A stretch of DNA of 64,000 nucleotides from Acidobacteriota bacterium. Lineage in GTDB: Bacteria > Acidobacteriota > Terriglobia > Bryobacterales > Bryobacteraceae. The position numbers and the translations under genes were made by a program. This document shows, piece by piece, positions 1-64,000 of the stretch. The stretch spans positions 1 through 64,000 of the forward strand of contig JAFKEE010000054.1 in the NCBI GenBank assembly GCA_017307505.1, in the 5' to 3' direction. Each line of letters opens with the position of its first letter. Positions within the stretch are counted from its first letter, which is position 1. The notes under the pieces are model-generated. The model was not told the origin of the DNA, did no database searches, and worked only from the letters and a program-made list of their open reading frames with translations.

Positions 1-8
1 CGCTCACA

Positions 9-221
9 TCATGTCCAGGGCGGATGCCGAAATGTACGGTCTTTTCCTTTCCTGCCAGAATTCGATTGTGGAGAGCCAAAGACGAGATGCCACGCTGTGA
101 TGAGAAAGAAGGCTGCCGCTATCAGCCAGACGACTTCAGCTGGATGGTGGAGAAAAAGCGGCAAAACAACAGCTACGATCAGTGCAGCTAACCAGCGACC
201 GTTGTGCTTCGGGAGCCTCAT
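9..221 (-). CDS. Small two-helix membrane protein
   Basis: This encodes a 70-residue protein with two hydrophobic stretches (about residues 9-23, LAALIVAVVLPLFL, and 27-43, VVWLIAAAFFLITAWHL) and a basic C-terminus. It was not assigned to a family. The ATG at 221 overlaps the TGA of the upstream gene (218-220) as ATGA, which points to translational coupling and fixes this start over longer in-frame extensions. With the upstream anchored protein it forms a two-gene unit, probably both at the inner membrane. The function is unknown. Confidence 0.6.
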   Translation of the reverse strand: MRLPKHNGRWLAALIVAVVLPLFLHHPAEVVWLIAAAFFLITAWHLVFGSPQSNSGRKGKDRTFRHPPWT

Positions 222-1003
222 TGGCATTTCAACGCGCGCAAAGCCGCCTCGATTTCTTGCCGGGGAGCAATAAAGGACTCTGCGGCGCTCTGCTCTGCAA
301 GTTGGGCCGACTGGAGCAGCGCTGGACAAGCCTCGCGAAACCGCATCCGCGAGACGACATCGAGGGCGAATTTGGAGCAAGAATCCGTTCCGAGGCCGTA
401 AACCTGAACCAGTGTGCCGAGCGCCAGCTTCGGTTCACGCTTCAGCGTCCGGTAGAGCGCTTGATAGACATCCTGCTGGTCTTTCGTGAGATCAGCCTTC
501 ACCCCGTCGTTGAGCCCTGGAGGATAATTCGTCCTGTCCTCATAGTTCAGCTCACCTTGCCAGACCCGCTCAAGATAGTGCAAAATCGCCCAGAAGGACT
601 CCGGCGTGCAGGGAAGAACCTGGAGGGCTTGCGCGGCTGCCTGGCGCGTCGGTAAGGGCTGGTGTGGCTGTAGAACAATGGCCAAGGCGGTTGAGACAGC
701 CGGATCGCGTCGGGAAGCTAGCGCGCCGATGGCTTCACCCTGAACGTCTGGCCATGTGAAAGCGGTGCGGCCCAGTGCAATATTTAGGAGCATTCCCGTG
801 GTCCGATCACCTCCGTAGGTGGCCAACGCTCTAGTGGCGGTTTGAGCGTCCTTCGTTCCGTGGAATGCTGGAGCAATCCCCGCAGCCTCCGCGTACAGAT
901 TGTCGATCCGCTGCTCTCTGTATCGGTACAATCCGTACGCGACTGTGCTGACGATAACCGACGTCACAATCAGAGCACTCTTCAGCGTTGTCCTTTTCCA
1001 CAT
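218..1003 (-). CDS. Membrane-anchored HEAT-like helical repeat protein
   Basis: This is a 261-residue protein with an N-terminal signal anchor (LIVTSVIVSTVAYGLYRY, about residues 9-26) and a soluble alpha-helical remainder. The rest reads like degenerate HEAT/armadillo repeats, for example EAIGALASRRDPAVSTALAI and TRQAAAQALQVLP. The ATG at 1003 was chosen because it places the hydrophobic anchor at the N-terminus; longer in-frame starts add only a basic, non-conserved-looking tail. It is coupled by ATGA to the small membrane protein downstream. HEAT-like proteins usually act as protein-binding scaffolds, but no partner is indicated here, so the role is unknown. Confidence 0.6.
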   Translation of the reverse strand: MWKRTTLKSALIVTSVIVSTVAYGLYRYREQRIDNLYAEAAGIAPAFHGTKDAQTATRALATYGGDRTTGMLLNIALGRTAFTWPDVQGEAIGALASRRDPAVSTALAIVLQPHQPLPTRQAAAQALQVLPCTPESFWAILHYLERVWQGELNYEDRTNYPPGLNDGVKADLTKDQQDVYQALYRTLKREPKLALGTLVQVYGLGTDSCSKFALDVVSRMRFREACPALLQSAQLAEQSAAESFIAPRQEIEAALRALKCQ

Positions 1004-1069
1004 TAGTCCTAAGCAGGGCAACCGCTCACGAAATACCTGGGGAATCACCCGGCAACTCCTGTCCCAATT

Positions 1070-1279
1070 ATGCCGCCGATGCGGACTTCTCCGAGAATGC
1101 AATGCGATAGACGACCGGGGCAGTATCAAGACTGGATTGTATCCAGCTCAAGCGAATGGCGAGCCATCGGTGCTCTGCCCGAGGAGTTGCGCGTACTCGA
1201 GGTGAAGGAGCCTTGGACTGCGGAACAGATCGCGCATCGCATCATGACTGGGGTGAATATCTACGCGGTTTATTATTAG
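1070..1279 (+). CDS. Possible small protein or gene remnant
   Basis: This is a 69-codon frame. Its second half (EWRAIGALPEELRVLEVKEP then WTAEQIAHRIMTGVNIYAVYY) has the composition of a real protein, whereas the first 20 residues do not. No convincing ribosome binding site was seen. It may be a small gene or the 3' remnant of a longer one. It lies directly before a gene-poor stretch. Confidence 0.3.
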   Translation: MPPMRTSPRMQCDRRPGQYQDWIVSSSSEWRAIGALPEELRVLEVKEPWTAEQIAHRIMTGVNIYAVYY

Positions 1280-2220
1280 CGAGGAGATTGACAGGAACAT
1301 CCCCATTCCTGGATGCCATCATTCTTTCCCCCACACTATGAGCCCGAGGGGAGAACACGCTTAGGCTGAGAGCCTGACACCGCGCGCCAACCACACAGAT
1401 CTGCACGTCCAACCCGGATCATCGAAGCGGTCGCCCCGTTCTCATCTCTCAACTGCGTCCGCCATCTGCAGACAGGAGTCATACCAGATACCTCCGGCGC
1501 CCTGGAGCGAGAACAGTTCGACTCCTCCGAGATGGAGGCCAACTCTCTACACCACAGCGACGGCGCCACCCTGCGCGAACGGCTCATGGGCCAATGGAGG
1601 GTGGAACCTACAAGTCTCCCGAAACTACGCCTCATGGGACATATCCACGACCCCGACCGTGCTCCCGGTTGCGGATTTGGCCAGGAATGGTCATTTCAGG
1701 GATCCAGTTGCTCTTCCTCCCCGAGTTCGAACCTATCGCCGACACAACTCTCCAGTTCCCTCGATCGCCGTCCACCTGCCCCCTCTGCCTCATCCGATCC
1801 TGCAACATATCCTGCAAGAAGTGCACGGTAGCTCAGCTTCAACCCCACAGAAGCTCACTCGACGTGACTGGAGCACAGAGATAGTTCGCGCCCGGCCGGT
1901 CTCAGCGAACGTCCAGGTTGGCCGCCGGATCCAACCCGGCGTACCCAGCCGCAGTTCTCACAGAAAGGCCACCCCTCTCCGAAACCGGTCACGCGATTTC
2001 AAAATAAACCATATCCTTATCTAACCTTCTCATCCAAAACGACTTACAACTAACCCAGCCCACACAGCAGGTCCGGCGGTGAGGACCTCCTCCACTACAA
2101 TCCCCAGCAAGGAGAGCTATGGAACAACGATCAGGATTTGGAGAGGCTGGAAGGAACGGATCGCAGAAAGCCGGACCGTTCCCGCTCGTCGGCGACGAAG
2201 CCCGGGCACAAAACGACACG
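1280..2220. other. Gene-poor stretch upstream of tandem repeats
   Basis: Open frames here are short, overlap on both strands and have no protein-like composition. No hairpin terminator, tRNA or insertion sequence was recognised. The stretch leads into the 174-bp tandem array and is probably non-coding. Confidence 0.5.
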
Positions 2221-2960
2221 AGAGCTCTGTCCGCCGGTCGCGCCACAACTAGGACCTCGATCGCCCAATCCTCTCTCCCTGAGCGAACAAAGCCAACGCC
2301 CTTTGCGTCGCCTGCCGCAGCCCCGGCACCAACTGACGGCACTAACCCCGGACCAGTCCCCGAGCGCCAGCGAGGGGCTAACCCTTCCTCCGCGATCGTA
2401 CACACCGAACGGCACCCCGCCGCCGCGAACTCAACCGCCCAATCCAATCTCCCTGAGCGAACAAAGCCAACGTCAACTGCCTCGCCGGCCTCGGCCCCAG
2501 CACCAACTGACGGCACCAACCCCGGACCAGTCCCCGAGCGCCAGCGAGGGGCCAACCGTTCACCCGCGATCGGGCACACCGAACGGCACCACCCCGCCGC
2601 GAACTCAACCACCCAATCCCCTCTCCCGGAGCGAACAAAGCCAACGCCCTTTGCCTCGCCTGCCCCAGCCCCGGCACCAACCCACCGCACCAACCCCGGC
2701 CCAGCCCCAGAGCGCCAGCGAGGGGCTAACCGTTCCTCCGCGACCGGACACATCGAACGGCATCACCCCGCCGCGAACTCGACCGCCCAATCCACTCTCC
2801 CTGAGCGAACAAAGCCAACCTCAACTACCTCGCCCGCCGCAACCCCGGCACCAACCCACCGCGCCAACCCCGACCCAGTCCCCGAGCGCCAGCGACGGGC
2901 TGCCCCGGCCCAATTCCCTCTCCCGGAGCGATCAAACCCATCGCATCCGTCATCCGCCCA
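2221..2960. repeat. 174-bp tandem repeat array (about 4.5 copies)
   Basis: The anchor GAGCGAACAAAGCCAAC recurs at 2281, 2455, 2629 and 2803, exactly 174 bases apart. A further degenerate copy of the anchor is at 2936, only 133 bases on, so the last unit has lost about 41 bases. Copies 1 and 3 share a CGCCCTTTGC block where copies 2 and 4 have TCAACT, while copies 1-2 and 3-4 share other positions. Because 174 is divisible by 3, several frames on both strands stay open and give Pro/Ser/Thr-rich 58-residue repeats. The plus-strand frame starting at 2119 could be read as a 403-residue repeat protein, but nothing favours one frame over the others. Treated as a non-coding minisatellite. Confidence 0.85.
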
Positions 2961-3081
2961 CCCCGGGTCCCCCGTCCCAACACCCCAACATCCAACCCCT
3001 ACCCGCTGCTCAACTATGATTGAGATTGATCGATTCTGCAGCGCCTTGAGGGGCCTTCACCGTTCCACCCCTCCTTTGGGA

Positions 3082-3101
3082 TATATTGGCAATCCGAGGA
3101 G
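3082..3101 (+). promoter_or_regulatory. Candidate -10 box and SD ahead of sugar operon
   Basis: TATATT at 3082-3087 is followed by GAGGAG at 3096-3101, which lies 7 bases before an ATG at 3109. No good -35 was found 16-18 bases upstream. If real, this starts a transcript covering the small frame at 3109 and the isomerase operon. Confidence 0.35.
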
Positions 3102-3108
3102 ATGCTCC

Positions 3109-3330
3109 ATGTCGATGAGTGAGCTGGCCTTGCTCCAAACCTCCGGCCCCCATGGGATTTTCGAGAAGGCGCCCGCAAACACGCCTCACTCCGTTCAGCC
3201 CCACACTCACGCGCAGCAGCACCATCGCCCCTCCCAAACGCCAGGCCCGCAAGCCCGGCCTCTCACAGACTTCTGTCAAAAACAATCAGGGCCCGGAAAT
3301 CCGGAAGCCGCCCGGCTGATGTACACGTAG
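3109..3330 (+). CDS. Possible small leader protein before sugar operon
   Basis: This is a 73-codon frame (MSMSELALLQTSGPHG...) rich in His and Pro. It has a well-placed GAGGAG Shine-Dalgarno sequence 7 bases upstream and a TATATT -10-like box just before. It ends 9 bases before the ATG of the isomerase/epimerase gene and could be its first gene or a leader. It is in the same frame as the open frame through the repeat array, so its lack of stops is partly inherited and not proof of coding. No family was recognised. Confidence 0.35.
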   Translation: MSMSELALLQTSGPHGIFEKAPANTPHSVQPHTHAQQHHRPSQTPGPQARPLTDFCQKQSGPGNPEAARLMYT

Positions 3331-3339
3331 GAGATAACA

Positions 3340-4290
3340 ATGGCTAAAAGCATTTCGATTGGATCATGGGCCTACACCATCGGCCCGTACGCGAGCCACC
3401 CCGTGCCGTTCGGCGAGGTCTGCGACCAGCTGAAAGCCCTCGGTTTCGATGGAGTGGAACTGGGAGCCTTCCCTCCGCACCCGAACCCAGGCAACCCCAA
3501 TGGTCCTGACTCGGAATGGCCCGGAGCCATGCCCGAGAAGTCCCAGCGCGCCGATCTCAAGGCCGAACTCGCGGCCAAGGGCCTCGCCCTCAGTGGCATC
3601 GCCGCCAACCTCTGGGGCGAGAAGCTCATCAATACCGACGACCAGACCAAGTACATCTCGGAGTTTAAGCGCAACGCCGAATTCGCCCACGACCTCGGCA
3701 TCGGTGGTGTCCGCGTCGATGCCGTCCAGCCGCCCACCATCCTCCGCGATGTCGACTACGACACCGCCCTCAAGCGCGTCGTCAGCACCTGGAAGACCTG
3801 CGCCGAAATCGCCGCCGACTATGGCCTCTACGTCACCTGGGAATTCGAGCCCGGCTTCGCCTTCAATAAGCCCAGCGACATCGCCCGCGTCCACGACGGC
3901 GTCAACAAGAGCAACTTCGGTCTCATGTACGACACCTGCCACGGCCAGATGGTCGGCGTGAATGGCACCCGCCAGGAAGGCGCGAAAGAGGTCTTCCCGA
4001 ACCAGGTCGAGTTCCTCCGCTTCCTCACGGGCCGCATCAATCACATTCACCTCATCGACAGCGACAACACCTGCCACAAGGACGCCGAAGGCAACGACGA
4101 AACCTCCGCGCATCCGCCGTTCGGCCAGGGCGCCATCGACTTCGACGAGGTCCTCCCCGCCCTCGTCCGGGCGTCTGCCGCTCCTCACGACTGGTGGACC
4201 ATCGACCTCTGCTTCTGGCCCGACGCCTGGAAGGCCACCGAGTCCTGCAAGAAGGCCGTCGACAAACTAAACGCGAGGTACGGAGGATGA
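3340..4290 (+). CDS. Sugar phosphate isomerase/epimerase, TIM barrel
   Basis: This 316-residue protein belongs to the xylose isomerase-like TIM-barrel (AP endonuclease 2) superfamily. Visible motifs are GFDGVELG (about residues 35-42), the metal-ligand strand WEFEPG (about 167-172), YDTCH (about 196-200), HIHLIDSD (about 229-236) and [10 protein letters not shown] (about 260-269). Such proteins isomerise or epimerise sugars, or act as lyases/hydratases on keto-sugars, using a divalent metal. No signal peptide is seen, so it is cytoplasmic. An AGGAG lies 6 bases before the ATG. It overlaps the next gene by ATGA, and the Gfo/Idh/MocA neighbours suggest a shared sugar pathway. The exact substrate cannot be read from sequence. 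Confidence 0.88.
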
Positions 4291-5453
4291 GCGGGATGAA
4301 GGAACTCCGCATCGGCATGATGGGCTACGGCTTCATGGGCCGTACCCACTCCAACGCCTACAAACGGCTCACGGACTTCTTCCCCGTGCACCACAAGCCG
4401 GTCCTCAAGGCAGTCTGTGCCCGCAACGCGGAAAAGGCCAAGGCCTTCGCCGACAACTGGGGCTATGAGCGCGTAGAGACCGACTGGCGCAAAGTCGTCG
4501 AGGCCCCCGACATCGACCTCATCGACATCGGCACCCCCAACGACACGCACTACGAGATGGCCCTCGCCGCCGCCAAAAACGGCAAGATGGTCTGCTGCGA
4601 GAAACCGCTCGCCCTCAGTGTCGCCCAGGCCGAAGAGATGACCAAAGCCGTCGAAGCGGCCGGCGTCCCGAACATGGTGTGGTTCAACTACCGCCGCGTG
4701 CCCGCCATCGCCCTCGCCAAACAGGTCGTCGACGAAGGCCGCATCGGCCGCGCCTTCCACTACCGCGCCACTTACCTGCAGGATTGGACCATTGCCACCG
4801 ACGTGCCCCAGGGCGGCGCCGGCCTCTGGCGCCTCGACTCCGATGTCGCCGGCAGCGGCGTCACCGGCGACCTGCTCGCCCACTCCATCGACACCGCCAT
4901 GTGGCTCAACGGCCCCATCACCCGTGTCGTCGCCAAGACCGAAACCTTCGTCAAGGAACGCGTCCACGCCGTCACCGGCAAGGTCCAGCCCGTCGGCATC
5001 GACGACGCCTGCATGTTCCTCGCCGAGTTCGCCAACGGCTCCATGGGCACCTTCGAGTCCACCCGCTACGCCCGAGGCCGTAAGAACTTCAATACCTTCG
5101 AACTCAACGGAGCCGACGGCAGCATCTACTTCGACCTCGAGGAACCGGAATACTTGCAATACTTCGAGTACCTGCAGAAGCAGTCCGGCAAGAAGCTCGA
5201 GAGCCATCTCACCGGATGGCGCAAGATCCACGTCACCAACTCCGAGCACCCTTACATGAACCGCTACTGGGTGCCCGGCACGTGCATCGGCTACGAACAC
5301 ACCTTCCTCAACGCCCTGGCGGATTTCGTCATGGGCATCGAATCAGGAAAACCAACCGAGCCCACGTTCCGCACTGCGCTCCAGACCCAGAAGGTCTGCG
5401 ACGCCGTGCTCGACAGCGCCCGGTCAGGCAGTTGGAAAGAAACAGGAGTATAG
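4287..5453 (+). CDS. Gfo/Idh/MocA family oxidoreductase (cytoplasmic)
   Basis: This is a 388-residue NAD(P)-dependent sugar dehydrogenase-type protein. It has a Rossmann motif [14 protein letters not shown] near the N-terminus, the family signature CEKPLAL (about residues 109-115) and a C-terminal alpha/beta dimerisation domain. There is no export signal, unlike the next gene. The ATG at 4287 forms an ATGA overlap with the isomerase gene and has GAGG 8 bases upstream. A second ATG at 4296, 9 bases after GGAGG, would give 385 residues and is nearly as good. It likely oxidises or reduces a sugar or cyclitol made by the partner isomerase; the substrate is unknown. Confidence 0.87.
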
Positions 5454-5455
5454 AG

Positions 5456-6643
5456 ATGAAAGACGTAACCAGACGCGGTGCCGTGGCCGGAGCAGCCGGC
5501 GGCCTGATGCTGGTGAAGCCCGAGACCGCTTTCGGCTACCAGGCCAATTCGAAAGTGGTCTTCGGGATTATTGGGACGGGCGGCCGCGGCACCTATGTCG
5601 GCACCCACATGACCAATGACGCGAATGCGCAGTTGGGGGCCATCTGCGACATTTACCCGGATCGCATCGACCGGGGCAAAACGCAGATCCCAGGCGCCGA
5701 CAAGGTGCCCGCCTATAAGGACCTCAACGAACTGCTGGCGCGCAAGGACATCGACGCCGTGCTCATCGCCACGCCGGTCTTCCTGCACCCGGTCCACTTT
5801 GAGGCCGCCGTCAAAGCCGGCAAGCACATCTACTGCGAGAAGCCCGCCGGCGCCAGCGTCGCCGGTGTCAAACGCCTGCTGGCCGCCGCGAAGAAGGCCG
5901 ATCCGTCGAAGACGATCCAGTTCGGCTTCCAGCAGCGCCACAGCCCCGAGTACCTGAAGGCCTGGGACATCTACAAAGCCGGCAAGATCGGCGACATGAA
6001 GATGATGATGAGCTACTGGGTGCTCGGCGGCACGCCACCTACCCAGGGCCCGACGACGCCCCTGCCTCCGGAAGAGGAGAAGATCCGGCGCTGGGGCAGC
6101 TGGCGCGAAACCTCCGGCGGACCCATCGTCGAACAGGACTGCCACGGCGTCGACGTCCTCAACTGGTGGGCCGAAGCCCATCCCACCCGCGCCATCGGCA
6201 CCGGCGGCCTGCGCTATCCCATCCCCTACGGTGACTGGACGTCAGACCACCACAACATCACCTACTACTACCCCAAGGGCATCGAAGGCTGGCTCATCTC
6301 CATCAAGCACACCGCCGGTTACCGCGATGTGAAAGAGCAGATGTACGGCTCCCAGGGCATGCTGGAACTGGCCCGCACTTACTACAAGTGGCACGGCCCC
6401 ATCCCCACCTCTCCCTTGAAGAATGCCGACGACTTGCGCGACCGCAGCCTCATCGACCGCGGCGACTCCAAGCGCGAAATCACCATCGACGCCATCGAGT
6501 ACTTCTACAAGAGCATCGTCGACAGGAAGCCGCACAACCTCGCCCAGGACGCGGCCGACAGCACTCTCACTTCCCTGCTCGGACGCATGGCCTTCGAGAA
6601 GAAACGCGAAGTCACCTGGGAGGAACTGCTCAAGTCAGAGTAA
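5456..6643 (+). CDS. Tat-exported Gfo/Idh/MocA oxidoreductase
   Basis: This is a 395-residue Gfo/Idh/MocA protein with a twin-arginine signal (TRRGAVAGAAGG, residues 5-16), so it probably folds with its nicotinamide cofactor in the cytoplasm and is then exported. The Rossmann motif is IIGTGGRGTYVG and the signature is CEKPAGASVAG. It starts 2 bases after the preceding stop, behind AGGAG at 5444-5448, and closes the isomerase operon. Members of this Tat-bearing branch are abundant in Acidobacteria and Planctomycetes. A periplasmic role in oxidising glycosides to 3-keto sugars is plausible but inferred. Confidence 0.85.
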   Translation: MKDVTRRGAVAGAAGGLMLVKPETAFGYQANSKVVFGIIGTGGRGTYVGTHMTNDANAQLGAICDIYPDRIDRGKTQIPGADKVPAYKDLNELLARKDIDAVLIATPVFLHPVHFEAAVKAGKHIYCEKPAGASVAGVKRLLAAAKKADPSKTIQFGFQQRHSPEYLKAWDIYKAGKIGDMKMMMSYWVLGGTPPTQGPTTPLPPEEEKIRRWGSWRETSGGPIVEQDCHGVDVLNWWAEAHPTRAIGTGGLRYPIPYGDWTSDHHNITYYYPKGIEGWLISIKHTAGYRDVKEQMYGSQGMLELARTYYKWHGPIPTSPLKNADDLRDRSLIDRGDSKREITIDAIEYFYKSIVDRKPHNLAQDAADSTLTSLLGRMAFEKKREVTWEELLKSE

Positions 6644-6960
6644 TTTCCCTGACACGACAGTACTAGCAGTAATGGCGGCGGAGAGCCCGCAGGAGCCCAG
6701 CCGCCGCCGGTCCATCGATCCGCCAGGCCTATCTGGAGGACTACGGAAAAGAACTCTTGCAAACCTTACAAACTTCCTGTAATGTCCCGCAATGTAGTGG
6801 TCGCGGCTGGGCCAGACGGAGGAGTAGGGAAGGAGATCCAGGCTCCAGCCGACAAAGACCGCGTGAGTCTCCGTTGACGTTCGCGGTCAGCGCTGTTTGA
6901 GCCGGCTTGCTTTCGCAGGGGTCGGTTCAGCCGCCATCACTGCATCGGGGTGTGCCGGCC
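6644..6960. other. Intergenic region between convergent genes
   Basis: No coding frame of protein-like composition was seen. A weak inverted repeat, GACCGCG at 6857-6863 with CGCGGTC at 6882-6888 (18-base loop), could be part of a termination region for the GH2 gene that ends at 6961. It has no clear T tract. Confidence 0.4.
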
Positions 6961-9258
6961 TCACACGCGCTCGGGTGTGGCCGGGCTGACATTCACCACG
7001 GTGGTCCGAGTACCCAGATAAGGGTGCTTCGCTGTCAGCCGTACGACCCCGCCTGCCTCCTGAGCCCGGATCCACACGGCCCCCGTACCACCCGTGATGG
7101 CGAACGGATTCTCGCCGACCAGTTCGCCCGGCCCGGTGATAGAGAGGGCTACCGCACCCGTGGCAAAGGGCCGGATGTTGCCATACTCGTCGGTGATCAG
7201 GAGAACCACCCGTGTGGCATCGCGGCCGTCGCCCACGATGGTCTTGTCGTCGGGCAGCAGCTTGAGGTCGACGTCCTTGCCTGAACCCGAGAGCGTCAGG
7301 GTCTTGGCCAGCTTGCCCTTCACATAGCCCTCGATCTTCAGGTCGCCCCAGGGGTCCAGAGGCAGGTCGCTCATGTTCATCATGAATGGCGGGTACTTCA
7401 GGTGCGCGAAGGTCTTGCGGTCCGGGTCCAGTTCCATCTTGAGCGTCCCGGCAAAGTAGACCTTCAGGTGATCACAGTTCGACAGGATGGGCACCGTGCC
7501 CACCCCGCCCGCCTCTGACTTGTCGCCCGACGACCAGAAGAAGCCGGCCTCCAGGACGACCTCCTCCTCCGGATCGACCTGCGACTTGTAGAAGTACGCC
7601 GCAGGCTTGGGGACACGGAAGATGTCGCTGACGCCGTGATAGCAGATGTGGTCGCCCGACCCGAAGTTGGAGTGGGTGTTGTAGTCGAAGGCGCACCAGG
7701 AGATGCCGCCCGCATAGCGGTCGTCCGACGAGAGCTGGTTGTGGACACGGGCATGCCGGATGACATGCTCGGCGACGCGGGTGACGTTGTCGAACCGCTT
7801 GGTCGAGAACATGTGCCCGCTGAACTCGGTGTTCAGGTACAGCGGATGGTTCGGCGGCCGCAGCGGGAAGGGGAAGTCGTTCATGGTGAAGACATCTTCC
7901 AGCCGCTCGGAGTCGTAAATGTAGCGGATGCCGCCGGTCTGGCGCAGGTCGTCCAGCTGGTGAGCCAGCGCGTTGGTACGGGTGTAGAACTCATGGTTGT
8001 CCTGGGACTCGTTGATGCGCACGCCCCAAAGGACGATGGACGGGTGGTTCCAGTCGCGCCGGATCATCTCGCCCACGTTCCGCACGGCGACGTCCTGCCA
8101 GGCCTTGTCGCCGATGTGCTGCCAGCCGGGGATCTCTTCGAGCACCAGCAGGCCCAGCTCGTCGCAGGCATCGAGGAACTCGACCGATTGCGGGTAGTGC
8201 GACGTCCGCACGATGTTGCAGTGCAGCTCGCGCTTGATAATCCAGGCGTCGCGCCGCTGCACGCGGGCCGGCATCGCCCCGCCGACATACGGGAACGTCT
8301 GGTGGCGGTTGACGCCGCGCAGCTTGACGGGGGAGCCGTTCAGCCGGAAGCCCGCCGGCGTGAACTTGGCCTCCCGAAAGGCGGTGCGGATGCTGTACTC
8401 GTCCTTCGCGCCGTCGCTGGTCTCCAGCCGGACGGCCACCGTGTACAGCTTCGGGGTCTTCAGGTCCCAAAGTGTGATGGCGCCCAACGACTCGAGACGG
8501 ATGTCATGATGGTCCGCCGCCGCGGAAACATTGGACGTGGCGCTCTTCAGCACGGTGGAGCCGTCGCGCAGTTCGACGGTCAGCTTCGCCGGGCCGGCAA
8601 TCGGGCCGTTCAGATAGCAGCGAACCCGCAAGGCCCTGTTGCTGTCCAGCGGGCTCACCGGACTCGCGAAGACGTTCTCGATGAAGGTCTGCGGTACCAC
8701 GCGAAGCTGGACATCGCGGTAGATACCGCCGAACGTGAGGTAGTCGATATTGCCGCCAAAGGGTGGGATATCGGGCCGCTCCGTGGAGTCCACCTTGACG
8801 GCCAGGACGTTCTCGGCGCCTAGTTTCAGGTGCGGAGTGAGTTCGACCGAGAACGGCGTGTAGCCGCCCTTGTACTCCGGAAACGAGTGGCCGTTGATGG
8901 TGACGGTGGAGGCGGTCATGACCCCCGCGAAGTCGGCAAAGACGCGACGGCCCTTCCACTGAGGCAGTGCCTGGAAGCGGCGGCGGTAGGCCGACACAAA
9001 CTGGAAGTCCTTCTCCTCGAAGCTATGCCAGGGCAACACGACATTGGAGTGCGGCAGCGTGACCTTGGCCCACTGGGAGTCGTCGAACTCCGGCGCGGCG
9101 AAGCCCTGCGGCGCCTTGCCGCCAAAGCGCCAGTTGCGGTTCAGTTCATAGACGCGCTGCACGCCGGTAGGCGGCGGTTGGACCTGGGCGCTGAGGGCGG
9201 TGGCGGCGGTGCCCAGGATGAACGATCGGCGGTCGACGGGGGCGTTGAGGTGCTTCAT
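6961..9258 (-). CDS. Exported glycoside hydrolase family 2 enzyme
   Basis: This 765-residue protein has a Tat-like signal (DRRSFILGTAATAL, residues 9-22). The GH2 order follows: a jelly-roll sugar-binding domain (about 40-190; GGYTPFSVELT), an immunoglobulin-like domain, then a TIM barrel starting near GVNRHQTFP. The predicted acid/base is E417 in LWGVRINES and the nucleophile is E478 in LNTEFSGH, both at the usual GH2 positions. A C-terminal beta domain resembles the extra Ig-like domains of beta-galactosidases. The family includes beta-galactosidases, beta-glucuronidases and beta-mannosidases, and the specificity is not decidable here. It is transcribed convergently with the isomerase operon and divergently from the DUF1080 gene. 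Confidence 0.9.
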   Translation of the reverse strand: MKHLNAPVDRRSFILGTAATALSAQVQPPPTGVQRVYELNRNWRFGGKAPQGFAAPEFDDSQWAKVTLPHSNVVLPWHSFEEKDFQFVSAYRRRFQALPQWKGRRVFADFAGVMTASTVTINGHSFPEYKGGYTPFSVELTPHLKLGAENVLAVKVDSTERPDIPPFGGNIDYLTFGGIYRDVQLRVVPQTFIENVFASPVSPLDSNRALRVRCYLNGPIAGPAKLTVELRDGSTVLKSATSNVSAAADHHDIRLESLGAITLWDLKTPKLYTVAVRLETSDGAKDEYSIRTAFREAKFTPAGFRLNGSPVKLRGVNRHQTFPYVGGAMPARVQRRDAWIIKRELHCNIVRTSHYPQSVEFLDACDELGLLVLEEIPGWQHIGDKAWQDVAVRNVGEMIRRDWNHPSIVLWGVRINESQDNHEFYTRTNALAHQLDDLRQTGGIRYIYDSERLEDVFTMNDFPFPLRPPNHPLYLNTEFSGHMFSTKRFDNVTRVAEHVIRHARVHNQLSSDDRYAGGISWCAFDYNTHSNFGSGDHICYHGVSDIFRVPKPAAYFYKSQVDPEEEVVLEAGFFWSSGDKSEAGGVGTVPILSNCDHLKVYFAGTLKMELDPDRKTFAHLKYPPFMMNMSDLPLDPWGDLKIEGYVKGKLAKTLTLSGSGKDVDLKLLPDDKTIVGDGRDATRVVLLITDEYGNIRPFATGAVALSITGPGELVGENPFAITGGTGAVWIRAQEAGGVVRLTAKHPYLGTRTTVVNVSPATPERV

Positions 9259-9302
9259 GGGAGTCTCTCTGGGAGATCAACCTATCACAGCCGGGTGCGT
9301 GA

Positions 9303-9308
9303 TATAGT
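9303..9308 (+). promoter_or_regulatory. -10-like box close to start codon
   Basis: TATAGT lies 10 bases before the ATG at 9319 and no Shine-Dalgarno sequence lies between them. This suggests a leaderless or near-leaderless transcript for the DUF1080 gene. Confidence 0.35.
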
Positions 9309-9318
9309 CCAGGGCGAC

Positions 9319-9966
9319 ATGAGAGGCGTCCACTACTCCCTGATTGCGGTCCTGCTCTGCGCGCCGCTAGCGGCCCAAACGCAGGGCGAATGGAAGACCC
9401 TGTTCGACGGCAAATCGCTGGAAGGCTGGAAAGAGACGCAGTTTGCGCGCCACGGCGAGGTGAAACTGGAGAACGGCGCCATGGTCCTGGGCCTCGGTCA
9501 ACCGCTGACCGGCGTCAACCTCACCACCCCGTTCCCCAAGACGAACTACGAGATCCGCTTCGAGGCGATGCGGGTGCGGGGCGGCGACTTCTTCGCGAGC
9601 CTCACCGTCCCGGTGGGCGAGTCGTTCGCGACCTTCGTGACCGGCGGCTGGGGCGGCGACATCGTCGGCCTCTCGAGCATCGACGGCTGGGACGCGTCGG
9701 ACAACGAGACGCGCTCCTATTTCACGTTCGAGAACGGCCAGTGGTATACGTTCCGGCTGCAGGTGACCGCCGATCGGATCGTGGGCATGATCGACGACCA
9801 GATAGTCTTCAACCCCGGCATTGCGGGGCGGGCGATCAGCATGCGGCCAGGGGAGATCAAACTGTCGACGCCATTCGGGTTCGCGTCGTATAACACGGTG
9901 GGCGCGGTCAGGAAGGTGGAGTATCGCCTGCTGCGGCCCCCGTCTGGAGACCGCAGCAGGAATTGA
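9319..9966 (+). CDS. Secreted DUF1080 (3-keto-disaccharide hydrolase-like)
   Basis: This is a 215-residue protein with a Sec signal peptide (SLIAVLLCAPLAAQ, about residues 7-20) and a concanavalin-like beta-sandwich. The opening GEWKTLFDGKSLEGWKE is the DUF1080 hallmark. This family is now annotated as 3-keto-disaccharide hydrolase/3-keto-glycosidase. The ATG at 9319 was chosen because the signal peptide begins there. It probably acts in the periplasm or outside the cell on oxidised glycosides made by the Tat-exported Gfo/Idh/MocA proteins nearby; that link is inferred from co-location. Confidence 0.8.
   Translation: MRGVHYSLIAVLLCAPLAAQTQGEWKTLFDGKSLEGWKETQFARHGEVKLENGAMVLGLGQPLTGVNLTTPFPKTNYEIRFEAMRVRGGDFFASLTVPVGESFATFVTGGWGGDIVGLSSIDGWDASDNETRSYFTFENGQWYTFRLQVTADRIVGMIDDQIVFNPGIAGRAISMRPGEIKLSTPFGFASYNTVGAVRKVEYRLLRPPSGDRSRN
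9927..9960. terminator. Hairpin between convergent DUF1080 and Gfo genes
   Basis: A perfect 10-bp inverted repeat, CCTGCTGCGG (9927-9936) and CCGCAGCAGG (9951-9960), has a 14-base loop. It spans the last codons of the plus gene and lies just past the stop of the minus gene. There is no strong T tract, so it may be a bidirectional or Rho-assisted terminator. Confidence 0.5.
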
Positions 9967-9972
9967 AACGGG

Positions 9973-11574
9973 CTAGCCGTTGAGCTTCCACCCGGGGCGG
10001 TATTCGCGCCGCAGGTAGTCGTTCGCCTCGGAGGAGTTGGTGACCTTGCCGGTGGCCTGGTCATACTCCAGCTTCTTGCCGGCGCGGTGAGCCACCAGGC
10101 CGAGCAGCATCTGCTCCATCATCGAGCCGGAGTAGTCGAAGTCGCAGTGCGTCTTCGTACTGGTGCCGTGCTTGACGTTGTTGTACTTGCCCTTGCAGGC
10201 GTCGAGCCATTCGCGCTGGAAGACGTCGCTGCCGGGTCCGCCGATCTCGCGGCCTTCCTTCCGGGCGGCCAGGATATCGTCGACGTTGGTATTCGGCAGT
10301 CCGAGGGCCGCGGGCACATTGCCTTCCATCATCTGCACCGTCGGGAAGCCGTTGGGCCCGACTTCGGCACTGGGCATGGCGGTGAAACCCGCAGGCATCG
10401 GACGGCCCTGCGGACGGGGTCCGCCGGCGCGGCGCGGCGGAGCTTGTGTCACCTGGCCGGTGCCCTGGATCAGGGGCAGCGTCTCGGAGGCACCGCGGCG
10501 CTTGTAATAGGTCAGGTCTCCGTCGTCATTGTTGGGCAGGATGACGCGGCTGGTGAAGTCGGCGAAAATGGAGCCCTTGGTGCCTTCAAAGATGGCACCA
10601 TTGCCCACGCGGCTGAGGTCGATGTAGCCGCGGGGCCCCTGCGGCTTCAACCCGCCCTGGTACCACACGATCTCAATGGGACCGCGCCAACTGTTGGCCG
10701 GGTGATGGAAGCTCGCCTTCAGCTTCACGGGACAGATATTGGGATCGTACTTGTCGCTGACTTCCTGGTCGATCTCGATGCCGGCGGGAGCGCCGGCGTC
10801 GACGGAGTTCCACAGGAGGTCCATCGTGTGCGCGCCCATGTCGCCCATCTGGCCCACGCCGAAGTCACGGTACATGTTCCAGAACAGGCAGTTCAGGCCA
10901 TTGGAGCCGCCGAAGTACTGTGGGCTGTAGGGATGATAGGGAGAGGGTCCGATCCACTGCTCGTAGTGCAGGAAGGATGGGGGCATGCCCTCGGCCACTG
11001 GATAACCCGGGCGCGGCAGGCGGCGCGCATCCCAGCCGTGAACAGTCTTCAGTTCGCCGATGGCCCCGTCGAGAATCAACTCGCGCAGCCGCTCGAAGTT
11101 CGGATAGGCGTGGCGCTGGGTGCCGTGCTGGGTGGCGATCTTCGCTCTGCGCTTGATGTAGTTGGCGCGCAGCGTGCGGACCTCGTCCACGGTAATGCCC
11201 ATCGGCTTCTCGCAGTAGACGTGCATGTCGCGGTTCATGGCCCAATTGGCGATGAAGGCGTGATGGTGGTCGGCGGTGCAGATGATCACCGCCTCGACGT
11301 CCTTCTGGTCGAGCATCGGGCGCCAGTCGTAATACGGCTTCGCCTTGGGGAAGATCTGGAGAGCTTCCTTGGTGCGGTGGTCGTTCACATCGCAAAGCGC
11401 CACCACGTTCTCGTTCTGAAGGACGTTATAGTGTGCTGTGCCGCGTCCCCACACACCGACGAGGGCGACATTCAACTTGTTGCTTGGCGCATTTTGTCCG
11501 CGGAGCGTGCCGCTTTTCAAAATGGTGAGGCCGGCAGAGGCGGCGGCCGATTTCAGCAGATCGCGTCTTTGCAT
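9973..11574 (-). CDS. Tat-exported Gfo/Idh/MocA oxidoreductase
   Basis: This 533-residue protein has a twin-arginine-type N-terminus (MQRRDLLKSAAASAGL). The Rossmann motif is ALVGVWGRGTAHYN, the signature is CEKPMGITVDE, and there is a long C-terminal domain. A Gly/Pro/Arg-rich insertion (PPRRAGGPRPQGRPMPAGF) interrupts the C-terminal part and accounts for some of the extra length over the usual 350-450 residues. The start has GGAG 8 bases upstream. The gene faces the DUF1080 gene and probably shares its sugar-processing role. The substrate is unknown. Confidence 0.86.
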   Translation of the reverse strand: MQRRDLLKSAAASAGLTILKSGTLRGQNAPSNKLNVALVGVWGRGTAHYNVLQNENVVALCDVNDHRTKEALQIFPKAKPYYDWRPMLDQKDVEAVIICTADHHHAFIANWAMNRDMHVYCEKPMGITVDEVRTLRANYIKRRAKIATQHGTQRHAYPNFERLRELILDGAIGELKTVHGWDARRLPRPGYPVAEGMPPSFLHYEQWIGPSPYHPYSPQYFGGSNGLNCLFWNMYRDFGVGQMGDMGAHTMDLLWNSVDAGAPAGIEIDQEVSDKYDPNICPVKLKASFHHPANSWRGPIEIVWYQGGLKPQGPRGYIDLSRVGNGAIFEGTKGSIFADFTSRVILPNNDDGDLTYYKRRGASETLPLIQGTGQVTQAPPRRAGGPRPQGRPMPAGFTAMPSAEVGPNGFPTVQMMEGNVPAALGLPNTNVDDILAARKEGREIGGPGSDVFQREWLDACKGKYNNVKHGTSTKTHCDFDYSGSMMEQMLLGLVAHRAGKKLEYDQATGKVTNSSEANDYLRREYRPGWKLNG

Positions 11575-11647
11575 AAGAGGAACTCCACGAACATACTACA
11601 GGAGCTTCGGGCCTTATGCTGCCCCCCTCCTGTCGTGGAGCTCCAGA

Positions 11648-11678
11648 CAGGGAGCGGCTCAAATGTGGCCGTTCCCTG
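11648..11678 (-). terminator. Hairpin downstream of O-methyltransferase
   Basis: CAGGGAGCGGC (11648-11658) pairs with GCCGTTCCCTG (11668-11678), an 11-bp stem with one wobble position and a 9-base loop. It lies 23 bases after the stop of the methyltransferase gene and before the Gfo/Idh/MocA start. It has no long T tract, so it is a candidate terminator only. Confidence 0.5.
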
Positions 11679-11700
11679 CCTCAAGCAAACTGGATGGGTC

Positions 11701-12759
11701 CTATTCGGCTGCTTCGGCTTCGACGATGCCCAGCGGCGAGTTGGTCTTGTAGACGCGAACGAGACGCAGGCCCGCGGAGGCAAGCAGGTCTGAGAACTCC
11801 GACGCCGTGCGCTCGCGGCCACCCGTCATGACCAGCATGTTGAGATCCATCATGGGGCCGAAGTCGGGCACGTTGGGCTCCGGCAGCACCATATCGAGAA
11901 TGAGAACCCGCGCGCCGGGCGCCATGGCCTTGCGGATGTTTTCGAGGATCAAACGGGACTCGGCATCGGCCCAGTCGTGGAGGATCCACTTCATCGTATA
12001 GAGGTCGCCGCCGGCGGGGACGCTCTCGAAGAAGTTGCCGGGGTGGAACTCGATGCGCTGCCGGACGGGCTCATGCTGGAGTACTTCACGCGCCTGCTCC
12101 ACAACCGAGGCGGCATCGAAGAGCACGCCGCGGGCATCCGGGCTGGCACCAAGCATGGCCGACAGGAGCTGGCCCTGGCCGCCTCCAATGTCGACGATTT
12201 TGCGGTAAGGCGTAAAGTCGTAGACCTCGACGATGGCGCGCTGCACCACACGGGTGAGGTTCGTCATCGAGTCGTTGAAAGTGGCGGCCAGTTGCGGTTG
12301 TCCTTTGAGATAGGTCCAGGGATCCGTCTGAAAGGTGGTCTGGAAGGCGTACTCGCCCGTGCGTACCGCATCCACAAAGTTGCCCCAGGCGGCGTAGTGC
12401 ATGAGGCCCAGCTCGGTGATGACGGTGGAGCGCAGGGAGCCGGGCACATCCTTGCGAAGCATGTTGGACAGGGAGGTAGCCTCAAAACACCGGCCGGGCA
12501 GCTCGCGAAGAACGCCGCCGGAGGCCAGCGCGCGCAGCAGGCGGTAGAGAGATAGTTCGTGGGTCGAGGTGGCGGCAGCCAGATCTCTCACGTCACGAGG
12601 GCCATCGGCCAGGAGATCCGGGATCTCCAGCGTCGCTGCGACCTGCACGGCTCTCGAAAGCCAGAAGCCGCTGATAATGCCTAGTACCTGCTGGGCGGCC
12701 GCCTGTTGTTCCAGGCCGGCTGCCTCCGCATTGATCTGCTGTACAGTCCCAGTTGCCAT
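11701..12759 (-). CDS. SAM-dependent O-methyltransferase
   Basis: This is a 352-residue class I methyltransferase of the plant-type/hydroxyindole O-methyltransferase family. An N-terminal dimerisation winged helix (about residues 20-110; LYRLLRALASGGVL) precedes the SAM site VDIGGGQGQ (about 190-198). KWILHDWAD carries the general-base histidine used in this family, and a C-terminal DLNMLVMTGGRER follows. AGGAGAACGA precedes the ATG. The usual substrates are phenolic or polyketide hydroxyls; none is indicated here. It follows the dihaem cytochrome gene by 104 bases on the same strand, so co-transcription is possible. Confidence 0.87.
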   Translation of the reverse strand: MATGTVQQINAEAAGLEQQAAAQQVLGIISGFWLSRAVQVAATLEIPDLLADGPRDVRDLAAATSTHELSLYRLLRALASGGVLRELPGRCFEATSLSNMLRKDVPGSLRSTVITELGLMHYAAWGNFVDAVRTGEYAFQTTFQTDPWTYLKGQPQLAATFNDSMTNLTRVVQRAIVEVYDFTPYRKIVDIGGGQGQLLSAMLGASPDARGVLFDAASVVEQAREVLQHEPVRQRIEFHPGNFFESVPAGGDLYTMKWILHDWADAESRLILENIRKAMAPGARVLILDMVLPEPNVPDFGPMMDLNMLVMTGGRERTASEFSDLLASAGLRLVRVYKTNSPLGIVEAEAAE

Positions 12760-12863
12760 GATTCGTTCTCCTGATCTAAGTCGCGAGAACTGGGACCGCG
12801 GCGGATCAGGTTTTCTTAAACAGATTTGACCGGCCAGGCATCCGAGGCGTGTTTGCCCGTAAC

Positions 12864-14666
12864 CTAGAGCGATTTCAGGTACTCGATGATGGCCATGCGG
12901 TCGTCGTGGGACAGAAGCGGCCCGATGACGCCATTCCTGCGCGGGCCATCCTTGAACTCATGGCCGGTGTTGGCGTTACCGGGTTTGGCCGTGTCGTAGA
13001 GGCTGGCGCCAGGGAACTGGCCGGTGTTGTAGCCGACCTTCTCGGGATCGAACTGCTTGCTGCTGGTCCAGAAGGTCTTGGGGCGATCGGTCTGGGGCGA
13101 GAGCAATAGATAGAGGTTCGGTACGGAGCCGTTGTGGAGATAAGGGGCGACGGCCCAGATTCCGTTCAGAGGGCGGGCCTTGTAGAGTAAGTCGTCGCGA
13201 ACGGCCGGATCCTTGCGATCGCGGCCACCGGCCCACTGGGCGCGACGTTCCGGCGTGAAGAAGTTCTTATCCTTGTCGAAGAAAGCGTCCACGATACCGT
13301 GGGTGACGAGATTGAGCCCCTCCGCGGCGGTCTTGACTCCGAGCTTGAGGTCGCCTGTGTCGGCGGTGCGATTGCGGAAGTCGACTGCCTGGTGGGGGTC
13401 GGTTCCGATGTCTTCGATGCGGAGATCGGTGACCTGAAGGAACCAGTTGCCAAGATCGTTCTTCCACCAGTAGGCAGGCTGGGCGGCGCCAGGCTTACCG
13501 TAGCCTCTCAGATCGGCCAGAAGCTCCGGCAGCGGAGGGAGGTGGCAACCCTGGCAATGTCTGCGATAGAGTTCCCCGCCCTTGGCCACCTTCGCCTGAT
13601 CGAGCGCCGGAAAGACGGAGGGCCATTTGGGCGATGAGAGGCCCTGGAATGGTCCGGGCCCGGCCAGGAGTTCCTCCATGTCGTACAGGCCGCGGACGTT
13701 GATGGAGTTTTCGAACTTGCCGGCGTCCGGACCGCTGAGCTTGACGGCCGCACGGACTCCGAGGGCCTCGCCCACGTTGCGAACGAGAGGATCGGCAATG
13801 GAGGAGTTGTACTGCACCCAGTTGAACCAGGAGGCATCCCAGATCTGGGGGAAGCGCACGGGCGCGTTGGAGACGGCGAAGTTCTTAGCGATGCCGGTAT
13901 CGACCGCGAAGACCTGGTTGCCGATTCTGGTGAGTGCATCCGTGCGCCCGAAACCAGCCACGTTGTCGTAGGCATGGATGGTGTCGGCGGCCTTCTTCTC
14001 CGCCAGCCCATTGTTGAGGTAAGCCTCCATGCCGGCGCGGAGCTCCTGCTTCTGCTCCGCCGTCGGATTCGGTCCGAGCACGCGCTCTTCAAACCGGCTG
14101 TAGCGGCCGATGCTGAGAGGGAACTTCAGTGTGAAACCCAGGGCCAGGCCGAGCGCCTTCTGGAATTCCGTCACCTCGATCATCGCCGGACCGCCCTCGA
14201 TGAGTACGGCGTATTTGCCATAGAAGACCTCTCCGGTATGGCAAGCCGCGCAGGTGAGGCCGACGACGGCGGACTGCTTCTTCGTGGCCGGGTCGACGAA
14301 GTCCTTATCGATGGCAAAGCCGACGGGAAGGCCGTCGGGATTGATGGCCGGATCCTTCTTACTGGGGATGAAGCCGAAGCGGGCGAGGTAGGAAGTCTCG
14401 TGGAAGAGGCCGCAGCCGAAGGGGGAGAGGCAGGGCTGCTCCAAAGCCATGAACCATTTCTGCGGCAGCAGCCGCGTACCCTGCGCGGTGTGATGGAACT
14501 GGAGGCGTTGCTGATCGTTCCAGTTCTGGTTGACAGCAATGGTCTCGGGCGGCCGGGGCAGGTCCGGCACATTCACACGGATCTCCGCCAGCTTCTGTTT
14601 CACAAAGGGCACGGCAGCCGCGATGGCTATCGCGGCGACAACCAGAAAAGTGAGCGTGCGTTTCAA
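12864..14666 (-). CDS. Dihaem cytochrome c, peroxidase/RoxA-like
   Basis: This is a 600-residue exported protein with two haem c sites, CAACH and CQGCH, and the MauG/peroxidase signature LHNGSVPNL near the C-terminus. The order and length fit the 'di-heme cytochrome c peroxidase' group that includes rubber oxygenase RoxA, rather than the shorter (about 350-residue) bacterial peroxidases. A TTG start at 14666 was chosen because GGAGG lies 8 bases upstream and the hydrophobic N-terminal segment TLTFLVVAAIAIAAAVPF follows at once; the longer frame adds 31 residues with no such signal. It probably acts in the periplasm in peroxide reduction or oxidative cleavage. Which of these is open. Confidence 0.83.
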   Translation of the reverse strand: MKRTLTFLVVAAIAIAAAVPFVKQKLAEIRVNVPDLPRPPETIAVNQNWNDQQRLQFHHTAQGTRLLPQKWFMALEQPCLSPFGCGLFHETSYLARFGFIPSKKDPAINPDGLPVGFAIDKDFVDPATKKQSAVVGLTCAACHTGEVFYGKYAVLIEGGPAMIEVTEFQKALGLALGFTLKFPLSIGRYSRFEERVLGPNPTAEQKQELRAGMEAYLNNGLAEKKAADTIHAYDNVAGFGRTDALTRIGNQVFAVDTGIAKNFAVSNAPVRFPQIWDASWFNWVQYNSSIADPLVRNVGEALGVRAAVKLSGPDAGKFENSINVRGLYDMEELLAGPGPFQGLSSPKWPSVFPALDQAKVAKGGELYRRHCQGCHLPPLPELLADLRGYGKPGAAQPAYWWKNDLGNWFLQVTDLRIEDIGTDPHQAVDFRNRTADTGDLKLGVKTAAEGLNLVTHGIVDAFFDKDKNFFTPERRAQWAGGRDRKDPAVRDDLLYKARPLNGIWAVAPYLHNGSVPNLYLLLSPQTDRPKTFWTSSKQFDPEKVGYNTGQFPGASLYDTAKPGNANTGHEFKDGPRRNGVIGPLLSHDDRMAIIEYLKSL

Positions 14667-14937
14667 ATCAGTTTCCTCCAAGGGATGCCGTTCGGCGGGC
14701 GGCGCCGGGCGTCCAGGTAATGCCTGTTGGCGATGCCCGCGCAGGCGCGGGCAGGTCAAGACAAGGCGCGGCGTCGTGGCACCGCGGGCTCAAGCTCAAC
14801 ATGAAGTCACGACTGCCGCCCAGACGGCAGTGATCCCAGGGTTCCCAGAATACCCCATGTTCCCTTATGCCGAGAAGGCAGAGGTGCCAATAAATGCCAA
14901 AGATGGGCTGCTTAGGATCCAGCGCGGTTGGGCATGT

Positions 14938-14943
14938 TATGCT
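14938..14943 (+). promoter_or_regulatory. -10-like box before sigma factor gene
   Basis: TATGCT ends 12 bases before the ATG at 14956, with a TTGGGC sequence further upstream at short spacing. No Shine-Dalgarno sequence is seen, so the message may have a very short leader. Confidence 0.3.
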
Positions 14944-14955
14944 GTTCTGCCAGCA

Positions 14956-15663
14956 ATGCCCGGTGGCCGTTTCCCATCCACGCACTACTCCCTGCTGGTG
15001 GACATGCAAAGCGAGCATGAGCCGCTGCGGCAGCAGGCCCTCGACCGGTTTGTCGAGGCATATTGGAAACCTGCCTATAAGTACATCCGCCTGCGCTGGC
15101 GAAAATCGCAGGAGGATTCCGAAGACCTGACTCAATCCTTTTTTCTTGATTTCCTGGAACAAGGGCTGGTGGCTCGCTTCGACGCCGGCCGGGCGTCGTT
15201 CCGGACTTTTCTGCGGTTGTCACTGGACTCGCAAGTGCAGCGGCGGCATGAATCGGAGGGGCGGCTCAAGCGGGGCGGCGGCACGAGGATGCTTTCGCTG
15301 GACTTTCCCTCGGCGGAGCGGGAGTTGCCGCTGGCCGCTCCGGATGCCACGCCGGAGGAAATCTTCTACCGGGAATGGCAGCGGCAGATGTTCGCGCTGG
15401 CCGTGGAGGACCTGCGGGCGCTGGCCCATGCGAGCCGGCGGGCGGTGCAGTTCGAGATCTTCGAGGCCTATGACCTGGCGGCGGAGCCGAGGCCCAGCTA
15501 CCAGGAACTGGGGCTGCGGCATCAGCTCGCGGTGACCACGGTGACGAATCACCTGGCCTGGGCCCGGCGGGAGCTGCGGCGGTTGATGCTGGAACGGCTG
15601 GCCGGCATTACCTCCGGCGAGAGCGAGTTCCGCAGCGAGGCGCGGAGGCTGTTCTCGCCATGA
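14956..15663 (+). CDS. ECF-like RNA polymerase sigma factor
   Basis: This is a 235-residue sigma-70-family protein. Region 2 is recognisable at SEDLTQSFFLDFLEQGLV and FDAGRASFRTFLRL, and region 4 as a helix-turn-helix at SYQELGLRHQLAVTTVTNHL. It resembles the ECF groups encoded beside Ser/Thr kinases in Acidobacteria and Planctomycetes rather than RpoE types with a classical anti-sigma factor. The ATG at 14956 begins the first protein-like stretch (MPGGRFPSTHYSLL). It overlaps the kinase gene by ATGA, so the two are translated together, and control by phosphorylation is likely but inferred. Confidence 0.82.
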   Translation: MPGGRFPSTHYSLLVDMQSEHEPLRQQALDRFVEAYWKPAYKYIRLRWRKSQEDSEDLTQSFFLDFLEQGLVARFDAGRASFRTFLRLSLDSQVQRRHESEGRLKRGGGTRMLSLDFPSAERELPLAAPDATPEEIFYREWQRQMFALAVEDLRALAHASRRAVQFEIFEAYDLAAEPRPSYQELGLRHQLAVTTVTNHLAWARRELRRLMLERLAGITSGESEFRSEARRLFSP

Positions 15664-16544
15664 ATCCGCTGCCCGACTCGGTGATGCAGCATCTGGTCCG
15701 GGTAACAGGTGAACCGGATCTGGCGGGCACGCCGTATGAACTCGAGTCTGAGCTTGGGCGCGGCGGGATGGGGGTGGTCTATGCCGCCCACGATACTCGG
15801 CTGCAGAGGCCTGTGGCGCTGAAGGTGCTCTATACGGGCGCGCCGGTGATGGAGGAGGCTCGGGTGATCGCGTCGTTGGAGCATCCGGGGATCGTTCCCA
15901 TCTATGAAACCGGAGTACTGGCAGACGGACGGCCATTCTATGTGATGAAGCTGGTGGAAGGCTCGTCTCTGGACGTATACCTGACGCCCGCGGTGGCGCT
16001 TTCGGAACGGCTGCGCATCTTCCAGAAGATCTGCGAGACAGTGGCGTTCGCGCACAGCCGGGGCGTGGTGCACCGGGACCTGAAGCCGGGAAACATTATG
16101 GTGGGCAGCTTTGGGGAAGTGGTGATTCTCGATTGGGGTGTGGCGCGGCGCCGCGAGTCGGCGGAAGAAGCAGGGGTGGTGGTGGGGACGCCGCAATTCA
16201 TGGCTCCGGAGATGCGCGCCGGCCAGGGTGACGAAGCGGGCCACAAGGTGGACATCTATTCGCTGGGCGCCCTGCTGCAGTGTTCCCTGCCCGATCGTCC
16301 GCCGAAGGCACTGGCCGCGGTGGCGGAGAAGGCGATGAGCCCGGAACCCGGGGACCGGTATGAGGACTGCGTCGCGCTGAACCGCGACATCAGCCGCTTC
16401 CTGGATGGCGCGGCGGTCGAGGCGCATGCAGAAACGGCTGTGGAGCGTGTGGTGCGGTTTGCCTCGAGGAACCGGACCCTGCTGCTGCTGCTGGCTGCCT
16501 ACCTGGCGGTGAGAATTTTTCTATTTTTCCTGCGGACTACTTAA
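15660..16544 (+). CDS. Ser/Thr protein kinase with C-terminal membrane anchor
   Basis: This is a compact 294-residue Hanks-type kinase. It shows the glycine loop GRGGMGVVYAAHD (about residues 36-48), VALKVL with the ATP lysine, the catalytic loop HRDLKPGNIM, and GTPQFMAPEM in the activation segment. The metal-binding DFG is DWG (ILDWGVARR), a substitution seen in some active bacterial kinases. After the kinase domain it ends in a single hydrophobic helix (LLLLLAAYLAVRIFLFFL), so it is tail-anchored with the catalytic domain in the cytoplasm. It is coupled by ATGA to the sigma factor gene and probably regulates that sigma factor. Confidence 0.88.
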   Translation: MNPLPDSVMQHLVRVTGEPDLAGTPYELESELGRGGMGVVYAAHDTRLQRPVALKVLYTGAPVMEEARVIASLEHPGIVPIYETGVLADGRPFYVMKLVEGSSLDVYLTPAVALSERLRIFQKICETVAFAHSRGVVHRDLKPGNIMVGSFGEVVILDWGVARRRESAEEAGVVVGTPQFMAPEMRAGQGDEAGHKVDIYSLGALLQCSLPDRPPKALAAVAEKAMSPEPGDRYEDCVALNRDISRFLDGAAVEAHAETAVERVVRFASRNRTLLLLLAAYLAVRIFLFFLRTT

Positions 16545-16594
16545 AGGAACTTCCGCGAACGCGGTATAGGTCAATTGCCGGAAGGAGAAAAGGT

Positions 16595-16954
16595 ATGAAC
16601 AAGCCCGTACTGGGATTGTGTGTTGGGGTGGTGCTGGGGGCGCTGGACGGGGCCACGGCCTGGTTCACGCCCGCGGTGAGGGATCAGATGACGGGGATCC
16701 TGATTGGATCGTCGGTGAAGGGGATGGTCGTCGGGCTGCTCGCCGGATGGTTCGCCCGGAAGGTTCGATCGGTTCCGATGGGCATTGCGTTCGGCTGCGC
16801 GCTGGGGCTGCTGTTTGCCTACCTGGTCGCCATGGGCGGCGACGAGAAGGGCAATCACTATTACCTGGAAATCATGCTGCCGGGCTTCGTGGTGGGCGGC
16901 ATTATCGGATTCCTGACTCAGCGCTGGGGCGACCTTCCGGCACAGAAGGCGTAA
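16595..16954 (+). CDS. Small polytopic membrane protein
   Basis: This 119-residue protein has about four hydrophobic helices (LGLCVGVVLGALDG, GMVVGLLAGWFA, MGIAFGCALGLLFAYLVAM, PGFVVGGIIGFL) with Gly-rich packing. A strong GGAAGGAG lies just before the start. It sits 50 bases after the kinase gene and 20 bases before the VOC gene, in an apparent operon. No family was assigned. Confidence 0.7.
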   Translation: MNKPVLGLCVGVVLGALDGATAWFTPAVRDQMTGILIGSSVKGMVVGLLAGWFARKVRSVPMGIAFGCALGLLFAYLVAMGGDEKGNHYYLEIMLPGFVVGGIIGFLTQRWGDLPAQKA

Positions 16955-16974
16955 GAACACAGGAGATTCGATCT

Positions 16975-17343
16975 ATGGCAAGACCGGTGCATTTCGAAAT
17001 TCCCGCCGATAACACGGAACGGGCCATCGCATTCTATGAAGAATTGTTCGGCTGGAAGTTCAGCCTGTGGCCCGGGCCAATGCCGTACTGGCTGATCACG
17101 ACGGGTCCCGCGGAAGAGCGTGGTATTGACGGCGGCATGATGCAGCGGATGCATCCGGGGCAGGGCGTCGTCAATACCGTCGACGTGAAGGACCTGGATG
17201 CCTCGGTGGCGACTGCGTTGGCCGGTGGTGGCGCGCTTGCGGTCCCGCGGATGGCGATTCCGGGTGTGGGCTGGCTGGCGTATTGCAAGGACCCGGAGGG
17301 CAATCTATTCGGGATGATGCAGGCGGACGAGAAGGCGGGGTGA
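16975..17343 (+). CDS. VOC (glyoxalase/dioxygenase-fold) protein
   Basis: This is a 122-residue vicinal-oxygen-chelate protein. It starts ARPVHFEIPADNTERAIAFY, carries the typical FYEELFGWKF, and ends CKDPEGNLFGMMQ. The ATG at 16975 follows AGGAG. Members bind metals and small molecules or act as lyases, dioxygenases or resistance proteins. It is the last gene of the sigma factor-kinase operon and is followed by a clear terminator hairpin. The substrate is unknown. Confidence 0.82.
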   Translation: MARPVHFEIPADNTERAIAFYEELFGWKFSLWPGPMPYWLITTGPAEERGIDGGMMQRMHPGQGVVNTVDVKDLDASVATALAGGGALAVPRMAIPGVGWLAYCKDPEGNLFGMMQADEKAG

Positions 17344-17420
17344 CAGGGGTCAGCTATCAGCTGTCAGCTTTCGGGCTGAGCGGTGTTTGAGCTGAATGCT
17401 CGCTGTTTCGGGATGGATCG

Positions 17421-17458
17421 AACGGCCCGGCGGCTCCCTACGGAGAAACCGGGCCGTT
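17421..17458. terminator. Bidirectional hairpin terminator
   Basis: A perfect 10-bp inverted repeat, AACGGCCCGG (17421-17430) and CCGGGCCGTT (17449-17458), with an 18-base loop lies between the convergent VOC and TonB receptor genes. Confidence 0.65.
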
Positions 17459-17485
17459 CTGGCTACACGCTTCACGACTACACGG

Positions 17486-20400
17486 TTAGAAGCGGAATCT
17501 GGCTCCTAACTGGATGACTCTGGGGCTGGTGGCGCTGATGATCTGGCCGAAGCTGGGGCTGCTGATGTTGCCGTTGACGGCCGCGGCTCCGAAGAACTGG
17601 GCGTGATTGAAGACGTTGAAGGCTTCGAGGCGGAGGTCGAGGGACCGGGTTTCGGAGAGAGCGACGGTTTTCAGCAGGGCGACATCGAAGTTCAACAGGC
17701 CGGGGCCATAGAAGAAGCGGCGGGCCGCGGTACCCATGGAACCGATCGCGGGCAGGCTGAAGAGGCTGGTGTTGAAGGCGGCCCGGCCGTTGCGGGGGTC
17801 CGTATTGATGGCCAGGTTTCCGTGGCGGACATCGGGAGTGTCGAGGCCATCCGTGTTGATGCCGTTGGGGATGGAGCCGGTGAGCGAGGTGTCGTTGTTG
17901 TTGAACATCGTCACCGGCAGGCCGGAACTCAGGCGCGTGATGCCGGACAGAGACCAGCCCTCGACCCAGGCGTTCCGCTTCGACAGCAGGCGAGGCAGCG
18001 GCAGCATCCAGTGGTAACTGGCCACCAGATTGTGCCGAAGGTCAAAGGCGGAGATGGCCCGGCTCAGCCGACCGTTGAAGGGATTGACGGCCTCAGAAAG
18101 GCTGGAGGATTGGTCGATCGATTTTCCATAGGTGTAGCCGATGAGTAGATCGCCTTGCCGGCCGGCATGGCGGAGGGAGGCTTCCAGTGCGTTGAAGTTG
18201 GAGTTGCCGATGGTCTTCTGATGGGTAAAGCCGGCGAAATCGGAGCTGAAGGGCCCGCGGGTGCCCTGGTAAACCCGGCCGTCTTTGGCGTAGTAAGTGT
18301 TGTTTTCGCCGAAGGGTCCACACGTGGCGGTACCGGGCATCACGTCTTCGGGCCGGCTGAGACTCAGGCAGAGAGCAGGGTTGCCGGGATTGGCAGCCAC
18401 GAGGACCAGCAGGTGGTGTGCCTGTGATCCGACGTAGCTGAGGCTGACGGTGGTGTCGCGGGCCACTTCCCTCTGCAGCGAGAACATGTAGCTGCTGGTG
18501 TAGGGCGTGACGTTCCGGTTGAAGAAGCCGGGCATGTGGGCGACGGGCAGATAGCGGGACCAGTCCACGGAGGTGTTGGGGTTCTGGGACGAGGCGCCGG
18601 GCGTGGCGATGGGCGACGGGAAGCGCTGGCCCACGTTTTCGCCGGTAGCGGCGATGACGAAGGGGGTCTCGAAGAGCGGGGGGCCGAAGCTGTCGAAATC
18701 CATGCCATACGGCGGATTCGCGCTCATGATGCCGGCCGAGAGTCCTTCGATGGCCGTGTAGTAAATACCGAAGCCGGCGCGGATGCTGGTCTTCTGACCA
18801 TTGCCGAAGAGCCGTCCGAGCAGGCCGTTGTCGAAGGACGGCGCCCAGGCCAGGCCGATGCGCGGGGCAAAGTTGTTGTAGCGGGTGGGCGCGAGCGTGG
18901 CAGGCACGCCCGGGTCGCCGGGGAAGACGAGGCCGTTGGGAGCGTTGGGGTAGACGATGGACTGCTGGCCGAGTACCGCAGTCTGGAGTTGATTGTACTT
19001 CTCGCTCCACGGCGGGAGGACGTCCCAGCGAAGGCCGTAGTTCAAGGTCAGGGCCGAGTGAAGTTGCCAGCGGTCCTGCGCGTAGAGACCGATGTATTTG
19101 TTGCGGGGATAGAAGTGTTTGGAGTCGCCCTGGGCGTAGACGCTGGCGATGCCGAGCAGGTAGTCAGCGAAGTCAGAGCCGGTCTCGGTGCCCTGGAACA
19201 GGAAGGTCCCGTTGTAGGTGGCGTTGGGGGCGATATTGATCTGGTCGAAATGAACGTTGCCGCCAAACTTCAGGAGATGGCGCCCCAGCACCTTGGCGTA
19301 GGTGTCGGAGACCTGGAAGGTATTGTTGGCCTGACGCACGCCGGTGACGTTGACGCCGAGGGTGAAGTCGTTGAAGGCGATGTTCTCAATGCCTTCGATC
19401 TCGGGCGCCAGGGCGACAATGCCGGGTTGGCCATTCTCATCGACGAAGCCCTGAGAGGCGAGCGTGGGTCCGACGCCGCCAACGGGCTGGCCGATATTGT
19501 TGGCGGTACGCATGTAGCTGAGGCGGAGCTCATTGGTGGAGGTGGGACTCAGGGTGGAGGTGAGGCCGATGGCGGCCAACTGCGCGCGGCCGAGGGAGAG
19601 AGCGTTGAAGCCGGGCACGTTGGCGCCACCCTGGCCGGTGGGGTAAGGGTTGTCGAACGTGTAGTCGTCGGAGAAGTAGTAACCGGAGAGAGCGCCCCAG
19701 CGGGTATTCAAGTCGACTCGGGCGGCGCCTTTGTCGTCGCGCAGCGTCTGGTCCTCGCTGGCGGTGGAGAAGGTATTCGCGCCCTGGTTCGGCAGAGGGA
19801 TGAAGGGGAGGAGGTTCCTGGCGGGCGCCGACCAGGCGGACTTGGGGATCTTCGCAGCGGGGAAGACGCACTGCGCAGTGTTGACGCAGCCGGGCGTGTA
19901 ATACGGCATGCCGGGTGAGACCGCGTAGCCGAGCTTCGAGGTGAGGCGGTTGGCCCAGTACTGGCCGTTGACCGTGCCGGTGAGGCGGCCGGCGCTGGCG
20001 GAGAAGTCGCCTTCGCGATTCTGGAGCGAGGGGACGGAGATGAGACCTGTGTCGACGCCGCGGGTCATGCGGGTGCCCTGATAGTCGATGAAGAAGAAGG
20101 CGGAGTCTTTGCGGAGGGCTCCGCCGAGGGTGCCGCCGAACTGATGGCGGTCGTAGCTGGCCCGGGTGGGTGCGAAGAAGTTGCGAGCGGCGAGGTTGGT
20201 GTCGCGGGCGAATTCGAAGGCGCTGCCATGGCGTTCGTTGGCGCCTGACCTGGTGGTGACGACGACCTGGCCGCCACTGTAGTTGCCGTATTCGGCGTCG
20301 AAGCTGCCGGTGAGGACACGGAACTCCTCGATGGAGTCAAGGTTCGGTATGACGGCCGCGAACATGTTGAAGGTCTCCTGGACGGAGCTGCCGTTGACGG

Positions 20401-21115
20401 CGAAACCGTTGGCGGTCTCGCGCTGGCCGCTGACGGACATGTCGCCGGGGTTCAGATCTCCGGAGGGCGGCGCGCTGGCACAGCCGGACATCATCACGGC
20501 ATTGGGCTGCCTGGCGCTGACGGGTGTGACGCCAGGCTGGAGAGCGAGCAGGTCCGTATAGCTGCGGCCGTTGACGGGGATGCCGGTCATCTTGGTGCCG
20601 CGAATCACGTCTCCGAGCTGGGTATTGGCGGTTTCCACCTGGGTCAGGGATTCGGTGACGACGACAACCTCGCTGCGCCGGCCGAGCTCAAGCAGGATAT
20701 CGAGTTTCACGGCGCCGTCGGAGCGAATCTCGATGCCATTTTGCCGGTACGGCTGGAAGCCGGGGTGGTCCACGGTGAAGTCGTAGGTCCCGACGGGCAG
20801 CACGGGAAAGGCATAGAATCCGGCGGCATTGGTGATGGTGTGCTGCGCGATGCCAGTGGCGACATGGGTGGCGGTGACGGCGGCAGAGGGAATGACGGAG
20901 CGGCTGCCATCGGTCACAATGCCGGCGATGCTGCCGCCGGTGGCCGCGAAAGCGGGGGGCCAGGCGACCGCCGTCAGGGCCAGGGCGAGCAGCCACGGGA
21001 TTGACAATCGATTGCAGATGCGGTGAAGGCGGACGAGGCGGGTAGAACGGGAATGACGAAGAATAGGGCCTCGAGACAGGGGCTCGCATGAGGTATACGG
21101 GTATTCAGGCTCCAT
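17486..21115 (-). CDS. Oar-like TonB-dependent outer-membrane receptor
   Basis: This is a protein of about 1209 residues. It has a signal sequence (LLALALTAVAWPPAFA), then a carboxypeptidase-regulatory-like beta domain (GGSIAGIVTDGSRSVIPSAA to VGTYDFTVDHPGF), a TonB plug (GQRETANGFAVNGSSVQ, EEFRVLTGSFDAEYG) and a long 22-strand-type barrel ending in QLGARFRF with the C-terminal phenylalanine. This architecture is expanded in Acidobacteria, where such receptors take up large substrates, often glycans. The ATG at 21115 was chosen; a TTG 24 bases upstream is possible. It is monocistronic, between a shared terminator downstream and a palindrome (21134-21150) just upstream. Confidence 0.9.
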   Translation of the reverse strand: MEPEYPYTSCEPLSRGPILRHSRSTRLVRLHRICNRLSIPWLLALALTAVAWPPAFAATGGSIAGIVTDGSRSVIPSAAVTATHVATGIAQHTITNAAGFYAFPVLPVGTYDFTVDHPGFQPYRQNGIEIRSDGAVKLDILLELGRRSEVVVVTESLTQVETANTQLGDVIRGTKMTGIPVNGRSYTDLLALQPGVTPVSARQPNAVMMSGCASAPPSGDLNPGDMSVSGQRETANGFAVNGSSVQETFNMFAAVIPNLDSIEEFRVLTGSFDAEYGNYSGGQVVVTTRSGANERHGSAFEFARDTNLAARNFFAPTRASYDRHQFGGTLGGALRKDSAFFFIDYQGTRMTRGVDTGLISVPSLQNREGDFSASAGRLTGTVNGQYWANRLTSKLGYAVSPGMPYYTPGCVNTAQCVFPAAKIPKSAWSAPARNLLPFIPLPNQGANTFSTASEDQTLRDDKGAARVDLNTRWGALSGYYFSDDYTFDNPYPTGQGGANVPGFNALSLGRAQLAAIGLTSTLSPTSTNELRLSYMRTANNIGQPVGGVGPTLASQGFVDENGQPGIVALAPEIEGIENIAFNDFTLGVNVTGVRQANNTFQVSDTYAKVLGRHLLKFGGNVHFDQINIAPNATYNGTFLFQGTETGSDFADYLLGIASVYAQGDSKHFYPRNKYIGLYAQDRWQLHSALTLNYGLRWDVLPPWSEKYNQLQTAVLGQQSIVYPNAPNGLVFPGDPGVPATLAPTRYNNFAPRIGLAWAPSFDNGLLGRLFGNGQKTSIRAGFGIYYTAIEGLSAGIMSANPPYGMDFDSFGPPLFETPFVIAATGENVGQRFPSPIATPGASSQNPNTSVDWSRYLPVAHMPGFFNRNVTPYTSSYMFSLQREVARDTTVSLSYVGSQAHHLLVLVAANPGNPALCLSLSRPEDVMPGTATCGPFGENNTYYAKDGRVYQGTRGPFSSDFAGFTHQKTIGNSNFNALEASLRHAGRQGDLLIGYTYGKSIDQSSSLSEAVNPFNGRLSRAISAFDLRHNLVASYHWMLPLPRLLSKRNAWVEGWSLSGITRLSSGLPVTMFNNNDTSLTGSIPNGINTDGLDTPDVRHGNLAINTDPRNGRAAFNTSLFSLPAIGSMGTAARRFFYGPGLLNFDVALLKTVALSETRSLDLRLEAFNVFNHAQFFGAAAVNGNISSPSFGQIISATSPRVIQLGARFRF

Positions 21116-21133
21116 AATCTGTAAATATCGTAT

Positions 21134-21150
21134 ATGCAACTGAATTGCAT
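21134..21150 (-). promoter_or_regulatory. Palindrome upstream of TonB receptor
   Basis: ATGCAA-CTGAA-TTGCAT is a perfect 6+5+6 inverted repeat 19 bases before the receptor ATG, in an AT-rich stretch with TATATG and GATATT boxes. This spacing suits an operator overlapping a promoter. Confidence 0.4.
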
Positions 21151-21207
21151 GTCAACGGCGGGACACAGCCGGTGAGGTGGGTAGACAGCCCGTCAGAAAG
21201 TGAGGCG

Positions 21208-21675
21208 CTAGAGGTTGAAGGTACGAACGACGATCCTGTCCGCGGTGAGGCCGGGAATCAGGAGGCGGAGGTGGGGCGGCCCGGCAGGCAGTTTGATGGG
21301 GCCGCGGAACGCGAACACGTGTTCCAGCAGTGTTGCCTGGAGGAACAGGGTGGGGTGGGGTTTGCGGGGCAACGTGGTGGACTGGGTGACGGCCCAGTCC
21401 GGCAGGGGGATGCCGTCCAGGAGACTTTCCTTCCTCAGCCGGTGGTAGGTTTCGGCCGGGAGCCAGAATCCCTCGGCGGGTCCGCTGAAGCCCTGTTCCA
21501 GAAAGCGGTAGATGATTTCGCCTTCCCGCAGGAGGACCTTGGCGGGCATGCCTTCGAAGGTGGAACGGAGGGACTGCGGCAGGGAACGGACGAAGTCCAG
21601 ATCCGCATTGAGGAGGGGTCGTTCCTCGGGCTCGGCCGCCGCGCCGGGTTCGATGACGGGTTCGAGATCAGCCAA
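21208..21675 (-). CDS. Unknown protein at end of T6SS operon
   Basis: This 155-residue protein was not recognised. The first 20 residues are acidic and Pro/Glu-rich; the rest is compact with no membrane segment (GEIIYRFLEQGFSGPAEGFW, TLFLQATLLEHVFAFRGPIK). It would start with TTG at 21675, immediately adjacent to the PAAR stop codon. It is the last gene after vgrG and PAAR, a usual place for effectors or effector adaptors, but no catalytic motif can be named. Confidence 0.6.
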   Translation of the reverse strand: MADLEPVIEPGAAAEPEERPLLNADLDFVRSLPQSLRSTFEGMPAKVLLREGEIIYRFLEQGFSGPAEGFWLPAETYHRLRKESLLDGIPLPDWAVTQSTTLPRKPHPTLFLQATLLEHVFAFRGPIKLPAGPPHLRLLIPGLTADRIVVRTFNL

Positions 21676-21966
21676 TCAGCCCACCAGCACCGTGAAGCAG
21701 CCCAGGACGATGCTGCCGCCATGAGCGGTCATATCGCCGATGCGGGCCTGCGGCATGCTCATGGTCAGGACGGTGAAAGAACCGAGGGCGATGACGTCGG
21801 GGGGGCCGACGCAGGTCGCCATGTCGGAGACCCGGGCAGCGGGCAGACCGCCGATGAGGACCGTGACCGCGCCGGGCGGCAGGATGGGGCCACCGACGTG
21901 GGGTACGATGCCTGTCACCATGGGACAGACATGCATGTCGGTAATTCTCGAAGCGGGCATTCCCAT
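21676..21966 (-). CDS. PAAR-domain T6SS spike tip
   Basis: This is a 96-residue protein made of the PAAR fold alone. It contains MPASRITDMHVCPM, VGGPILPPGAVTVLIGGLPA and the repeated ARVSDMATCVGPPD and ARIGDMTAHGG elements, with Cys/His residues placed for metal binding. It caps the VgrG trimer and sharpens the T6SS spike. It has no C-terminal toxin extension. It lies 28 bases after the unknown 195-residue gene in the vgrG cluster. Confidence 0.93.
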   Translation of the reverse strand: MGMPASRITDMHVCPMVTGIVPHVGGPILPPGAVTVLIGGLPAARVSDMATCVGPPDVIALGSFTVLTMSMPQARIGDMTAHGGSIVLGCFTVLVG

Positions 21967-21994
21967 GTTTGTGAGCTCCCCTCAACTGCCGGCT

Positions 21995-22582
21995 TCAGGG
22001 CGCCGGCTCCCATAGTTTGATCTTACGCGCAACTTCGACGCCCTGCGCGATGAAACTGCGGAACGCATTGGCCGCACCCTGAGGGTCGCCTGACAAGGCA
22101 GAGAACGTGACAGCGCCGGCGACGGCCTTGGCGCAGCTGTATTGGGCAGCCTCGACGGCGGGTGCCTCAGGCGGGGCGACACTGCCGCCGCTGAAGAAGA
22201 CGCTGAGGGCCGCACAGCCGGCGGGCGTCCCGAATTCCGCTTTCTCGGCCGCGACCATGGCCGCGCGCCGGTGGGCGTCGGTGGGCTGGGCAATCCACTT
22301 TTCCGTGGCATCGAGGGCCGTTCTGATAACCGGCGGCGGAGTGGCGCCGGAAGCGCGGCGGGCGCAGACCCAGGCCCACCAGATGGACTCGCGCCTGGGC
22401 AAAGAGAACGCCAGGAACTTCACGGCATCGGGAAACTCGCCCGCGGCAACTACCGCGTCGATGAAGTCGGGCGCCGTGATTTCGGGGGTCGCCAGTTGCG
22501 CGGCGGCTTCGCCGAGCTCGGCCACCTGGCAGAGTTCGGCAACCGTCTTCGGCGGCTTCCCGGATGGAGGTGCAGTACTCAT
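21995..22582 (-). CDS. Unknown protein between vgrG and PAAR
   Basis: This is a 195-residue mostly helical protein beginning MSTAPPSGKPPKTVAELCQV. It has a central aromatic segment ESIWWAWVCARRASG and a Gly/Pro linker (FSGGSVAPPEAP). There is no signal peptide or clear membrane helix. It starts 4 bases after the vgrG stop codon, so it belongs to the spike cluster and may be an adaptor, cargo or immunity factor. No family was assigned with confidence. Confidence 0.65.
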   Translation of the reverse strand: MSTAPPSGKPPKTVAELCQVAELGEAAAQLATPEITAPDFIDAVVAAGEFPDAVKFLAFSLPRRESIWWAWVCARRASGATPPPVIRTALDATEKWIAQPTDAHRRAAMVAAEKAEFGTPAGCAALSVFFSGGSVAPPEAPAVEAAQYSCAKAVAGAVTFSALSGDPQGAANAFRSFIAQGVEVARKIKLWEPAP

Positions 22583-22586
22583 ATTG

Positions 22587-24665
22587 TTAGTTGATCATCA
22601 CGATGCCGCCCTTTTCCATCAGCATCGCATCGCCGTTGATTTGCGTCATCAGGCCCTTCACCTGGACCTGGATCTGTCCTTCGATCTTGATCATCATGCC
22701 CTTGATGGTGACGCCCATCTGGTCCACCTTGATACTACTCTGGCCGACCTTGAGTTCAATGGACTGCATGGCCTCGGTCTCGGCTTTTCCGAGGTCGAGC
22801 TTCGTGGTCTGATTGCCCATCTTCAATTGGGTCGACTGGTTGCCCATCTCCAGGGTAGTCGACTGGTTGCCCTGCTTGATCGTCGTGGACTGGTCCGACT
22901 GGATGGTGATGGTCTGCTTGCCCACTTTGATGGTGAAGGTCTGATCGCCCTGCTCGATCGTGATGGTCTCGTTGCCTTCCTTGATCGTCTTGGTTTCGTC
23001 GTTCTTGATGGTGGTGATGCGATCGTGGTCGACGTTGCGGGTCTCGTCGTTTTCCACCTCGACGAGAAGGTCCTTTTCCGCGTGCATGTAGATCTGCTCG
23101 CTGCCCTTCTTGTCCTCGAAGCGGAATTCGTTGAAGTTCTCAGTGCCGCCCTGTTTCGAACTGCGGCTCTTGATCCCGCTTTGTGTCTTGTTGTCGGGCA
23201 GCGTATAGGGCGGCATCTGGTCGGCGTTGTAGACACTGCCGACGATGATGGGCCGGTCCGGGTCGCCTTCCAGGAAGTCGACGATCACCTCCTGCCCGAT
23301 GCGTGGGATGTGGATCATGCCCCACTGTTTGCCCGCCCAGAGGGTGCCGACCCGCACCCAGCAGGAGCTGTTGGCGTCTTTCTGGCCTTCCCGATCCCAA
23401 TGGAACTGGACCTTCACGCGGCCGTATTTGTCGGGGAAGATCTCCTCACCGGAAGGACCGACGACCACAGCCGTCTGGGTGCCCCGCACGGTGGGCTGGG
23501 GGGTCACCTGCGGTGGACGGTAGGGGACGGCCTGCGGCAGGCAGGTGAAGGAATTCTCGTAGGTGAACGACTGCATGTTGCGCTCGGTGCCCATGGGGTG
23601 GCTGGCCGAGTGCTGAACCGAGGTCAACACATAAACGCCGTTGTCAGAGAAGTGTTTGTCCAGAGTGAACTTCGAGCCGGCGGCCAGGGTCTGGCAGTTG
23701 CTTCCGCCCTGGATGACGAGAGCATTCACCGCTTCCGACTGCATCCGAATCTCGGCGGTCCTGGTATTGTCGGTGAAGATCTTCTGGAGATTGGAGGCCT
23801 GTTCGCCGCCGGTCTTGGAGATGCCGTCGAAGCGCTTGGCGTAACCGCCCGGGTGGTCGTAGCGCTCGAGAACGGAGCCGCCGGAGATGTTGAGCTTGTG
23901 AGTTACGGTACCCGCCGTGGCAGACTCCATGATGGTCTTGATCGCTTCGAGATTCTGGGCGGGAATCTCGAAGGTGTAGTCGCGGAGGGTGGTCTTGCCC
24001 GAACGGATCTCCTGCGATTTGGACCAGAGGTGGATGCGGCTCTCAGCCCGGGTGCCGCCGCGCAGTTCCTCATAGATGAGGGTGGTGGGTGCGGTGATGT
24101 CGGTGTGCTTGGCGGGCGAGTTGGCGACGATCATCTTGTGGTCGTCGGCGGTGTGCTTGAAGAAGTAGAAGATGCCTTCCTCCTCCATCAGCCGCGAAGC
24201 GAAGGCGAAGTCGGATTCGCGGTACTGAACGCAGTACTCGCGCGGCTCGAAGGTGCCGACCAACTGGAACTGCGCATCGGCGCCGAGGACTTCCCGGAGA
24301 ATATCGGGGACGGACTTCTGCTGGAAGATCCGGCTGCGCTCCACGCGCGTCATCAGCCAGAACTTCGGCACGACCTCTAGGGAGAAGTAGGCGGTATCGA
24401 AGGTCCGGTGCCCCTGGGTGATGCGGGAAACGATGCCGTTGAAGTGACGCTCGCTGCCATCGCCCAGCACCATACTGAGTGTGATTTTCTGCCCCAGGAG
24501 CCGGTCAAACGCAAGATCCTCCACGGGCGAGACGTTGGCTTCGATCTCCATCCGGAAGAGGGAGGAGATGGCTTCGCTCATCTGGTAGGCTTCAGGAAGT
24601 AGGAAATCCTGCCCCAATGGGGTGGTGAGTTTCAGTGGCCATTCGCCTTGAACGGATGATGGCAT
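22587..24665 (-). CDS. vgrG: T6SS spike protein VgrG
   Basis: This is a 692-residue VgrG/TssI. The gp27-like part (about residues 1-390; SEAISSLFRMEIEA, ESDFAFASRLMEEEGIFYFF) is followed by the gp5 OB fold (EIFPDKYGRVKVQFHWDR, WAGKQWGMIHIPRIGQEVIV). A triple-stranded beta-helix then repeats xTxxIxxGNQ-type units (about 540-650). It ends soon after the helix (GDAMLMEKGGIVMIN), so there is no effector domain. AAGGAG precedes the ATG. It assembles as a trimer at the tip of the Hcp tube, capped by the PAAR protein encoded downstream. Confidence 0.95.
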   Translation of the reverse strand: MPSSVQGEWPLKLTTPLGQDFLLPEAYQMSEAISSLFRMEIEANVSPVEDLAFDRLLGQKITLSMVLGDGSERHFNGIVSRITQGHRTFDTAYFSLEVVPKFWLMTRVERSRIFQQKSVPDILREVLGADAQFQLVGTFEPREYCVQYRESDFAFASRLMEEEGIFYFFKHTADDHKMIVANSPAKHTDITAPTTLIYEELRGGTRAESRIHLWSKSQEIRSGKTTLRDYTFEIPAQNLEAIKTIMESATAGTVTHKLNISGGSVLERYDHPGGYAKRFDGISKTGGEQASNLQKIFTDNTRTAEIRMQSEAVNALVIQGGSNCQTLAAGSKFTLDKHFSDNGVYVLTSVQHSASHPMGTERNMQSFTYENSFTCLPQAVPYRPPQVTPQPTVRGTQTAVVVGPSGEEIFPDKYGRVKVQFHWDREGQKDANSSCWVRVGTLWAGKQWGMIHIPRIGQEVIVDFLEGDPDRPIIVGSVYNADQMPPYTLPDNKTQSGIKSRSSKQGGTENFNEFRFEDKKGSEQIYMHAEKDLLVEVENDETRNVDHDRITTIKNDETKTIKEGNETITIEQGDQTFTIKVGKQTITIQSDQSTTIKQGNQSTTLEMGNQSTQLKMGNQTTKLDLGKAETEAMQSIELKVGQSSIKVDQMGVTIKGMMIKIEGQIQVQVKGLMTQINGDAMLMEKGGIVMIN

Positions 24666-24719
24666 TTCCTTGCTCCTTTCGATCCTGTTGAACCGGTCCG
24701 GCCGAAGCCAGGTCCCAAA

Positions 24720-25763
24720 TTATACCGGGCGCAAAATCTCGAAGACCGCATCATCCGGATGCCGTTCGAACGGCTTGTTGTTCACCCATGTGGTCCAGCC
24801 GAGGCGGGGCCCCTTGCTGTCGGTTCCGCTGAGCTCGCAGGCCGGCACCTGCTCGCGGCGGAGCACCAATTGAACTTCGACGTCGCACTCCAGACCGGCA
24901 AAGAGGGTGATCCAGGACTTCAGGCGGCGGTACGAGTCGCCGCCGGGCAGAAAATCGTCGTAATGAGAGCGAGAGAGTGGTCCGATTTTCACACGGATCC
25001 GGGACTGGCGATCCCAGATTTCGTCGCCGACCACGGCGCCGCGGCCGAGGCGGCTGGAGTAGCCCTCCTCCCCCAGTTTGCACTGGGCGCCGGGAGAAAC
25101 GGGATACCAGCCACCGACAAACTGCCCGACTTCGACGCGGGCTCCGAAATAGTCCCGAAGAATGCCTTCCAGGGCGGCGGCAGGGCGGGTCTGCATCATG
25201 AGCAGACCGGCGTAGAAAAGGAAAGCGGCGTCCGGGATCTCCTGCCGGTTGCGCATGCCACGCGTGCCGAGGCCAACGAGGCTCATCAGGCGGCTGGAGA
25301 ACTGATCTTTGTCGGCCCGCTCGAACATGACGGGCGCGCGGTTCTTGCGCCAGGCCATGTAGAAGAGCGACAGGATGCGGTGGTGGAAGAGGTCCAGGAA
25401 ATCCCGGAGAGTGGTGTCCTTGGCCCGCAGCCGTTCGGCGAGCATCTCGGTGTAGGCCGTGGGGAGGACGCCAACGGGCCCGGTCAGGCCGAAGAAATTG
25501 ACGGTCATGCGCGGCGGTCCGGTCTCCTGCTTCTGCAGGGCCTGGATCTCGCTGGCCGGGAACTGGGTGGACGGGTGCACGGCCAGCCGGACCACTTCGG
25601 TGGAGGGGCTGCCGTAGCCGCCAACGGGCGCACGCTCGTCGAGAAAGCGTTCGAGGAGCCGCATGGCCTGAAAGAACTGGAAGCGGTACGGCTCTCTGTC
25701 GAGGAGGTCACTCAGTTTAGCGGGCGCTAGATCAGCACCCTCCTGCCGGTTCGTGGCGGCCAT
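24720..25763 (-). CDS. tssG: T6SS baseplate protein TssG
   Basis: This 347-residue TssG/ImpH/VasB family protein is recognised by YRFQFFQAMRLLERF near the N-terminus, VNFFGLTGPVGVLPTAYTEM, and the C-terminal GDEIWDRQSRIRVKIGPLS. With TssF it forms the baseplate wedge that docks to TssK. Its first 37 bases overlap the tssF end, so the two are coupled. Confidence 0.93.
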   Translation of the reverse strand: MAATNRQEGADLAPAKLSDLLDREPYRFQFFQAMRLLERFLDERAPVGGYGSPSTEVVRLAVHPSTQFPASEIQALQKQETGPPRMTVNFFGLTGPVGVLPTAYTEMLAERLRAKDTTLRDFLDLFHHRILSLFYMAWRKNRAPVMFERADKDQFSSRLMSLVGLGTRGMRNRQEIPDAAFLFYAGLLMMQTRPAAALEGILRDYFGARVEVGQFVGGWYPVSPGAQCKLGEEGYSSRLGRGAVVGDEIWDRQSRIRVKIGPLSRSHYDDFLPGGDSYRRLKSWITLFAGLECDVEVQLVLRREQVPACELSGTDSKGPRLGWTTWVNNKPFERHPDDAVFEILRPV

Positions 25764-27568
25764 TCTTTGAGTACCTCCTTTCTCTGCTTGGTCCGGACCT
25801 CGAGCTGGGTGAAGCTGTTCAGAGAAACGTAGAGCCCGAGGAAGCGCTCAAGTACGGCGGCGAACAGGAAGACGCCCTCGCCGACGAACTGCTCCTCGTC
25901 GAAATCCATCGAGATGTGGGTGCCGCGGGCGAACGAGGTTCCATCGTCGTAGACGACGGGCGCGAATTCACGCCGGGAGCGGAGTCCGGTGAGTCCTTCG
26001 ATCTGCTTCTCGCCGTAGGAGGTTTCAGCGAAGTTGTAGAGACGCAGCATCTCGCGGAACGCGTCGCCGCCTTCTTCCACCAGCGAGAGATAGTTGAGCG
26101 AGAACATCGAGATCATGCGCCAGAAGAGATTCTTCCGCTGGGGCGCGCGCACGGTAGTGGTGGGCTTGCGCAAGGCGACGATGCGGTTGACGGGCGCGGC
26201 TGCATCCAGAGTGAAATCGCCGGACTCATTCCCGAAGGGCAGGCTGCCGGGCAGGTCGCGATTCGAACAGATAGTGCGGACGTTCAGCACGTCGGCCTTG
26301 GGCCGGGTGTGCTTGCCGGCGGCGTTGGAAATCGAGAGGTAGATCTCGGTCCCATTGTCGTTGCGCAGGGTAGCGGGTCCGCGGCGCGTATACCAGAAGA
26401 CCTGATTGGCGCTCTTGGCGTCGGCGTGGCGGAAGGAGTAGAGCGGTTCGAGAACCGTCACCTCCTCGGAGTCAGGATTGACGCTGGCCACTTCCTCGAC
26501 GGAGAAGATCTCCAGGGCGGTGCGGCGGTTCACATCGGGAATGACGTGGTACTCGTAGCGGGTGTGGTCGAGGAGGATCGGCTCGGCGGTATGGGGAAAC
26601 AGGTTGATGATGGGCGTGCAGTTGAGGCGGAAGGTCTTCGCATTGACGCCCACTTCCAGCGCCTGGCGGCGGTCTGAGCGTTCGAAAGGAGAGATGACAA
26701 ATGCAATTTCGACGCTGTTCTGGAAGCCGCCCTGACAGACGGCGTCCAGTCCGCTGAGTTCAAAAAACAGGAATTTCTGCGGAAAGGCGAAGTATTCCTG
26801 AATGATCTGGTAGCCGGCGAACGACCGGCGGGGATACGGCAGGACGGCTTCGTCTTCTTCAAACCCCATGGGGCGCAGAGCGTCCGGGGAGAGGATCAGC
26901 GGCTTGACGGTGGACTTCGCGGCGGGATCGCGCACGATGATCTGGACGCAATTGTTCGAGAGGACCTCGTAGAGCGTGTGCATCGTGCTGCTCTCGCCGT
27001 CGAGGTAGAAGCGGAGGCGATCTAGCGCCAGTTTGCCGAAGGTGAGGTCGCCCTGGCAGCGGAGGACGAGACGGATGACTCCGGCGGCGCCAGACATTTC
27101 GCCGATGCTGCGGACGCGGTCCTGGGTGCGCCAGTCGGCCGCGGCCACTTCCACGGGCCAGAATGTGAGGTCGTAGCTGGTTCTGAACTTGCAGGGGGCG
27201 CCGCCGACGGGACGGGAGGAGAGGACGGCTCCGCGTTCGATGGTGAATCCGCTTTCGGGCTTGACCTGTTCCGAGTCGACGTGGAATTCGGCGATCGACA
27301 TGGAGGGCAGAGGGCGCAGGTAGTGCGGGAACAGGATGTTCAGCAGCGCCTCAGTGATTTCAGGAAACTCGTCGTCGATCTTCAGGCGGACACGGGCGGC
27401 GAGAAACGCGAAGCCTTCCAGCAGGCGTTCGACGTGCGGGTCCTCGCATTTGTTGGGTTCAAGAACCAGGCGCGAGGCGATTTTCGGATAGCGTTCAGCA
27501 AACTCGGCGCCCATTCGGCGCAGGAAGCTGAGCTCTTTTTCGTAGTACTGGAGAAGGTCGTCCCGCAT
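25727..27568 (-). CDS. tssF: T6SS baseplate protein TssF
   Basis: This is a 613-residue TssF/ImpG/VasA. The family opening is clear: LLQYYEKELSFLRRMGAEFA, ERYPKIASRL, DPHVERLLEGFAFLAARVR and ALLNILFPHYLRPLPSM. It is full length for the family. It starts 4 bases after tssE and overlaps tssG by 37 bases. It forms the baseplate wedge with TssG and TssE. Confidence 0.95.
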   Translation of the reverse strand: MRDDLLQYYEKELSFLRRMGAEFAERYPKIASRLVLEPNKCEDPHVERLLEGFAFLAARVRLKIDDEFPEITEALLNILFPHYLRPLPSMSIAEFHVDSEQVKPESGFTIERGAVLSSRPVGGAPCKFRTSYDLTFWPVEVAAADWRTQDRVRSIGEMSGAAGVIRLVLRCQGDLTFGKLALDRLRFYLDGESSTMHTLYEVLSNNCVQIIVRDPAAKSTVKPLILSPDALRPMGFEEDEAVLPYPRRSFAGYQIIQEYFAFPQKFLFFELSGLDAVCQGGFQNSVEIAFVISPFERSDRRQALEVGVNAKTFRLNCTPIINLFPHTAEPILLDHTRYEYHVIPDVNRRTALEIFSVEEVASVNPDSEEVTVLEPLYSFRHADAKSANQVFWYTRRGPATLRNDNGTEIYLSISNAAGKHTRPKADVLNVRTICSNRDLPGSLPFGNESGDFTLDAAAPVNRIVALRKPTTTVRAPQRKNLFWRMISMFSLNYLSLVEEGGDAFREMLRLYNFAETSYGEKQIEGLTGLRSRREFAPVVYDDGTSFARGTHISMDFDEEQFVGEGVFLFAAVLERFLGLYVSLNSFTQLEVRTKQRKEVLKEWPPRTGRRVLI

Positions 27569-27572
27569 GGAG

Positions 27573-28058
27573 TCAAGCCTTCACTTGATACTCGCCGCGG
27601 GTGAGGTCCAGGTAAGTATCGAAGGAGATAGCCTCCGGCGCGGGATCGATCATGAGCATCGCGTCGATGGTGAAGTGCAGGTTTCGATCCTGCTTGTAGA
27701 GCGGCTCCTGGGAGGTGACCCGCACCTGTTTGAGCCTTGGCTCAAAGAATTCGACCGCCGTTTCAATGGCGCGCAGCAGGTTTTTCTCATCTTCGGCTGA
27801 GTGCAGGCGGATGGAGGTCATGTCCATCAGGCCGAAGTGGTAGAGCGAGTGGCGCAGTTCGACCATCGACTTCGGCGCCTCCTCTTCGGTCTTGCGGGTA
27901 TTGAAGACCCACTCGAGGTCGCGTTTGATGGATTCCTTGAGGCTGCGGATGGCCTGGGCACGGGAAGGCAGAACTTCGACTTTGACCCACGGCTCGAGGT
28001 CGATCAACCGGTCGAGCAGGGGTTGTTGCAGTGTCTGTTCCGGAATATGCGAAGCCAT
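27573..28058 (-). CDS. tssE: T6SS baseplate gp25-like protein TssE
   Basis: This is a 161-residue gp25-like protein. The conserved core is LRHSLYHFGLMDMTSIRLHS with a family-typical RLKQVRVTSQEP downstream, and SIKRDLEWVFNTRK marks the N-terminal helix. TssE links the sheath to the baseplate wedges. It is packed 3-4 bases from its neighbours tssA and tssF. Confidence 0.92.
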   Translation of the reverse strand: MASHIPEQTLQQPLLDRLIDLEPWVKVEVLPSRAQAIRSLKESIKRDLEWVFNTRKTEEEAPKSMVELRHSLYHFGLMDMTSIRLHSAEDEKNLLRAIETAVEFFEPRLKQVRVTSQEPLYKQDRNLHFTIDAMLMIDPAPEAISFDTYLDLTRGEYQVKA

Positions 28059-28061
28059 AGA

Positions 28062-29954
28062 CTACTCTTGATAGTTTAGAGCCTGCACGGGGTCAAGGCG
28101 GCAGATGCGGTCATACAGCTCCGCTCTCTGCGTCTGATCGCCACCGACGGCGTCCATGCACTGCATCAGCAGGACGAGCGGGTGCGCCAGAACCTCGCCT
28201 GATTCCCAGTCTTCCAGTTGCCGGCGGTCGATTTCCGCGGCGAGTTCGCGCAGCAGGGGATACGCGATTTTCTGTTTCTGCGCGGCCACAAACAGGTGGG
28301 CCAGCTGCATGCGGCGCTTGTAGCGGCCGCGTCCGGTCCGTTCCCGGGAAAGGGCTTCGGTGACGGTCTGGATCGCCTCGTCCAGACGGCCGGAGCGGGC
28401 CGCGGCCAGGGCTTTGTCGAACGCGTCCTTCTCTTCGCTGGAGACCTCCTCCTCCATCGATGGCGGCTCGGCGTCGAGGACCACGGGGGCGGGCGGGGGC
28501 GGCGGTGGAGGGGGTGCGGCGGCCTGCGGAGCCTCATAGGACGACGGCGCGGGTTGGCCCTCGCCACCTTCGGTGGGGAGGAGGACCTCCTCGGTGATCC
28601 ACTTCATGGTGTCGGGATTCGCCGTGGGCGTATCGTCCAACAGGGTCATGGTGAGCAGTTTGGGCAGGTCGGTCAGCAGGCCGCGGGTTTCGGTCCGGAC
28701 CGCGTCGGCGACAAACTTGAACCAGTCGCCTTTGTTCTCCAGGGCTCGAACCGTATAGCGCTGGATGTCCAGCCAGCCACGGCCGCAGGGCAGTTCCATC
28801 GCCCTTTCCGTAGTTTCCAGGACACCGTCCCAGTTGGACGCGAGGTAGCGTTCCTTCAGCTCGGCCCGGATCTCGGCCGGCGGCGCCACCAGCATGGAGG
28901 CGTCAATTTCGGGTCCGTTGTAGCGAAGCTCGCCGAAGCGATAGCCGCGCAGCATGAGGAAGGGTCCGATGGCGTAGACGTCTTTTTTGCGCAGGAAGCG
29001 GGCCACGGCGGCCAGACGGATTGCGGCGTCCTCCACGTCGGAAGGATCGATGCCGCCGCCTGTCGAAGGCGCGGGGGCGGCAACAGGCGCGGCGGCAGCC
29101 ACTGGAGCAGCGGCGGCCACGGGCGCGGCTTCCACCACGGGCGCAGGCGGGGGCGGCGGTGGCGCTTCCACCACGGGGGCGGCGACGGGCGTGGGTCCGC
29201 CCTTCTTGGCCACGCAGGTTTTGACGAACTGAACAATCTCTTCCAGCGCGGTGCGCGATTTGATGAAGCTGGGGGAGTACTCGCCGAACTTTTCGTCGCA
29301 GATTTCGATGAGGGTGGCCAGCGATTCGAGCCCCTCATCGATGTCCTTCTGGATGTTCTCGAGAAAAGCCTTGGGCGTGCCGTCGATGGCGGCATCGAAC
29401 TCTTCGGCGGTCAGCTTGCCATCGGCGACCAGTTTCTGCCGGGTTTTCTTCTTCTCCTCGCTGTTGGCGTCTTTTTCGTAGCCGAGGGTACGCGATTCCT
29501 TGTAGTGGACCCAGGTCAGCTTATTGGAGGTGATGGGGAGCCCGCGCAGGGGCTCTTCGAGTTTGCTGCCCAGCCATTCCAGCGGAGCCGAGCGGGTTTC
29601 GGTATCACCGTCTTCCAGCTCCGGGTGGATGGTATCCCAGAACTGATCCAGCAGGTCGTGGAGCAACTGGAAGCACGGGGCCAGCATCCCATAGCCGTCC
29701 CTGCGGATGTGGGAATCCACCAGCCAGACGGCGAGTTGGAGGTCCTTGCCACGCTTGGCAATGGCTTCTCCGGCGAGTTTGATGGCCTGGCTGTGGTCGG
29801 CGACCTTGAGGGCGGTCTTCCATTCGCCCTGGGGCGCGTCGATATCTTCGCGCCGAGCTTCCTTAACCTTATCGGTGACCGGATCGTACCGCAGAGATAC
29901 GCCGCTGGGGTTGCTGCCGGCAATCGGCGTTAACAGATCATCGCGAAGAGGCAT
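28062..29954 (-). CDS. tssA: T6SS assembly protein TssA with Pro-rich linkers
   Basis: This 630-residue protein has the ImpA_N domain at the N-terminus (LLTPIAGSNPSGVSLRYDP, LQLAVWLVDSHIRRDGYGM, PLEWLGSKL). Two disordered Pro/Ala-rich linkers follow, at about residues 252-300 and 475-505 (each with runs of P and APV). The C-terminal helical part ends in DRICRLDPVQALNYQE. TssA primes and coordinates tube and sheath assembly. The linkers are longer than usual and echo the composition of the GEFTR-repeat protein of the same island. Confidence 0.88.
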   Translation of the reverse strand: MPLRDDLLTPIAGSNPSGVSLRYDPVTDKVKEARREDIDAPQGEWKTALKVADHSQAIKLAGEAIAKRGKDLQLAVWLVDSHIRRDGYGMLAPCFQLLHDLLDQFWDTIHPELEDGDTETRSAPLEWLGSKLEEPLRGLPITSNKLTWVHYKESRTLGYEKDANSEEKKKTRQKLVADGKLTAEEFDAAIDGTPKAFLENIQKDIDEGLESLATLIEICDEKFGEYSPSFIKSRTALEEIVQFVKTCVAKKGGPTPVAAPVVEAPPPPPPAPVVEAAPVAAAAPVAAAAPVAAPAPSTGGGIDPSDVEDAAIRLAAVARFLRKKDVYAIGPFLMLRGYRFGELRYNGPEIDASMLVAPPAEIRAELKERYLASNWDGVLETTERAMELPCGRGWLDIQRYTVRALENKGDWFKFVADAVRTETRGLLTDLPKLLTMTLLDDTPTANPDTMKWITEEVLLPTEGGEGQPAPSSYEAPQAAAPPPPPPPPAPVVLDAEPPSMEEEVSSEEKDAFDKALAAARSGRLDEAIQTVTEALSRERTGRGRYKRRMQLAHLFVAAQKQKIAYPLLRELAAEIDRRQLEDWESGEVLAHPLVLLMQCMDAVGGDQTQRAELYDRICRLDPVQALNYQE

Positions 29955-29960
29955 TCTGAA

Positions 29961-30710
29961 TTATTGCGCTGAAACCGCTCCGGCCTCGGTGGAGGCCTCT
30001 GTGGGCGCGCAAATCTGCAGTTCCCGAATCTCCAGGAAGGGGACGACTTCTTCGCCGTCCAGCACGAGCAATTTCTGGCCGAAGGGGATAGACCCTTCGT
30101 CGGTGTCCTGCCAATCGGTGGCGCGGCCCATTTTGACACTGTCGTCCGCATGCTGCCAGGACAGGGGATAGATGGCCGGCATCAACACTTCGCCGAACTT
30201 CTGGTCAGAGAACTGGGCATTGGTGTCGATGAGCGCGGAGGACCAGATGAGGTCGCGCAGGAACCGGGGCTGTTCCATCTTGATGGAGACGACATACTCC
30301 ATCGGCAGCCAGACATACTCACCGGCGAGAAAGACCTCAAAGCGGGCGCCGATTCGCGGGTCGGCGTCCTCAATGGAAGTGAAGGGGCGGCCATTGAGGG
30401 TGCCCGAGAGGGCTTTCGCGCCAGTTTTGCCCGTCGAGTCCGGATAGTTGCGCTTCTGGAAGGCGTTCTGCCTCTCGCGTTCCGCCACGAGGGCGGAGCG
30501 ATAGACGATGGCGCCGACTTCGGCATCCGGACTGGCGGAGGAGAGCAGAGCCAGGTGTTTGGATGCCCGTTCGTACTCTCCCGCCAAACACAACAGTTCG
30601 AAGAGGAAGGTGCGGCGACGGAGGTCGGCCGGGTTGTCCCGGATCTCGCTCCCCAGCGCCTGAATGGCTTCTTTCAGCTTGCCTTCGCGATAAAGCTCAG
30701 CGGCTCCCAC
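29961..30710 (-). CDS. tagJ: T6SS accessory protein TagJ (ImpE family)
   Basis: This 249-residue ImpE/TagJ protein has a TPR-like N-terminal half (AAELYREGKLKEAIQALGSE, RRRTFLFELLCLAGEYERAS) and a C-terminal domain with the family motif ARFEVFLAGEYVWLPMEYV. Two consecutive GTG codons could start it; the one at 30710 lies 6 bases after GGAGG and is preferred to 30713. In other bacteria TagJ binds the sheath protein TssB and ClpV. Its presence is notable because no clpV/tssH gene is in the window. Confidence 0.88.
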   Translation of the reverse strand: MGAAELYREGKLKEAIQALGSEIRDNPADLRRRTFLFELLCLAGEYERASKHLALLSSASPDAEVGAIVYRSALVAERERQNAFQKRNYPDSTGKTGAKALSGTLNGRPFTSIEDADPRIGARFEVFLAGEYVWLPMEYVVSIKMEQPRFLRDLIWSSALIDTNAQFSDQKFGEVLMPAIYPLSWQHADDSVKMGRATDWQDTDEGSIPFGQKLLVLDGEEVVPFLEIRELQICAPTEASTEAGAVSAQ

Positions 30711-30752
30711 CACACACCTCCCTGCTCCCTTGAACGAACTACAGCGAACCAG

Positions 30753-31259
30753 TTAGGACTGAACGTTGGCGCGAAGGTCCCAAGTAGCGGTCTTCTTGGT
30801 GCCTTCCTCGCCCTTGGCCAACTGCGGCAGGTACTCGATGGCGACCTTACCGAAAGCGAACGAGACCGATTCGGTGGGCGTGTCATCGCCGCCAGAGGAA
30901 CCACTCCACTGGATGCTCTCCACGAACACTTCTTCGAAATCGTACTTCAAGTACTCGATCGCCGTACCACCGGCTTTGCGCAGAACGACATGCGCATTGG
31001 TGAAGTGCTGGCCCTTGCAGCAGTTGGTGAACATGGCGGCCGACGAGGCGTCGGTCTTCTTCATCACATTGAAAGAAGAGATGCTCACCTTGCCGGCGCC
31101 GGCGCCACCGGAGGCCGAACCGATCGTGGTCGGATTGCTGGCGCCCCAGGAAAAGCTATAAATTTCAAAAGCTTTCTTATCCTTATAGGTCTTGTCCTGA
31201 GTTTCACCCTCGGCCGTGGGATCGCCCCCCTCGAGCCACATAAATGCGTCATACGCCAT
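30753..31259 (-). CDS. hcp: T6SS tube protein Hcp (TssD)
   Basis: This is a 168-residue Hcp1-family protein. It shows the opening YDAFMWLEGG with TAEGETQDKTYKDKKAFEIY, then FSWGASNPT and GKVSISSFNVMKKTDASSA. It forms the hexameric rings of the inner tube and is also exported. AAGGAG lies 8 bases before the ATG. It is set apart from tssC by a 177-base gap with a strong hairpin and a small palindrome, so it may have its own expression level. Confidence 0.94.
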   Translation of the reverse strand: MAYDAFMWLEGGDPTAEGETQDKTYKDKKAFEIYSFSWGASNPTTIGSASGGAGAGKVSISSFNVMKKTDASSAAMFTNCCKGQHFTNAHVVLRKAGGTAIEYLKYDFEEVFVESIQWSGSSGGDDTPTESVSFAFGKVAIEYLPQLAKGEEGTKKTATWDLRANVQS

Positions 31260-31319
31260 AGTTACTCGCTCCTTTGTCGATCAGATACAGATACACACAC
31301 CCAGAATGGCTGGCCGCTT

Positions 31320-31333
31320 GATTCGGACGAATC
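31320..31333 (-). promoter_or_regulatory. Palindrome upstream of hcp
   Basis: GATTCG-GA-CGAATC is a perfect 6+2+6 inverted repeat about 60 bases before the hcp start, inside the tssC-hcp gap. It could be an operator for a separate hcp promoter. Confidence 0.35.
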
Positions 31334-31394
31334 ATCCACCCGACCTGGAGCGCCAGCCAAAATCGACTCCGGGCCGATTCCAAAGTTCGATTGA

Positions 31395-31427
31395 GACCCG
31401 GATCATCCGGAAGGATGGATCCGGGTC
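31395..31427 (-). terminator. Strong hairpin between tssC and hcp
   Basis: GACCCGGATCATCC pairs with GGATGGATCCGGGTC, a 14-bp stem with one bulged base and a 4-base loop. It begins 10 bases after the tssC stop. It lacks a T tract, so it may be a partial terminator, processing site or 3' stability element that sets tssBC levels apart from hcp. Confidence 0.6.
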
Positions 31428-31436
31428 ACAAAGCCG

Positions 31437-32924
31437 TTAACCAGCCGGTTGCGGGAGATCCGCCACCAGGCGCATAGAAATGGTGAGTTCTTCCAGTTGG
31501 AAGTGCGGCTTGAGGAACGCCACGGCGCGGTAGGCACCGGGCTTGCCCGGCACTTCCATGACGTCGACGCGAGCCTCCGACAGCGGGTACTTCGCCTTCA
31601 TGGAAGGAGAGGCGCTGGCGCTGTCCACCACATAGCCTTTGATCCAGCGGTTCAGGAAGCCTTCGCAATCCTGGCGGGTCATGAAGCTGCCGATCTTGTC
31701 GCGCATCATGGCCTTCAGGTAGTGAGCGAAGCGGGAGACCGCCAGGATGTAGCTGAGGTTGGTCGACAACCGGGCGTTGGCGTTGGCCGAGTCAGTGTCG
31801 TACAACTTTGCCTTCTGGCAGGACTGGACGCTGAAGAACGCGGCGTAATCGGTGTTCTTGCAGTGGACCAGCGGCACGAAGCCGAGGTCGGCCAGTTCCT
31901 TTTCGCGACGGTCCGTGATGGCGACTTCGGTGGGGCACTTCATGGCGAGGTCGCCATCTTCGGTCTTGAAGTTGTGGACCGTGAGGCCTTCCACCTTGCC
32001 GCCGCCTTCGACGCCACGGATGGTGGCGCACCAGTTGTAGCGCGCGAAGGAATCCGTGATGCGGGCGCCCAGGGCGTAGGCGGCGTTGCCCCACAGATAC
32101 TTGTTGTGGTCGGTTCCGTCGACATCCTCTTCGAAATCGAATTCCTCGACGGGGCGGGTGGCCCGGCCGTAGGGATCGCGCATGAGGATGTGGGGCATGG
32201 TGAGAGCGACATAGCGGGCGTCGTCGGAGGAGCGGAACGACTTCCACTTGGCGTACTCGGTGGTATCGAAGACCTTCGCCAGGTCGCGGGGCGCGGCCAG
32301 ATCGGCGAAGGAATCCAGGTTGAACATGGTGTTGTTGGTGGCGGAGATGAACGGGGCGTGGGCGGCCGCCGCTACCTGCGAAACCTTCTGCAACAGTTCC
32401 ATGTCCTCGGGGCCCTTGCCGAACTCGTAGTCGCCGATGAGAGCGCCGAAGGGGTGTCCGCCGAAGATGCCGAACTCTTCCTCGTACACCTTCTTGAACA
32501 TCGCGCTCTGGTCGAACTCGGAGGCGCGCTGCAGGTCGCGGAGCAGTTCCTTCTTCGAGACGTTGATGACCTTGATCTTCAACATCTCGCTGCACTCTGA
32601 GTTGCTGACCATGTACTTGAGGCCACGCCAGCTCGCTTCCAGCTTCTGGAAGGCTTCATTGTGCATCACTTCGTTCAGCTGCAACGAAATGAGGTGATCG
32701 ATCTGCGCGATACGGGCGTTGATCATCGCCTCGGAATCGCGCGAAAGGGTCATCGATCCATCAAGGAACTGCTGGACGAATTCCTTCACCAGCGCCTTGC
32801 CCTGCTCCCGGGTATCGGGATCGCGAGCCAGGCGGCCTTCGTCGACGATCTGGTCGAGAAGGCTCTTTTCTACTACAGACTCTGTCGTCGAAGCCGCTGC
32901 CGCGGCTTGCGCTTTATCACTCAT
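31437..32924 (-). CDS. tssC: T6SS sheath large subunit TssC
   Basis: This is a 495-residue TssC/VipB/ImpC. The core helix INARIAQIDHLISLQLNEVM, EASWRGLKYMV, FGALIGDYEF and CPTEVAITDRREKELADLGF are all family landmarks. The N-terminal 20 residues are Ala/Ser-rich. It overlaps tssB by 8 bases. With TssB it builds the contractile sheath. Confidence 0.96.
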   Translation of the reverse strand: MSDKAQAAAAASTTESVVEKSLLDQIVDEGRLARDPDTREQGKALVKEFVQQFLDGSMTLSRDSEAMINARIAQIDHLISLQLNEVMHNEAFQKLEASWRGLKYMVSNSECSEMLKIKVINVSKKELLRDLQRASEFDQSAMFKKVYEEEFGIFGGHPFGALIGDYEFGKGPEDMELLQKVSQVAAAAHAPFISATNNTMFNLDSFADLAAPRDLAKVFDTTEYAKWKSFRSSDDARYVALTMPHILMRDPYGRATRPVEEFDFEEDVDGTDHNKYLWGNAAYALGARITDSFARYNWCATIRGVEGGGKVEGLTVHNFKTEDGDLAMKCPTEVAITDRREKELADLGFVPLVHCKNTDYAAFFSVQSCQKAKLYDTDSANANARLSTNLSYILAVSRFAHYLKAMMRDKIGSFMTRQDCEGFLNRWIKGYVVDSASASPSMKAKYPLSEARVDVMEVPGKPGAYRAVAFLKPHFQLEELTISMRLVADLPQPAG

Positions 32925-33438
32925 TGCTCCCTCCCTTATCGCCGGAGAACTCGCCCTTCAGCTTCTCCAGCTTATCGGCGCTGCGCACGGTATCCATCAG
33001 CAGTTCATCGAGCTTGTCGTTGCCCTGCAGGCTGCCGCGCAGGTCCGACAAGCGCGTCCGGAGATCCAGCAGCTCCTTGAGCGGCTTCACCTGCTTCGCC
33101 ACGTTCGCGGGTTCAAAATCGTCCATGCTCTGGAAGCGAAGGTCGACCTTGAGCTGGCCGGCGTTGGGATCCTCGCTCAACTTGTTTTCGACCGAAAACG
33201 CCAGGTGCGGCTTCATCGCGGCCAGAACGTTGTCGAAGTTGTCGAGGCTCACCTCTACGAACTTTCGATCCTTCAGCCGGGGCAGCGGTTCCTCGGGCAT
33301 GCCCGTGAAATCGCCGAATACGCCCATCACGAAGGGCAGTTCTTTCTTTTCAATTGCGCCACCCGTTTCCACATCGTAGGTGATGTGGACACGAGGAGAG
33401 CGAACTCGATCCAGTTTGTGTTGAAGACTCTCAGCCAT
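32917..33438 (-). CDS. tssB: T6SS sheath small subunit TssB
   Basis: This is a 173-residue TssB/VipA/ImpB. It opens ESLQHKLDRVRSPRVHITYD, then ELPFVMGVFGDFTG, FVEVSLDNFDNVLAAMKPHL and LKVDLRFQSMDDFEP. GGAG lies 8 bases before the ATG. It is the first gene of the long minus-strand T6SS operon, about 90 bases behind a good promoter. It pairs with TssC in the sheath. Confidence 0.96.
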   Translation of the reverse strand: MAESLQHKLDRVRSPRVHITYDVETGGAIEKKELPFVMGVFGDFTGMPEEPLPRLKDRKFVEVSLDNFDNVLAAMKPHLAFSVENKLSEDPNAGQLKVDLRFQSMDDFEPANVAKQVKPLKELLDLRTRLSDLRGSLQGNDKLDELLMDTVRSADKLEKLKGEFSGDKGGSNE

Positions 33439-33530
33439 TATTGGAACTCCAGTCCGTGTAAGGGTACACCAGCCCCTCAGTCACACTTGAACCCGGCCCG
33501 TCCGGCTGCCCAGCGCCGGAGCCGACCTGT

Positions 33531-33559
33531 ATCATACCTCTGCACTTTGCCCGTCTCAA
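33531..33559 (-). promoter_or_regulatory. Sigma-70-like promoter of T6SS operon
   Basis: Reading the minus strand, TTGAGA (33559-33554) is followed after exactly 17 bases by TATGAT (33536-33531). Transcription would begin near 33524 and leave a leader of about 85 bases before tssB. Confidence 0.65.
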
Positions 33560-33674
33560 TAGCAATCTTCAGATCCAGTTCTAATTCACTACAAATTTGA
33601 AACGGAGCGACCGAAACCAGGCAAATCCAACCACATTCACCCCTCTGAGCGGGAGTGATCTGCCGACTCCAGGA

Positions 33675-33696
33675 CACCAGTCCGCGGGGACTAGTG
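33675..33696 (-). terminator. Hairpin at the stop codon of the methyltransferase
   Basis: CACCAGTCC (33675-33683) pairs with GGACTAGTG (33688-33696) with one wobble and a GCGG loop. It overlaps the stop codon of the methyltransferase gene and separates it from the tssB promoter. There is no T tract. Confidence 0.4.
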
Positions 33697-35208
33697 CACC
33701 AGTTCCTCGACCGGCGCTTCACGGCGCGGCAGAGGGAACTGATCCAATTCGACAAAACCGTTTGAAATCAGGCTGTGCATGACGGCACAGAAGTGCTCGA
33801 ACGTGACACCGGGGCCGACGACATCCTGCGCGCGCAGCTCGTCGAAGATTTCGCCGGTTGTCTTCTGGCCGTTACATTCGCCTACCAGCACGGCCAGCCA
33901 GGCCTCGGCGTTGGCGGTGAAGACAAATGGATACTTGGCGCGCAGGCGATAGCGGGCCGGTTCCAGACCATTCGGTCCCGGCTTGTGCACGACCTCGAGT
34001 TCCATTTCCGGCGCCAGATGGGGCCGAGTGCGCTTCAGAGCAGCGGGCATCGAGGGCTGGATGGCCAGCTTCTCCCAGCCGCGAACCCACTCCACGGCCT
34101 CTCCCCAAACCGTTTCGGCCTTCATACAGCGGGCCGTCGCCACGCGACGTGGCTGCTCTACCCGCTCGATGACCACAGTGCCGTAGAAGAGCGCGGTCAC
34201 TTTCAACCGTTCAAAGAGTTCGGAGCGCGGACCCAGCTCGCCCAGCTTGCCCTTCGCTTTGACGACGGCTTCCAGCACCACCGACGGACGTTTGCCAATC
34301 TCGGTGGCCACCAGGAGTACATCGAATTCGCCGCTGGACGCGCCCAACCACTTGCGGATGCGTTCCTCCAGCTTCTCGCCTTCCCTATCGGTGGCTGTGG
34401 TGACGCAGTACAACCGCCCACCGGGCTTGAGGTACTTTGGCAGGTCTTCGACGATCCGCCGGAAGATCTGTTCGCCATCCTCGCCGCCATCCCGGAAGAG
34501 CATATGCTTCTTGCCGTCCGGAACATAAGGCGGATGGGCCACGATGCAGTCGAACTGGAGGCCATCCACGGCGCCGAAGAGGTCGCCCTGGACACCGACC
34601 ACCTGTTCCAGCCCATTCAGTTTGGCGTTGAAATTAGAGTAGTGGACCGAGCGGGCGCCGAGGTCAGCGGCATAGACGCGCTTAGCTCCGCGGGTCGCGG
34701 CCAGCAGGCCTGCAATGCCCGTCCCACAACAGATGTCGAGAAAATCCTCGCCTGGATCTTTAGGTTGTATCGAAAGGAAACGGCCGGTGTTCTCGGTGAT
34801 CGCCGCATACACGAGATCCTCCGGCAGATCTTCGCCGACTAGGTTGGTGCGGTCCGAGACCACATACAGGCCGGCGACCGGGTACAGCAGAACTGTCGCC
34901 TTCCAGCCCGAGTCGCCCTTGCGGCGTACCACGTCAAGTTCAGAAAGGAGTTCCAGCAGGCGGGCGGGGAGATTGGCGAGGAGGACCGATTCCTCTACCG
35001 TGACTTCGTCCATGAGCAGCCGGATGAGAGCGTCCAGCGCGTCGTTGACCTCGGGGCCTGTGGGCCGACCCTCCTTCAGATCCTTAAATTCGTAAATTGT
35101 CTTGGATCCGGTGCGCTGGCAGACCGCGTCTTCCGAATATCCAAGGCTCCTCAGGCCCTCCCGTAACTCCGCAAACTGACCGGGAGTGCCGACCTTCAAT
35201 GGGACCAT
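33691..35208 (-). CDS. SAM-dependent methyltransferase at T6SS locus
   Basis: This 505-residue protein has a central class I methyltransferase domain. The SAM motif is DICCGTGIAGLLAA and the motif IV is VAHPPYVPDG, close to the (N/D)PPY of HemK/RsmC-type enzymes that methylate Gln or base nitrogens, but with His first. A long N-terminal region precedes it, and the C-terminus (FTANAEAWLAVLVGECNGQK to SNGFVELDQF) resembles a small winged-helix/PqqD-like domain. The ATG at 35208 is chosen because GAGGAG lies 6 bases upstream; the longer frame adds 56 residues. It lies between tssB and tssK1 and could modify a T6SS component, which is speculation. Confidence 0.78.
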   Translation of the reverse strand: MVPLKVGTPGQFAELREGLRSLGYSEDAVCQRTGSKTIYEFKDLKEGRPTGPEVNDALDALIRLLMDEVTVEESVLLANLPARLLELLSELDVVRRKGDSGWKATVLLYPVAGLYVVSDRTNLVGEDLPEDLVYAAITENTGRFLSIQPKDPGEDFLDICCGTGIAGLLAATRGAKRVYAADLGARSVHYSNFNAKLNGLEQVVGVQGDLFGAVDGLQFDCIVAHPPYVPDGKKHMLFRDGGEDGEQIFRRIVEDLPKYLKPGGRLYCVTTATDREGEKLEERIRKWLGASSGEFDVLLVATEIGKRPSVVLEAVVKAKGKLGELGPRSELFERLKVTALFYGTVVIERVEQPRRVATARCMKAETVWGEAVEWVRGWEKLAIQPSMPAALKRTRPHLAPEMELEVVHKPGPNGLEPARYRLRAKYPFVFTANAEAWLAVLVGECNGQKTTGEIFDELRAQDVVGPGVTFEHFCAVMHSLISNGFVELDQFPLPRREAPVEELVH

Positions 35209-35239
35209 CCGCTGCTCCTCCGAAGAACCGCTGTTGGAC

Positions 35240-35245
35240 AGTATA
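35240..35245 (-). promoter_or_regulatory. -10 box of the methyltransferase gene
   Basis: On the minus strand TATACT lies about 25 bases before the SD-ATG unit at 35208, with a TTGCTC 17 bases further upstream as a weak -35. This placement supports the 35208 start. Confidence 0.45.
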
Positions 35246-35399
35246 CTCAATGCCGCGCCAAGAGCAAATGCCCTATTTTCTATGTCTTTGGGAGTTCTAT
35301 ACTTGAATATCCGATTAAGGTACGAAATCCTACCGCCATCCTTCTTTTTTGCACCCGCCCCTGTGCGTTCCACCATTCCTCTGGTACCTTGAGATCCAG

Positions 35400-36755
35400 A
35401 TGCATCGCCTGGAACCCGTCGTCTGGACTAAAGGGACCATCCTCAACGCCCAACATTTGCAGCTTCAGGACCGCTACCTGGAGGACTCGCTTCGCTTCCG
35501 CCTGAACGCCACCCAGTTCCAGCCATGGGGCTTCACGAAGCTGAGGATCGACGATGAAGCGCTGGCCGCCGGCATTATCAATCTGACGCAGGCGTCCGGC
35601 ATCTTCCCGGATGGCCTGCTTTTTGACGTGCCGGAGTTGGATCCGGGCCCTCCGCCGAAGCCGATCGGGGCGAATTTTGGGCCGGAAGATACCAAGCTGG
35701 ACTTTTGCCTGGCCATCCCCCACTACCGGGAACGCGGCATCAATGTTGCCGGACTCCAGAGACAGGTGGATGCGCGCTACCGGGCGGAGATCGCCATGGT
35801 CAGCGACGAGAACACGGGCCGTTCCGAAAAACCCGTCACCCTGGCCCGGAAGAATCTGCGGATCATTGTGGAAGGCGAGAGCGTCGAGGGCATGTCCACG
35901 ATTCCCGTGGGGCGCATCCTGCGTACCCCCGCCGGCCTGTTTGAACTCGACTCGCGGTGCGTGCCGCCGCTGCTCGACTTCCACGCCAACGACTATCTTT
36001 CCGCGATCGCCCGCCGCCTGGTGGAGATTCTCTCTGCCCGCAGCGATGCCCTTTCCGGTTTGCGCCGGCAGAAGAACCAGAGCCTGGCGGACTTTACGGC
36101 TTCCGACATCGCCAGTTTCTGGCTGCTCTATACAGTGAACTCGGCCCTGCCGATCTTCCAGCACCTGCATGCCGCTCCGGGGATCCATCCGGAGCTGATT
36201 TATAGAGAGATGCTGGCGCTGGCGGGCGCTTTGACCGCGTTTTCGACCAAACTGCAGCCACGCAACCTGCCGATTTACGACCACGAGAACCTGGGCGCCT
36301 GTTTTACCGAACTGGACGAGGCGCTGCGGATGCTGCTGACCACCGTGGTGCCCAGCAACTTCGTGTCACTGCCGTTGAAGCAGGTGCAGCCGTCCATCTA
36401 TGCCACCAGCATCGATCGCGACGACTATTTCAAGAACACGCGGATGTACCTGGCCATCCAGGCAGAGACGAACCAGGCGGAACTGATCCGCCGGACTCCG
36501 CAACTGGTGAAGATCTGCTCGGCCGACTACATCGAGCACCTGGTGCAGACCGCACTGCCGGGCATTCCGCTGCGGCACGTCCCTGCCCCGCCGAGTTCGA
36601 TCCCGGTGAAGTTGAACTACAACTATTTCAGCCTGGAGCAGAAGGGCGGTCCGTATGAGGCCGTTGTGCGGGCCCGGAACCTGGCGGCATACGTCCCGGC
36701 CGATCTGCCGAATCCGCAGATGGAATTGATCATCCTGCTGCCCAAGGCGGATTAG
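35400..36755 (+). CDS. tssK: T6SS baseplate protein TssK, copy 1 (divergent)
   Basis: This is a 451-residue TssK/ImpJ/VasE. The N-terminal landmark is altered: VVWTKGTILNAQHLQLQDRY instead of the usual W-x-EGM-x-L-x-P-xHFQ. Later blocks are conserved: SGIFPDGLLFDVP, IASFWLLYTVNSALP, RNLPIYDHENLGACF and VPADLPNPQMELIILLP. TssK joins the baseplate to the TssJLM membrane complex. The ATG at 35400 starts the recognisable domain. It is divergent from the methyltransferase gene and overlaps the convergent MFS gene by 4 bases. A second tssK is at 47444. Confidence 0.9.
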   Translation: MHRLEPVVWTKGTILNAQHLQLQDRYLEDSLRFRLNATQFQPWGFTKLRIDDEALAAGIINLTQASGIFPDGLLFDVPELDPGPPPKPIGANFGPEDTKLDFCLAIPHYRERGINVAGLQRQVDARYRAEIAMVSDENTGRSEKPVTLARKNLRIIVEGESVEGMSTIPVGRILRTPAGLFELDSRCVPPLLDFHANDYLSAIARRLVEILSARSDALSGLRRQKNQSLADFTASDIASFWLLYTVNSALPIFQHLHAAPGIHPELIYREMLALAGALTAFSTKLQPRNLPIYDHENLGACFTELDEALRMLLTTVVPSNFVSLPLKQVQPSIYATSIDRDDYFKNTRMYLAIQAETNQAELIRRTPQLVKICSADYIEHLVQTALPGIPLRHVPAPPSSIPVKLNYNYFSLEQKGGPYEAVVRARNLAAYVPADLPNPQMELIILLPKAD

Positions 36756-38026
36756 GCGGCGGACTCCGGCGCGGGCTGGACGGATGGGGCGCCTGACTCC
36801 ATCTCAAATCCGCTGGGGTGGACAACCGGCGGAGGAAGCGGCAGAAGCGCCAGCGCGAAGCGCCCGGCCAGGATGCAGGCGAAGGTAAAAAGCAGGGGTA
36901 CGGAGTAGCTGCCGAAGGTGGTCCAGAGCAGAGAGACGAGGTAGGGCCACCAGGTCTGGCCCACCGTGTTCACAGGGACGATGATGCCCATCACCCTGGG
37001 CAGGGATTTCGGCCCGAAGTAGTCGGCCACCAGGAGCGGAACGACAACGAAGTCCACACTCATGCCAAAGCCGAAGGCGGCTCCAAAGTACAGGTACCGT
37101 CCGCCGGACGGCGTCAGGAAATAAAGGATTGGCATGGCGGCCGCCATCAGGGTGAAGGCGGCGGTGATCACGTGGCGTTTGGGGTAGCGATCGGCGGCCC
37201 AGGCGAAAGCGAAGCGCGCCAGAGCCATGAAGGCCAGCATGACCAGGATCGTCCAGCCGAAGACCTGATCCAACTCGGCCTGGTTCCGGTAGCCGGCCTC
37301 CTGGAAGATGAGTTTCAGGTGCTGCGTCACGCCCGCGACTCCGCCCACGGCGATGGTGCTGCCCGTGAGCAGGAGCCAGAAGCCCCGGTTCAAGGGGGCG
37401 CCGCCCCGCGGGTGGAATTGCGCGGCCGGGTGGAGAGGCTCGACTTTGGGGAAGGCTCTGAGGGCGAGCGGGACGGCCAGCAATACCGAAAGACCGATGA
37501 CCAGGAGGGCGGTGCGAAATCCGAATGCCAGCGTCAGCGGGCGGGCGAGGCAGAGGACGGAGAGAGCGCCGAAGAGGCTGATGCCGAAATAGGCGATGGC
37601 CATGGCCGAGCCTCGATGGTGCAGGAACGTGCGGGTGAGCAGGATCTGGTGCGACAGCGGCCCCGCCAGGGTCCAACCTGTCATATAGAGGATCCAGAGA
37701 AAGTAGTATTCCGCCAGCGTGCCGCCCATCCGTCCGAAGCCGGCGAGGGCTGCCGCGCAGATGACGGAGCCCCAGAGGATGGCCGTACGGGGCGGGCAGC
37801 GCCGGACGACCAGCGGTCCGGCAATCAGAGTGACCAGGGTCCCGATGGGCAGCCCGAGGATCACGGAGGAGCGGGACCAACCGAAACCGCCCTGGCTGAG
37901 GGGGTGTTCGAAATAGTCGTAGAAGTACGGCAGCCCATAATAAGGGACGCCGACCACCAGACCAAGAATCAGGCCCGAGGCGATCGCCACACTCCAGGGA
38001 GCCTCGCCGCTGGTGCGCCCGCTCAT
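36752..38026 (-). CDS. MFS transporter
   Basis: This is a 424-residue transporter with about 12 hydrophobic helices. It has a GW-S...LGLPIGTLVTLIAG entry and a second-half motif ARFAFAWAADRYPKRH equivalent to the G-x-x-x-D-R-x-x-R/K loop of the superfamily. The overall pattern is like the monocarboxylate/oxalate-formate antiporter group. The C-terminal tail is Pro-rich. It is not part of the secretion machinery as far as can be seen; its 3' end overlaps tssK1 by 4 bases in convergent orientation. The substrate is unknown. Confidence 0.85.
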   Translation of the reverse strand: MSGRTSGEAPWSVAIASGLILGLVVGVPYYGLPYFYDYFEHPLSQGGFGWSRSSVILGLPIGTLVTLIAGPLVVRRCPPRTAILWGSVICAAALAGFGRMGGTLAEYYFLWILYMTGWTLAGPLSHQILLTRTFLHHRGSAMAIAYFGISLFGALSVLCLARPLTLAFGFRTALLVIGLSVLLAVPLALRAFPKVEPLHPAAQFHPRGGAPLNRGFWLLLTGSTIAVGGVAGVTQHLKLIFQEAGYRNQAELDQVFGWTILVMLAFMALARFAFAWAADRYPKRHVITAAFTLMAAAMPILYFLTPSGGRYLYFGAAFGFGMSVDFVVVPLLVADYFGPKSLPRVMGIIVPVNTVGQTWWPYLVSLLWTTFGSYSVPLLFTFACILAGRFALALLPLPPPVVHPSGFEMESGAPSVQPAPESAA

Positions 38027-38121
38027 GCGTCCTGGGCCTTCCCGTCCGCGCCGGCTGCCATGGAGGATTGCACAGAGTGCATCTCCTTATGTTCGGCCAG
38101 GAACCCGGCAGGGTCCAATAC

Positions 38122-38150
38122 CACTTCCGGTATGGCAGGATAACCGGAAG
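38122..38150. terminator. Inverted repeat between ADOP and MFS genes
   Basis: ACTTCCGGT (38122-38130) and ACCGGAAGT (38142-38150) form a perfect 9-bp stem with an 11-base loop. It lies 41 bases past the permease stop codon and about 95 bases before the MFS start, so it could be a terminator or an MFS operator. Confidence 0.45.
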
Positions 38151-38190
38151 TTATGAAGGAGGCTGGCAGCAGCGGGGAGCTGTGCAGAGC

Positions 38191-40686
38191 CTACTCGTGC
38201 TGCAAGGCCTGGCTCGGATTGATGCGGAGAGCGCGCCGGCCCGGGGCCAGGATCGCCAGCGCCACCACAGCGATGAAGAAGACGATTGCGAGGAGGTAGG
38301 CCAGCGGATCGAAGAGCCTGACGCCGGCCATGGCGGGGATGCCGGCGCGAAGGATCCGGGCCGCGGCCGCTGCGCCAAGTGCTCCGAGGATGAACCCGAC
38401 CGCGAGAGGGCGGTTCATGGGCGCCAGGATGGCTCGCACCACCTGGGTGGAACGAGCACCCAGCGCAATGCGGAGGCCGATCTCCCGGGTGCGCTGCGCG
38501 ACGGTGTAGCCGGCCAGTCCGGCCAAGCCAATCGCCGAAAGCAAGGCAGCCACGGCGCCAAGAATCGTGATCACGGCCAGGGCGCGGGAGAGCTTGCCCA
38601 TTTCCCGGTCGAAGGAGTCGGTCACCACTTCCACGGTAGGCTGCAGGCGGGGATCCAGCGCGCGGGCCGCTTCCTGCAAGCGCCGGACTGAGTTGTGGGG
38701 ATCGCCGGAGACTCGCAATAACAGGACGGACTCAGGGGCTTGCGAAGAGGTGCGAGGAAGGTAGAACTCCAGGGGTTCGGGATTGCCGATGTCGGTGGTC
38801 GACGCATTGCGAACGATTCCGACCACGATGGGTCCCTTCGTGTCCCACGGCAGCGGTTTGCCGAGGGCCTCTCCATTGGGCCAGAGGACGTGTTCCGCGG
38901 CTTCGCTGACCAGGGCCACACCCGTTTCACCGGGCAGCAGGTTGCGGCCGCGGGCGAGACGCAGCCCCATGGTATCGAGGAAGCCCGGATCCACATGGTT
39001 GCCGGCGAACTGCCGGCCCTGCCAGGCGGAGCCCATGTGAAGGTTGCCCCAGGGCGCCAGCCAGGCCGTGGAGACAGCTCTGGCGTCGGGGAGTTCAGCC
39101 GCGCGGGCGCGTAGAAAATCCAGATAAGCTCCGGCCGCGGCATCCTGATAGCCGTGCGCTTTCAGTCCGGGAGAGACCCAGAGCAGATGGCCGTGGTCAA
39201 AGCCGGGTTCGTTGGCGGCCAACTGCCGGCGTCCACTGACCAGCAGGCTGGAAATAACAAGGAGCAGACAACTGGCGGCGACCTGCGCGGTGAGAAAGAT
39301 GGTGCGCGCCCGACCCGCGTGCGGGACAAGGCTGGTCAGCCGGAGAGCGGGTGGCAGGCCGAAGACCAAAGCGGCGATCAGCGCGACGGCGAAAGTGGCC
39401 GCGATGGCTCGCCAGTCCGGCAGGGTGCCGGAACCGGGGTTGTGTTCGAGTTGGATGACCGCGAGTACGGCGCTGCTGAACAGCAGGCCGCAGGCGCCGC
39501 TGAGGAGAGCCAGCAGGAGAGACTCCGTGAACAACTGGCGCACGACCCGCATGCGTCCGGCGCCCAGCGCCATGCGGATGCGGATTTCCCGTTCCCGGGC
39601 CACACCGCGTGCCAGAACCAGCGTGCCCAGGTTGGCGCAGGCGGCCACGAGAAGCAGCACGACGAGGGCCGCCGCGGTCAGCAGGACTTGGAACTCCTGG
39701 CTGTTGGTCGAGACTTCAAGGACGGGCCGGGCGTCGAGATACTCGCCCGCGGAGACATGGCCCGGCTGGAGTTCACGCAACCGGGCCGCGAGGGCCAGAG
39801 TCTCCTGCTGGGCAGCCTGCGGAGAAACGCCGGAGTGGAGACGGGCATAGACGTCGAGCGCTGAGTTCCAGTCGCTGAGCAGCGTGCTGCCCTCCACCAC
39901 ATACGGCTGGCGGGCGAGAGGAATCCAGATATCGTCGGTGCCTTTGACCGAACGTGGCAGGATGCCCACGACGCGCAGCCACTTGCCGTTCACACGCACG
40001 GGCCGGCCGATCACCGCGGGATCGGCGCCAAACCGGCGCTGCCAGAAAAGCTCGCCCAACAGAGCCACGGGCTCGGAATCGGGGCGCTCATCGTTGGGAG
40101 TATACAGGCGGCCGAAAGGCGTGGCGATGCCGAATTCCGGGAAGTAGTTGGAAGTCGTGAAGGCGAGGTGGACCTGCTCCGCGGCACCGTTCTGCCCTGG
40201 TTCGCCCAGTGTAGCGGCCTGGCGATCGAGAACGCCGATGATCTCACGGAACGATTTCGCCTGGGCGCGGTAAAAGGCCAGCTGCGGATAAGGCAGATTG
40301 GTGATGTAGACGCCCGGTGCACGTCGGGTGAGATGAACCAGCGTGTCCGGGTCTGGCGCGGAGCCGCCATGGAGGTCGGCCAGAACGGCCCGGAAGGCGG
40401 TGAGCGGGACTCCGATGCCCAGAGCCAGCACCAGCATGGCGGTGAGCGTAAAGCCGCGGGCATTGCGCAGCACGCGGGCGCCGTAGGTGAGGTCCTGGCG
40501 CAGGCGGTCCAACCAGCCCCAGCCCCATACTTCGCGCGTGTCCTCGCGCAGGCGCAACTCGTCGCCGAAAGAGATTTGGCGCTCGGGCGGAAGCTGCTCG
40601 CGATGATAGGCCATCTCCTCGGCCATTTCCCGTTCCAGACGCCGGCGGTTCCAGAGATAGGAGAGGCGTCGAAGCATTTCTCTCAT
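38191..40686 (-). CDS. ADOP-family permease (duplicated MacB/FtsX)
   Basis: This is an 831-residue protein. It has a soluble N-terminal prefix (RRRLEREMAEEMAYHREQLP), a first membrane helix (GFTLTAMLVLALGIGV), a MacB-like periplasmic core, three FtsX helices, a second core and three more helices ending NPSQALQHE. This is the Acidobacterial duplicated orphan permease layout, which lacks its own ATPase subunit. The prefix plus duplicated cores fit the usual length of about 800 residues. The PadR gene 9 bases upstream is the standard partner and likely regulator. The exported substrate is unknown. Confidence 0.9.
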   Translation of the reverse strand: MREMLRRLSYLWNRRRLEREMAEEMAYHREQLPPERQISFGDELRLREDTREVWGWGWLDRLRQDLTYGARVLRNARGFTLTAMLVLALGIGVPLTAFRAVLADLHGGSAPDPDTLVHLTRRAPGVYITNLPYPQLAFYRAQAKSFREIIGVLDRQAATLGEPGQNGAAEQVHLAFTTSNYFPEFGIATPFGRLYTPNDERPDSEPVALLGELFWQRRFGADPAVIGRPVRVNGKWLRVVGILPRSVKGTDDIWIPLARQPYVVEGSTLLSDWNSALDVYARLHSGVSPQAAQQETLALAARLRELQPGHVSAGEYLDARPVLEVSTNSQEFQVLLTAAALVVLLLVAACANLGTLVLARGVAREREIRIRMALGAGRMRVVRQLFTESLLLALLSGACGLLFSSAVLAVIQLEHNPGSGTLPDWRAIAATFAVALIAALVFGLPPALRLTSLVPHAGRARTIFLTAQVAASCLLLVISSLLVSGRRQLAANEPGFDHGHLLWVSPGLKAHGYQDAAAGAYLDFLRARAAELPDARAVSTAWLAPWGNLHMGSAWQGRQFAGNHVDPGFLDTMGLRLARGRNLLPGETGVALVSEAAEHVLWPNGEALGKPLPWDTKGPIVVGIVRNASTTDIGNPEPLEFYLPRTSSQAPESVLLLRVSGDPHNSVRRLQEAARALDPRLQPTVEVVTDSFDREMGKLSRALAVITILGAVAALLSAIGLAGLAGYTVAQRTREIGLRIALGARSTQVVRAILAPMNRPLAVGFILGALGAAAAARILRAGIPAMAGVRLFDPLAYLLAIVFFIAVVALAILAPGRRALRINPSQALQHE

Positions 40687-40695
40687 GCGGGCTCC

Positions 40696-41022
40696 TTACG
40701 CAAGCTTGAGGACCGATTGGATGGCCCGGGTGACGTCGTCGTAGCCTGCCCGCTCGATGGCCAGTTGCTTCCGGCCCGCGGCCGTCAGGCTGTAAGAACG
40801 AACGCGGCGTTTGGTTTCGGAAAGGCCCCATTCCGCCTCGACCCAGCCTTTCATGAGCATCTTCTGCAGAGCGGGGTAGAGCGAGCCCTCCTCCACCTGG
40901 AGAGCGTCCTGGGAGAGTTGGCCGATGCGCTGGGCGATGGCATAGCCATGCAGAGGGCCCGCCTCCAGGACACGCAGGACAAGAAGAATCAGGGTTCCGG
41001 GCACAAGTTCCAATTTCGGCAT
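40696..41022 (-). CDS. PadR-family transcriptional regulator
   Basis: This is a 108-residue PadR winged-helix protein: LVPGTLILLVLRVLEAGPLH, GYAIAQRIGQLS, EEGSLYPALQKMLMKGWVEA and RVRSYSLTAAGRKQL. An ATG at 41022 is preferred; a GTG 6 bases upstream is possible. It is co-transcribed with the ADOP permease and probably represses this unit through the repeat at 41036-41055. Confidence 0.93.
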   Translation of the reverse strand: MPKLELVPGTLILLVLRVLEAGPLHGYAIAQRIGQLSQDALQVEEGSLYPALQKMLMKGWVEAEWGLSETKRRVRSYSLTAAGRKQLAIERAGYDDVTRAIQSVLKLA

Positions 41023-41035
41023 AGGCACAGGCAGC

Positions 41036-41055
41036 CTACGTATAGACTACCTATG
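41036..41055 (-). promoter_or_regulatory. Probable PadR operator/promoter
   Basis: CTACGTATA (41036-41044) and CTACCTATG (41047-41055) form a direct repeat with a period of 11 bases, one helical turn. On the minus strand TATACG inside it could serve as the -10 box. It begins 14 bases before the regulator ATG, consistent with autoregulation. Confidence 0.5.
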
Positions 41056-41131
41056 CCTTCCTGGCGCGTCAATCCTGGAATGCCGGACGCGTCGATTTGT
41101 TACGTCCGCGGCAGCATCGATGGGCGCGCCA

Positions 41132-41758
41132 TCAATAAAGAGTGGTGCGGATGCGTTCCGGCAAGGCCGCGTCGTAGGCCGCGCCGCCCTCCTCGCCCGC
41201 GGTGGCATCGGCGAGCATGGCGCCGGCGGTGGGCACATCGCCGGGCGTGCGGAACAGCGAAGGATCCCACAACCGGCTGCGAATGATGGCCCGGGCGCAC
41301 TGGAACATGACGGTCTCAATCTGAAAGACGATCACGATCTTCGGCACGGAGCCGTGAACCAGGAAGGAATCGCAGAGCTCGCGATTGCGGCTGAGGAAGG
41401 CGTGCCCGTTGATGCGCAGGATTTCGGAGATGCCCGGGACGAGGAAGAGCAGGGCCGCGCGCGAATCGCTGACGAGGTTGCGGAGAGAATCGATGCGATT
41501 GTTGCCGCGGCGTTCGGGCAGCAGCAGGGTGGAGTCGTCGGCAATGCGAACAAACCCGGCGGCGTCGCCGCGCGGGGAGCAGTCGAGGCCGCGCGGTCCG
41601 CTGGTCGCGATGGTGAAGAAAGGCGAAGCCTCGATCATCCGGCGGTAGGAGGGTGTGAGTTGCCGGGTTACCTTACGAATCGAGGGGGAAGCAGGGGCGG
41701 AAAACATCGCGTCGAGTTCCGCCAGGTCCCGAATGGGGTCGGGCACAGGAAAGGGCAC
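41132..41758 (-). CDS. PPOX-type FMN flavoprotein
   Basis: This is a 208-residue pyridoxamine-5'-phosphate-oxidase-fold protein of the MSMEG_1061-like group. Landmarks are PFFTIATSGPRGLDCSPRGD, LLLPERRGNNRIDSLRNLV, AALLFLVPGISEILRINGHA and the C-terminal IVIVFQIETVMFQCARAIIR. It probably binds FMN or F420 and reduces a small molecule. The start is GTG at 41758. It follows the glycosyltransferase on the same strand by 34 bases. Confidence 0.87.
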   Translation of the reverse strand: MPFPVPDPIRDLAELDAMFSAPASPSIRKVTRQLTPSYRRMIEASPFFTIATSGPRGLDCSPRGDAAGFVRIADDSTLLLPERRGNNRIDSLRNLVSDSRAALLFLVPGISEILRINGHAFLSRNRELCDSFLVHGSVPKIVIVFQIETVMFQCARAIIRSRLWDPSLFRTPGDVPTAGAMLADATAGEEGGAAYDAALPERIRTTLY

Positions 41759-41792
41759 AATTTCATCCTATATCAGCGCTGGGAGGCAGACA

Positions 41793-42584
41793 CTACAGCT
41801 CGCCCTTCAGACGGAGCCGGAACAGGCGCCAGAGCTGGCGAAAGGAGTCTTTCAGTGCGGAGGAGCCCAGCCGGGGGCTGGGCGCGTGGTAGTGAATGGG
41901 CACCTCCGCCAGGCGCAGGTTCCGGCAGTAGGTCTTAATTTCCGTCTGGAAGAAATGAGCCCGCGAGTGGATGCCGCGCCGCAGGACATCCTCCAGCGCC
42001 TGGCGGGAGAAGAGCTCGAAGCCGCTGGTCATGTCGCTCAAGCGGGTGCCGAGCATCAGGTTGCTGAGAAATGTCCCTCCGCGACTGACGGCGTACCGCT
42101 TCAGCGAACCATCGGTCATCCGGCCGCCCGGCATGAACCGGCTGCCAAAGACGCAGTCGTGCCCACGGGCCATGGTTTCGAAGAACCGGGGAAGATCGGA
42201 GGGCTGGTGGCTGAAACCGGCGTCGATCTCGAGCACCCAATCGGCGCCGGAGGCCAGGGCTTCCCTGTAGCCGCGCACATAGGCGTCCACTACACAGCGG
42301 TTCTCCGGAGCCCAAATGACGCGCAACCGCGGCTCCGAACGGGCCAGGCGCTGCAGAATGTCGAGCGTGTTGTCGGTCGTGGCGCGATCGAGAATCGCGA
42401 AAAAAGTGGTTGTGCGGAAGCCTTCGCAGTGCGCCAGCACGGCGGTGACGAAGCGCTGCGCGTTGTCGCCCTCGTTCGCCATGGGACACGCCACGGCTAG
42501 TGCGATATCGGCGCGGCTGGCGGGCTTGGCGTCTGAGGTCAAACCGTGGCCGTCCTGACGAGGATTCGAAGGCAGCGGGTCCAC
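41793..42584 (-). CDS. Family 2 glycosyltransferase
   Basis: This is a 263-residue GT-A enzyme of the dolichyl-phosphate-mannose synthase type. It shows IALAVACPMANEGDNAQRFV, FAILDRATTDNTLDILQRLA, the metal/nucleotide region VLEIDAGFSHQPSDLPRF, then GSRFMPGGRM and MTSGFELFSRQALEDVL. It has no membrane helices. The GTG start at 42584 lies 1 base after the preceding membrane protein's stop codon, so the two are coupled. It probably makes a lipid-linked sugar donor for that membrane protein. Confidence 0.85.
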   Translation of the reverse strand: MDPLPSNPRQDGHGLTSDAKPASRADIALAVACPMANEGDNAQRFVTAVLAHCEGFRTTTFFAILDRATTDNTLDILQRLARSEPRLRVIWAPENRCVVDAYVRGYREALASGADWVLEIDAGFSHQPSDLPRFFETMARGHDCVFGSRFMPGGRMTDGSLKRYAVSRGGTFLSNLMLGTRLSDMTSGFELFSRQALEDVLRRGIHSRAHFFQTEIKTYCRNLRLAEVPIHYHAPSPRLGSSALKDSFRQLWRLFRLRLKGEL

Positions 42585-42585
42585 C

Positions 42586-44802
42586 TCATGGCCGGCGTCC
42601 CCAGGGCAGCTCCGACGCGCCGCACTGCTGGACCTTGATGTCGAACCGTCCTGACTCGGAGAGGATGAACAGCTCGCTCAGATCGGAAACGGAGGCGCTA
42701 CGCTCGACGAAGACGTTCAAATGGCGGGTGCCTCCACCGCCCATGCGGTTGCCCGGAAGCCAGGACTTGATAAGGCCAGGGAAGCCGTGCGCGCTCACCA
42801 GCAGATAGAGGTAGCCATCGGCGGCGGCGGGGCGCTGATCCAGAGGCTGAACTTCGCAGTGGATCCGAAGGTAATTGAAATTCCTGCCGATGGGCGCTAG
42901 ACTGACGGCGGCTTCTGTCAATTGAGCCGGCGAGAGCACCAAAGGCTCGGCCGCGACGTGGCGGGCCCAGCCGATATTGCGGCCGTGGGCGTTGTAGTCC
43001 ACCGGGAAGACCGGCCTCTCGGGCAGGGGCTCTGCCTGCCGGCTGAAGTCGATTCTGGCGATGGAATAGTAGCCCGCGTCCCAGGACGGCCACTGCGTGA
43101 CGGGCGTCAGCCACTTCCTGTGAATGACCGAGTTGGAGAAGTAAACATCCTCGGTGCTGACGTCGCCGAGGTGGTCGGAGAGGTATTCCACCTTTTGATC
43201 CCGGAGGAACCGCTCCGCCGCTCCCTCGCGCAGGTAGGTCCGAACGAACCCGGGCGAGTTGATGACGCCGTCCAGGTTGCTGATCGCACGGCCGCCGTCG
43301 AGAAAGAACGCCTGCGTGCCGACGCTGAAGCCGGCGATGCGCGTGCCGGGCGGGGTGCGGCGATTGAGAATCCGTGCCGCCGTCACCCACTGGTTGACGT
43401 CCTCACGGGCGGTGACGATGCGGCAGTGGGTGTAGCCGATGGCAGCGGTCAGCGCGAGCATGGCGGTGGCTGCCGCTGTCGCAGCCAGGCCGAGCGCGGG
43501 CCAGCGCTGTGCATACCTGCGGGCCAGCAAGGCCGCGCCGTCGAACACTGAGGCGACGAGTTCGATCACCAGCAGCACTTGCGGCACGTAGTACCAGTTG
43601 ATGTATCCGGCCTGAGCGGCGAAGAGCGGGTAGGTGAACACATAGACGAGCATCTGAAGGCCGGCGAAGAGGAACAACGCCAGGCGCAGGCGGCGCCCCG
43701 GAGACAGGGAGCGGAAGCCGGAGATCACCCGGACCAGCAAGCCCGCAACGCACAAGAGCACAAGGCCCCAGGAGAGGGCGCGAAAGGCGCCTAGAGTGCG
43801 GATGCCGGGATAAAGGTTGAAGTTGCGAGGCTCCCAGTGATCCTGAGGACCCAGGATGACCGGAATGAGGTGTTCGAGATACGGCTTGAGAGTGGCAAAC
43901 GCGGCGGAGATATGGCGGTCCGACGGGATGGCGGTGCGTTCTATGTGCCCTTTCGCCATCATGCTGGCCGGGAAGATGCTGCCGAAGAACACCAGATTGC
44001 CGAGCACATAGAGCAGGAGGCTGGCTACGGGCAGGAGTAGCGGCAACGCCAGGCGCGTCCACCGCGTGCGGGGTGGCACCGCAAGCGCGGCTGGGGAAAA
44101 GGCGAAGGAGCCGAGCACGAGCGTAAACAGGGGTAGCAGCAGCGCGTAATCCAACCGGCTCAGGGCGGCGCAGGACAGCAGTGCGCCGAGCACGAGCATC
44201 TGCTTGTGAGAAGGGAACGTAGATTGGATGGCGTAAGAGAACGCGAGCAACCCCACGAGAGAGGCGGCGGCGATGCCGCTCTCCATGCCGGAGTTCCAGT
44301 AGAGAAAGAGCGGGCTGAAAAGCAGGAGGGCGAGGAAGACGGCCTTGTAGGCCCAGGTCCGCGGGCAGGAGCGGATGTACAGAATGGCGGAAATGAGGAC
44401 GACCAGAAATCCTCCGGCGGAGATGGCGCGCATCTGAGCCAGGCGGTCCGTGAAGAACGCCATAATGGCCACCGCGGCGCCCATCCAAAGCGGCTGAAAC
44501 CCATTTGTCGCATTCCTGCCGTCGAGGGAAAAAACGAAGGAATGAACAAAATTCCTGGCCGGAACGAGATAGTAAAATGCGTCCTCGGTAATCATTTGGC
44601 TGGCGTACATCTCTTCCGGAATGCGCGCCACGAGGAAGTAATACACGAGAGTAGGGAACAAGAGGGAGAGAGCCAGGAGGAGGGGGATCCAGTTTGTCGG
44701 ATTGGATCCCGTCCGGGCGGTTTCACGCGGCAGATCCGGCGCCGGCCGCTTTGGTGCCACCACAGCTGGCCGGTCCGCGCGATGAGTCTTACTGTTGGCC
44801 AT
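42586..44802 (-). CDS. Polytopic GT-C-like glycosyltransferase
   Basis: This is a 738-residue membrane protein with about 11 helices in residues 38-480 and a soluble C-terminal part. The first loop carries EDAFYYLVPARNFVHSF with TNGFQPLWM, an acidic and 'TNG(F/Y)xPLW' pattern seen in GT-C enzymes that use lipid-phosphate sugars. The C-terminal 250 residues contain a beta-rich domain. It is encoded directly before the GT2 enzyme. The acceptor is unknown. Confidence 0.7.
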   Translation of the reverse strand: MANSKTHRADRPAVVAPKRPAPDLPRETARTGSNPTNWIPLLLALSLLFPTLVYYFLVARIPEEMYASQMITEDAFYYLVPARNFVHSFVFSLDGRNATNGFQPLWMGAAVAIMAFFTDRLAQMRAISAGGFLVVLISAILYIRSCPRTWAYKAVFLALLLFSPLFLYWNSGMESGIAAASLVGLLAFSYAIQSTFPSHKQMLVLGALLSCAALSRLDYALLLPLFTLVLGSFAFSPAALAVPPRTRWTRLALPLLLPVASLLLYVLGNLVFFGSIFPASMMAKGHIERTAIPSDRHISAAFATLKPYLEHLIPVILGPQDHWEPRNFNLYPGIRTLGAFRALSWGLVLLCVAGLLVRVISGFRSLSPGRRLRLALFLFAGLQMLVYVFTYPLFAAQAGYINWYYVPQVLLVIELVASVFDGAALLARRYAQRWPALGLAATAAATAMLALTAAIGYTHCRIVTAREDVNQWVTAARILNRRTPPGTRIAGFSVGTQAFFLDGGRAISNLDGVINSPGFVRTYLREGAAERFLRDQKVEYLSDHLGDVSTEDVYFSNSVIHRKWLTPVTQWPSWDAGYYSIARIDFSRQAEPLPERPVFPVDYNAHGRNIGWARHVAAEPLVLSPAQLTEAAVSLAPIGRNFNYLRIHCEVQPLDQRPAAADGYLYLLVSAHGFPGLIKSWLPGNRMGGGGTRHLNVFVERSASVSDLSELFILSESGRFDIKVQQCGASELPWGRRP

Positions 44803-44824
44803 GGCTCAGAGCAGGATTCCAGGA

Positions 44825-44840
44825 TTGCGCAACAGCGCAA
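44825..44840. promoter_or_regulatory. Short perfect hairpin upstream of GT-C gene
   Basis: TTGCGC-AACA-GCGCAA forms a 6-bp stem with a 4-base loop 22 bases before the start at 44802, either a leader hairpin or an operator. Confidence 0.35.
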
Positions 44841-45051
44841 CTGGATTGAAGAGCCATATTAACAAAAGGACCCGACAAACGCGCCGCCGTTCCCAGAATT
44901 AGCGGCAGTGAAGATCCAGGCGGGTGGAAGCTGAAGGAATCGCTATTTCGAAGAGAGAAGGCAGGCGGTCTTTTATCATGCGACAGCAATGTACCTGTAT
45001 TTATCCTGACGAATACACGTTGATTGCTGCCAAGGCCGGCTCAAGGAAAGA

Positions 45052-45083
45052 GGGCGCAGGCAGGCGCATTGCCGCCTGCGCCC
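45052..45083 (-). terminator. Intrinsic terminator of GEFTR-repeat gene
   Basis: GGGCGCAGGC (45052-45061) pairs with GCCTGCGCCC (45074-45083), with further GGC/GCC pairing inside. On the minus strand the stem is followed by TCTTTCCTT. It lies 8 bases after the stop codon. Confidence 0.75.
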
Positions 45084-45091
45084 TGGAGTCA

Positions 45092-47329
45092 TTAACGCAA
45101 CAGCCAGAAGGCGACTACGGCCACGATGGCCAGCACCAGCAGGATGCTCAGCCCGATGATGAGCGGCATCATGGGGTTTTTCGCGGGCACCGCCGGCTTG
45201 GCGGGGGCAGCCACGGCAGGTGGTGCGGGCGCAGGGGGCCGGACGGGAGTCGACATCATGCGCGTGAATTCACCCGCTCCACTGTGGACGGTAGGCGGGG
45301 TCGGGGCGGCCGGAGGTGTAGGGGCGATAGGCAGGGAACTCTGCATCTGTCCGTAAGGCGTGCTGGGCATGCGAGGGGCTTCGGTGGGGACAGGAGTGCC
45401 GGAGAAGATGCGGGTGAATTCGCCGGGCGCGGCCGGCGCGGCAGCGGCGGGCGGCGGAGTAGGCGCCGGCGGAGTGAAGGTCTGGCCGCTGTCGAACATG
45501 TGCATGAGGTCGTCGCGCTTGGGTTCGTTCCACGAGCCGGGGCCCGGCTGGGGTTTGGGCACAAAGGGGGCGTCCGCGTCGGGCGGCAGGACTGGGGCGG
45601 ATCCTGGCGTTGCGGCGCCGGGCTTCCAGGAAGCGCGCAGCATGCGGGTGAATTCACCGGGCTCGGCGGAGGGCGGAGCCGCGGCGGGAGAAGAAGGGGG
45701 CGGCCATGCGGGTGCCGGGGTGGATTGGGGCGGCGGCGCCGGCCGGTCCCAGGACAGGGTGGACGGAGACGCTGCGGATGGCGTTTCGCCCAACTGGGGC
45801 GCGCGCATCATGCGGGTGAACTCGCCCGTCTGGCCCTGCGACGAAGCGGGCGGCGGGGGTGCGGATACAGGCGGCGGAGGAGGAACCGCGGCAGGCAGCG
45901 GCGGTGGCGCTGCCGGTTGAGCGGGGGCCACGGAGGAAAAGTCGCTCTGGCGGATCATCCGGGTGAATTCGCCGGCTTCCGCCTGGGGCGGCGGAGCGGC
46001 GGTAGCGGGCGGCGGAGGCGCAGTGGGCAGCGGAGGCGGGGGCGCCGGCTTGGGCGTTGTTACGGAAGCGAACTCGCTCTGCCGGATCATGCGCGTGAAC
46101 TCCCCTGCTTCGGCCTGGGGTGGTGGCGGAGGCGTGGCGGCCGCCACGGGCGGCGGAGGAGGAGCAGCGGGGACAGGCGGGGGCGCCGCCGGTTGGGGTG
46201 TGGTCACAGAGGCGTATTCGCTTTTCCGCATCATGCGCGTGAACTCTCCGGCTTCGGCCTGAGGTGGTGGCGGAGGAGGTGCGACCGTCACGGGCGGAGG
46301 AGGAGCCTCGGGCACAGGCGCGGGGGCCGCCGGTTGGGGCGTAGTCACAGAGGCGTATTCGCTTTGCCTCATCATGCGCGTGAACTCACCAGGCTCCGAT
46401 CCAGCGGCGGCCGTTGGCAGCGGAGGGGGCGCCACCGGGAGCGGCGGGGGCGGTGGTGCGGCGGCCTGGGCCGGAACAGGGGGCGGAGTGGCAGGCTTGG
46501 CGGCCGGCGCGGATCCAAACTGGCTGGCGTGGAGCAGGCGCGTAAACTCACCGGGTTCCGAGGAGGACTGCGGCGGCGCGGGTTCGGGCTTGTATTGCGG
46601 AATCTCCGGCGCGTGAGACGCCGGTTCGGGAGGCGTGGGCAGCGGCGGAGGAACGGGCGCGGCGGCGGTGGGCTCGGCCGGCGGCGCCGGAGCCTGGGCC
46701 ATCTGCATCAGGCGCGTGAACTCGCCCGGAGACTGGCTGGAGACGGGGGGTACCTCTTCGGAAGCCGGGGGCGGCGGCGGGTTTTGCTGGGCGGCCTTGA
46801 ATTCACCGGCATCCCACTGGGGAATCCTGATTCGTGTCTTGCCGGAGGGCGAACCGGGCATGGCCCATTGTCCGGCCTTGCCGAGATCCTGGGATGTGGC
46901 GGGTGGAGGCGGGGGCGCCGAAGGCAGCGGGGGCGGCTCAGGCGGAGCGGCGGGCGGAGCAACCTCAGGGGCGTGGGCCGGCGGCGGCTCCGGGACCTGC
47001 CCGGCCGCGATCGCATCGGCCTCGCCGTGGGCCAGGCCGGCCGACGCGCCCAGCCAGGTACGAAACAGTACGGCGCCCGGCAGAATCGAAGTCACGATGA
47101 AGACGGCGCCCTGCCATTCCCCAATCTCGACGATGTGGCACTGTTGTTCCGAGGGAAGCCGGCCGGCCTGCTTGAGCAGGGGCTCGTCTTCCGGGCCGCG
47201 TCCAGCCGGGAACAGATGCAGCAGCAGGATGCGCCCCGAGGTGCGCTCCTGCACGGGGACTGTCTGCTCGACGCTGACCGTTGGGTCCGCCAACGGCTGC
47301 AGAAATTCATATTTGCGGTTCAGATCCAT
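45092..47329 (-). CDS. Tail-anchored multivalent GEFTR-motif protein
   Basis: This 745-residue protein has three parts. Residues 1-105 form a folded domain resembling the end of a kinase N-lobe and hinge (CHIVEIGEWQGAVFIVTSIL then PGAVLFRTWL), but no glycine loop, HRD or DFG is present. Residues 110-715 are disordered and Pro/Ala-rich and carry ten exact GEFTR motifs starting at 202, 260, 314, 361, 409, 453, 502, 558, 636 and 686, plus a degenerate GEFK at 175. Residues 720-743 are one membrane helix with a 2-residue tail (LLR), so the rest faces the cytoplasm. The ATG at 47329 has GGAGG just upstream; the longer frame adds 70 residues with no such site. It is divergent from tssK2-tssL-tssM. 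The function is unknown; scaffold is the best guess. Confidence 0.8.
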   Translation of the reverse strand: MDLNRKYEFLQPLADPTVSVEQTVPVQERTSGRILLLHLFPAGRGPEDEPLLKQAGRLPSEQQCHIVEIGEWQGAVFIVTSILPGAVLFRTWLGASAGLAHGEADAIAAGQVPEPPPAHAPEVAPPAAPPEPPPLPSAPPPPPATSQDLGKAGQWAMPGSPSGKTRIRIPQWDAGEFKAAQQNPPPPPASEEVPPVSSQSPGEFTRLMQMAQAPAPPAEPTAAAPVPPPLPTPPEPASHAPEIPQYKPEPAPPQSSSEPGEFTRLLHASQFGSAPAAKPATPPPVPAQAAAPPPPPLPVAPPPLPTAAAGSEPGEFTRMMRQSEYASVTTPQPAAPAPVPEAPPPPVTVAPPPPPPQAEAGEFTRMMRKSEYASVTTPQPAAPPPVPAAPPPPPVAAATPPPPPQAEAGEFTRMIRQSEFASVTTPKPAPPPPLPTAPPPPATAAPPPQAEAGEFTRMIRQSDFSSVAPAQPAAPPPLPAAVPPPPPVSAPPPPASSQGQTGEFTRMMRAPQLGETPSAASPSTLSWDRPAPPPQSTPAPAWPPPSSPAAAPPSAEPGEFTRMLRASWKPGAATPGSAPVLPPDADAPFVPKPQPGPGSWNEPKRDDLMHMFDSGQTFTPPAPTPPPAAAAPAAPGEFTRIFSGTPVPTEAPRMPSTPYGQMQSSLPIAPTPPAAPTPPTVHSGAGEFTRMMSTPVRPPAPAPPAVAAPAKPAVPAKNPMMPLIIGLSILLVLAIVAVVAFWLLR
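45254..46807 (-). repeat. GEFTR short-motif repeats in Pro-rich linkers
   Basis: There are ten copies of G-E-F-T-R followed by (M/L/I)(M/L/I/F), spaced 44-78 residues apart. Copies 3-6 share a longer unit, GEFTRM(M/I)R(Q/K)S(E/D)(Y/F) then (A/S)SV, with 44-48-residue periods that suggest recent tandem duplication. The outer copies differ in linker sequence but keep the motif, as expected if the motif itself is under selection. Confidence 0.9.
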
Positions 47330-47369
47330 CACCCCTCCGGACAATCCGTAGCAAACTACCAGATGCACG

Positions 47370-47381
47370 TTTATTATAAGT
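47370..47381. promoter_or_regulatory. Candidate divergent promoter boxes
   Basis: TTATTATAAG in the 114-base gap between the GEFTR gene and tssK2 reads as TATAAT on the minus strand and TATAAG on the plus strand. No strong -35 was found for either direction. A short CGCAA-T-TTGCG palindrome lies beside it at 47388-47398. Confidence 0.4.
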
Positions 47382-47443
47382 AGCGGACGCAATTTGCGCG
47401 CGTCTGACTTTGGACCGCAGTGCACTGGGAGCATCGCCGGAAC

Positions 47444-48781
47444 ATGAGATTCCTTTCTAGGGTGGTCTGGTCGGAGGGCATGTACCTTGGTCCGCACCAC
47501 TTTCAGGTACAGGGACGCTACTTTGAAGACTCTCTTCACTTTGCAGCCTCAGCGCTCATGGGCCAGCCGTATGGGCTCATGGGCTGCCTCCTGGACCCTG
47601 ACGCCCTCTCCAACGGCACGCTTTCCGTTATTCATGCCCGAGGTATCTTTCGGGACGGACTACAATTCCACATGCCGGAGTGCGACGCGGCTCCGGCGCC
47701 TCGCGCCATCGGGGATCTGTTCCCGCCCATCCGGAGTTCGGTAGTCGTGCTGCTGGGCGTGCCGGAACGGCTGGAGAACGGACCGAACTGCTCCATGAAC
47801 GAGGAAGGGTCGCAAACCCGCTATGTGGCCCGGAACCGGCCCTACGCGGACGAGACCACGGGCCGGGACGAGCGGACCATTGAGCTGGGGGGCAAGGACT
47901 TCCGGCTGTTGCTGGACACTGAGCCGCAGGACGGGCTGGTGTGTCTGCCGCTGGCTCGCGTGATGCGCGACGGGGCGGGCCAGTACGTCTTCGATCCCTC
48001 TTTCGTGCCGCCGTGCCTCCAGATCGGCGCCAGCGAGTACCTGATGCTGCTATTGCGGCGCCTGATCGAGATCCTGGGGGAAAAGAGCGCGACACTGAGC
48101 CGGGCTCCGGCCGGCGGCGGCGACCGATCTTCCCGGGAGGTCGCCAATTTCTGGCTGCTGCATTCCGTCAACAGCGCCCTGGCCGCGCTGCGGCATCAGT
48201 GGACTTCCAAGCGGGGGCACCCGGAGGAGATTTTCCTCGAGCTGTCCCGGCTGGCGGGCGCGCTTTGCACGTTCAGCCTCGATTCGCACCCGCGCAACCT
48301 GCCGTCGTTCGATCACGACAATCCGGGACCGTGTTTCGACGCGCTGGACTATCACATCCGCACCCACCTGGAGATCACGGTGCCGACGCGCTGCATCGAG
48401 ATCCAACTGGTGCAGACCGCGCCGTGCTTCTACGAAGGCGAGATCACCGACACCCGCTGTCTCGACCGTTCGTCCTGGGTGATCGACCTGCATGCCACCA
48501 CCGGCGACGCCGACCTGATCGAGAAGGCGCCGCGGCTGGTGAAAGTCTGCTCCGCCAAATTTATCGGCGAACTCGTCAAACGAGCCATGGCGGGCCTGCC
48601 CATGGCGCATCTGCCCATGCCGCCGCCGTCCGTCCCGATGCGGGTTGAATCGCAGTATTTCAGCGTTTCGAAATCCGGTCCCTTCTGGGAGAACATCATG
48701 GTGACCCGCCGTGTGGGCATCTATGTGCCGGCGGAGTTGCCGGATCCTGACCTGAAGCTCTTTGTCGTCCTGGATGCGTGA
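47444..48781 (+). CDS. tssK: T6SS baseplate protein TssK, copy 2 (canonical)
   Basis: This is a 445-residue TssK. The N-terminal landmark is typical: VVWSEGMYLGPHHFQVQGRY. Later blocks match copy 1: RGIFRDGLQFHMPE, VANFWLLHSVNSALA, RNLPSFDHDNPGPCF and YVPAELPDPDLKLFVVL. It is encoded with tssL and tssM, so this copy is probably the one that contacts the membrane complex. The ATG at 47444 begins at the conserved domain. Confidence 0.93.
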   Translation: MRFLSRVVWSEGMYLGPHHFQVQGRYFEDSLHFAASALMGQPYGLMGCLLDPDALSNGTLSVIHARGIFRDGLQFHMPECDAAPAPRAIGDLFPPIRSSVVVLLGVPERLENGPNCSMNEEGSQTRYVARNRPYADETTGRDERTIELGGKDFRLLLDTEPQDGLVCLPLARVMRDGAGQYVFDPSFVPPCLQIGASEYLMLLLRRLIEILGEKSATLSRAPAGGGDRSSREVANFWLLHSVNSALAALRHQWTSKRGHPEEIFLELSRLAGALCTFSLDSHPRNLPSFDHDNPGPCFDALDYHIRTHLEITVPTRCIEIQLVQTAPCFYEGEITDTRCLDRSSWVIDLHATTGDADLIEKAPRLVKVCSAKFIGELVKRAMAGLPMAHLPMPPPSVPMRVESQYFSVSKSGPFWENIMVTRRVGIYVPAELPDPDLKLFVVLDA

Positions 48782-48791
48782 GGCCTAGCCT

Positions 48792-49508
48792 ATGTCACAG
48801 CCCCAAACTGCGGAAGCGGCCTCGCGCCGTCCCTCTAATCTGCCTTTGATCCTGCAGGAGGCGATCACGGCGACCGTGCGCATCCGTTCGATGCCGCAGG
48901 CGGTTTCCAGCGAGGAGGCCTTCCGGCAGCAGATGCGGGAGGCACTCAAAATCGCCGCACAGGAGGCACGCACGCCGGGCGGCTATTCACCGGAAGACAT
49001 CAAGATGGCGATCTTCGCGGTGGTTGGTTTCCTGGACGAATCCATCCTCAAGGCAGGCAACCGGGCCTTCCGGGAGTGGCCCACGAAGCCGCTGCAAGAG
49101 GAGTTCTTCGGCACGCACCTGGCGGGTGAGCTGTTCTTCCAGAACCTGGAGCGGCTGTTGCGCATGGAAGACTCCTACGAGCTGGCCGATGTTCTCGAGG
49201 TCCACCAGTTGTGCATGCTGCTGGGTTTCCGGGGCCGCTATAGCGCGCGCAGCCCGATGGAGTTCCAGGGCGTCCTGAACACGGTAGCGGAAAAGATTGC
49301 CCGGATTCGGGGCGAGTACGGCGCGCTGACCGAGGCGTGGCGGTTGCCGAATGAGCGGATCGTGCAGGGCGCGGATCCGTGGAGCAAGCGGCTGTTGTAT
49401 ACAGCCATCGGGTTCGCGGCGGTCACGCTGCTGCTGTTCGCGGTGTTCAAGATGTCGCTGATTTCCGGGGTTTCCGATGTGGCGGCCATTCCGGTGCGGG
49501 TGCGGTAG
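48792..49508 (+). CDS. tssL: T6SS inner-membrane protein TssL (DotU)
   Basis: This is a 238-residue DotU-family protein. The cytoplasmic helical domain includes IFAVVGFLDESILKAG, EEFFGTHLAGELFFQNLERL, and the signature LEVHQLCMLLGFRGRYS. A single C-terminal membrane helix (LLYTAIGFAAVTLLLFAVF) follows, with no OmpA-like extension. It starts 10 bases after tssK2 and ends 6 bases before tssM. It forms the membrane complex with TssM. Confidence 0.95.
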   Translation: MSQPQTAEAASRRPSNLPLILQEAITATVRIRSMPQAVSSEEAFRQQMREALKIAAQEARTPGGYSPEDIKMAIFAVVGFLDESILKAGNRAFREWPTKPLQEEFFGTHLAGELFFQNLERLLRMEDSYELADVLEVHQLCMLLGFRGRYSARSPMEFQGVLNTVAEKIARIRGEYGALTEAWRLPNERIVQGADPWSKRLLYTAIGFAAVTLLLFAVFKMSLISGVSDVAAIPVRVR

Positions 49509-49514
49509 GAGTTC

Positions 49515-52500
49515 ATGATGCGAAAAGTCGTTCTCATTACGGTCCTGATCCTCCTGCTCTGGCTGGTTCTGGCGTGGTTCCTCGGCACGTGGCTAGGCTT
49601 GCACGGGGGCATTTTGTGGGGCCTGCGGATCTCTTTGTGGGTGATCGGCCTGATCACGGCCGGCTTCGTCATCTGGTTCTTCTGGCGGAAAGCCAAGCGG
49701 GAACGGGAATTGGAAGAAGGCATGGACGCCAACGAGGGCGACGAGATCGCCACCCTGTTGCGTGAGGCCGAGAAGAAGCTGACCGCCGCCCGAAATGGCA
49801 AAACCACGGGTCTGGCCACGACGCCTGTCGTGCTGATCGCAGGGGAACCGGGCAGCGCCAAGACGAGTGTCGTGCTGAGTTCCGGCATCGATCCGGAGCT
49901 CATCGCGGGCCGGGTGCACCAGGACAATGTCGTGACACCGACCCGGGTTGCCAACGTCTGGTACGCCAATGGCATTGCCATGGTGGAGGCGGGCGGTGCG
50001 CTCACCCAGGACAAGGCGCTTTGGAACCGGCTGATCCGGGGTCTGCGGCCGGGCAGGCTGGCCGGAATCTTCGGCTCCGGCGGCCGGGCGCCAAGGGCGG
50101 CGCTGGTTTGTTTTGATGCTGAGACTTTCGCACATCCGGGCGGAGCGGAGGCTGCTTCGGCGACGGCTAAGAAGCTGCGGCAGAGACTCGCCGCGCTGAG
50201 TGAGGATCTGGGCGTCAACCTGCCCGTATACGCGCTGTTCACGCGCATGGACCGGATTCCCGGGTTCCTGGAGTATGTCCGCAACCTGAGCAATGAAGAA
50301 GTGAGCCGGGCGCTGGGCGCTACTCTGCCGCTCTCTGCCGGGCAGCAAGCCAGGACCTACGGCGAAGAGCAGACGGCGCGGATCTCGGCTGCGCTGGAAA
50401 GCCTGTTCAAGGAGCTTGCCAATTACCGGCCGCCCCTGCTGGGCCGTGAGACCGAGGCGAATGCCCTGCCCCCGACCTATGAGTTCCCGAGGGAATTCCG
50501 GAAGCTGCAGGCGCCCATCGTGCAGTTCCTGCTGGACCTGTGCCGGCCCAGCCAGCTCTCGACCGGGCCGTACCTGCGCGGGTTCTACTTTTCGGGTGTG
50601 CGGCCTGTGGTCATCCAGGAGTTCTCGGGCGCCAGCGACCTGGCTTCCCCCATGCAAACCCAGGGTGGCGTGCCGCAGGCCACTTCGATCTTCCGAATCG
50701 GGCTGGAGGCGAACAAGCCGGTGGCGCACCAGGCTCCTTCCGTCACGACACGGCGTGTGCCGCAGTGGACGTTCCTGGGTGCGCTGTTCCACGATGTGAT
50801 GCTGGCCGACAGGCTCGCCCTGGGCGGCAGCACCTCCAGCACGAAGACGAATACGCTGCGCCGCGTGGGACTGGCGCTGGTGTGCTTCCTCTGCCTGGTA
50901 TTCAGCATCGGGATGATCGTCTCGTACGTGCGGAACCGCGCGCTGGAGACCCGGGTGCTGGAAGCAGCGAAGGGCATCAACTCCTCCGAATCGACCGGCG
51001 CCGACCTGGCCTCCGCCGATGCGCTGCGCAAGCTGGATACCCTGAGAAGCTCGCTCGTCACGCTGGACTCATACAAGCGCGACGGTTCTCCCTGGAGCTT
51101 CCACTGGGGTCTCTACACCGGCGACAGCCTCTACCAACCGGCTCGCAAAGTCTACTTCGACCGCTTCCGCCAGTTGCTGTTCGGGCAGACGCAGACCTCA
51201 ATGCTGACGTTCCTGAGGCAACTGCCGCCGGCACCAGGGCCGGAATATAACCCGACCTACGACGCGTTGAAAGGCTACCTCATCACCACCGCGCACCACG
51301 ACAAGAGTTCGTCGAGCTTCCTGACTCCGGTGCTGATGAAGTTCTGGAGCGAAGGCCGCAGTGTCGACGCCGAGCGCATGAAGCTGGCGCAGGATCAGTT
51401 CGACTACTACGCGCAGGCGCTTCAGGCCGAGAATCCATATTCGAACGAGAACGACGCCGCAACCATCGAGACGGCCCGCCACTACCTGGCGCAGTTCGGC
51501 GACCTGATGCGGGTCTACCGCGCCATGCTGGCCGACGCCGCCAAGAGCGGTCCGCCCATTAACTATCACAAGCGTTTTCCGGGCGCCGACCAGGCGATGA
51601 CGGACCAGCGCGAAGTGCAGCCGGCGTTCACCAAAGCCGGCTGGGAGTTCATGAAGGGTGCGATCAAGAATCCTGACCGCTACTTCAGCGGCGAGCAGTG
51701 GGTATTGGGCGAACAGGTTACCTCGAAGATCGATCGCGCCAAGCTGGTCGAGCAGTTGCAGCAGAAGTACAACGCGGACTTCACCGGAGAGTGGCGGGCG
51801 TTCCTGCGCGCCGCGTCGGTGCAGCGGTATGCGAACATCGCCGATGCTTCGAAGAAGTTGTCGCTGCAGACGGGGCCGCAGTCCCCGCTGCTGGCGCTGA
51901 TCTGGCTGATCTCGCAGAACACGGCGGTGGATGGGCCGACCGTAGCGGAGGTGTTCCAGCCAGCGCAGGCGGTAGTGCCTCCGGCGAGTACGGATCGCTA
52001 CATCGCTCCACCGAACCAGAACTACATGAACGCCTTGCTGGGCCTGCAGACGTCACTGGAGTCGATTGTGGGCCAGCCGGCGCCGAATGAGATGGTGGCG
52101 TCCCAGATCCTGGGCAATGCTTCCACGGCGAAACTGGCGGCAAGGCAACTGGCGCAGACGTTCCGGCTGGATCCGGAGGGCCACACGGAAGCGCAGGTGC
52201 AGAAGCTGCTGGAAGACCCCATCACGAACGTCGAAGGTCTGTTGAAGGGTCTCGGACCGGCGGAACTGAACGGCAAAGGCAAGGGTGTCTGCGCACAGAT
52301 GAGCGCCGTCTGGAGCAAGTATCCGTTCGACCCGAACGCCACGGCCGAGGCCACACTGGCCGAGGTGAACGGCCTGCTGCACAAGCCGGATGGCGCCTTG
52401 TGGGTGTTCTATGAAACCAGCCTGTCGAAGCTGCTGCAGAAGCAAGGCTTGCAGTACGTGCCGAATCCGGCGGGCGGCATGAACCTGAATCCGGCGTTTG

Positions 52501-52988
52501 TGTCCTTCTTCAACCAGGCTGCGACGCTGGCCGATGCTCTATATGCGGGCGATTCCAAGGATCCGCATGTGTCGTATACGTTGAAGCCCGCTCCGAGCGA
52601 GGGGATCCAAAGCCTGTCTCTGCGCCTGGACGGCCAGGCAGCCACGTTCAGCGCGAACGACGCAACGCCGAAGCGCTTCACCTGGCAGGGTCCGGGTGCG
52701 CACGAAGCGAAGGCCGGTGTGCGGTTCGCCGGCAGCACGGACGTCACCTGGTTTGACCGGGACGGCGTTTGGGCTCCTTTCCACTTCTTCACGGAAGCCG
52801 AGCAGTTCCAGCCGTCGGGGAACGGGTATACGGTGTCGTGGATTATCCGGGCCGGTAAAGAGGCGATGAAGCTGCCCAACGGCAAGCCGCTCACGGTGCG
52901 GTTCGACCTCAACATGGAGGGAGCGCCGCCGATCTTCATGAAAGGCTACTGGCGCGGGCTGCGCTGCGTCAGCGAAGTCGCCAAGTAA
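49515..52988 (+). CDS. tssM: T6SS inner-membrane protein TssM (IcmF)
   Basis: This is a full-length 1157-residue IcmF-family protein. Two N-terminal membrane helices (about residues 6-24 and 38-57) are followed by a cytoplasmic NTPase-like domain with an intact Walker A GEPGSAKTS (110-118). A third membrane helix is at about 450-471 (LALVCFLCLVFSIGMIVSYV). The large periplasmic part ends in a beta-rich C-terminal domain (FSANDATPKRFTWQGPG, DVTWFDRDGVWAPFHFF). With TssL it spans the inner membrane and usually contacts the lipoprotein TssJ, which is not encoded nearby. Confidence 0.95.
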   Translation: MMRKVVLITVLILLLWLVLAWFLGTWLGLHGGILWGLRISLWVIGLITAGFVIWFFWRKAKRERELEEGMDANEGDEIATLLREAEKKLTAARNGKTTGLATTPVVLIAGEPGSAKTSVVLSSGIDPELIAGRVHQDNVVTPTRVANVWYANGIAMVEAGGALTQDKALWNRLIRGLRPGRLAGIFGSGGRAPRAALVCFDAETFAHPGGAEAASATAKKLRQRLAALSEDLGVNLPVYALFTRMDRIPGFLEYVRNLSNEEVSRALGATLPLSAGQQARTYGEEQTARISAALESLFKELANYRPPLLGRETEANALPPTYEFPREFRKLQAPIVQFLLDLCRPSQLSTGPYLRGFYFSGVRPVVIQEFSGASDLASPMQTQGGVPQATSIFRIGLEANKPVAHQAPSVTTRRVPQWTFLGALFHDVMLADRLALGGSTSSTKTNTLRRVGLALVCFLCLVFSIGMIVSYVRNRALETRVLEAAKGINSSESTGADLASADALRKLDTLRSSLVTLDSYKRDGSPWSFHWGLYTGDSLYQPARKVYFDRFRQLLFGQTQTSMLTFLRQLPPAPGPEYNPTYDALKGYLITTAHHDKSSSSFLTPVLMKFWSEGRSVDAERMKLAQDQFDYYAQALQAENPYSNENDAATIETARHYLAQFGDLMRVYRAMLADAAKSGPPINYHKRFPGADQAMTDQREVQPAFTKAGWEFMKGAIKNPDRYFSGEQWVLGEQVTSKIDRAKLVEQLQQKYNADFTGEWRAFLRAASVQRYANIADASKKLSLQTGPQSPLLALIWLISQNTAVDGPTVAEVFQPAQAVVPPASTDRYIAPPNQNYMNALLGLQTSLESIVGQPAPNEMVASQILGNASTAKLAARQLAQTFRLDPEGHTEAQVQKLLEDPITNVEGLLKGLGPAELNGKGKGVCAQMSAVWSKYPFDPNATAEATLAEVNGLLHKPDGALWVFYETSLSKLLQKQGLQYVPNPAGGMNLNPAFVSFFNQAATLADALYAGDSKDPHVSYTLKPAPSEGIQSLSLRLDGQAATFSANDATPKRFTWQGPGAHEAKAGVRFAGSTDVTWFDRDGVWAPFHFFTEAEQFQPSGNGYTVSWIIRAGKEAMKLPNGKPLTVRFDLNMEGAPPIFMKGYWRGLRCVSEVAK

Positions 52989-53038
52989 AGAACCCGCTTG
53001 CAGCGCGCGGAGATTCCTCGTAACATCGCGTCAGCTTC

Positions 53039-53536
53039 ATGCCTGGCGCGAAAGCGAAGAAGTATCGCGCGCTGCTGCTGTGTTGCGGCCACATGGATCG
53101 TGGCGACGACGCGATTGGTCCGCTCTGCGCCTCGGCCTTGGAAGACCGCAAGATCCCCGTGCGCAACGTGCAAGGCGAAACCTCTGAGCTGCTGGACGCC
53201 TGGCAGCAGGCGGAGCGCGTGATCGTGGTGGATGCCATCTCGAGCCGGAAGGCAGCGCCCGGCACACTGATCCGGATCGATTCCGAAGAGGCGGCCTTCC
53301 AACCGGAAGCCGCGCGCTGTTCCACGCACGGGTTAGGGTTGGCGCAGGCCGTCAAACTCGGCCGTGTGCTGAAATGTCTGCCGGAGAAGTTGATCCTGAT
53401 GGGGGTAGAGGCGGAGAGCTTCGAGTGGGCCTCGACACTCTCTCCTCAGGTTGCGGCTGCCATGCCGGCCCTGCTGGATGCCATCGAGGCCGAATGGCGC
53501 AAGCTGACTATTTCACCGGCCCGGGCGCGGCGGTAG
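53039..53536 (+). CDS. Hydrogenase-maturation-type protease
   Basis: This 165-residue protein of the HybD/HycI endopeptidase family has the opening GHMDRGDDAIGP, a variant of GNxLxxDDGxG that carries a metal-binding acidic residue, then VIVVDAISS and the family motif MGVEAESFEWASTLSP. Such enzymes clip the C-terminus of [NiFe]-hydrogenase large subunits. No hydrogenase gene is in the window. The gene begins 50 bases after tssM with TAACAT upstream and no clear ribosome binding site, so it may have its own promoter. Its 3' end overlaps the convergent GT gene by 29 bases. Confidence 0.8.
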   Translation: MPGAKAKKYRALLLCCGHMDRGDDAIGPLCASALEDRKIPVRNVQGETSELLDAWQQAERVIVVDAISSRKAAPGTLIRIDSEEAAFQPEAARCSTHGLGLAQAVKLGRVLKCLPEKLILMGVEAESFEWASTLSPQVAAAMPALLDAIEAEWRKLTISPARARR

Positions 53537-55436
53537 CAGGTTTCAAACCCACCTGGTGATCGGCGAAGTCCCTGACTTCCAGTCCGAACTTTCGCATCAA
53601 TTCGGCGCGGCTTTGAATGCCGGCGCATTCCACACAGAACAGGGCGCAGGGCTGGTAGTCCGGCGGCTCGAGCGTGGAGCCTTCCTGACGGAGGAAACGG
53701 ATTTCGCGCTCGCCCGTGAAGGCGCCCAGGAGGACCAGGGCCGGATAGTAAAAGTGGCTGCGGCCGCCGATTACCGCGACTTTGCGGCAGCCGCTGTTGG
53801 CAATGGTAGCCACGGCGGCTTCGTAGGAAGGTCCATCGGCGCGGCGTTCTCCGAAGAGCGTCGTGGTGCGGTTCGCACTCAGGACACTGAATGGGCCGGT
53901 TAAGGGGCGCAGGGTGTTCTGGGTCGAGGCGTAGAGGGCTACCCCCCCGAACAGGGCAAGGAGCGGAGCGGCGATCCATTTCCCCGGCAACCTGCCCAGC
54001 ATCCAGCCGGCCGGAATGGCTCCAAAGAGAAAGATGGGCAGATGCAGGCGGGTGTGCCACGGCTGCCAGCGGAGATAGCCGCTAAACAGAAGAAACGCGA
54101 CAGCGGTGGAGGCCCACAGGGCCAGCGGAGTCCAGTTCTCCCGGCGGCGCCAACCGGCCAGCGCCAGCAGGCCGAGTCCCCCGTATAAAAGAAGATGGGC
54201 TGTGTTTGACATGCCGCCCTCGCCCCAATAGAACGGTTGGAGGTGGAAGCGGGTGCTGGGCCACAGGGACTGCCGGTCATCGGGATCCTGGCCCAGGGCA
54301 GCGACGGCGGACCGGAAACCGTTATCGAGTGACTGGTGCAGTCCAGCCGGTCCCAGGTTGAACTGGACGGCCAGGTTCCGCACGATGTTAGCGGCGATGC
54401 CGGCCGGCGTAAACCGCTCACATTCATAGCCGAAGGGCATGTCGCGGTGTCCGATGCGGGGTCCGGTGATGCTGCCGTATTCTCGATAACTGCGGAGCCA
54501 GAACGGTCCGGCGACCAGCAAGATCAGAGCGGCCATCCCGGCGGTTTGACGAAACAAAGCCAGCCAGGTGTTCCGGTTCCAGACCAGCAGCACCGCCAGT
54601 CCGAAGGCGGGCAAAAGAAACCAGGCTAAGGACTTGGTGAGCAACGACAAGGCCGCCGCCAAAGCCAGAAGGACCGCGTTGGCCGCTGTGTTCTCCCGGC
54701 CGAAGGCGAGCGCGAACGTAAAGGCTGTCACCAGCCAAAAGGCGAGGGTGACGTCGTTCTTGGCTCCGGTAGCGACCAGGACGCCCTGCGGCAGAGTCGC
54801 CGCCAGGAACAGACCCAACCACTGGCCGCGGCGGCTGGAACCCAGCAGTTTGAGCGCCAGGGAAACGGCCGCGAGGGCTCCGAGCCAAGCGAACCACTGG
54901 ACGCAGTTGGCCAGCAGATCGTCCTGGCCCAGGACGGCGAAGGTCAGTTGAATCAGCTCATTGCCGGGCGGCATGAAGTTCATGTTCGCCATGTGGGTGG
55001 GGAAGAAGGCGAGCGAGCGATCCTGCAGCCAGATCATGACGCGCGGCATATGGTAGGCCATGACGTCATAGGTGTTGGGCGCGGTGGACAGCGCGGTGAC
55101 GCCCAGGACCGCGGCCAGCAGCGCGGAGACCCCGGCCAGCGCCCGAGTCCAGGGTTCAATCGCCCGCCATTCCGCCTTGGCCAAACTCCACAGGGGCACC
55201 GGCCTGGTGCGGCTTCGGAACAGAAGGAAACCCAAGCCCGCGCAGGCCGACAGCCAGAGCGAGGTCACGGCCGTTCGCTGCAAGGCATGGAATGCCCCCA
55301 GCGCCTCAGCGATGACAACAGCGAAGGCAGCCCATGCCGTGGCGGCCGCCAGGAAGGCGAGGCGCAGGCCGGCGAGCCGGCTTCTAACTACCTGAAACAG
55401 CAGCAGGAACGCTGCCAGGGGAACATATTCGAGCAT
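53508..55436 (-). CDS. GT-C-type membrane glycosyltransferase
   Basis: This is a 642-residue polytopic protein with about 12 helices. It carries the acidic first-loop pattern of family 39-like enzymes (TYDVMAYHMPRVMIWLQDRS) and PPGNELIQL, with a soluble C-terminal domain of about 120 residues. The ATG at 55436 starts the first helix (YVPLAAFLLLFQVV); the upstream in-frame extension reaches into the divergent gene's promoter and is not used. It probably transfers a sugar from a polyprenyl phosphate donor. The acceptor is unknown. Confidence 0.75.
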   Translation of the reverse strand: MLEYVPLAAFLLLFQVVRSRLAGLRLAFLAAATAWAAFAVVIAEALGAFHALQRTAVTSLWLSACAGLGFLLFRSRTRPVPLWSLAKAEWRAIEPWTRALAGVSALLAAVLGVTALSTAPNTYDVMAYHMPRVMIWLQDRSLAFFPTHMANMNFMPPGNELIQLTFAVLGQDDLLANCVQWFAWLGALAAVSLALKLLGSSRRGQWLGLFLAATLPQGVLVATGAKNDVTLAFWLVTAFTFALAFGRENTAANAVLLALAAALSLLTKSLAWFLLPAFGLAVLLVWNRNTWLALFRQTAGMAALILLVAGPFWLRSYREYGSITGPRIGHRDMPFGYECERFTPAGIAANIVRNLAVQFNLGPAGLHQSLDNGFRSAVAALGQDPDDRQSLWPSTRFHLQPFYWGEGGMSNTAHLLLYGGLGLLALAGWRRRENWTPLALWASTAVAFLLFSGYLRWQPWHTRLHLPIFLFGAIPAGWMLGRLPGKWIAAPLLALFGGVALYASTQNTLRPLTGPFSVLSANRTTTLFGERRADGPSYEAAVATIANSGCRKVAVIGGRSHFYYPALVLLGAFTGEREIRFLRQEGSTLEPPDYQPCALFCVECAGIQSRAELMRKFGLEVRDFADHQVGLKPATAAPGPVK

Positions 55437-55494
55437 GCGGGTCCGGAAGGGCCAGTATAGCGGAGACCGCTCTCGCCCGGCCGCCGGGCTGCGG

Positions 55495-55500
55495 TATACT
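55495..55500 (+). promoter_or_regulatory. -10 box next to start codon
   Basis: TATACT ends 6 bases before the ATG at 55507 with no Shine-Dalgarno sequence between, which suggests a leaderless message for the Gfo/Idh/MocA gene. Confidence 0.45.
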
Positions 55501-55506
55501 CCGCGC

Positions 55507-56808
55507 ATGCCTTCCAGACGCACTTTTTTGAACTCCGCCGCAGCCGCCACCATCTACCGCCTGGTCGACTCCGCTCCGGCGCAGGCTGCCACGGCTGCCC
55601 CCAGCGACACGGTGAACCTCGGCTTCGTGGGCGTCGGTATCCGCGGGTCTCAGCTTCTGGAAGAGTTCTCGCAGATTCCGGGGGTCCGTCCCGTCATTGC
55701 GGCCGATCTCTACGACGGCCATCTGGAGCATGCCAAAGAGTTCACGCAAGGCAAGATTCTCACCACCAAGCGCTATGAGGACGTGATCGGGCGGAAGGAC
55801 CTGGATGCGATTGTGATTGCGGTGCCGGACCACTGGCACAAGCGGATGACTCTGGAGACGCTGTCGGCCGGCAAGCATGTGTACATCGAAAAGCCGATGA
55901 CCTGGTCGCTGGAGGAGGGTCCGGAGATCATCGCCGCCGAGAAAAAGGCCGGCAAGGTGCTGATGGTCGGCAGCGGCGGCAAGACGACTACGCTGGTCGC
56001 CAAGACCCGCGAAGTGGTGGCGTCGGGCGAGCTGGGCGCCGTGCGGCAGGTGCGCATGATGCAGTACCGCAATTCCAAAGAAGGCGCCTGGATCTACCCC
56101 GTTCCGCCGGATGCTTCGCCCAAGACCATCGACTGGGACCGCTTCATCGGGCCGGCTCCGAAGCGTGCCTTTAGTCCGGAAGTATTCTTCCGGTGGCGCT
56201 GCTGGTGGGAGTATTCGGGCGGCGTGGCCACGGACCTCTTCGTCCACCTGCTCACCACCATGCACGAAGTGATGAACGTGCAGGCGCCGGTATCGGCCGT
56301 GTCACAGGGAGGTCTGTACCGCTGGAAAGACGGGCGGACCGTGCCGGACGTCATGGAGTCGCTGTTTGAGTACAAAGAGGGCTTTATTGCTCAGGTCAGC
56401 GTGAATTTGAACAACTCTTCCCGGTCGCCGGTGATGCAGATCTTCGGCGAGAAGGGGACTCTGACGCTGGAGGCATCGGGTATCACGATCACTCCGGAAC
56501 CGGAAGATCTCGACATTCAGATGTACGGCTCGTCGGCACTGTCGAAGGCGACCAGGGATGAGTACCTGAAGTCACGGGGTGCGGATAGGCCGCGGCCGGC
56601 CAGGCCGGAGCCCAAGGTGATTCCGGTGGAGGCCGGCCCCGGGCACGGGTCCTATTTCATTCAGAGCATTCGCGAATCGAAGCCAAGCCGCGAGAACGCC
56701 ACGGAAGGGCATGCCGCCGCGGGCGCCGCCCATCTCGCCAACATGGCCTATCGCAAGGGCCGCAAGATGAATTGGGACTTCGCCACCAACCGGGTGAGCG
56801 AGGCGTAG
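55507..56808 (+). CDS. Tat-exported Gfo/Idh/MocA oxidoreductase
   Basis: This is a 433-residue protein with a Tat-type N-terminus (PSRRTFLNSAAAATIYRL). The Rossmann motif is LGFVGVGIRGSQLLEEF and the signature is IEKPMTWSLEEGP, where Ile replaces the usual Cys. The WRCWWEYSGGVATDLFVHLL block is typical of this exported branch. It is the fourth such oxidoreductase in the window and is followed 45 bases later by a HAD-type gene. Substrate unknown, probably a sugar or cyclitol in the periplasm. Confidence 0.86.
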   Translation: MPSRRTFLNSAAAATIYRLVDSAPAQAATAAPSDTVNLGFVGVGIRGSQLLEEFSQIPGVRPVIAADLYDGHLEHAKEFTQGKILTTKRYEDVIGRKDLDAIVIAVPDHWHKRMTLETLSAGKHVYIEKPMTWSLEEGPEIIAAEKKAGKVLMVGSGGKTTTLVAKTREVVASGELGAVRQVRMMQYRNSKEGAWIYPVPPDASPKTIDWDRFIGPAPKRAFSPEVFFRWRCWWEYSGGVATDLFVHLLTTMHEVMNVQAPVSAVSQGGLYRWKDGRTVPDVMESLFEYKEGFIAQVSVNLNNSSRSPVMQIFGEKGTLTLEASGITITPEPEDLDIQMYGSSALSKATRDEYLKSRGADRPRPARPEPKVIPVEAGPGHGSYFIQSIRESKPSRENATEGHAAAGAAHLANMAYRKGRKMNWDFATNRVSEA

Positions 56809-56853
56809 CGGAATAAAACCGGCAGGGGGAGGGATTAGTCCGTAGCCCTTCCC

Positions 56854-57600
56854 ATGCCTGATTCCCTGCCCCTCTCCCGGCGCACCCTGCTGGCCGGTGT
56901 TCCACTGGCTGGCGTGCCTGAACGACGCATTCGCGCCATCGCCTTTGACGGTTTCACCATCTTCGATCCGCGCAGCGTTGCGAAGCGCGCCGAGGAGTTG
57001 CTGCCAGGGCGCGGCTCCGCGCTGACCGCCGCCTGGCGCACCCGGCAGTTCGAGTACACCTGGCTGCGGAGCCTGACCGGTTCGTATGCCGACTTCTGGC
57101 AGGTGACCGGGGATGCGTTGACCTATGCCGCGCAGCAGGAGCGGATCCCGCTCACGCCTGAGCACCATGCGGAATTGATGCGCTGTTTTCTGACGCTCGC
57201 GGCCTGGCCCGATGCTCCGGCGGCGTTGCGGAGGATGAAGGAACATGGTCTGCGGCTGGCGCTGCTGTCCAATTTCACGGTGAAGATGATGGACGCGGCG
57301 GTGGAGAGCGCCGGGCTGGGCGGGCTTTTTGAGCCGCACTTAAGCACCGACCGTGTTGGCATCTTCAAACCCGCGCCTGCCGCCTACCGGATGGCACTCG
57401 ATGCGTTTGGGCTCGACCGGAGCCGGATCGCGTTTGCGGCGTTTGGCGGCTGGGATGCTGCTGGCGCGAAGCGGTTTGGATTCCCCACATTTTGGGTGAA
57501 CCGGATGTCGCTGCCGGTGGAGGAATTGGGGGCTGCTCCGGATGCGCAGGGTCCGGGATTGGACGCTCTGGAGAGATTTTTACTGCCAGATCCAGCCTGA
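56854..57600 (+). CDS. HAD-superfamily protein, haloacid dehalogenase II-like
   Basis: This is a 248-residue protein. The nucleophile motif reads AIAFDGFTIFD, one residue shorter than the usual D-x-x-G-T-L-x-D. Motif II is LALLSNFT, the lysine motif is GIFKPAPAAYR, and motif IV is FGGWDAAGAKRFGF as in type II haloacid dehalogenases. The N-terminus SRRTLLAGVPLAGV looks like a twin-arginine signal, which would export the enzyme. It may act as a phosphatase or dehalogenase; the shortened loop makes the activity uncertain. Confidence 0.75.
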   Translation: MPDSLPLSRRTLLAGVPLAGVPERRIRAIAFDGFTIFDPRSVAKRAEELLPGRGSALTAAWRTRQFEYTWLRSLTGSYADFWQVTGDALTYAAQQERIPLTPEHHAELMRCFLTLAAWPDAPAALRRMKEHGLRLALLSNFTVKMMDAAVESAGLGGLFEPHLSTDRVGIFKPAPAAYRMALDAFGLDRSRIAFAAFGGWDAAGAKRFGFPTFWVNRMSLPVEELGAAPDAQGPGLDALERFLLPDPA

Positions 57601-57738
57601 TTTCGTCCCTTCTTCACCCGGCTTTGTCATTACAGCTCATACATTTGGCGGAGGGACCTAAACGGGTGGCGCTTAAATGTCGATAGAAAGGTATTGATTC
57701 CGGAAAAACAAGCTGAACGGCGCCCGAGGAGATCCCTG

Positions 57739-58302
57739 ATGATCGCCGGGGTGAGCCTTTGGTCACTGCTGGTAGTGGCGGGACTCGCAAAGCTTGCGGA
57801 GCATCAGGTTGTAGCGGGCCAGGCGGGCCATGGGTCGGCATCCTGGCCGGCGGCAGCCGGGTTCGCCCACGATTCGCGGAGGCCGACGCTCGTGATGCTG
57901 GCCCATCCTGGGTGCCCGTGCACCTTGGCCAGTTTACGGGAACTGGAAAAGATCCAGGGCGAAACCTCGGTGGGTGTCACGGCGCACATTCTGTTCCTGG
58001 AGATTCCCGGCGCGGCGGATGAAGACTCGGCTACGATCCGGCTGGCGCGCAGCCTGCCCGGCGTGGTGGTCCATGTTGGCATGCCGCCGGAAACTGCACG
58101 AATCTGGGGTGCACGCACTTCGGGCCAGGTCTTTCTATATAGCGTGGATGGCCGCTTACTTTTCAGCGGCGGCATCACCTTCAGCCGCGGACATGAAGGC
58201 CTCAATCTCGGGCACAGCGCCATCGTCGCCTTCCTGCGAACCGGAAAGTTATCGACAAACCACGCGCCTGTGTTCGGCTGTTCGCTCCTGGGGGCCGCAT
58301 GA
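57739..58302 (+). CDS. Membrane-anchored thioredoxin-fold protein, CPC motif
   Basis: This is a 187-residue protein with an N-terminal anchor (IAGVSLWSLLVVAGLAKLA) and a thioredoxin-like fold. The active-site region is LAHPGCPCTLASL, with Cys-Pro-Cys in place of Cys-x-x-Cys, and a third Cys lies near the C-terminus (PVFGCSLL). It resembles RedB-like proteins of acidophile and Acidobacteria genomes. The ATG at 57739 has GAGGAG 7 bases upstream; a TTG 45 bases earlier is weaker. It overlaps the histidine kinase gene by ATGA, so it may sense or deliver metal or redox signals to that kinase from the periplasm. Confidence 0.72.
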   Translation: MIAGVSLWSLLVVAGLAKLAEHQVVAGQAGHGSASWPAAAGFAHDSRRPTLVMLAHPGCPCTLASLRELEKIQGETSVGVTAHILFLEIPGAADEDSATIRLARSLPGVVVHVGMPPETARIWGARTSGQVFLYSVDGRLLFSGGITFSRGHEGLNLGHSAIVAFLRTGKLSTNHAPVFGCSLLGAA

Positions 58303-60584
58303 ACACTCGGGCAGCGGAGTTGTGCCGCAAACACCAGAGCCGGCTGCATTCCCGTACAGACCGTCTGCTTGCGGGCCTCCTGGTCTTCGAGTGGCTGTTT
58401 GGCATCCTCCTGGCGGTGGTGGTTTCGCCGATCGCGTGGGATGGGCGGGTTCACTCGACGCACATTCATGTCTGGGCGGCCGTGATTCTCGGGGCGGTGG
58501 TGGCCAGCCTGCCAGTGTTCCTGGCTCTGCGGATGCCCGGCACTGTCCTGACACGGCATGTCATCGGCGCGGCGCAGATGCTGATGGGGGCGCTGCTGAT
58601 CCACTTCACAGGCGGCCGGATAGAGACCCATTTCCACGTCTTCGGTTCTCTGGCTTTCCTGGCGCTCTACCGGGACTGGCGCGTCCTGGTGACCGCTTCC
58701 ACCGTGGTGGTGGTCGATCATTTTGCCCGCGGACTCTGGCTGCCCTACTCCGTCTACGGGGTGGTCTCGGCCAGCGTCTGGCGTACCCTGGAGCACATCG
58801 GCTGGGTTGTATTCGAAGACGTCGTCCTGATCATGGCGTGTTTACACAGCGAACGGGACACAGCGGAGATCGCGGCGCGCCAGGCAGAACTGGAAGAGAC
58901 GCAGGAGGCGATCGAGCAGCGCGTGCGCCAGCGAACCTCCGAACTGTACGCCAGCCGCGAGGCGCTGACCAGGGCGAATGAAGAGCTTGTGGTGGCGCGC
59001 GACCAGGCCCTGGAAAGCACCCGGCTGAAGGCGCAGTTCCTGGCCAACATGAGCCACGAGATCCGCACTCCGATGAATGGCGTAATCGGCATGGCGAGCC
59101 TTCTGCTGGAGACCCCGCTAACCTCCGAACAGCGATGGTATGCCGACACCGTGCGGCACTCCGGCGAAGCGCTGCTGGGGGTGGTGAACGACATCCTGGA
59201 CTTCTCGAAAATTGAGGCGGGCAAGCTGGACCTGGATGAATCGGAATTCAACCTGCAGGAACTGGTGGAAGAGGTCGTGGAGCTTCTTTCCAGCGCGGCG
59301 CACGGAAAGGGCATCGAGGTCACTTACTACGTCAGCCCGAAGCTTCCGCTCTTCGTGTCTGGCGACGGGGCGCGAATCCGGCAGATTCTGACCAATCTGC
59401 TTGGCAATGCGATCAAATTCACCGACCACGGAGAGGTCGCGGTGCGCGTTGTGCCGGGGGCCGGAGAGGCGGTGCCGGCGCCCATCCGATTCGAGGTGCG
59501 CGATACAGGCATCGGGATCGATCCGGAGGTGCAGTCGAAGTTGTTTGAGTCGTTCACGCAGGCTGACGGGTCCACGACCCGCCGGTTCGGCGGAACGGGG
59601 TTGGGTCTGGCGATCTCGAAACGGTTGACTGAGCTGATGGGTGGTTCCATCGGATTTACCAGCCAGCCGGGCCAGGGCTCGACGTTCCGTTTCGAACTGC
59701 CGCTGCCCGCGGGTACGACCATCCCGAAGGAACCATCGCTCAATTCGAATCCGCTGGCAGGCACCCGCGTGCTCGTGGTGGATGATAACGAAACAAATCT
59801 GCGCATCGTCGAGCACTGGCTGCATGAATTTGGCGCGGAGGTCCTGCTGGCCGAGGGCTCGGCGGCAGCGTTTCAGTGTCTCGCCGAGGCGCAGCAGAGC
59901 GGCCGCCCCATTCAAGTGGCCATCCTGGATTTTGGCATGCCCGTCATGAACGGGATGCAACTGGCACGGGCCATTCTGTCGAATCCCGATTACAGAGAAC
60001 TCCCGTTAGTCCTGCTGACCTCTTACGTCGACAAAGCATACAGAACAGAGGCCCTGGAGGTTGGGTTTGCAGCGTACCTTCCCAAACCGACACGGAAACG
60101 GAAACTCTTCGAATGCCTGACGTCCGTTCTGGGCCACTCAGCCGTCCCGAAGAAGGCGTCTCTGGAGGTGCTGGGGCACGAGGCGCTGGGGCTAAAGGTC
60201 CTGGTGGCCGAGGACAATCCGGTGAATCAGATGGTCGCTCAGAGGTTCCTGGAGAAGCTGGGTTGCACGTCCGTCATCGCCCAGGATGGCCGTGCGGCGC
60301 TGGATGCGTTCCTGCAGGCCACCTACGATCTGATTCTGATGGATTGCCAGATGCCCGTGATGGATGGGTATCAGGCCTCAGTCGAACTTCGCCGGATGCA
60401 AGGCGGCGAAACGCATGTCCCGATCATTGCCATGACCGCCAGCGCACTGAAGGGCGACCGGGAGAAGTGCCTCGCAGCCGGAATGGACGACTACGTGGCC
60501 AAGCCCATCCAACTTGCCCAACTGGCCGAAGTGCTGCGGCGCAACCGGCCCGCCATCCAACCGGAGCAGGAAGCGGCTTCCTGA
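58299..60584 (+). CDS. Hybrid sensor histidine kinase, two receiver domains
   Basis: This is a 761-residue protein. Residues 22-182 form about six membrane helices rich in histidine (H52, H55, H57, H102, H111, H113, H141), including GRIETHFHVFGS and YRDW. A coiled coil (185-240) leads to the HisKA box with phospho-acceptor H253 in MSHEIRTPMNG. The ATPase follows: N box LLGNAIKFTDHG, DTGIGID and GTGLGLAISKRL. Receiver 1 (about 488-605) has VLVVDDNETN and ILDFGMP; receiver 2 (about 632-750) has VLVAEDNPVN and LILMDCQMPVMDG. No output DNA-binding domain is fused and no separate regulator is adjacent, so the phosphate probably goes to a distant partner. Confidence 0.92.
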   Translation: MNTRAAELCRKHQSRLHSRTDRLLAGLLVFEWLFGILLAVVVSPIAWDGRVHSTHIHVWAAVILGAVVASLPVFLALRMPGTVLTRHVIGAAQMLMGALLIHFTGGRIETHFHVFGSLAFLALYRDWRVLVTASTVVVVDHFARGLWLPYSVYGVVSASVWRTLEHIGWVVFEDVVLIMACLHSERDTAEIAARQAELEETQEAIEQRVRQRTSELYASREALTRANEELVVARDQALESTRLKAQFLANMSHEIRTPMNGVIGMASLLLETPLTSEQRWYADTVRHSGEALLGVVNDILDFSKIEAGKLDLDESEFNLQELVEEVVELLSSAAHGKGIEVTYYVSPKLPLFVSGDGARIRQILTNLLGNAIKFTDHGEVAVRVVPGAGEAVPAPIRFEVRDTGIGIDPEVQSKLFESFTQADGSTTRRFGGTGLGLAISKRLTELMGGSIGFTSQPGQGSTFRFELPLPAGTTIPKEPSLNSNPLAGTRVLVVDDNETNLRIVEHWLHEFGAEVLLAEGSAAAFQCLAEAQQSGRPIQVAILDFGMPVMNGMQLARAILSNPDYRELPLVLLTSYVDKAYRTEALEVGFAAYLPKPTRKRKLFECLTSVLGHSAVPKKASLEVLGHEALGLKVLVAEDNPVNQMVAQRFLEKLGCTSVIAQDGRAALDAFLQATYDLILMDCQMPVMDGYQASVELRRMQGGETHVPIIAMTASALKGDREKCLAAGMDDYVAKPIQLAQLAEVLRRNRPAIQPEQEAAS

Positions 60585-60589
60585 GATCA

Positions 60590-60620
60590 CCGGGTCCGGC
60601 GGAGCGGCCACCGGACCCGG
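60590..60620. terminator. Bidirectional hairpin terminator
   Basis: CCGGGTCCGG (60590-60599) and CCGGACCCGG (60611-60620) form a perfect 10-bp stem with an 11-base loop between the convergent kinase and barrel-protein genes. Confidence 0.65.
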
Positions 60621-60630
60621 ACACCCCCGC

Positions 60631-61398
60631 CTACTGAGCCGGCGGCTGATGGCTCATATCCGCGCTAAGGCTGTAAATGGTGTACTCCACGCTGGTCAGC
60701 ATCGCACCCATCTTGGCCAGATACTTCTGGTAGGCCTCTTCCCCCAGAGCTTTGCGAATCGGACTCGGCTGGTCGAGGTCACCCCAGCCGCCTAGTCCCA
60801 GGTAGGTGTGAAGCTCGTTCGTGGGAGCACCATACCTGGTTCGGGCCACTCCCCACGTGGTGACACCGCCCTTCTTCATGGCGGGCAGCGTCTCCTGCTT
60901 CAAGACCGCCAGGACGTCGTTCAGCTTGCCGGGTTGAACCATCATCTTGCTGGCGCGGACAAACGGAGGCAGGCTGCCCACCCGCGGCATTGAGCTGTCC
61001 GGGACGATCTCGTCGATCACGCGTTCCGTGTATTCAACGCAGGCCATCATGCGGGCCGTGAGATTCGCCATGGCCGCGGCATTGTCCGACATCTTCAGAT
61101 CGCGGCTCGGAGTGAGTTCGGACCATGTCTGGTAATAACGAACGACCGCCACTTCCCGGGGGCCCGACTGAGCTGCCCACACCGTGAAGTAGCGTTGCGA
61201 GCCCGCCTTCTTCAGCAGCGCGGCGCGCTCTCGCATAACGGCATTGAAATCGTTCACGCGATCCGGCTTCAGGCGGAAGCGGACAATACTTCTGATCAGC
61301 GGCTGCTGCTGCGCGGAGAGCGGCAGCAGGAGCGCCAGACAGCCCAGAGACATCACGCACGCGCGGCGCGTCATGGTCATTTGCAAACCCGTCGACAT
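60631..61398 (-). CDS. Secreted dimeric alpha/beta-barrel (NIPSNAP-like) protein
   Basis: This is a 255-residue protein with a signal peptide (RRACVMSLGCLALLLPLSAQ). Two ferredoxin-like repeats follow, one around IRSIVRFRLKPDRVNDFNAV and one around VRASKMMVQPGKLNDVLAVL, as in NIPSNAP or antibiotic-monooxygenase-like folds. A start at 61398 or at an in-frame ATG 18 bases later (61380) is possible. No catalytic residues can be named. It is monocistronic with a shared terminator. Confidence 0.6.
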   Translation of the reverse strand: MSTGLQMTMTRRACVMSLGCLALLLPLSAQQQPLIRSIVRFRLKPDRVNDFNAVMRERAALLKKAGSQRYFTVWAAQSGPREVAVVRYYQTWSELTPSRDLKMSDNAAAMANLTARMMACVEYTERVIDEIVPDSSMPRVGSLPPFVRASKMMVQPGKLNDVLAVLKQETLPAMKKGGVTTWGVARTRYGAPTNELHTYLGLGGWGDLDQPSPIRKALGEEAYQKYLAKMGAMLTSVEYTIYSLSADMSHQPPAQ

Positions 61399-61728
61399 AG
61401 GTAGTTACCTCTACTACGGTTGATCGCGCACACAACCGGCGTCGTGACCCGGTACCGCCTGCGGCGCGATGGTGGTTGATAATCCGGCCTGGAAGACCGG
61501 AACCCAGTGGTTCTTAACACTACGCCCACAAGGCGCGAACACAAACCGAAATCTCTGATGCGAGATCCAAAGATAGCTATCCGCGCAGGAAGGGGCATTT
61601 CCGCCAAGCCGTTGATCCGCAGGAGGCTAGGACGCTTTCCCGCTTGCTAATTCGATTATCCGGGCGTATTCTGGCGGTACTTGAGGTTAGTGCGGGAAAT
61701 ACCAGCGTATTTACCTATTTGAAACAAT
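61399..61728. other. Intergenic region between divergent genes
   Basis: No coding frame of protein-like composition, tRNA or strong hairpin was recognised. It must hold promoters for the barrel-protein gene and the macroglobulin gene. AT-rich boxes TATTTA and TATTTG lie within 20 bases of the ATG at 61729. Confidence 0.4.
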
Positions 61729-64000
61729 ATGCGGTCAATTCACTTTGCCGTTGCGGCGCTATTCGTGTCGCTATTGCCGGCGGAGGCGCAGTCCTCTGTC
61801 ACCATCAGCGAGACGGAGATCCGGTCGTATCTAAAGGAAAACGCCACCGTGGTGGCGATCCCGGTGCGCAGCCAGGTGAACCACACGGTGGGCGCCACGC
61901 TGGTGTTGTCGTGGATCGGCAAGGACGACAAGGTGCTGCGGAACGCCCAGACCTCCGTCGAGATCCAGGCCGGGCGGAATCAGTTCGAAGTCCCGCTGCC
62001 TTTGCCGTCCTCGTCGATCTGGCTTCGATTGCGCTATTCGCTGACGCCTTACACCCGGGATGCCCGCGCATTTCCACCGCAATCGGGCGTGGTTTCCATT
62101 GCGCAGGCGGCGGATCATGTCTTCGAATTGAAGGCGACGCATTCCGGGAGGTTCCGGCCAGGCGGCACGGTCATCGTCCAGGCGCAGGCCGTGCATCCGC
62201 TGACGCGCCAGCCTTTCGAGGATCTGGAATGGAACGGGGTCCTGGTAACCAGTGGCCAGACGCAGCGCCCCAGCCGGATCGACCGGCGGGAACACGGGTT
62301 TATGGAATTTGCCTTCCCGCTGCCGGCCAACAGTGCAGGGCCCAGTGGGGACGGGGCTGAGATTCGAGTATCGGCCGGGCACGGAGATTACCGGCAGGAG
62401 ATCCATTTCGAAGTCAACACTTCGGGGACGCCTTCGGCGAAGATCCAGACCGACAAGCCACTGTATCAACCAGGACAGACGCTGCACCTGCGAGCCATCG
62501 TTCTGGACAAGCTGGGACGTGCCGCAGAAGGTGCCAAAGTGTCGCTGAGGGTGGATGACGGCGACGGCGAGCGGGCGCATACGGCGGAACTGACAGCCTC
62601 GAAATTCGGGATTGTCCAGGACGACTGGATTCTGCCGGAGACAGCTCCGCTGGGTACGTACTCGATCGTCTTGGAATCGGAAGAGCCGTCGACAACGCTG
62701 GCGCGCCATTCGATTCGGGTGGGCCGGTATGAACTGCCCAAATTCCAGGTGACCGTGAAGCCGGACCGCACGGCTTATCTCCCAGGCCAGACACCCGCCG
62801 TGACGGTCACGGGCTCGTACCTGTTTGGCAAGCCGGTGCCGCGCGGGCTCGTCAAGGTGAGCCGCAGCAGTGGGAGCCACTGGCGTGGCGCGGATGACGA
62901 AAAGGACCAGGATGAAGCACCAATGGCCCAGGGCAGTGCGGGCGACGACGGCACCTTCACCGCCAGGCTCGACTTGCGAAGGGAATTGGATCAACTCCAG
63001 AAGGAGCCGCAGCAGCGCTTCCGCGATCTCTCCTTTGCCGCCTATTACACCGACCCAGCCTCGCATCGCACCGAGCAGAGCCGATTCGACATCCGGATCA
63101 CGCTGGAGCCAATCCATATTTACGTCTACGAGGGATCGGACGGTGGGCCGCTCCCGCGGCGGTTCTATATCGCGACCGCGTATGCCGATGGCAGGCCGGC
63201 TGTGACGGACGTCGAGGCCGTCACGGAAGGCAGCACCCTCAAAGCCAGGACCAATCGATTCGGCGTGGCGCGGGTGCTGTTGCCGGCCAGCGTCTCCGGC
63301 AGCACCCGACTGGATCTGCACGCGAATGATGGCAAAGGTCTGACAGGCAAGTGGCAGGCCACGGCCTGGAGTGGATCGGGGTTCCAGAACCGGCTCACGA
63401 GCCCCCGCAGCCTGTACCAGCCTGGTGACCCGGTGGACATCCTGATTGAGACTGCACCCAGCGGCCCGCCGATACCCTCCGTACTGGTGCAGGCGCTGGT
63501 CGATGACCAGGTGGTGGCGAGCCGTGTGGCTGCGATCAACGGCAATAAAGGCCAGGTTCGCTTTCCCTACCAGAAGGAGTTCAAAGGGGTGGTGACCTTT
63601 GCCCTGTGGACGGCCAGCAGCCGGCCAGGAGACGCGGGCAGCTACGGTACCGGCCGCGCGCAGCGGCGGGTGGTCTTCCCGGAGGACTCCGATCTGCGCT
63701 TGTCAGTGGAACCGGTCCGTCCGGAGTACAAACCGGGGCAGGAGGCTTCGCTGAACATGCGGGTGCGCACCACGGACGGCCGTCCGGTCGAGGCCGCATT
63801 GGGGCTGGCGGTGGTGGATCAGGCGGTGCTGGAACGGGCGCGCACGGACAACGAATTCGGGCAGCGGCCGTGGTTTGAGTGTGTGTACTGCTACAGCGGG
63901 GAACCGCTCGAAATCGGGGGTATCCGGCTCGACCAGTTGACGACACTGAAGCCGGCGCAATCGCAGGATCCGGAACTGAATCTGGTGGCCGAAGCACTGC
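61729..64000 (+). CDS. Alpha-2-macroglobulin-like protein (3' truncated by window)
   Basis: The first 757 codons of a secreted protein are present and the frame is open to the window end. A signal peptide (FAVAALFVSLLPAEAQ) is followed by macroglobulin-type beta domains. The diagnostic strand QTDKPLYQPGQTLHLRAIVL lies at about residue 240, ELPKFQVTVKPDRTAYLPGQ near 335, and EYKPGQEASLNMRV then LGLAVVDQAVL near 665-700, as in the MG domains of bacterial and animal homologs. The bait and thioester regions would lie beyond the window, so it is unknown whether it has the thioester. It probably traps proteases in the periplasm or at the cell surface. Confidence 0.85.
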   Translation, partial: MRSIHFAVAALFVSLLPAEAQSSVTISETEIRSYLKENATVVAIPVRSQVNHTVGATLVLSWIGKDDKVLRNAQTSVEIQAGRNQFEVPLPLPSSSIWLRLRYSLTPYTRDARAFPPQSGVVSIAQAADHVFELKATHSGRFRPGGTVIVQAQAVHPLTRQPFEDLEWNGVLVTSGQTQRPSRIDRREHGFMEFAFPLPANSAGPSGDGAEIRVSAGHGDYRQEIHFEVNTSGTPSAKIQTDKPLYQPGQTLHLRAIVLDKLGRAAEGAKVSLRVDDGDGERAHTAELTASKFGIVQDDWILPETAPLGTYSIVLESEEPSTTLARHSIRVGRYELPKFQVTVKPDRTAYLPGQTPAVTVTGSYLFGKPVPRGLVKVSRSSGSHWRGADDEKDQDEAPMAQGSAGDDGTFTARLDLRRELDQLQKEPQQRFRDLSFAAYYTDPASHRTEQSRFDIRITLEPIHIYVYEGSDGGPLPRRFYIATAYADGRPAVTDVEAVTEGSTLKARTNRFGVARVLLPASVSGSTRLDLHANDGKGLTGKWQATAWSGSGFQNRLTSPRSLYQPGDPVDILIETAPSGPPIPSVLVQALVDDQVVASRVAAINGNKGQVRFPYQKEFKGVVTFALWTASSRPGDAGSYGTGRAQRRVVFPEDSDLRLSVEPVRPEYKPGQEASLNMRVRTTDGRPVEAALGLAVVDQAVLERARTDNEFGQRPWFECVYCYSGEPLEIGGIRLDQLTTLKPAQSQDPELNLVAEAL

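Follow-up and report, generated by a model that had tools for sequence, protein, structure and literature searches.

The window analysed here, a stretch of 64,000 nucleotides from an Acidobacteriota bacterium of the Bryobacteraceae, lies on contig C44, one of the 75 contigs that make up a 9.4-Mb genome, and carries the genes of a type VI secretion system (T6SS). Pfam models identify tssG, tssF, tssE, tssA, tagJ/impE, tssC and tssB in a block on the reverse strand (24720-33438), which also includes hcp (30753-31259, reverse strand), named by eye. Beyond this block are a gene for a methyltransferase with an MTS domain (33691-35376, reverse strand) and, on the forward strand, tssK1 (35349-36755; PF05936 at C44:35454-36734, E 8.0e-137), the second TssK of the system. 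A further unit on the forward strand consists of tssK2 (47420-48781; PF05936, E 1.6e-125), tssL (48792-49508; PF09850, E 1.3e-41) and tssM (49515-52988; PF06761, E 3.1e-55); tssM reaches 386.1 bits with TIGR03348, just below the cut-off of that model (388.15). No kinase gene lies downstream of tssM in the window. Elsewhere in it, a 294-residue open reading frame (ORF; 15660-16544) reads by eye like a kinase, with a glycine-rich loop and the letters VALK, about 6 kb beyond a vgrG-like ORF that was also named by eye.

Divergent from the tssK2-tssL-tssM unit is the gene studied here, a reverse-strand ORF with an ATG start that encodes 745 residues (45092-47329). Its first 97 or so residues (residues 1-97, 47039-47329, reverse strand) have a protein-kinase N-lobe fold according to a predicted model and a profile, and this lobe is homologous to the Ser/Thr kinases that adjoin such genes in relatives. 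The catalytic lysine of strand β-3, invariant in ten adjacent kinases, is replaced by histidine in the window protein, and the C-lobe is absent. On the basis of the modelled fold, the protein is probably derived from a kinase, of which it keeps the N-lobe without the C-lobe. The full kinase domain (PF00069) matched neither the window protein nor four N-domains of the family in Pfam, and searches with Pfam, NCBIfam and PHROGs models gave no match to the window protein, those for the Tss families (Pfam, NCBIfam) and the FHA domain (PF00498, Pfam) included. The N-lobe is present in most members found, but as those at L183, L188 and L189 do without it, it is not essential.

The remainder of the protein is a long chain that displays the motif GEFTR and ends in a hydrophobic, helix-like stretch, MMPLIIGLSILLVLAIVAVVAFWLLR (residues about 719-745, 45095-45175, reverse strand), read from the sequence as a membrane helix. 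A comparable C-terminal end is present in the aligned relatives. This stretch makes it likely that the protein is an N-in tail-anchored protein of the inner membrane with its motif chain in the cytoplasm. Over residues 101-700, the composition is 29% proline and 17% alanine (46% together), in agreement with the Pro/Ala-rich chain described in the sequence-only reading. That reading also gave the gene its own terminator. A stem of 13 pairs does lie at 45084-45051 (45051-45084, reverse strand); however, its T tail is poor, and the claim is weak because shuffles of the region give nearly as many terminator-like sites (1.8 expected, two found), so that as a class such sites are near chance.

The ten exact motifs (residues 202-690, 45260-46726, reverse strand) start at residues 202, 260, 314, 361, 409, 453, 502, 558, 636 and 686, which reproduces the spacing of 44-78 residues given earlier. 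A degenerate GEFK (residue 175, 46796-46807, reverse strand) precedes them and is kept in two orthologs. Within the 78-residue gap of the array sits another degenerate copy, DLMHMF (residue 607, 45494-45511, reverse strand), which reads DLMGMF and DLMNMF in two orthologs. The sequence-only reading had described the ORF, the ten exact copies, GEFK and the divergent position of the gene, all of which were found again here by ORF and motif positions, family matches and strands; it had overlooked both DLMHMF and the kinase lobe. Its observation is confirmed as correct and understated. GEFTR did not occur in any of 2000 shuffles of the window protein.

Comparison of codons with two orthologs shows how differently the motifs and the linkers have fared. 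In the ortholog from G006, 50 motif codons carry 20 synonymous differences and no amino-acid change, whereas 503 linker codons carry 165 synonymous differences and 178 amino-acid changes; the earlier statement that the linkers diverge while the five residues stay constant is thereby borne out. With the ortholog from G005, the figures are 18 and 2 for 40 motif codons and 126 and 172 for 419 linker codons. That alignment has gaps at ten of the 50 motif positions, so the number of motif copies varies. A tandem duplication (141/144 bp, 2.7 copies, 81% matches, 46006-46395) covers part of the array and accounts for the likeness of some neighbouring units, not for the conservation of the motif. Motif codons differ synonymously among the copies within the window protein and also between species, which argues that the motif is kept by selection.

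The same picture emerges from the family as a whole. In a non-redundant set of 83 family proteins, an iterated motif model found 702 copies, where each shuffle replicate gave 1.4; the copies have a median spacing of 39 residues and the consensus [PA]-G-E-F-T-R-M-F-Q. Members carry from about 2 to 19 copies. The threonine position holds Thr in 674 copies and Ser in nine, an upper view because the model prefers its seed consensus, Thr included; the residue three positions after it is F in 601 copies, M in 39, L in 34 and I in 20. In the window array, the final residue is M, I or L in nine of the ten copies. A second copy of the gene in the same genome, on contig C20 and also within a T6SS cluster, encodes GEFTRMF, GEFTRLF, GDFTRMF and weaker copies; the best copies of this second protein end in F. 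Coding-pattern matches on contigs C16, C32, C49 and C56 of this genome were set aside as single matches in unrelated frames. By eye, many members, e.g., those at L028 and L015, have a GATxxF element (GATQLF, GATGAF) before the last motif; in family members the N-lobe is followed by an element resembling RAGxWRVP. With multivalent short-linear-motif scaffolds the GEFTR protein shares many copies of one short motif, borne on a chain that is probably disordered. A repeated motif that is conserved against diverging linkers is the mark of such scaffolds and is what the codon comparison and the 83-protein model reveal; the motif copies do not vary freely in relatives. Unlike such scaffolds in general, it is bacterial, has a tail anchor and is tied to a single secretion system.

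When the window protein was used as a BLAST query, 16 of 61 genomes gave a match, its own among them. A profile of the N-domain, applied to 200 genomes of the taxonomic family, gave 119 homologs in 109 genomes at E 1.1e-9 or better, a cut-off chosen in this analysis because true kinases, too, match the profile near E 1e-6; the motif was confirmed in part of these 119. Ninety-three of them, from 87 genomes in 40 genera, have a tssL no more than 4 kb away, and without exception the two genes are divergent. The median 5'-to-5' distance of 1532 bases leaves room for one tssK. One of the 93 (G069) is linked to a tssL fragment of 74 positions in a genome that gave no TssK match. Protein and tssL occur together in 103 genomes, the protein only in six, tssL only in 30 and neither in 61 (odds ratio 35, Fisher p 1.7e-21, a value that does not count independent events because the genomes are related). 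Two of the six genomes with the protein but no tssL match have TssK. These results strongly support the link to the T6SS, which the sequence-only reading had left open, and with this conserved linkage we consider the association of the GEFTR family with the T6SS very likely.

The count of 30 genomes with tssL only is too high, because members lacking the N-lobe escape the N-domain profile. Among ten of these loci that were checked, a member was found at L183, L185, L187, L188 and L189 and none at L190-L192, with L184 and L186 placed in neither group. G024, from the same set, has a cut-off member, and G067, G081 and G148 have a member each. Altogether, nine of the 30 genomes carry members that lack the N-lobe, are diverged or are cut off. 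No member was seen in the loci of G110, G144, G165, G166, G187, G219, G020 and G142, several of which end at contig ends.

Two further sets of loci agree with this systematic count. In 40 loci, hand-picked by the length of their contigs, a multi-motif ORF is present in 37, in 31 of which it is divergent from a tssK2-like gene; the other three are L067, L077 and L097, in which the gene picker took other frames. None of the 40 loci has a second multi-motif ORF, and among the ORFs selected in them the sole protein with one or two strict motif matches is a family member. The second set comprises named loci, of which 80 were kept from 89 relatives and 79 have a multi-motif ORF; they overlap partly with the surveyed genomes. 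All 80 relatives are Acidobacteriota, mostly Bryobacterales, Bryobacteraceae, Terriglobia and relatives of Solibacter. Of the named loci, 66 extend 1.5 kb or more upstream, and 55 of these have a divergent tssK, so that tssK2 is the divergent neighbour in most relatives, as in the window. The methyltransferase gene is often near the GEFTR gene in relatives: it lies downstream in 13 of the 56 named loci that cover 3 kb or more on that side, and in G095 and G212 it adjoins the GEFTR gene where no T6SS gene can be seen. One or two Ser/Thr kinases are encoded behind tssM in many relatives, e.g., L060:3290-4972 and L060:4983-6140. Two of those scanned have an FGE-sulfatase domain; others have a Pro-rich linker followed by a C-terminal hydrophobic stretch.

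The presence of the protein also follows two-TssK systems. Of the 144 family genomes with a TssK match, 117 have at least two, and the protein is found in 105 of these 117 versus four of the 27 with one match, which in some of them is weak. These figures include six genomes in which it was found by hand (100 and three without them); three of the 12 two-TssK genomes first scored as lacking the protein were later found to have it. The idea that the number of motifs might be related to that of TssK copies was set aside for want of evidence.

Outside the family, the pattern GEFTR[ML]F matched only the genome of the window among 396 drawn from the phylum. The pattern is narrow, for in that genome it finds the gene on C20 and misses the one in the window. 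TssL matches, one of them below the curated cut-off, were obtained in 39 of 246 other genomes of the phylum, all 39 of which belong to the set searched with GEFTR[ML]F; a T6SS therefore does not need the GEFTR motif. In four genomes of f8, another family of the same class, the gene in the corresponding position, which is either divergent from tssK-tssL-tssM or next to tssK1, encodes a Pro-rich, tail-anchored protein with a shifted motif. The motifs are GGFTSLLRTLG in G394, PGSFTQMFQALD and PGSFTQMFRTLD in G471 and G573, and GGFTKMFQSLS and GGFTQLLRTLS in G736, with phenylalanine at position 3 in 17 of 19 copies collected by a pattern that requires Thr. The membrane-proximal copy is nearer to the form of the Bryobacteraceae (PSEFTRI, PGEFTRI), except in G394, where it reads PSEYSKI, with Ser for Thr. 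In G471 and G736 the gene lies between two tssK genes, and in G394 and G573 one of the two is in view. No Pfam domain was found in the three complete f8 proteins scanned. A search of the class with an f8 protein matched five of 220 genomes, that of the query included; four matches are at a T6SS locus, and around the fifth (G625, L214) no T6SS gene is visible. In another f8 genome with a T6SS (G402, L215), no motif protein was detected by a filter that also missed the one in G736. As the copies shift as a set between lineages, changing together within a protein and differing from lineage to lineage, their sequences fit coevolution with one partner.

To our knowledge, even model systems have yet to show how a T6SS nucleates and positions its assembly. 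We suggest, with somewhat more for it than against it, that the GEFTR protein is a kinase-derived, tail-anchored, multivalent scaffold of T6SS assembly, akin to the PpkA/Fha condensates of Acidovorax, and that it probably brings components of the secretion machine together at the inner membrane. As an accessory protein tethered to that membrane, it would show its motif copies on a cytoplasmic Pro/Ala-rich chain, and each copy would bind the same site on one T6SS part, most likely one encoded by the divergent TssK2-TssL-TssM unit. Many copies of that part would then be held close to the membrane complex, and assembly would be nucleated there. From the sequences and their comparison with better-studied systems we infer the topology, the binding, the identity of the partner, the recruitment and a condensate, and with these the role as a clustering scaffold that had been suggested at the outset. 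TssK2 is the leading candidate for the partner because its gene is the usual immediate neighbour and the presence of the protein follows two-TssK systems, while TssL and TssM are equally linked. The T6SS loci L190-L192, which belong to the family and have no GEFTR protein, count against a scaffold of this kind.

In Acidovorax citrulli, condensates of the kinase PpkA at the inner membrane are reported to recruit T6SS components and promote assembly, and Fha is a T6SS assembly scaffold (PMC12607579). In Agrobacterium, PpkA phosphorylates TssL at Thr14, after which Fha binds (PMC3953482). The GEFTR protein resembles the PpkA so described in having a kinase-related domain, a membrane anchor and a gene in a T6SS cluster; the gathering of parts at the inner membrane is reported for PpkA and proposed for the GEFTR protein. 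In contrast to PpkA, the latter has an N-lobe only, with His at the position of the catalytic Lys and no C-lobe, and its bulk is a repeated short motif, a feature not mentioned for PpkA in the available part of PMC12607579. With Fha/TagH (PMC3953482, PMC12607579), it would share the role of a T6SS-linked scaffold and may replace it; unlike Fha/TagH, it has no FHA domain, is membrane-anchored and would be the donor of motifs and not their reader. The loci that pair a GEFTR gene with TssK2 were checked in nine genomes, and none of them contains an FHA gene. In the tenth, G095, an FHA-DUF4123 gene lies beside TssK1 (L204:8696-9934), 1.8 Mb away from the GEFTR gene. Among six T6SS loci of other Acidobacteriota families (L198-L203), two encode FHA proteins (L198, L202); the scan covered ORFs picked by eye, which proved to be these FHA proteins, together with a kinase of L199 and the L200 motif protein. 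Given the precedents in Acidovorax and Agrobacterium, and the absence of FHA genes from the nine genomes' GEFTR loci in contrast to these two other-family loci, the GEFTR protein is proposed as the scaffold, which would make it the counterpart in these bacteria of the PpkA/Fha condensates. All ten genomes checked have FHA genes elsewhere, so an FHA partner acting in trans is possible.

Such a partner is central to the main rival explanation, which is possible, though rather unlikely in our judgement, and compatible with a scaffold. The motif threonine would be a phosphosite: a T6SS Ser/Thr kinase would phosphorylate the array and a phosphothreonine reader, be it a T6SS component or the product of an FHA gene at another locus, would bind the array in its phosphorylated form only, giving a graded assembly switch like that of PpkA-TssL-Fha in Agrobacterium (PMC3953482). 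The near invariance of the threonine (674 Thr versus nine Ser in 702 copies, from a model that favours Thr) speaks for it, as does the acidic residue at -2 with a large hydrophobic one at +3, which resembles the Ser/Thr protein kinase motif of Mycobacterium tuberculosis as given in PMC6888350 and PMC5686395. That motif, however, comes from a distant phylum, and the membrane-proximal copy of G394 has Ser in place of Thr. A kinase gene is present on the tssK2-L-M side in 18 of the 35 named loci that reach 7.5 kb or more upstream, but the other 17 have none there, the window has none after tssM, and the T6SS loci with GEFTR in nine genomes are free of FHA genes.

It is less probable still that the protein is a pseudokinase-type regulator, whose N-lobe would dock on the adjacent kinases or on TssM while the array only keeps it at a distance from the membrane or, as a decoy substrate, titrates the kinase. 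The homology of the N-lobe to those kinases, some of which likewise have a C-terminal hydrophobic stretch, points in this direction; yet members devoid of the N-lobe keep the array, the anchor and the place, and the three complete f8 proteins have no Pfam domain. We find it most improbable that the protein has no role in the T6SS, in which case its place would reflect a common divergent promoter region preserved by chance, and its motif would bind a general cell factor. In favour of this reading are the 26 of 119 homologs that are not within 4 kb of tssL, although 20 of these are in genomes with tssL elsewhere, often on another contig, and the paralogs in a glycosyltransferase locus. One of these paralogs, with three motifs, is in G149, a genome that is 97% complete and gave no TssK or TssL match; the locus is common to G149 and G210. 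Paralogs in the glycosyltransferase locus of genus g25 are at L179:4563-5450, L182:4350-4970 and L093:9557-11056. The paralog in G149 argues against an exclusive link with the T6SS, but the protein is not common in genomes without one, as six of the 109 genomes that carry it gave no tssL match. Chance is further contradicted by the odds ratio of 35 (p 1.7e-21), by linkage that extends over 40 genera and into a second family, and by G095, which keeps the protein despite scattered T6SS loci.

A more detailed form of the scaffold proposal is correspondingly tentative. The half-kinase may act as a membrane-tethered 'sticker and spacer' chain in which GEFTRMF is the cognate ligand of a part of two-TssK systems, with TssK2 leading, and which replaces PpkA/Fha as nucleator. 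The motif and its partner would then change jointly, both from lineage to lineage and from one to the other of the two systems in a cell. We noticed no earlier description of such a protein in literature searches that included T6SS with Solibacter. Among the matches listed, the letters GEFTR occur in papers that are unrelated by title; T6SS with Bryobacteraceae returned one soil survey, and T6SS with Acidobacteria and threonine phosphorylation returned none.

The GEFTR protein may thus represent a new kind of T6SS component, so far found in soil-dwelling members of one class of Acidobacteriota, although we advance this only tentatively. A family with up to 19 copies of a single, well-delimited seven-residue motif encoded beside the membrane-complex genes offers a direct test of which part is recruited. 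If the proposal is true, a kinase remnant has been reused as a scaffold in these bacteria, and the joint shift of its motif copies from lineage to lineage would provide a natural experiment on the evolution of bacterial multivalent ligands.
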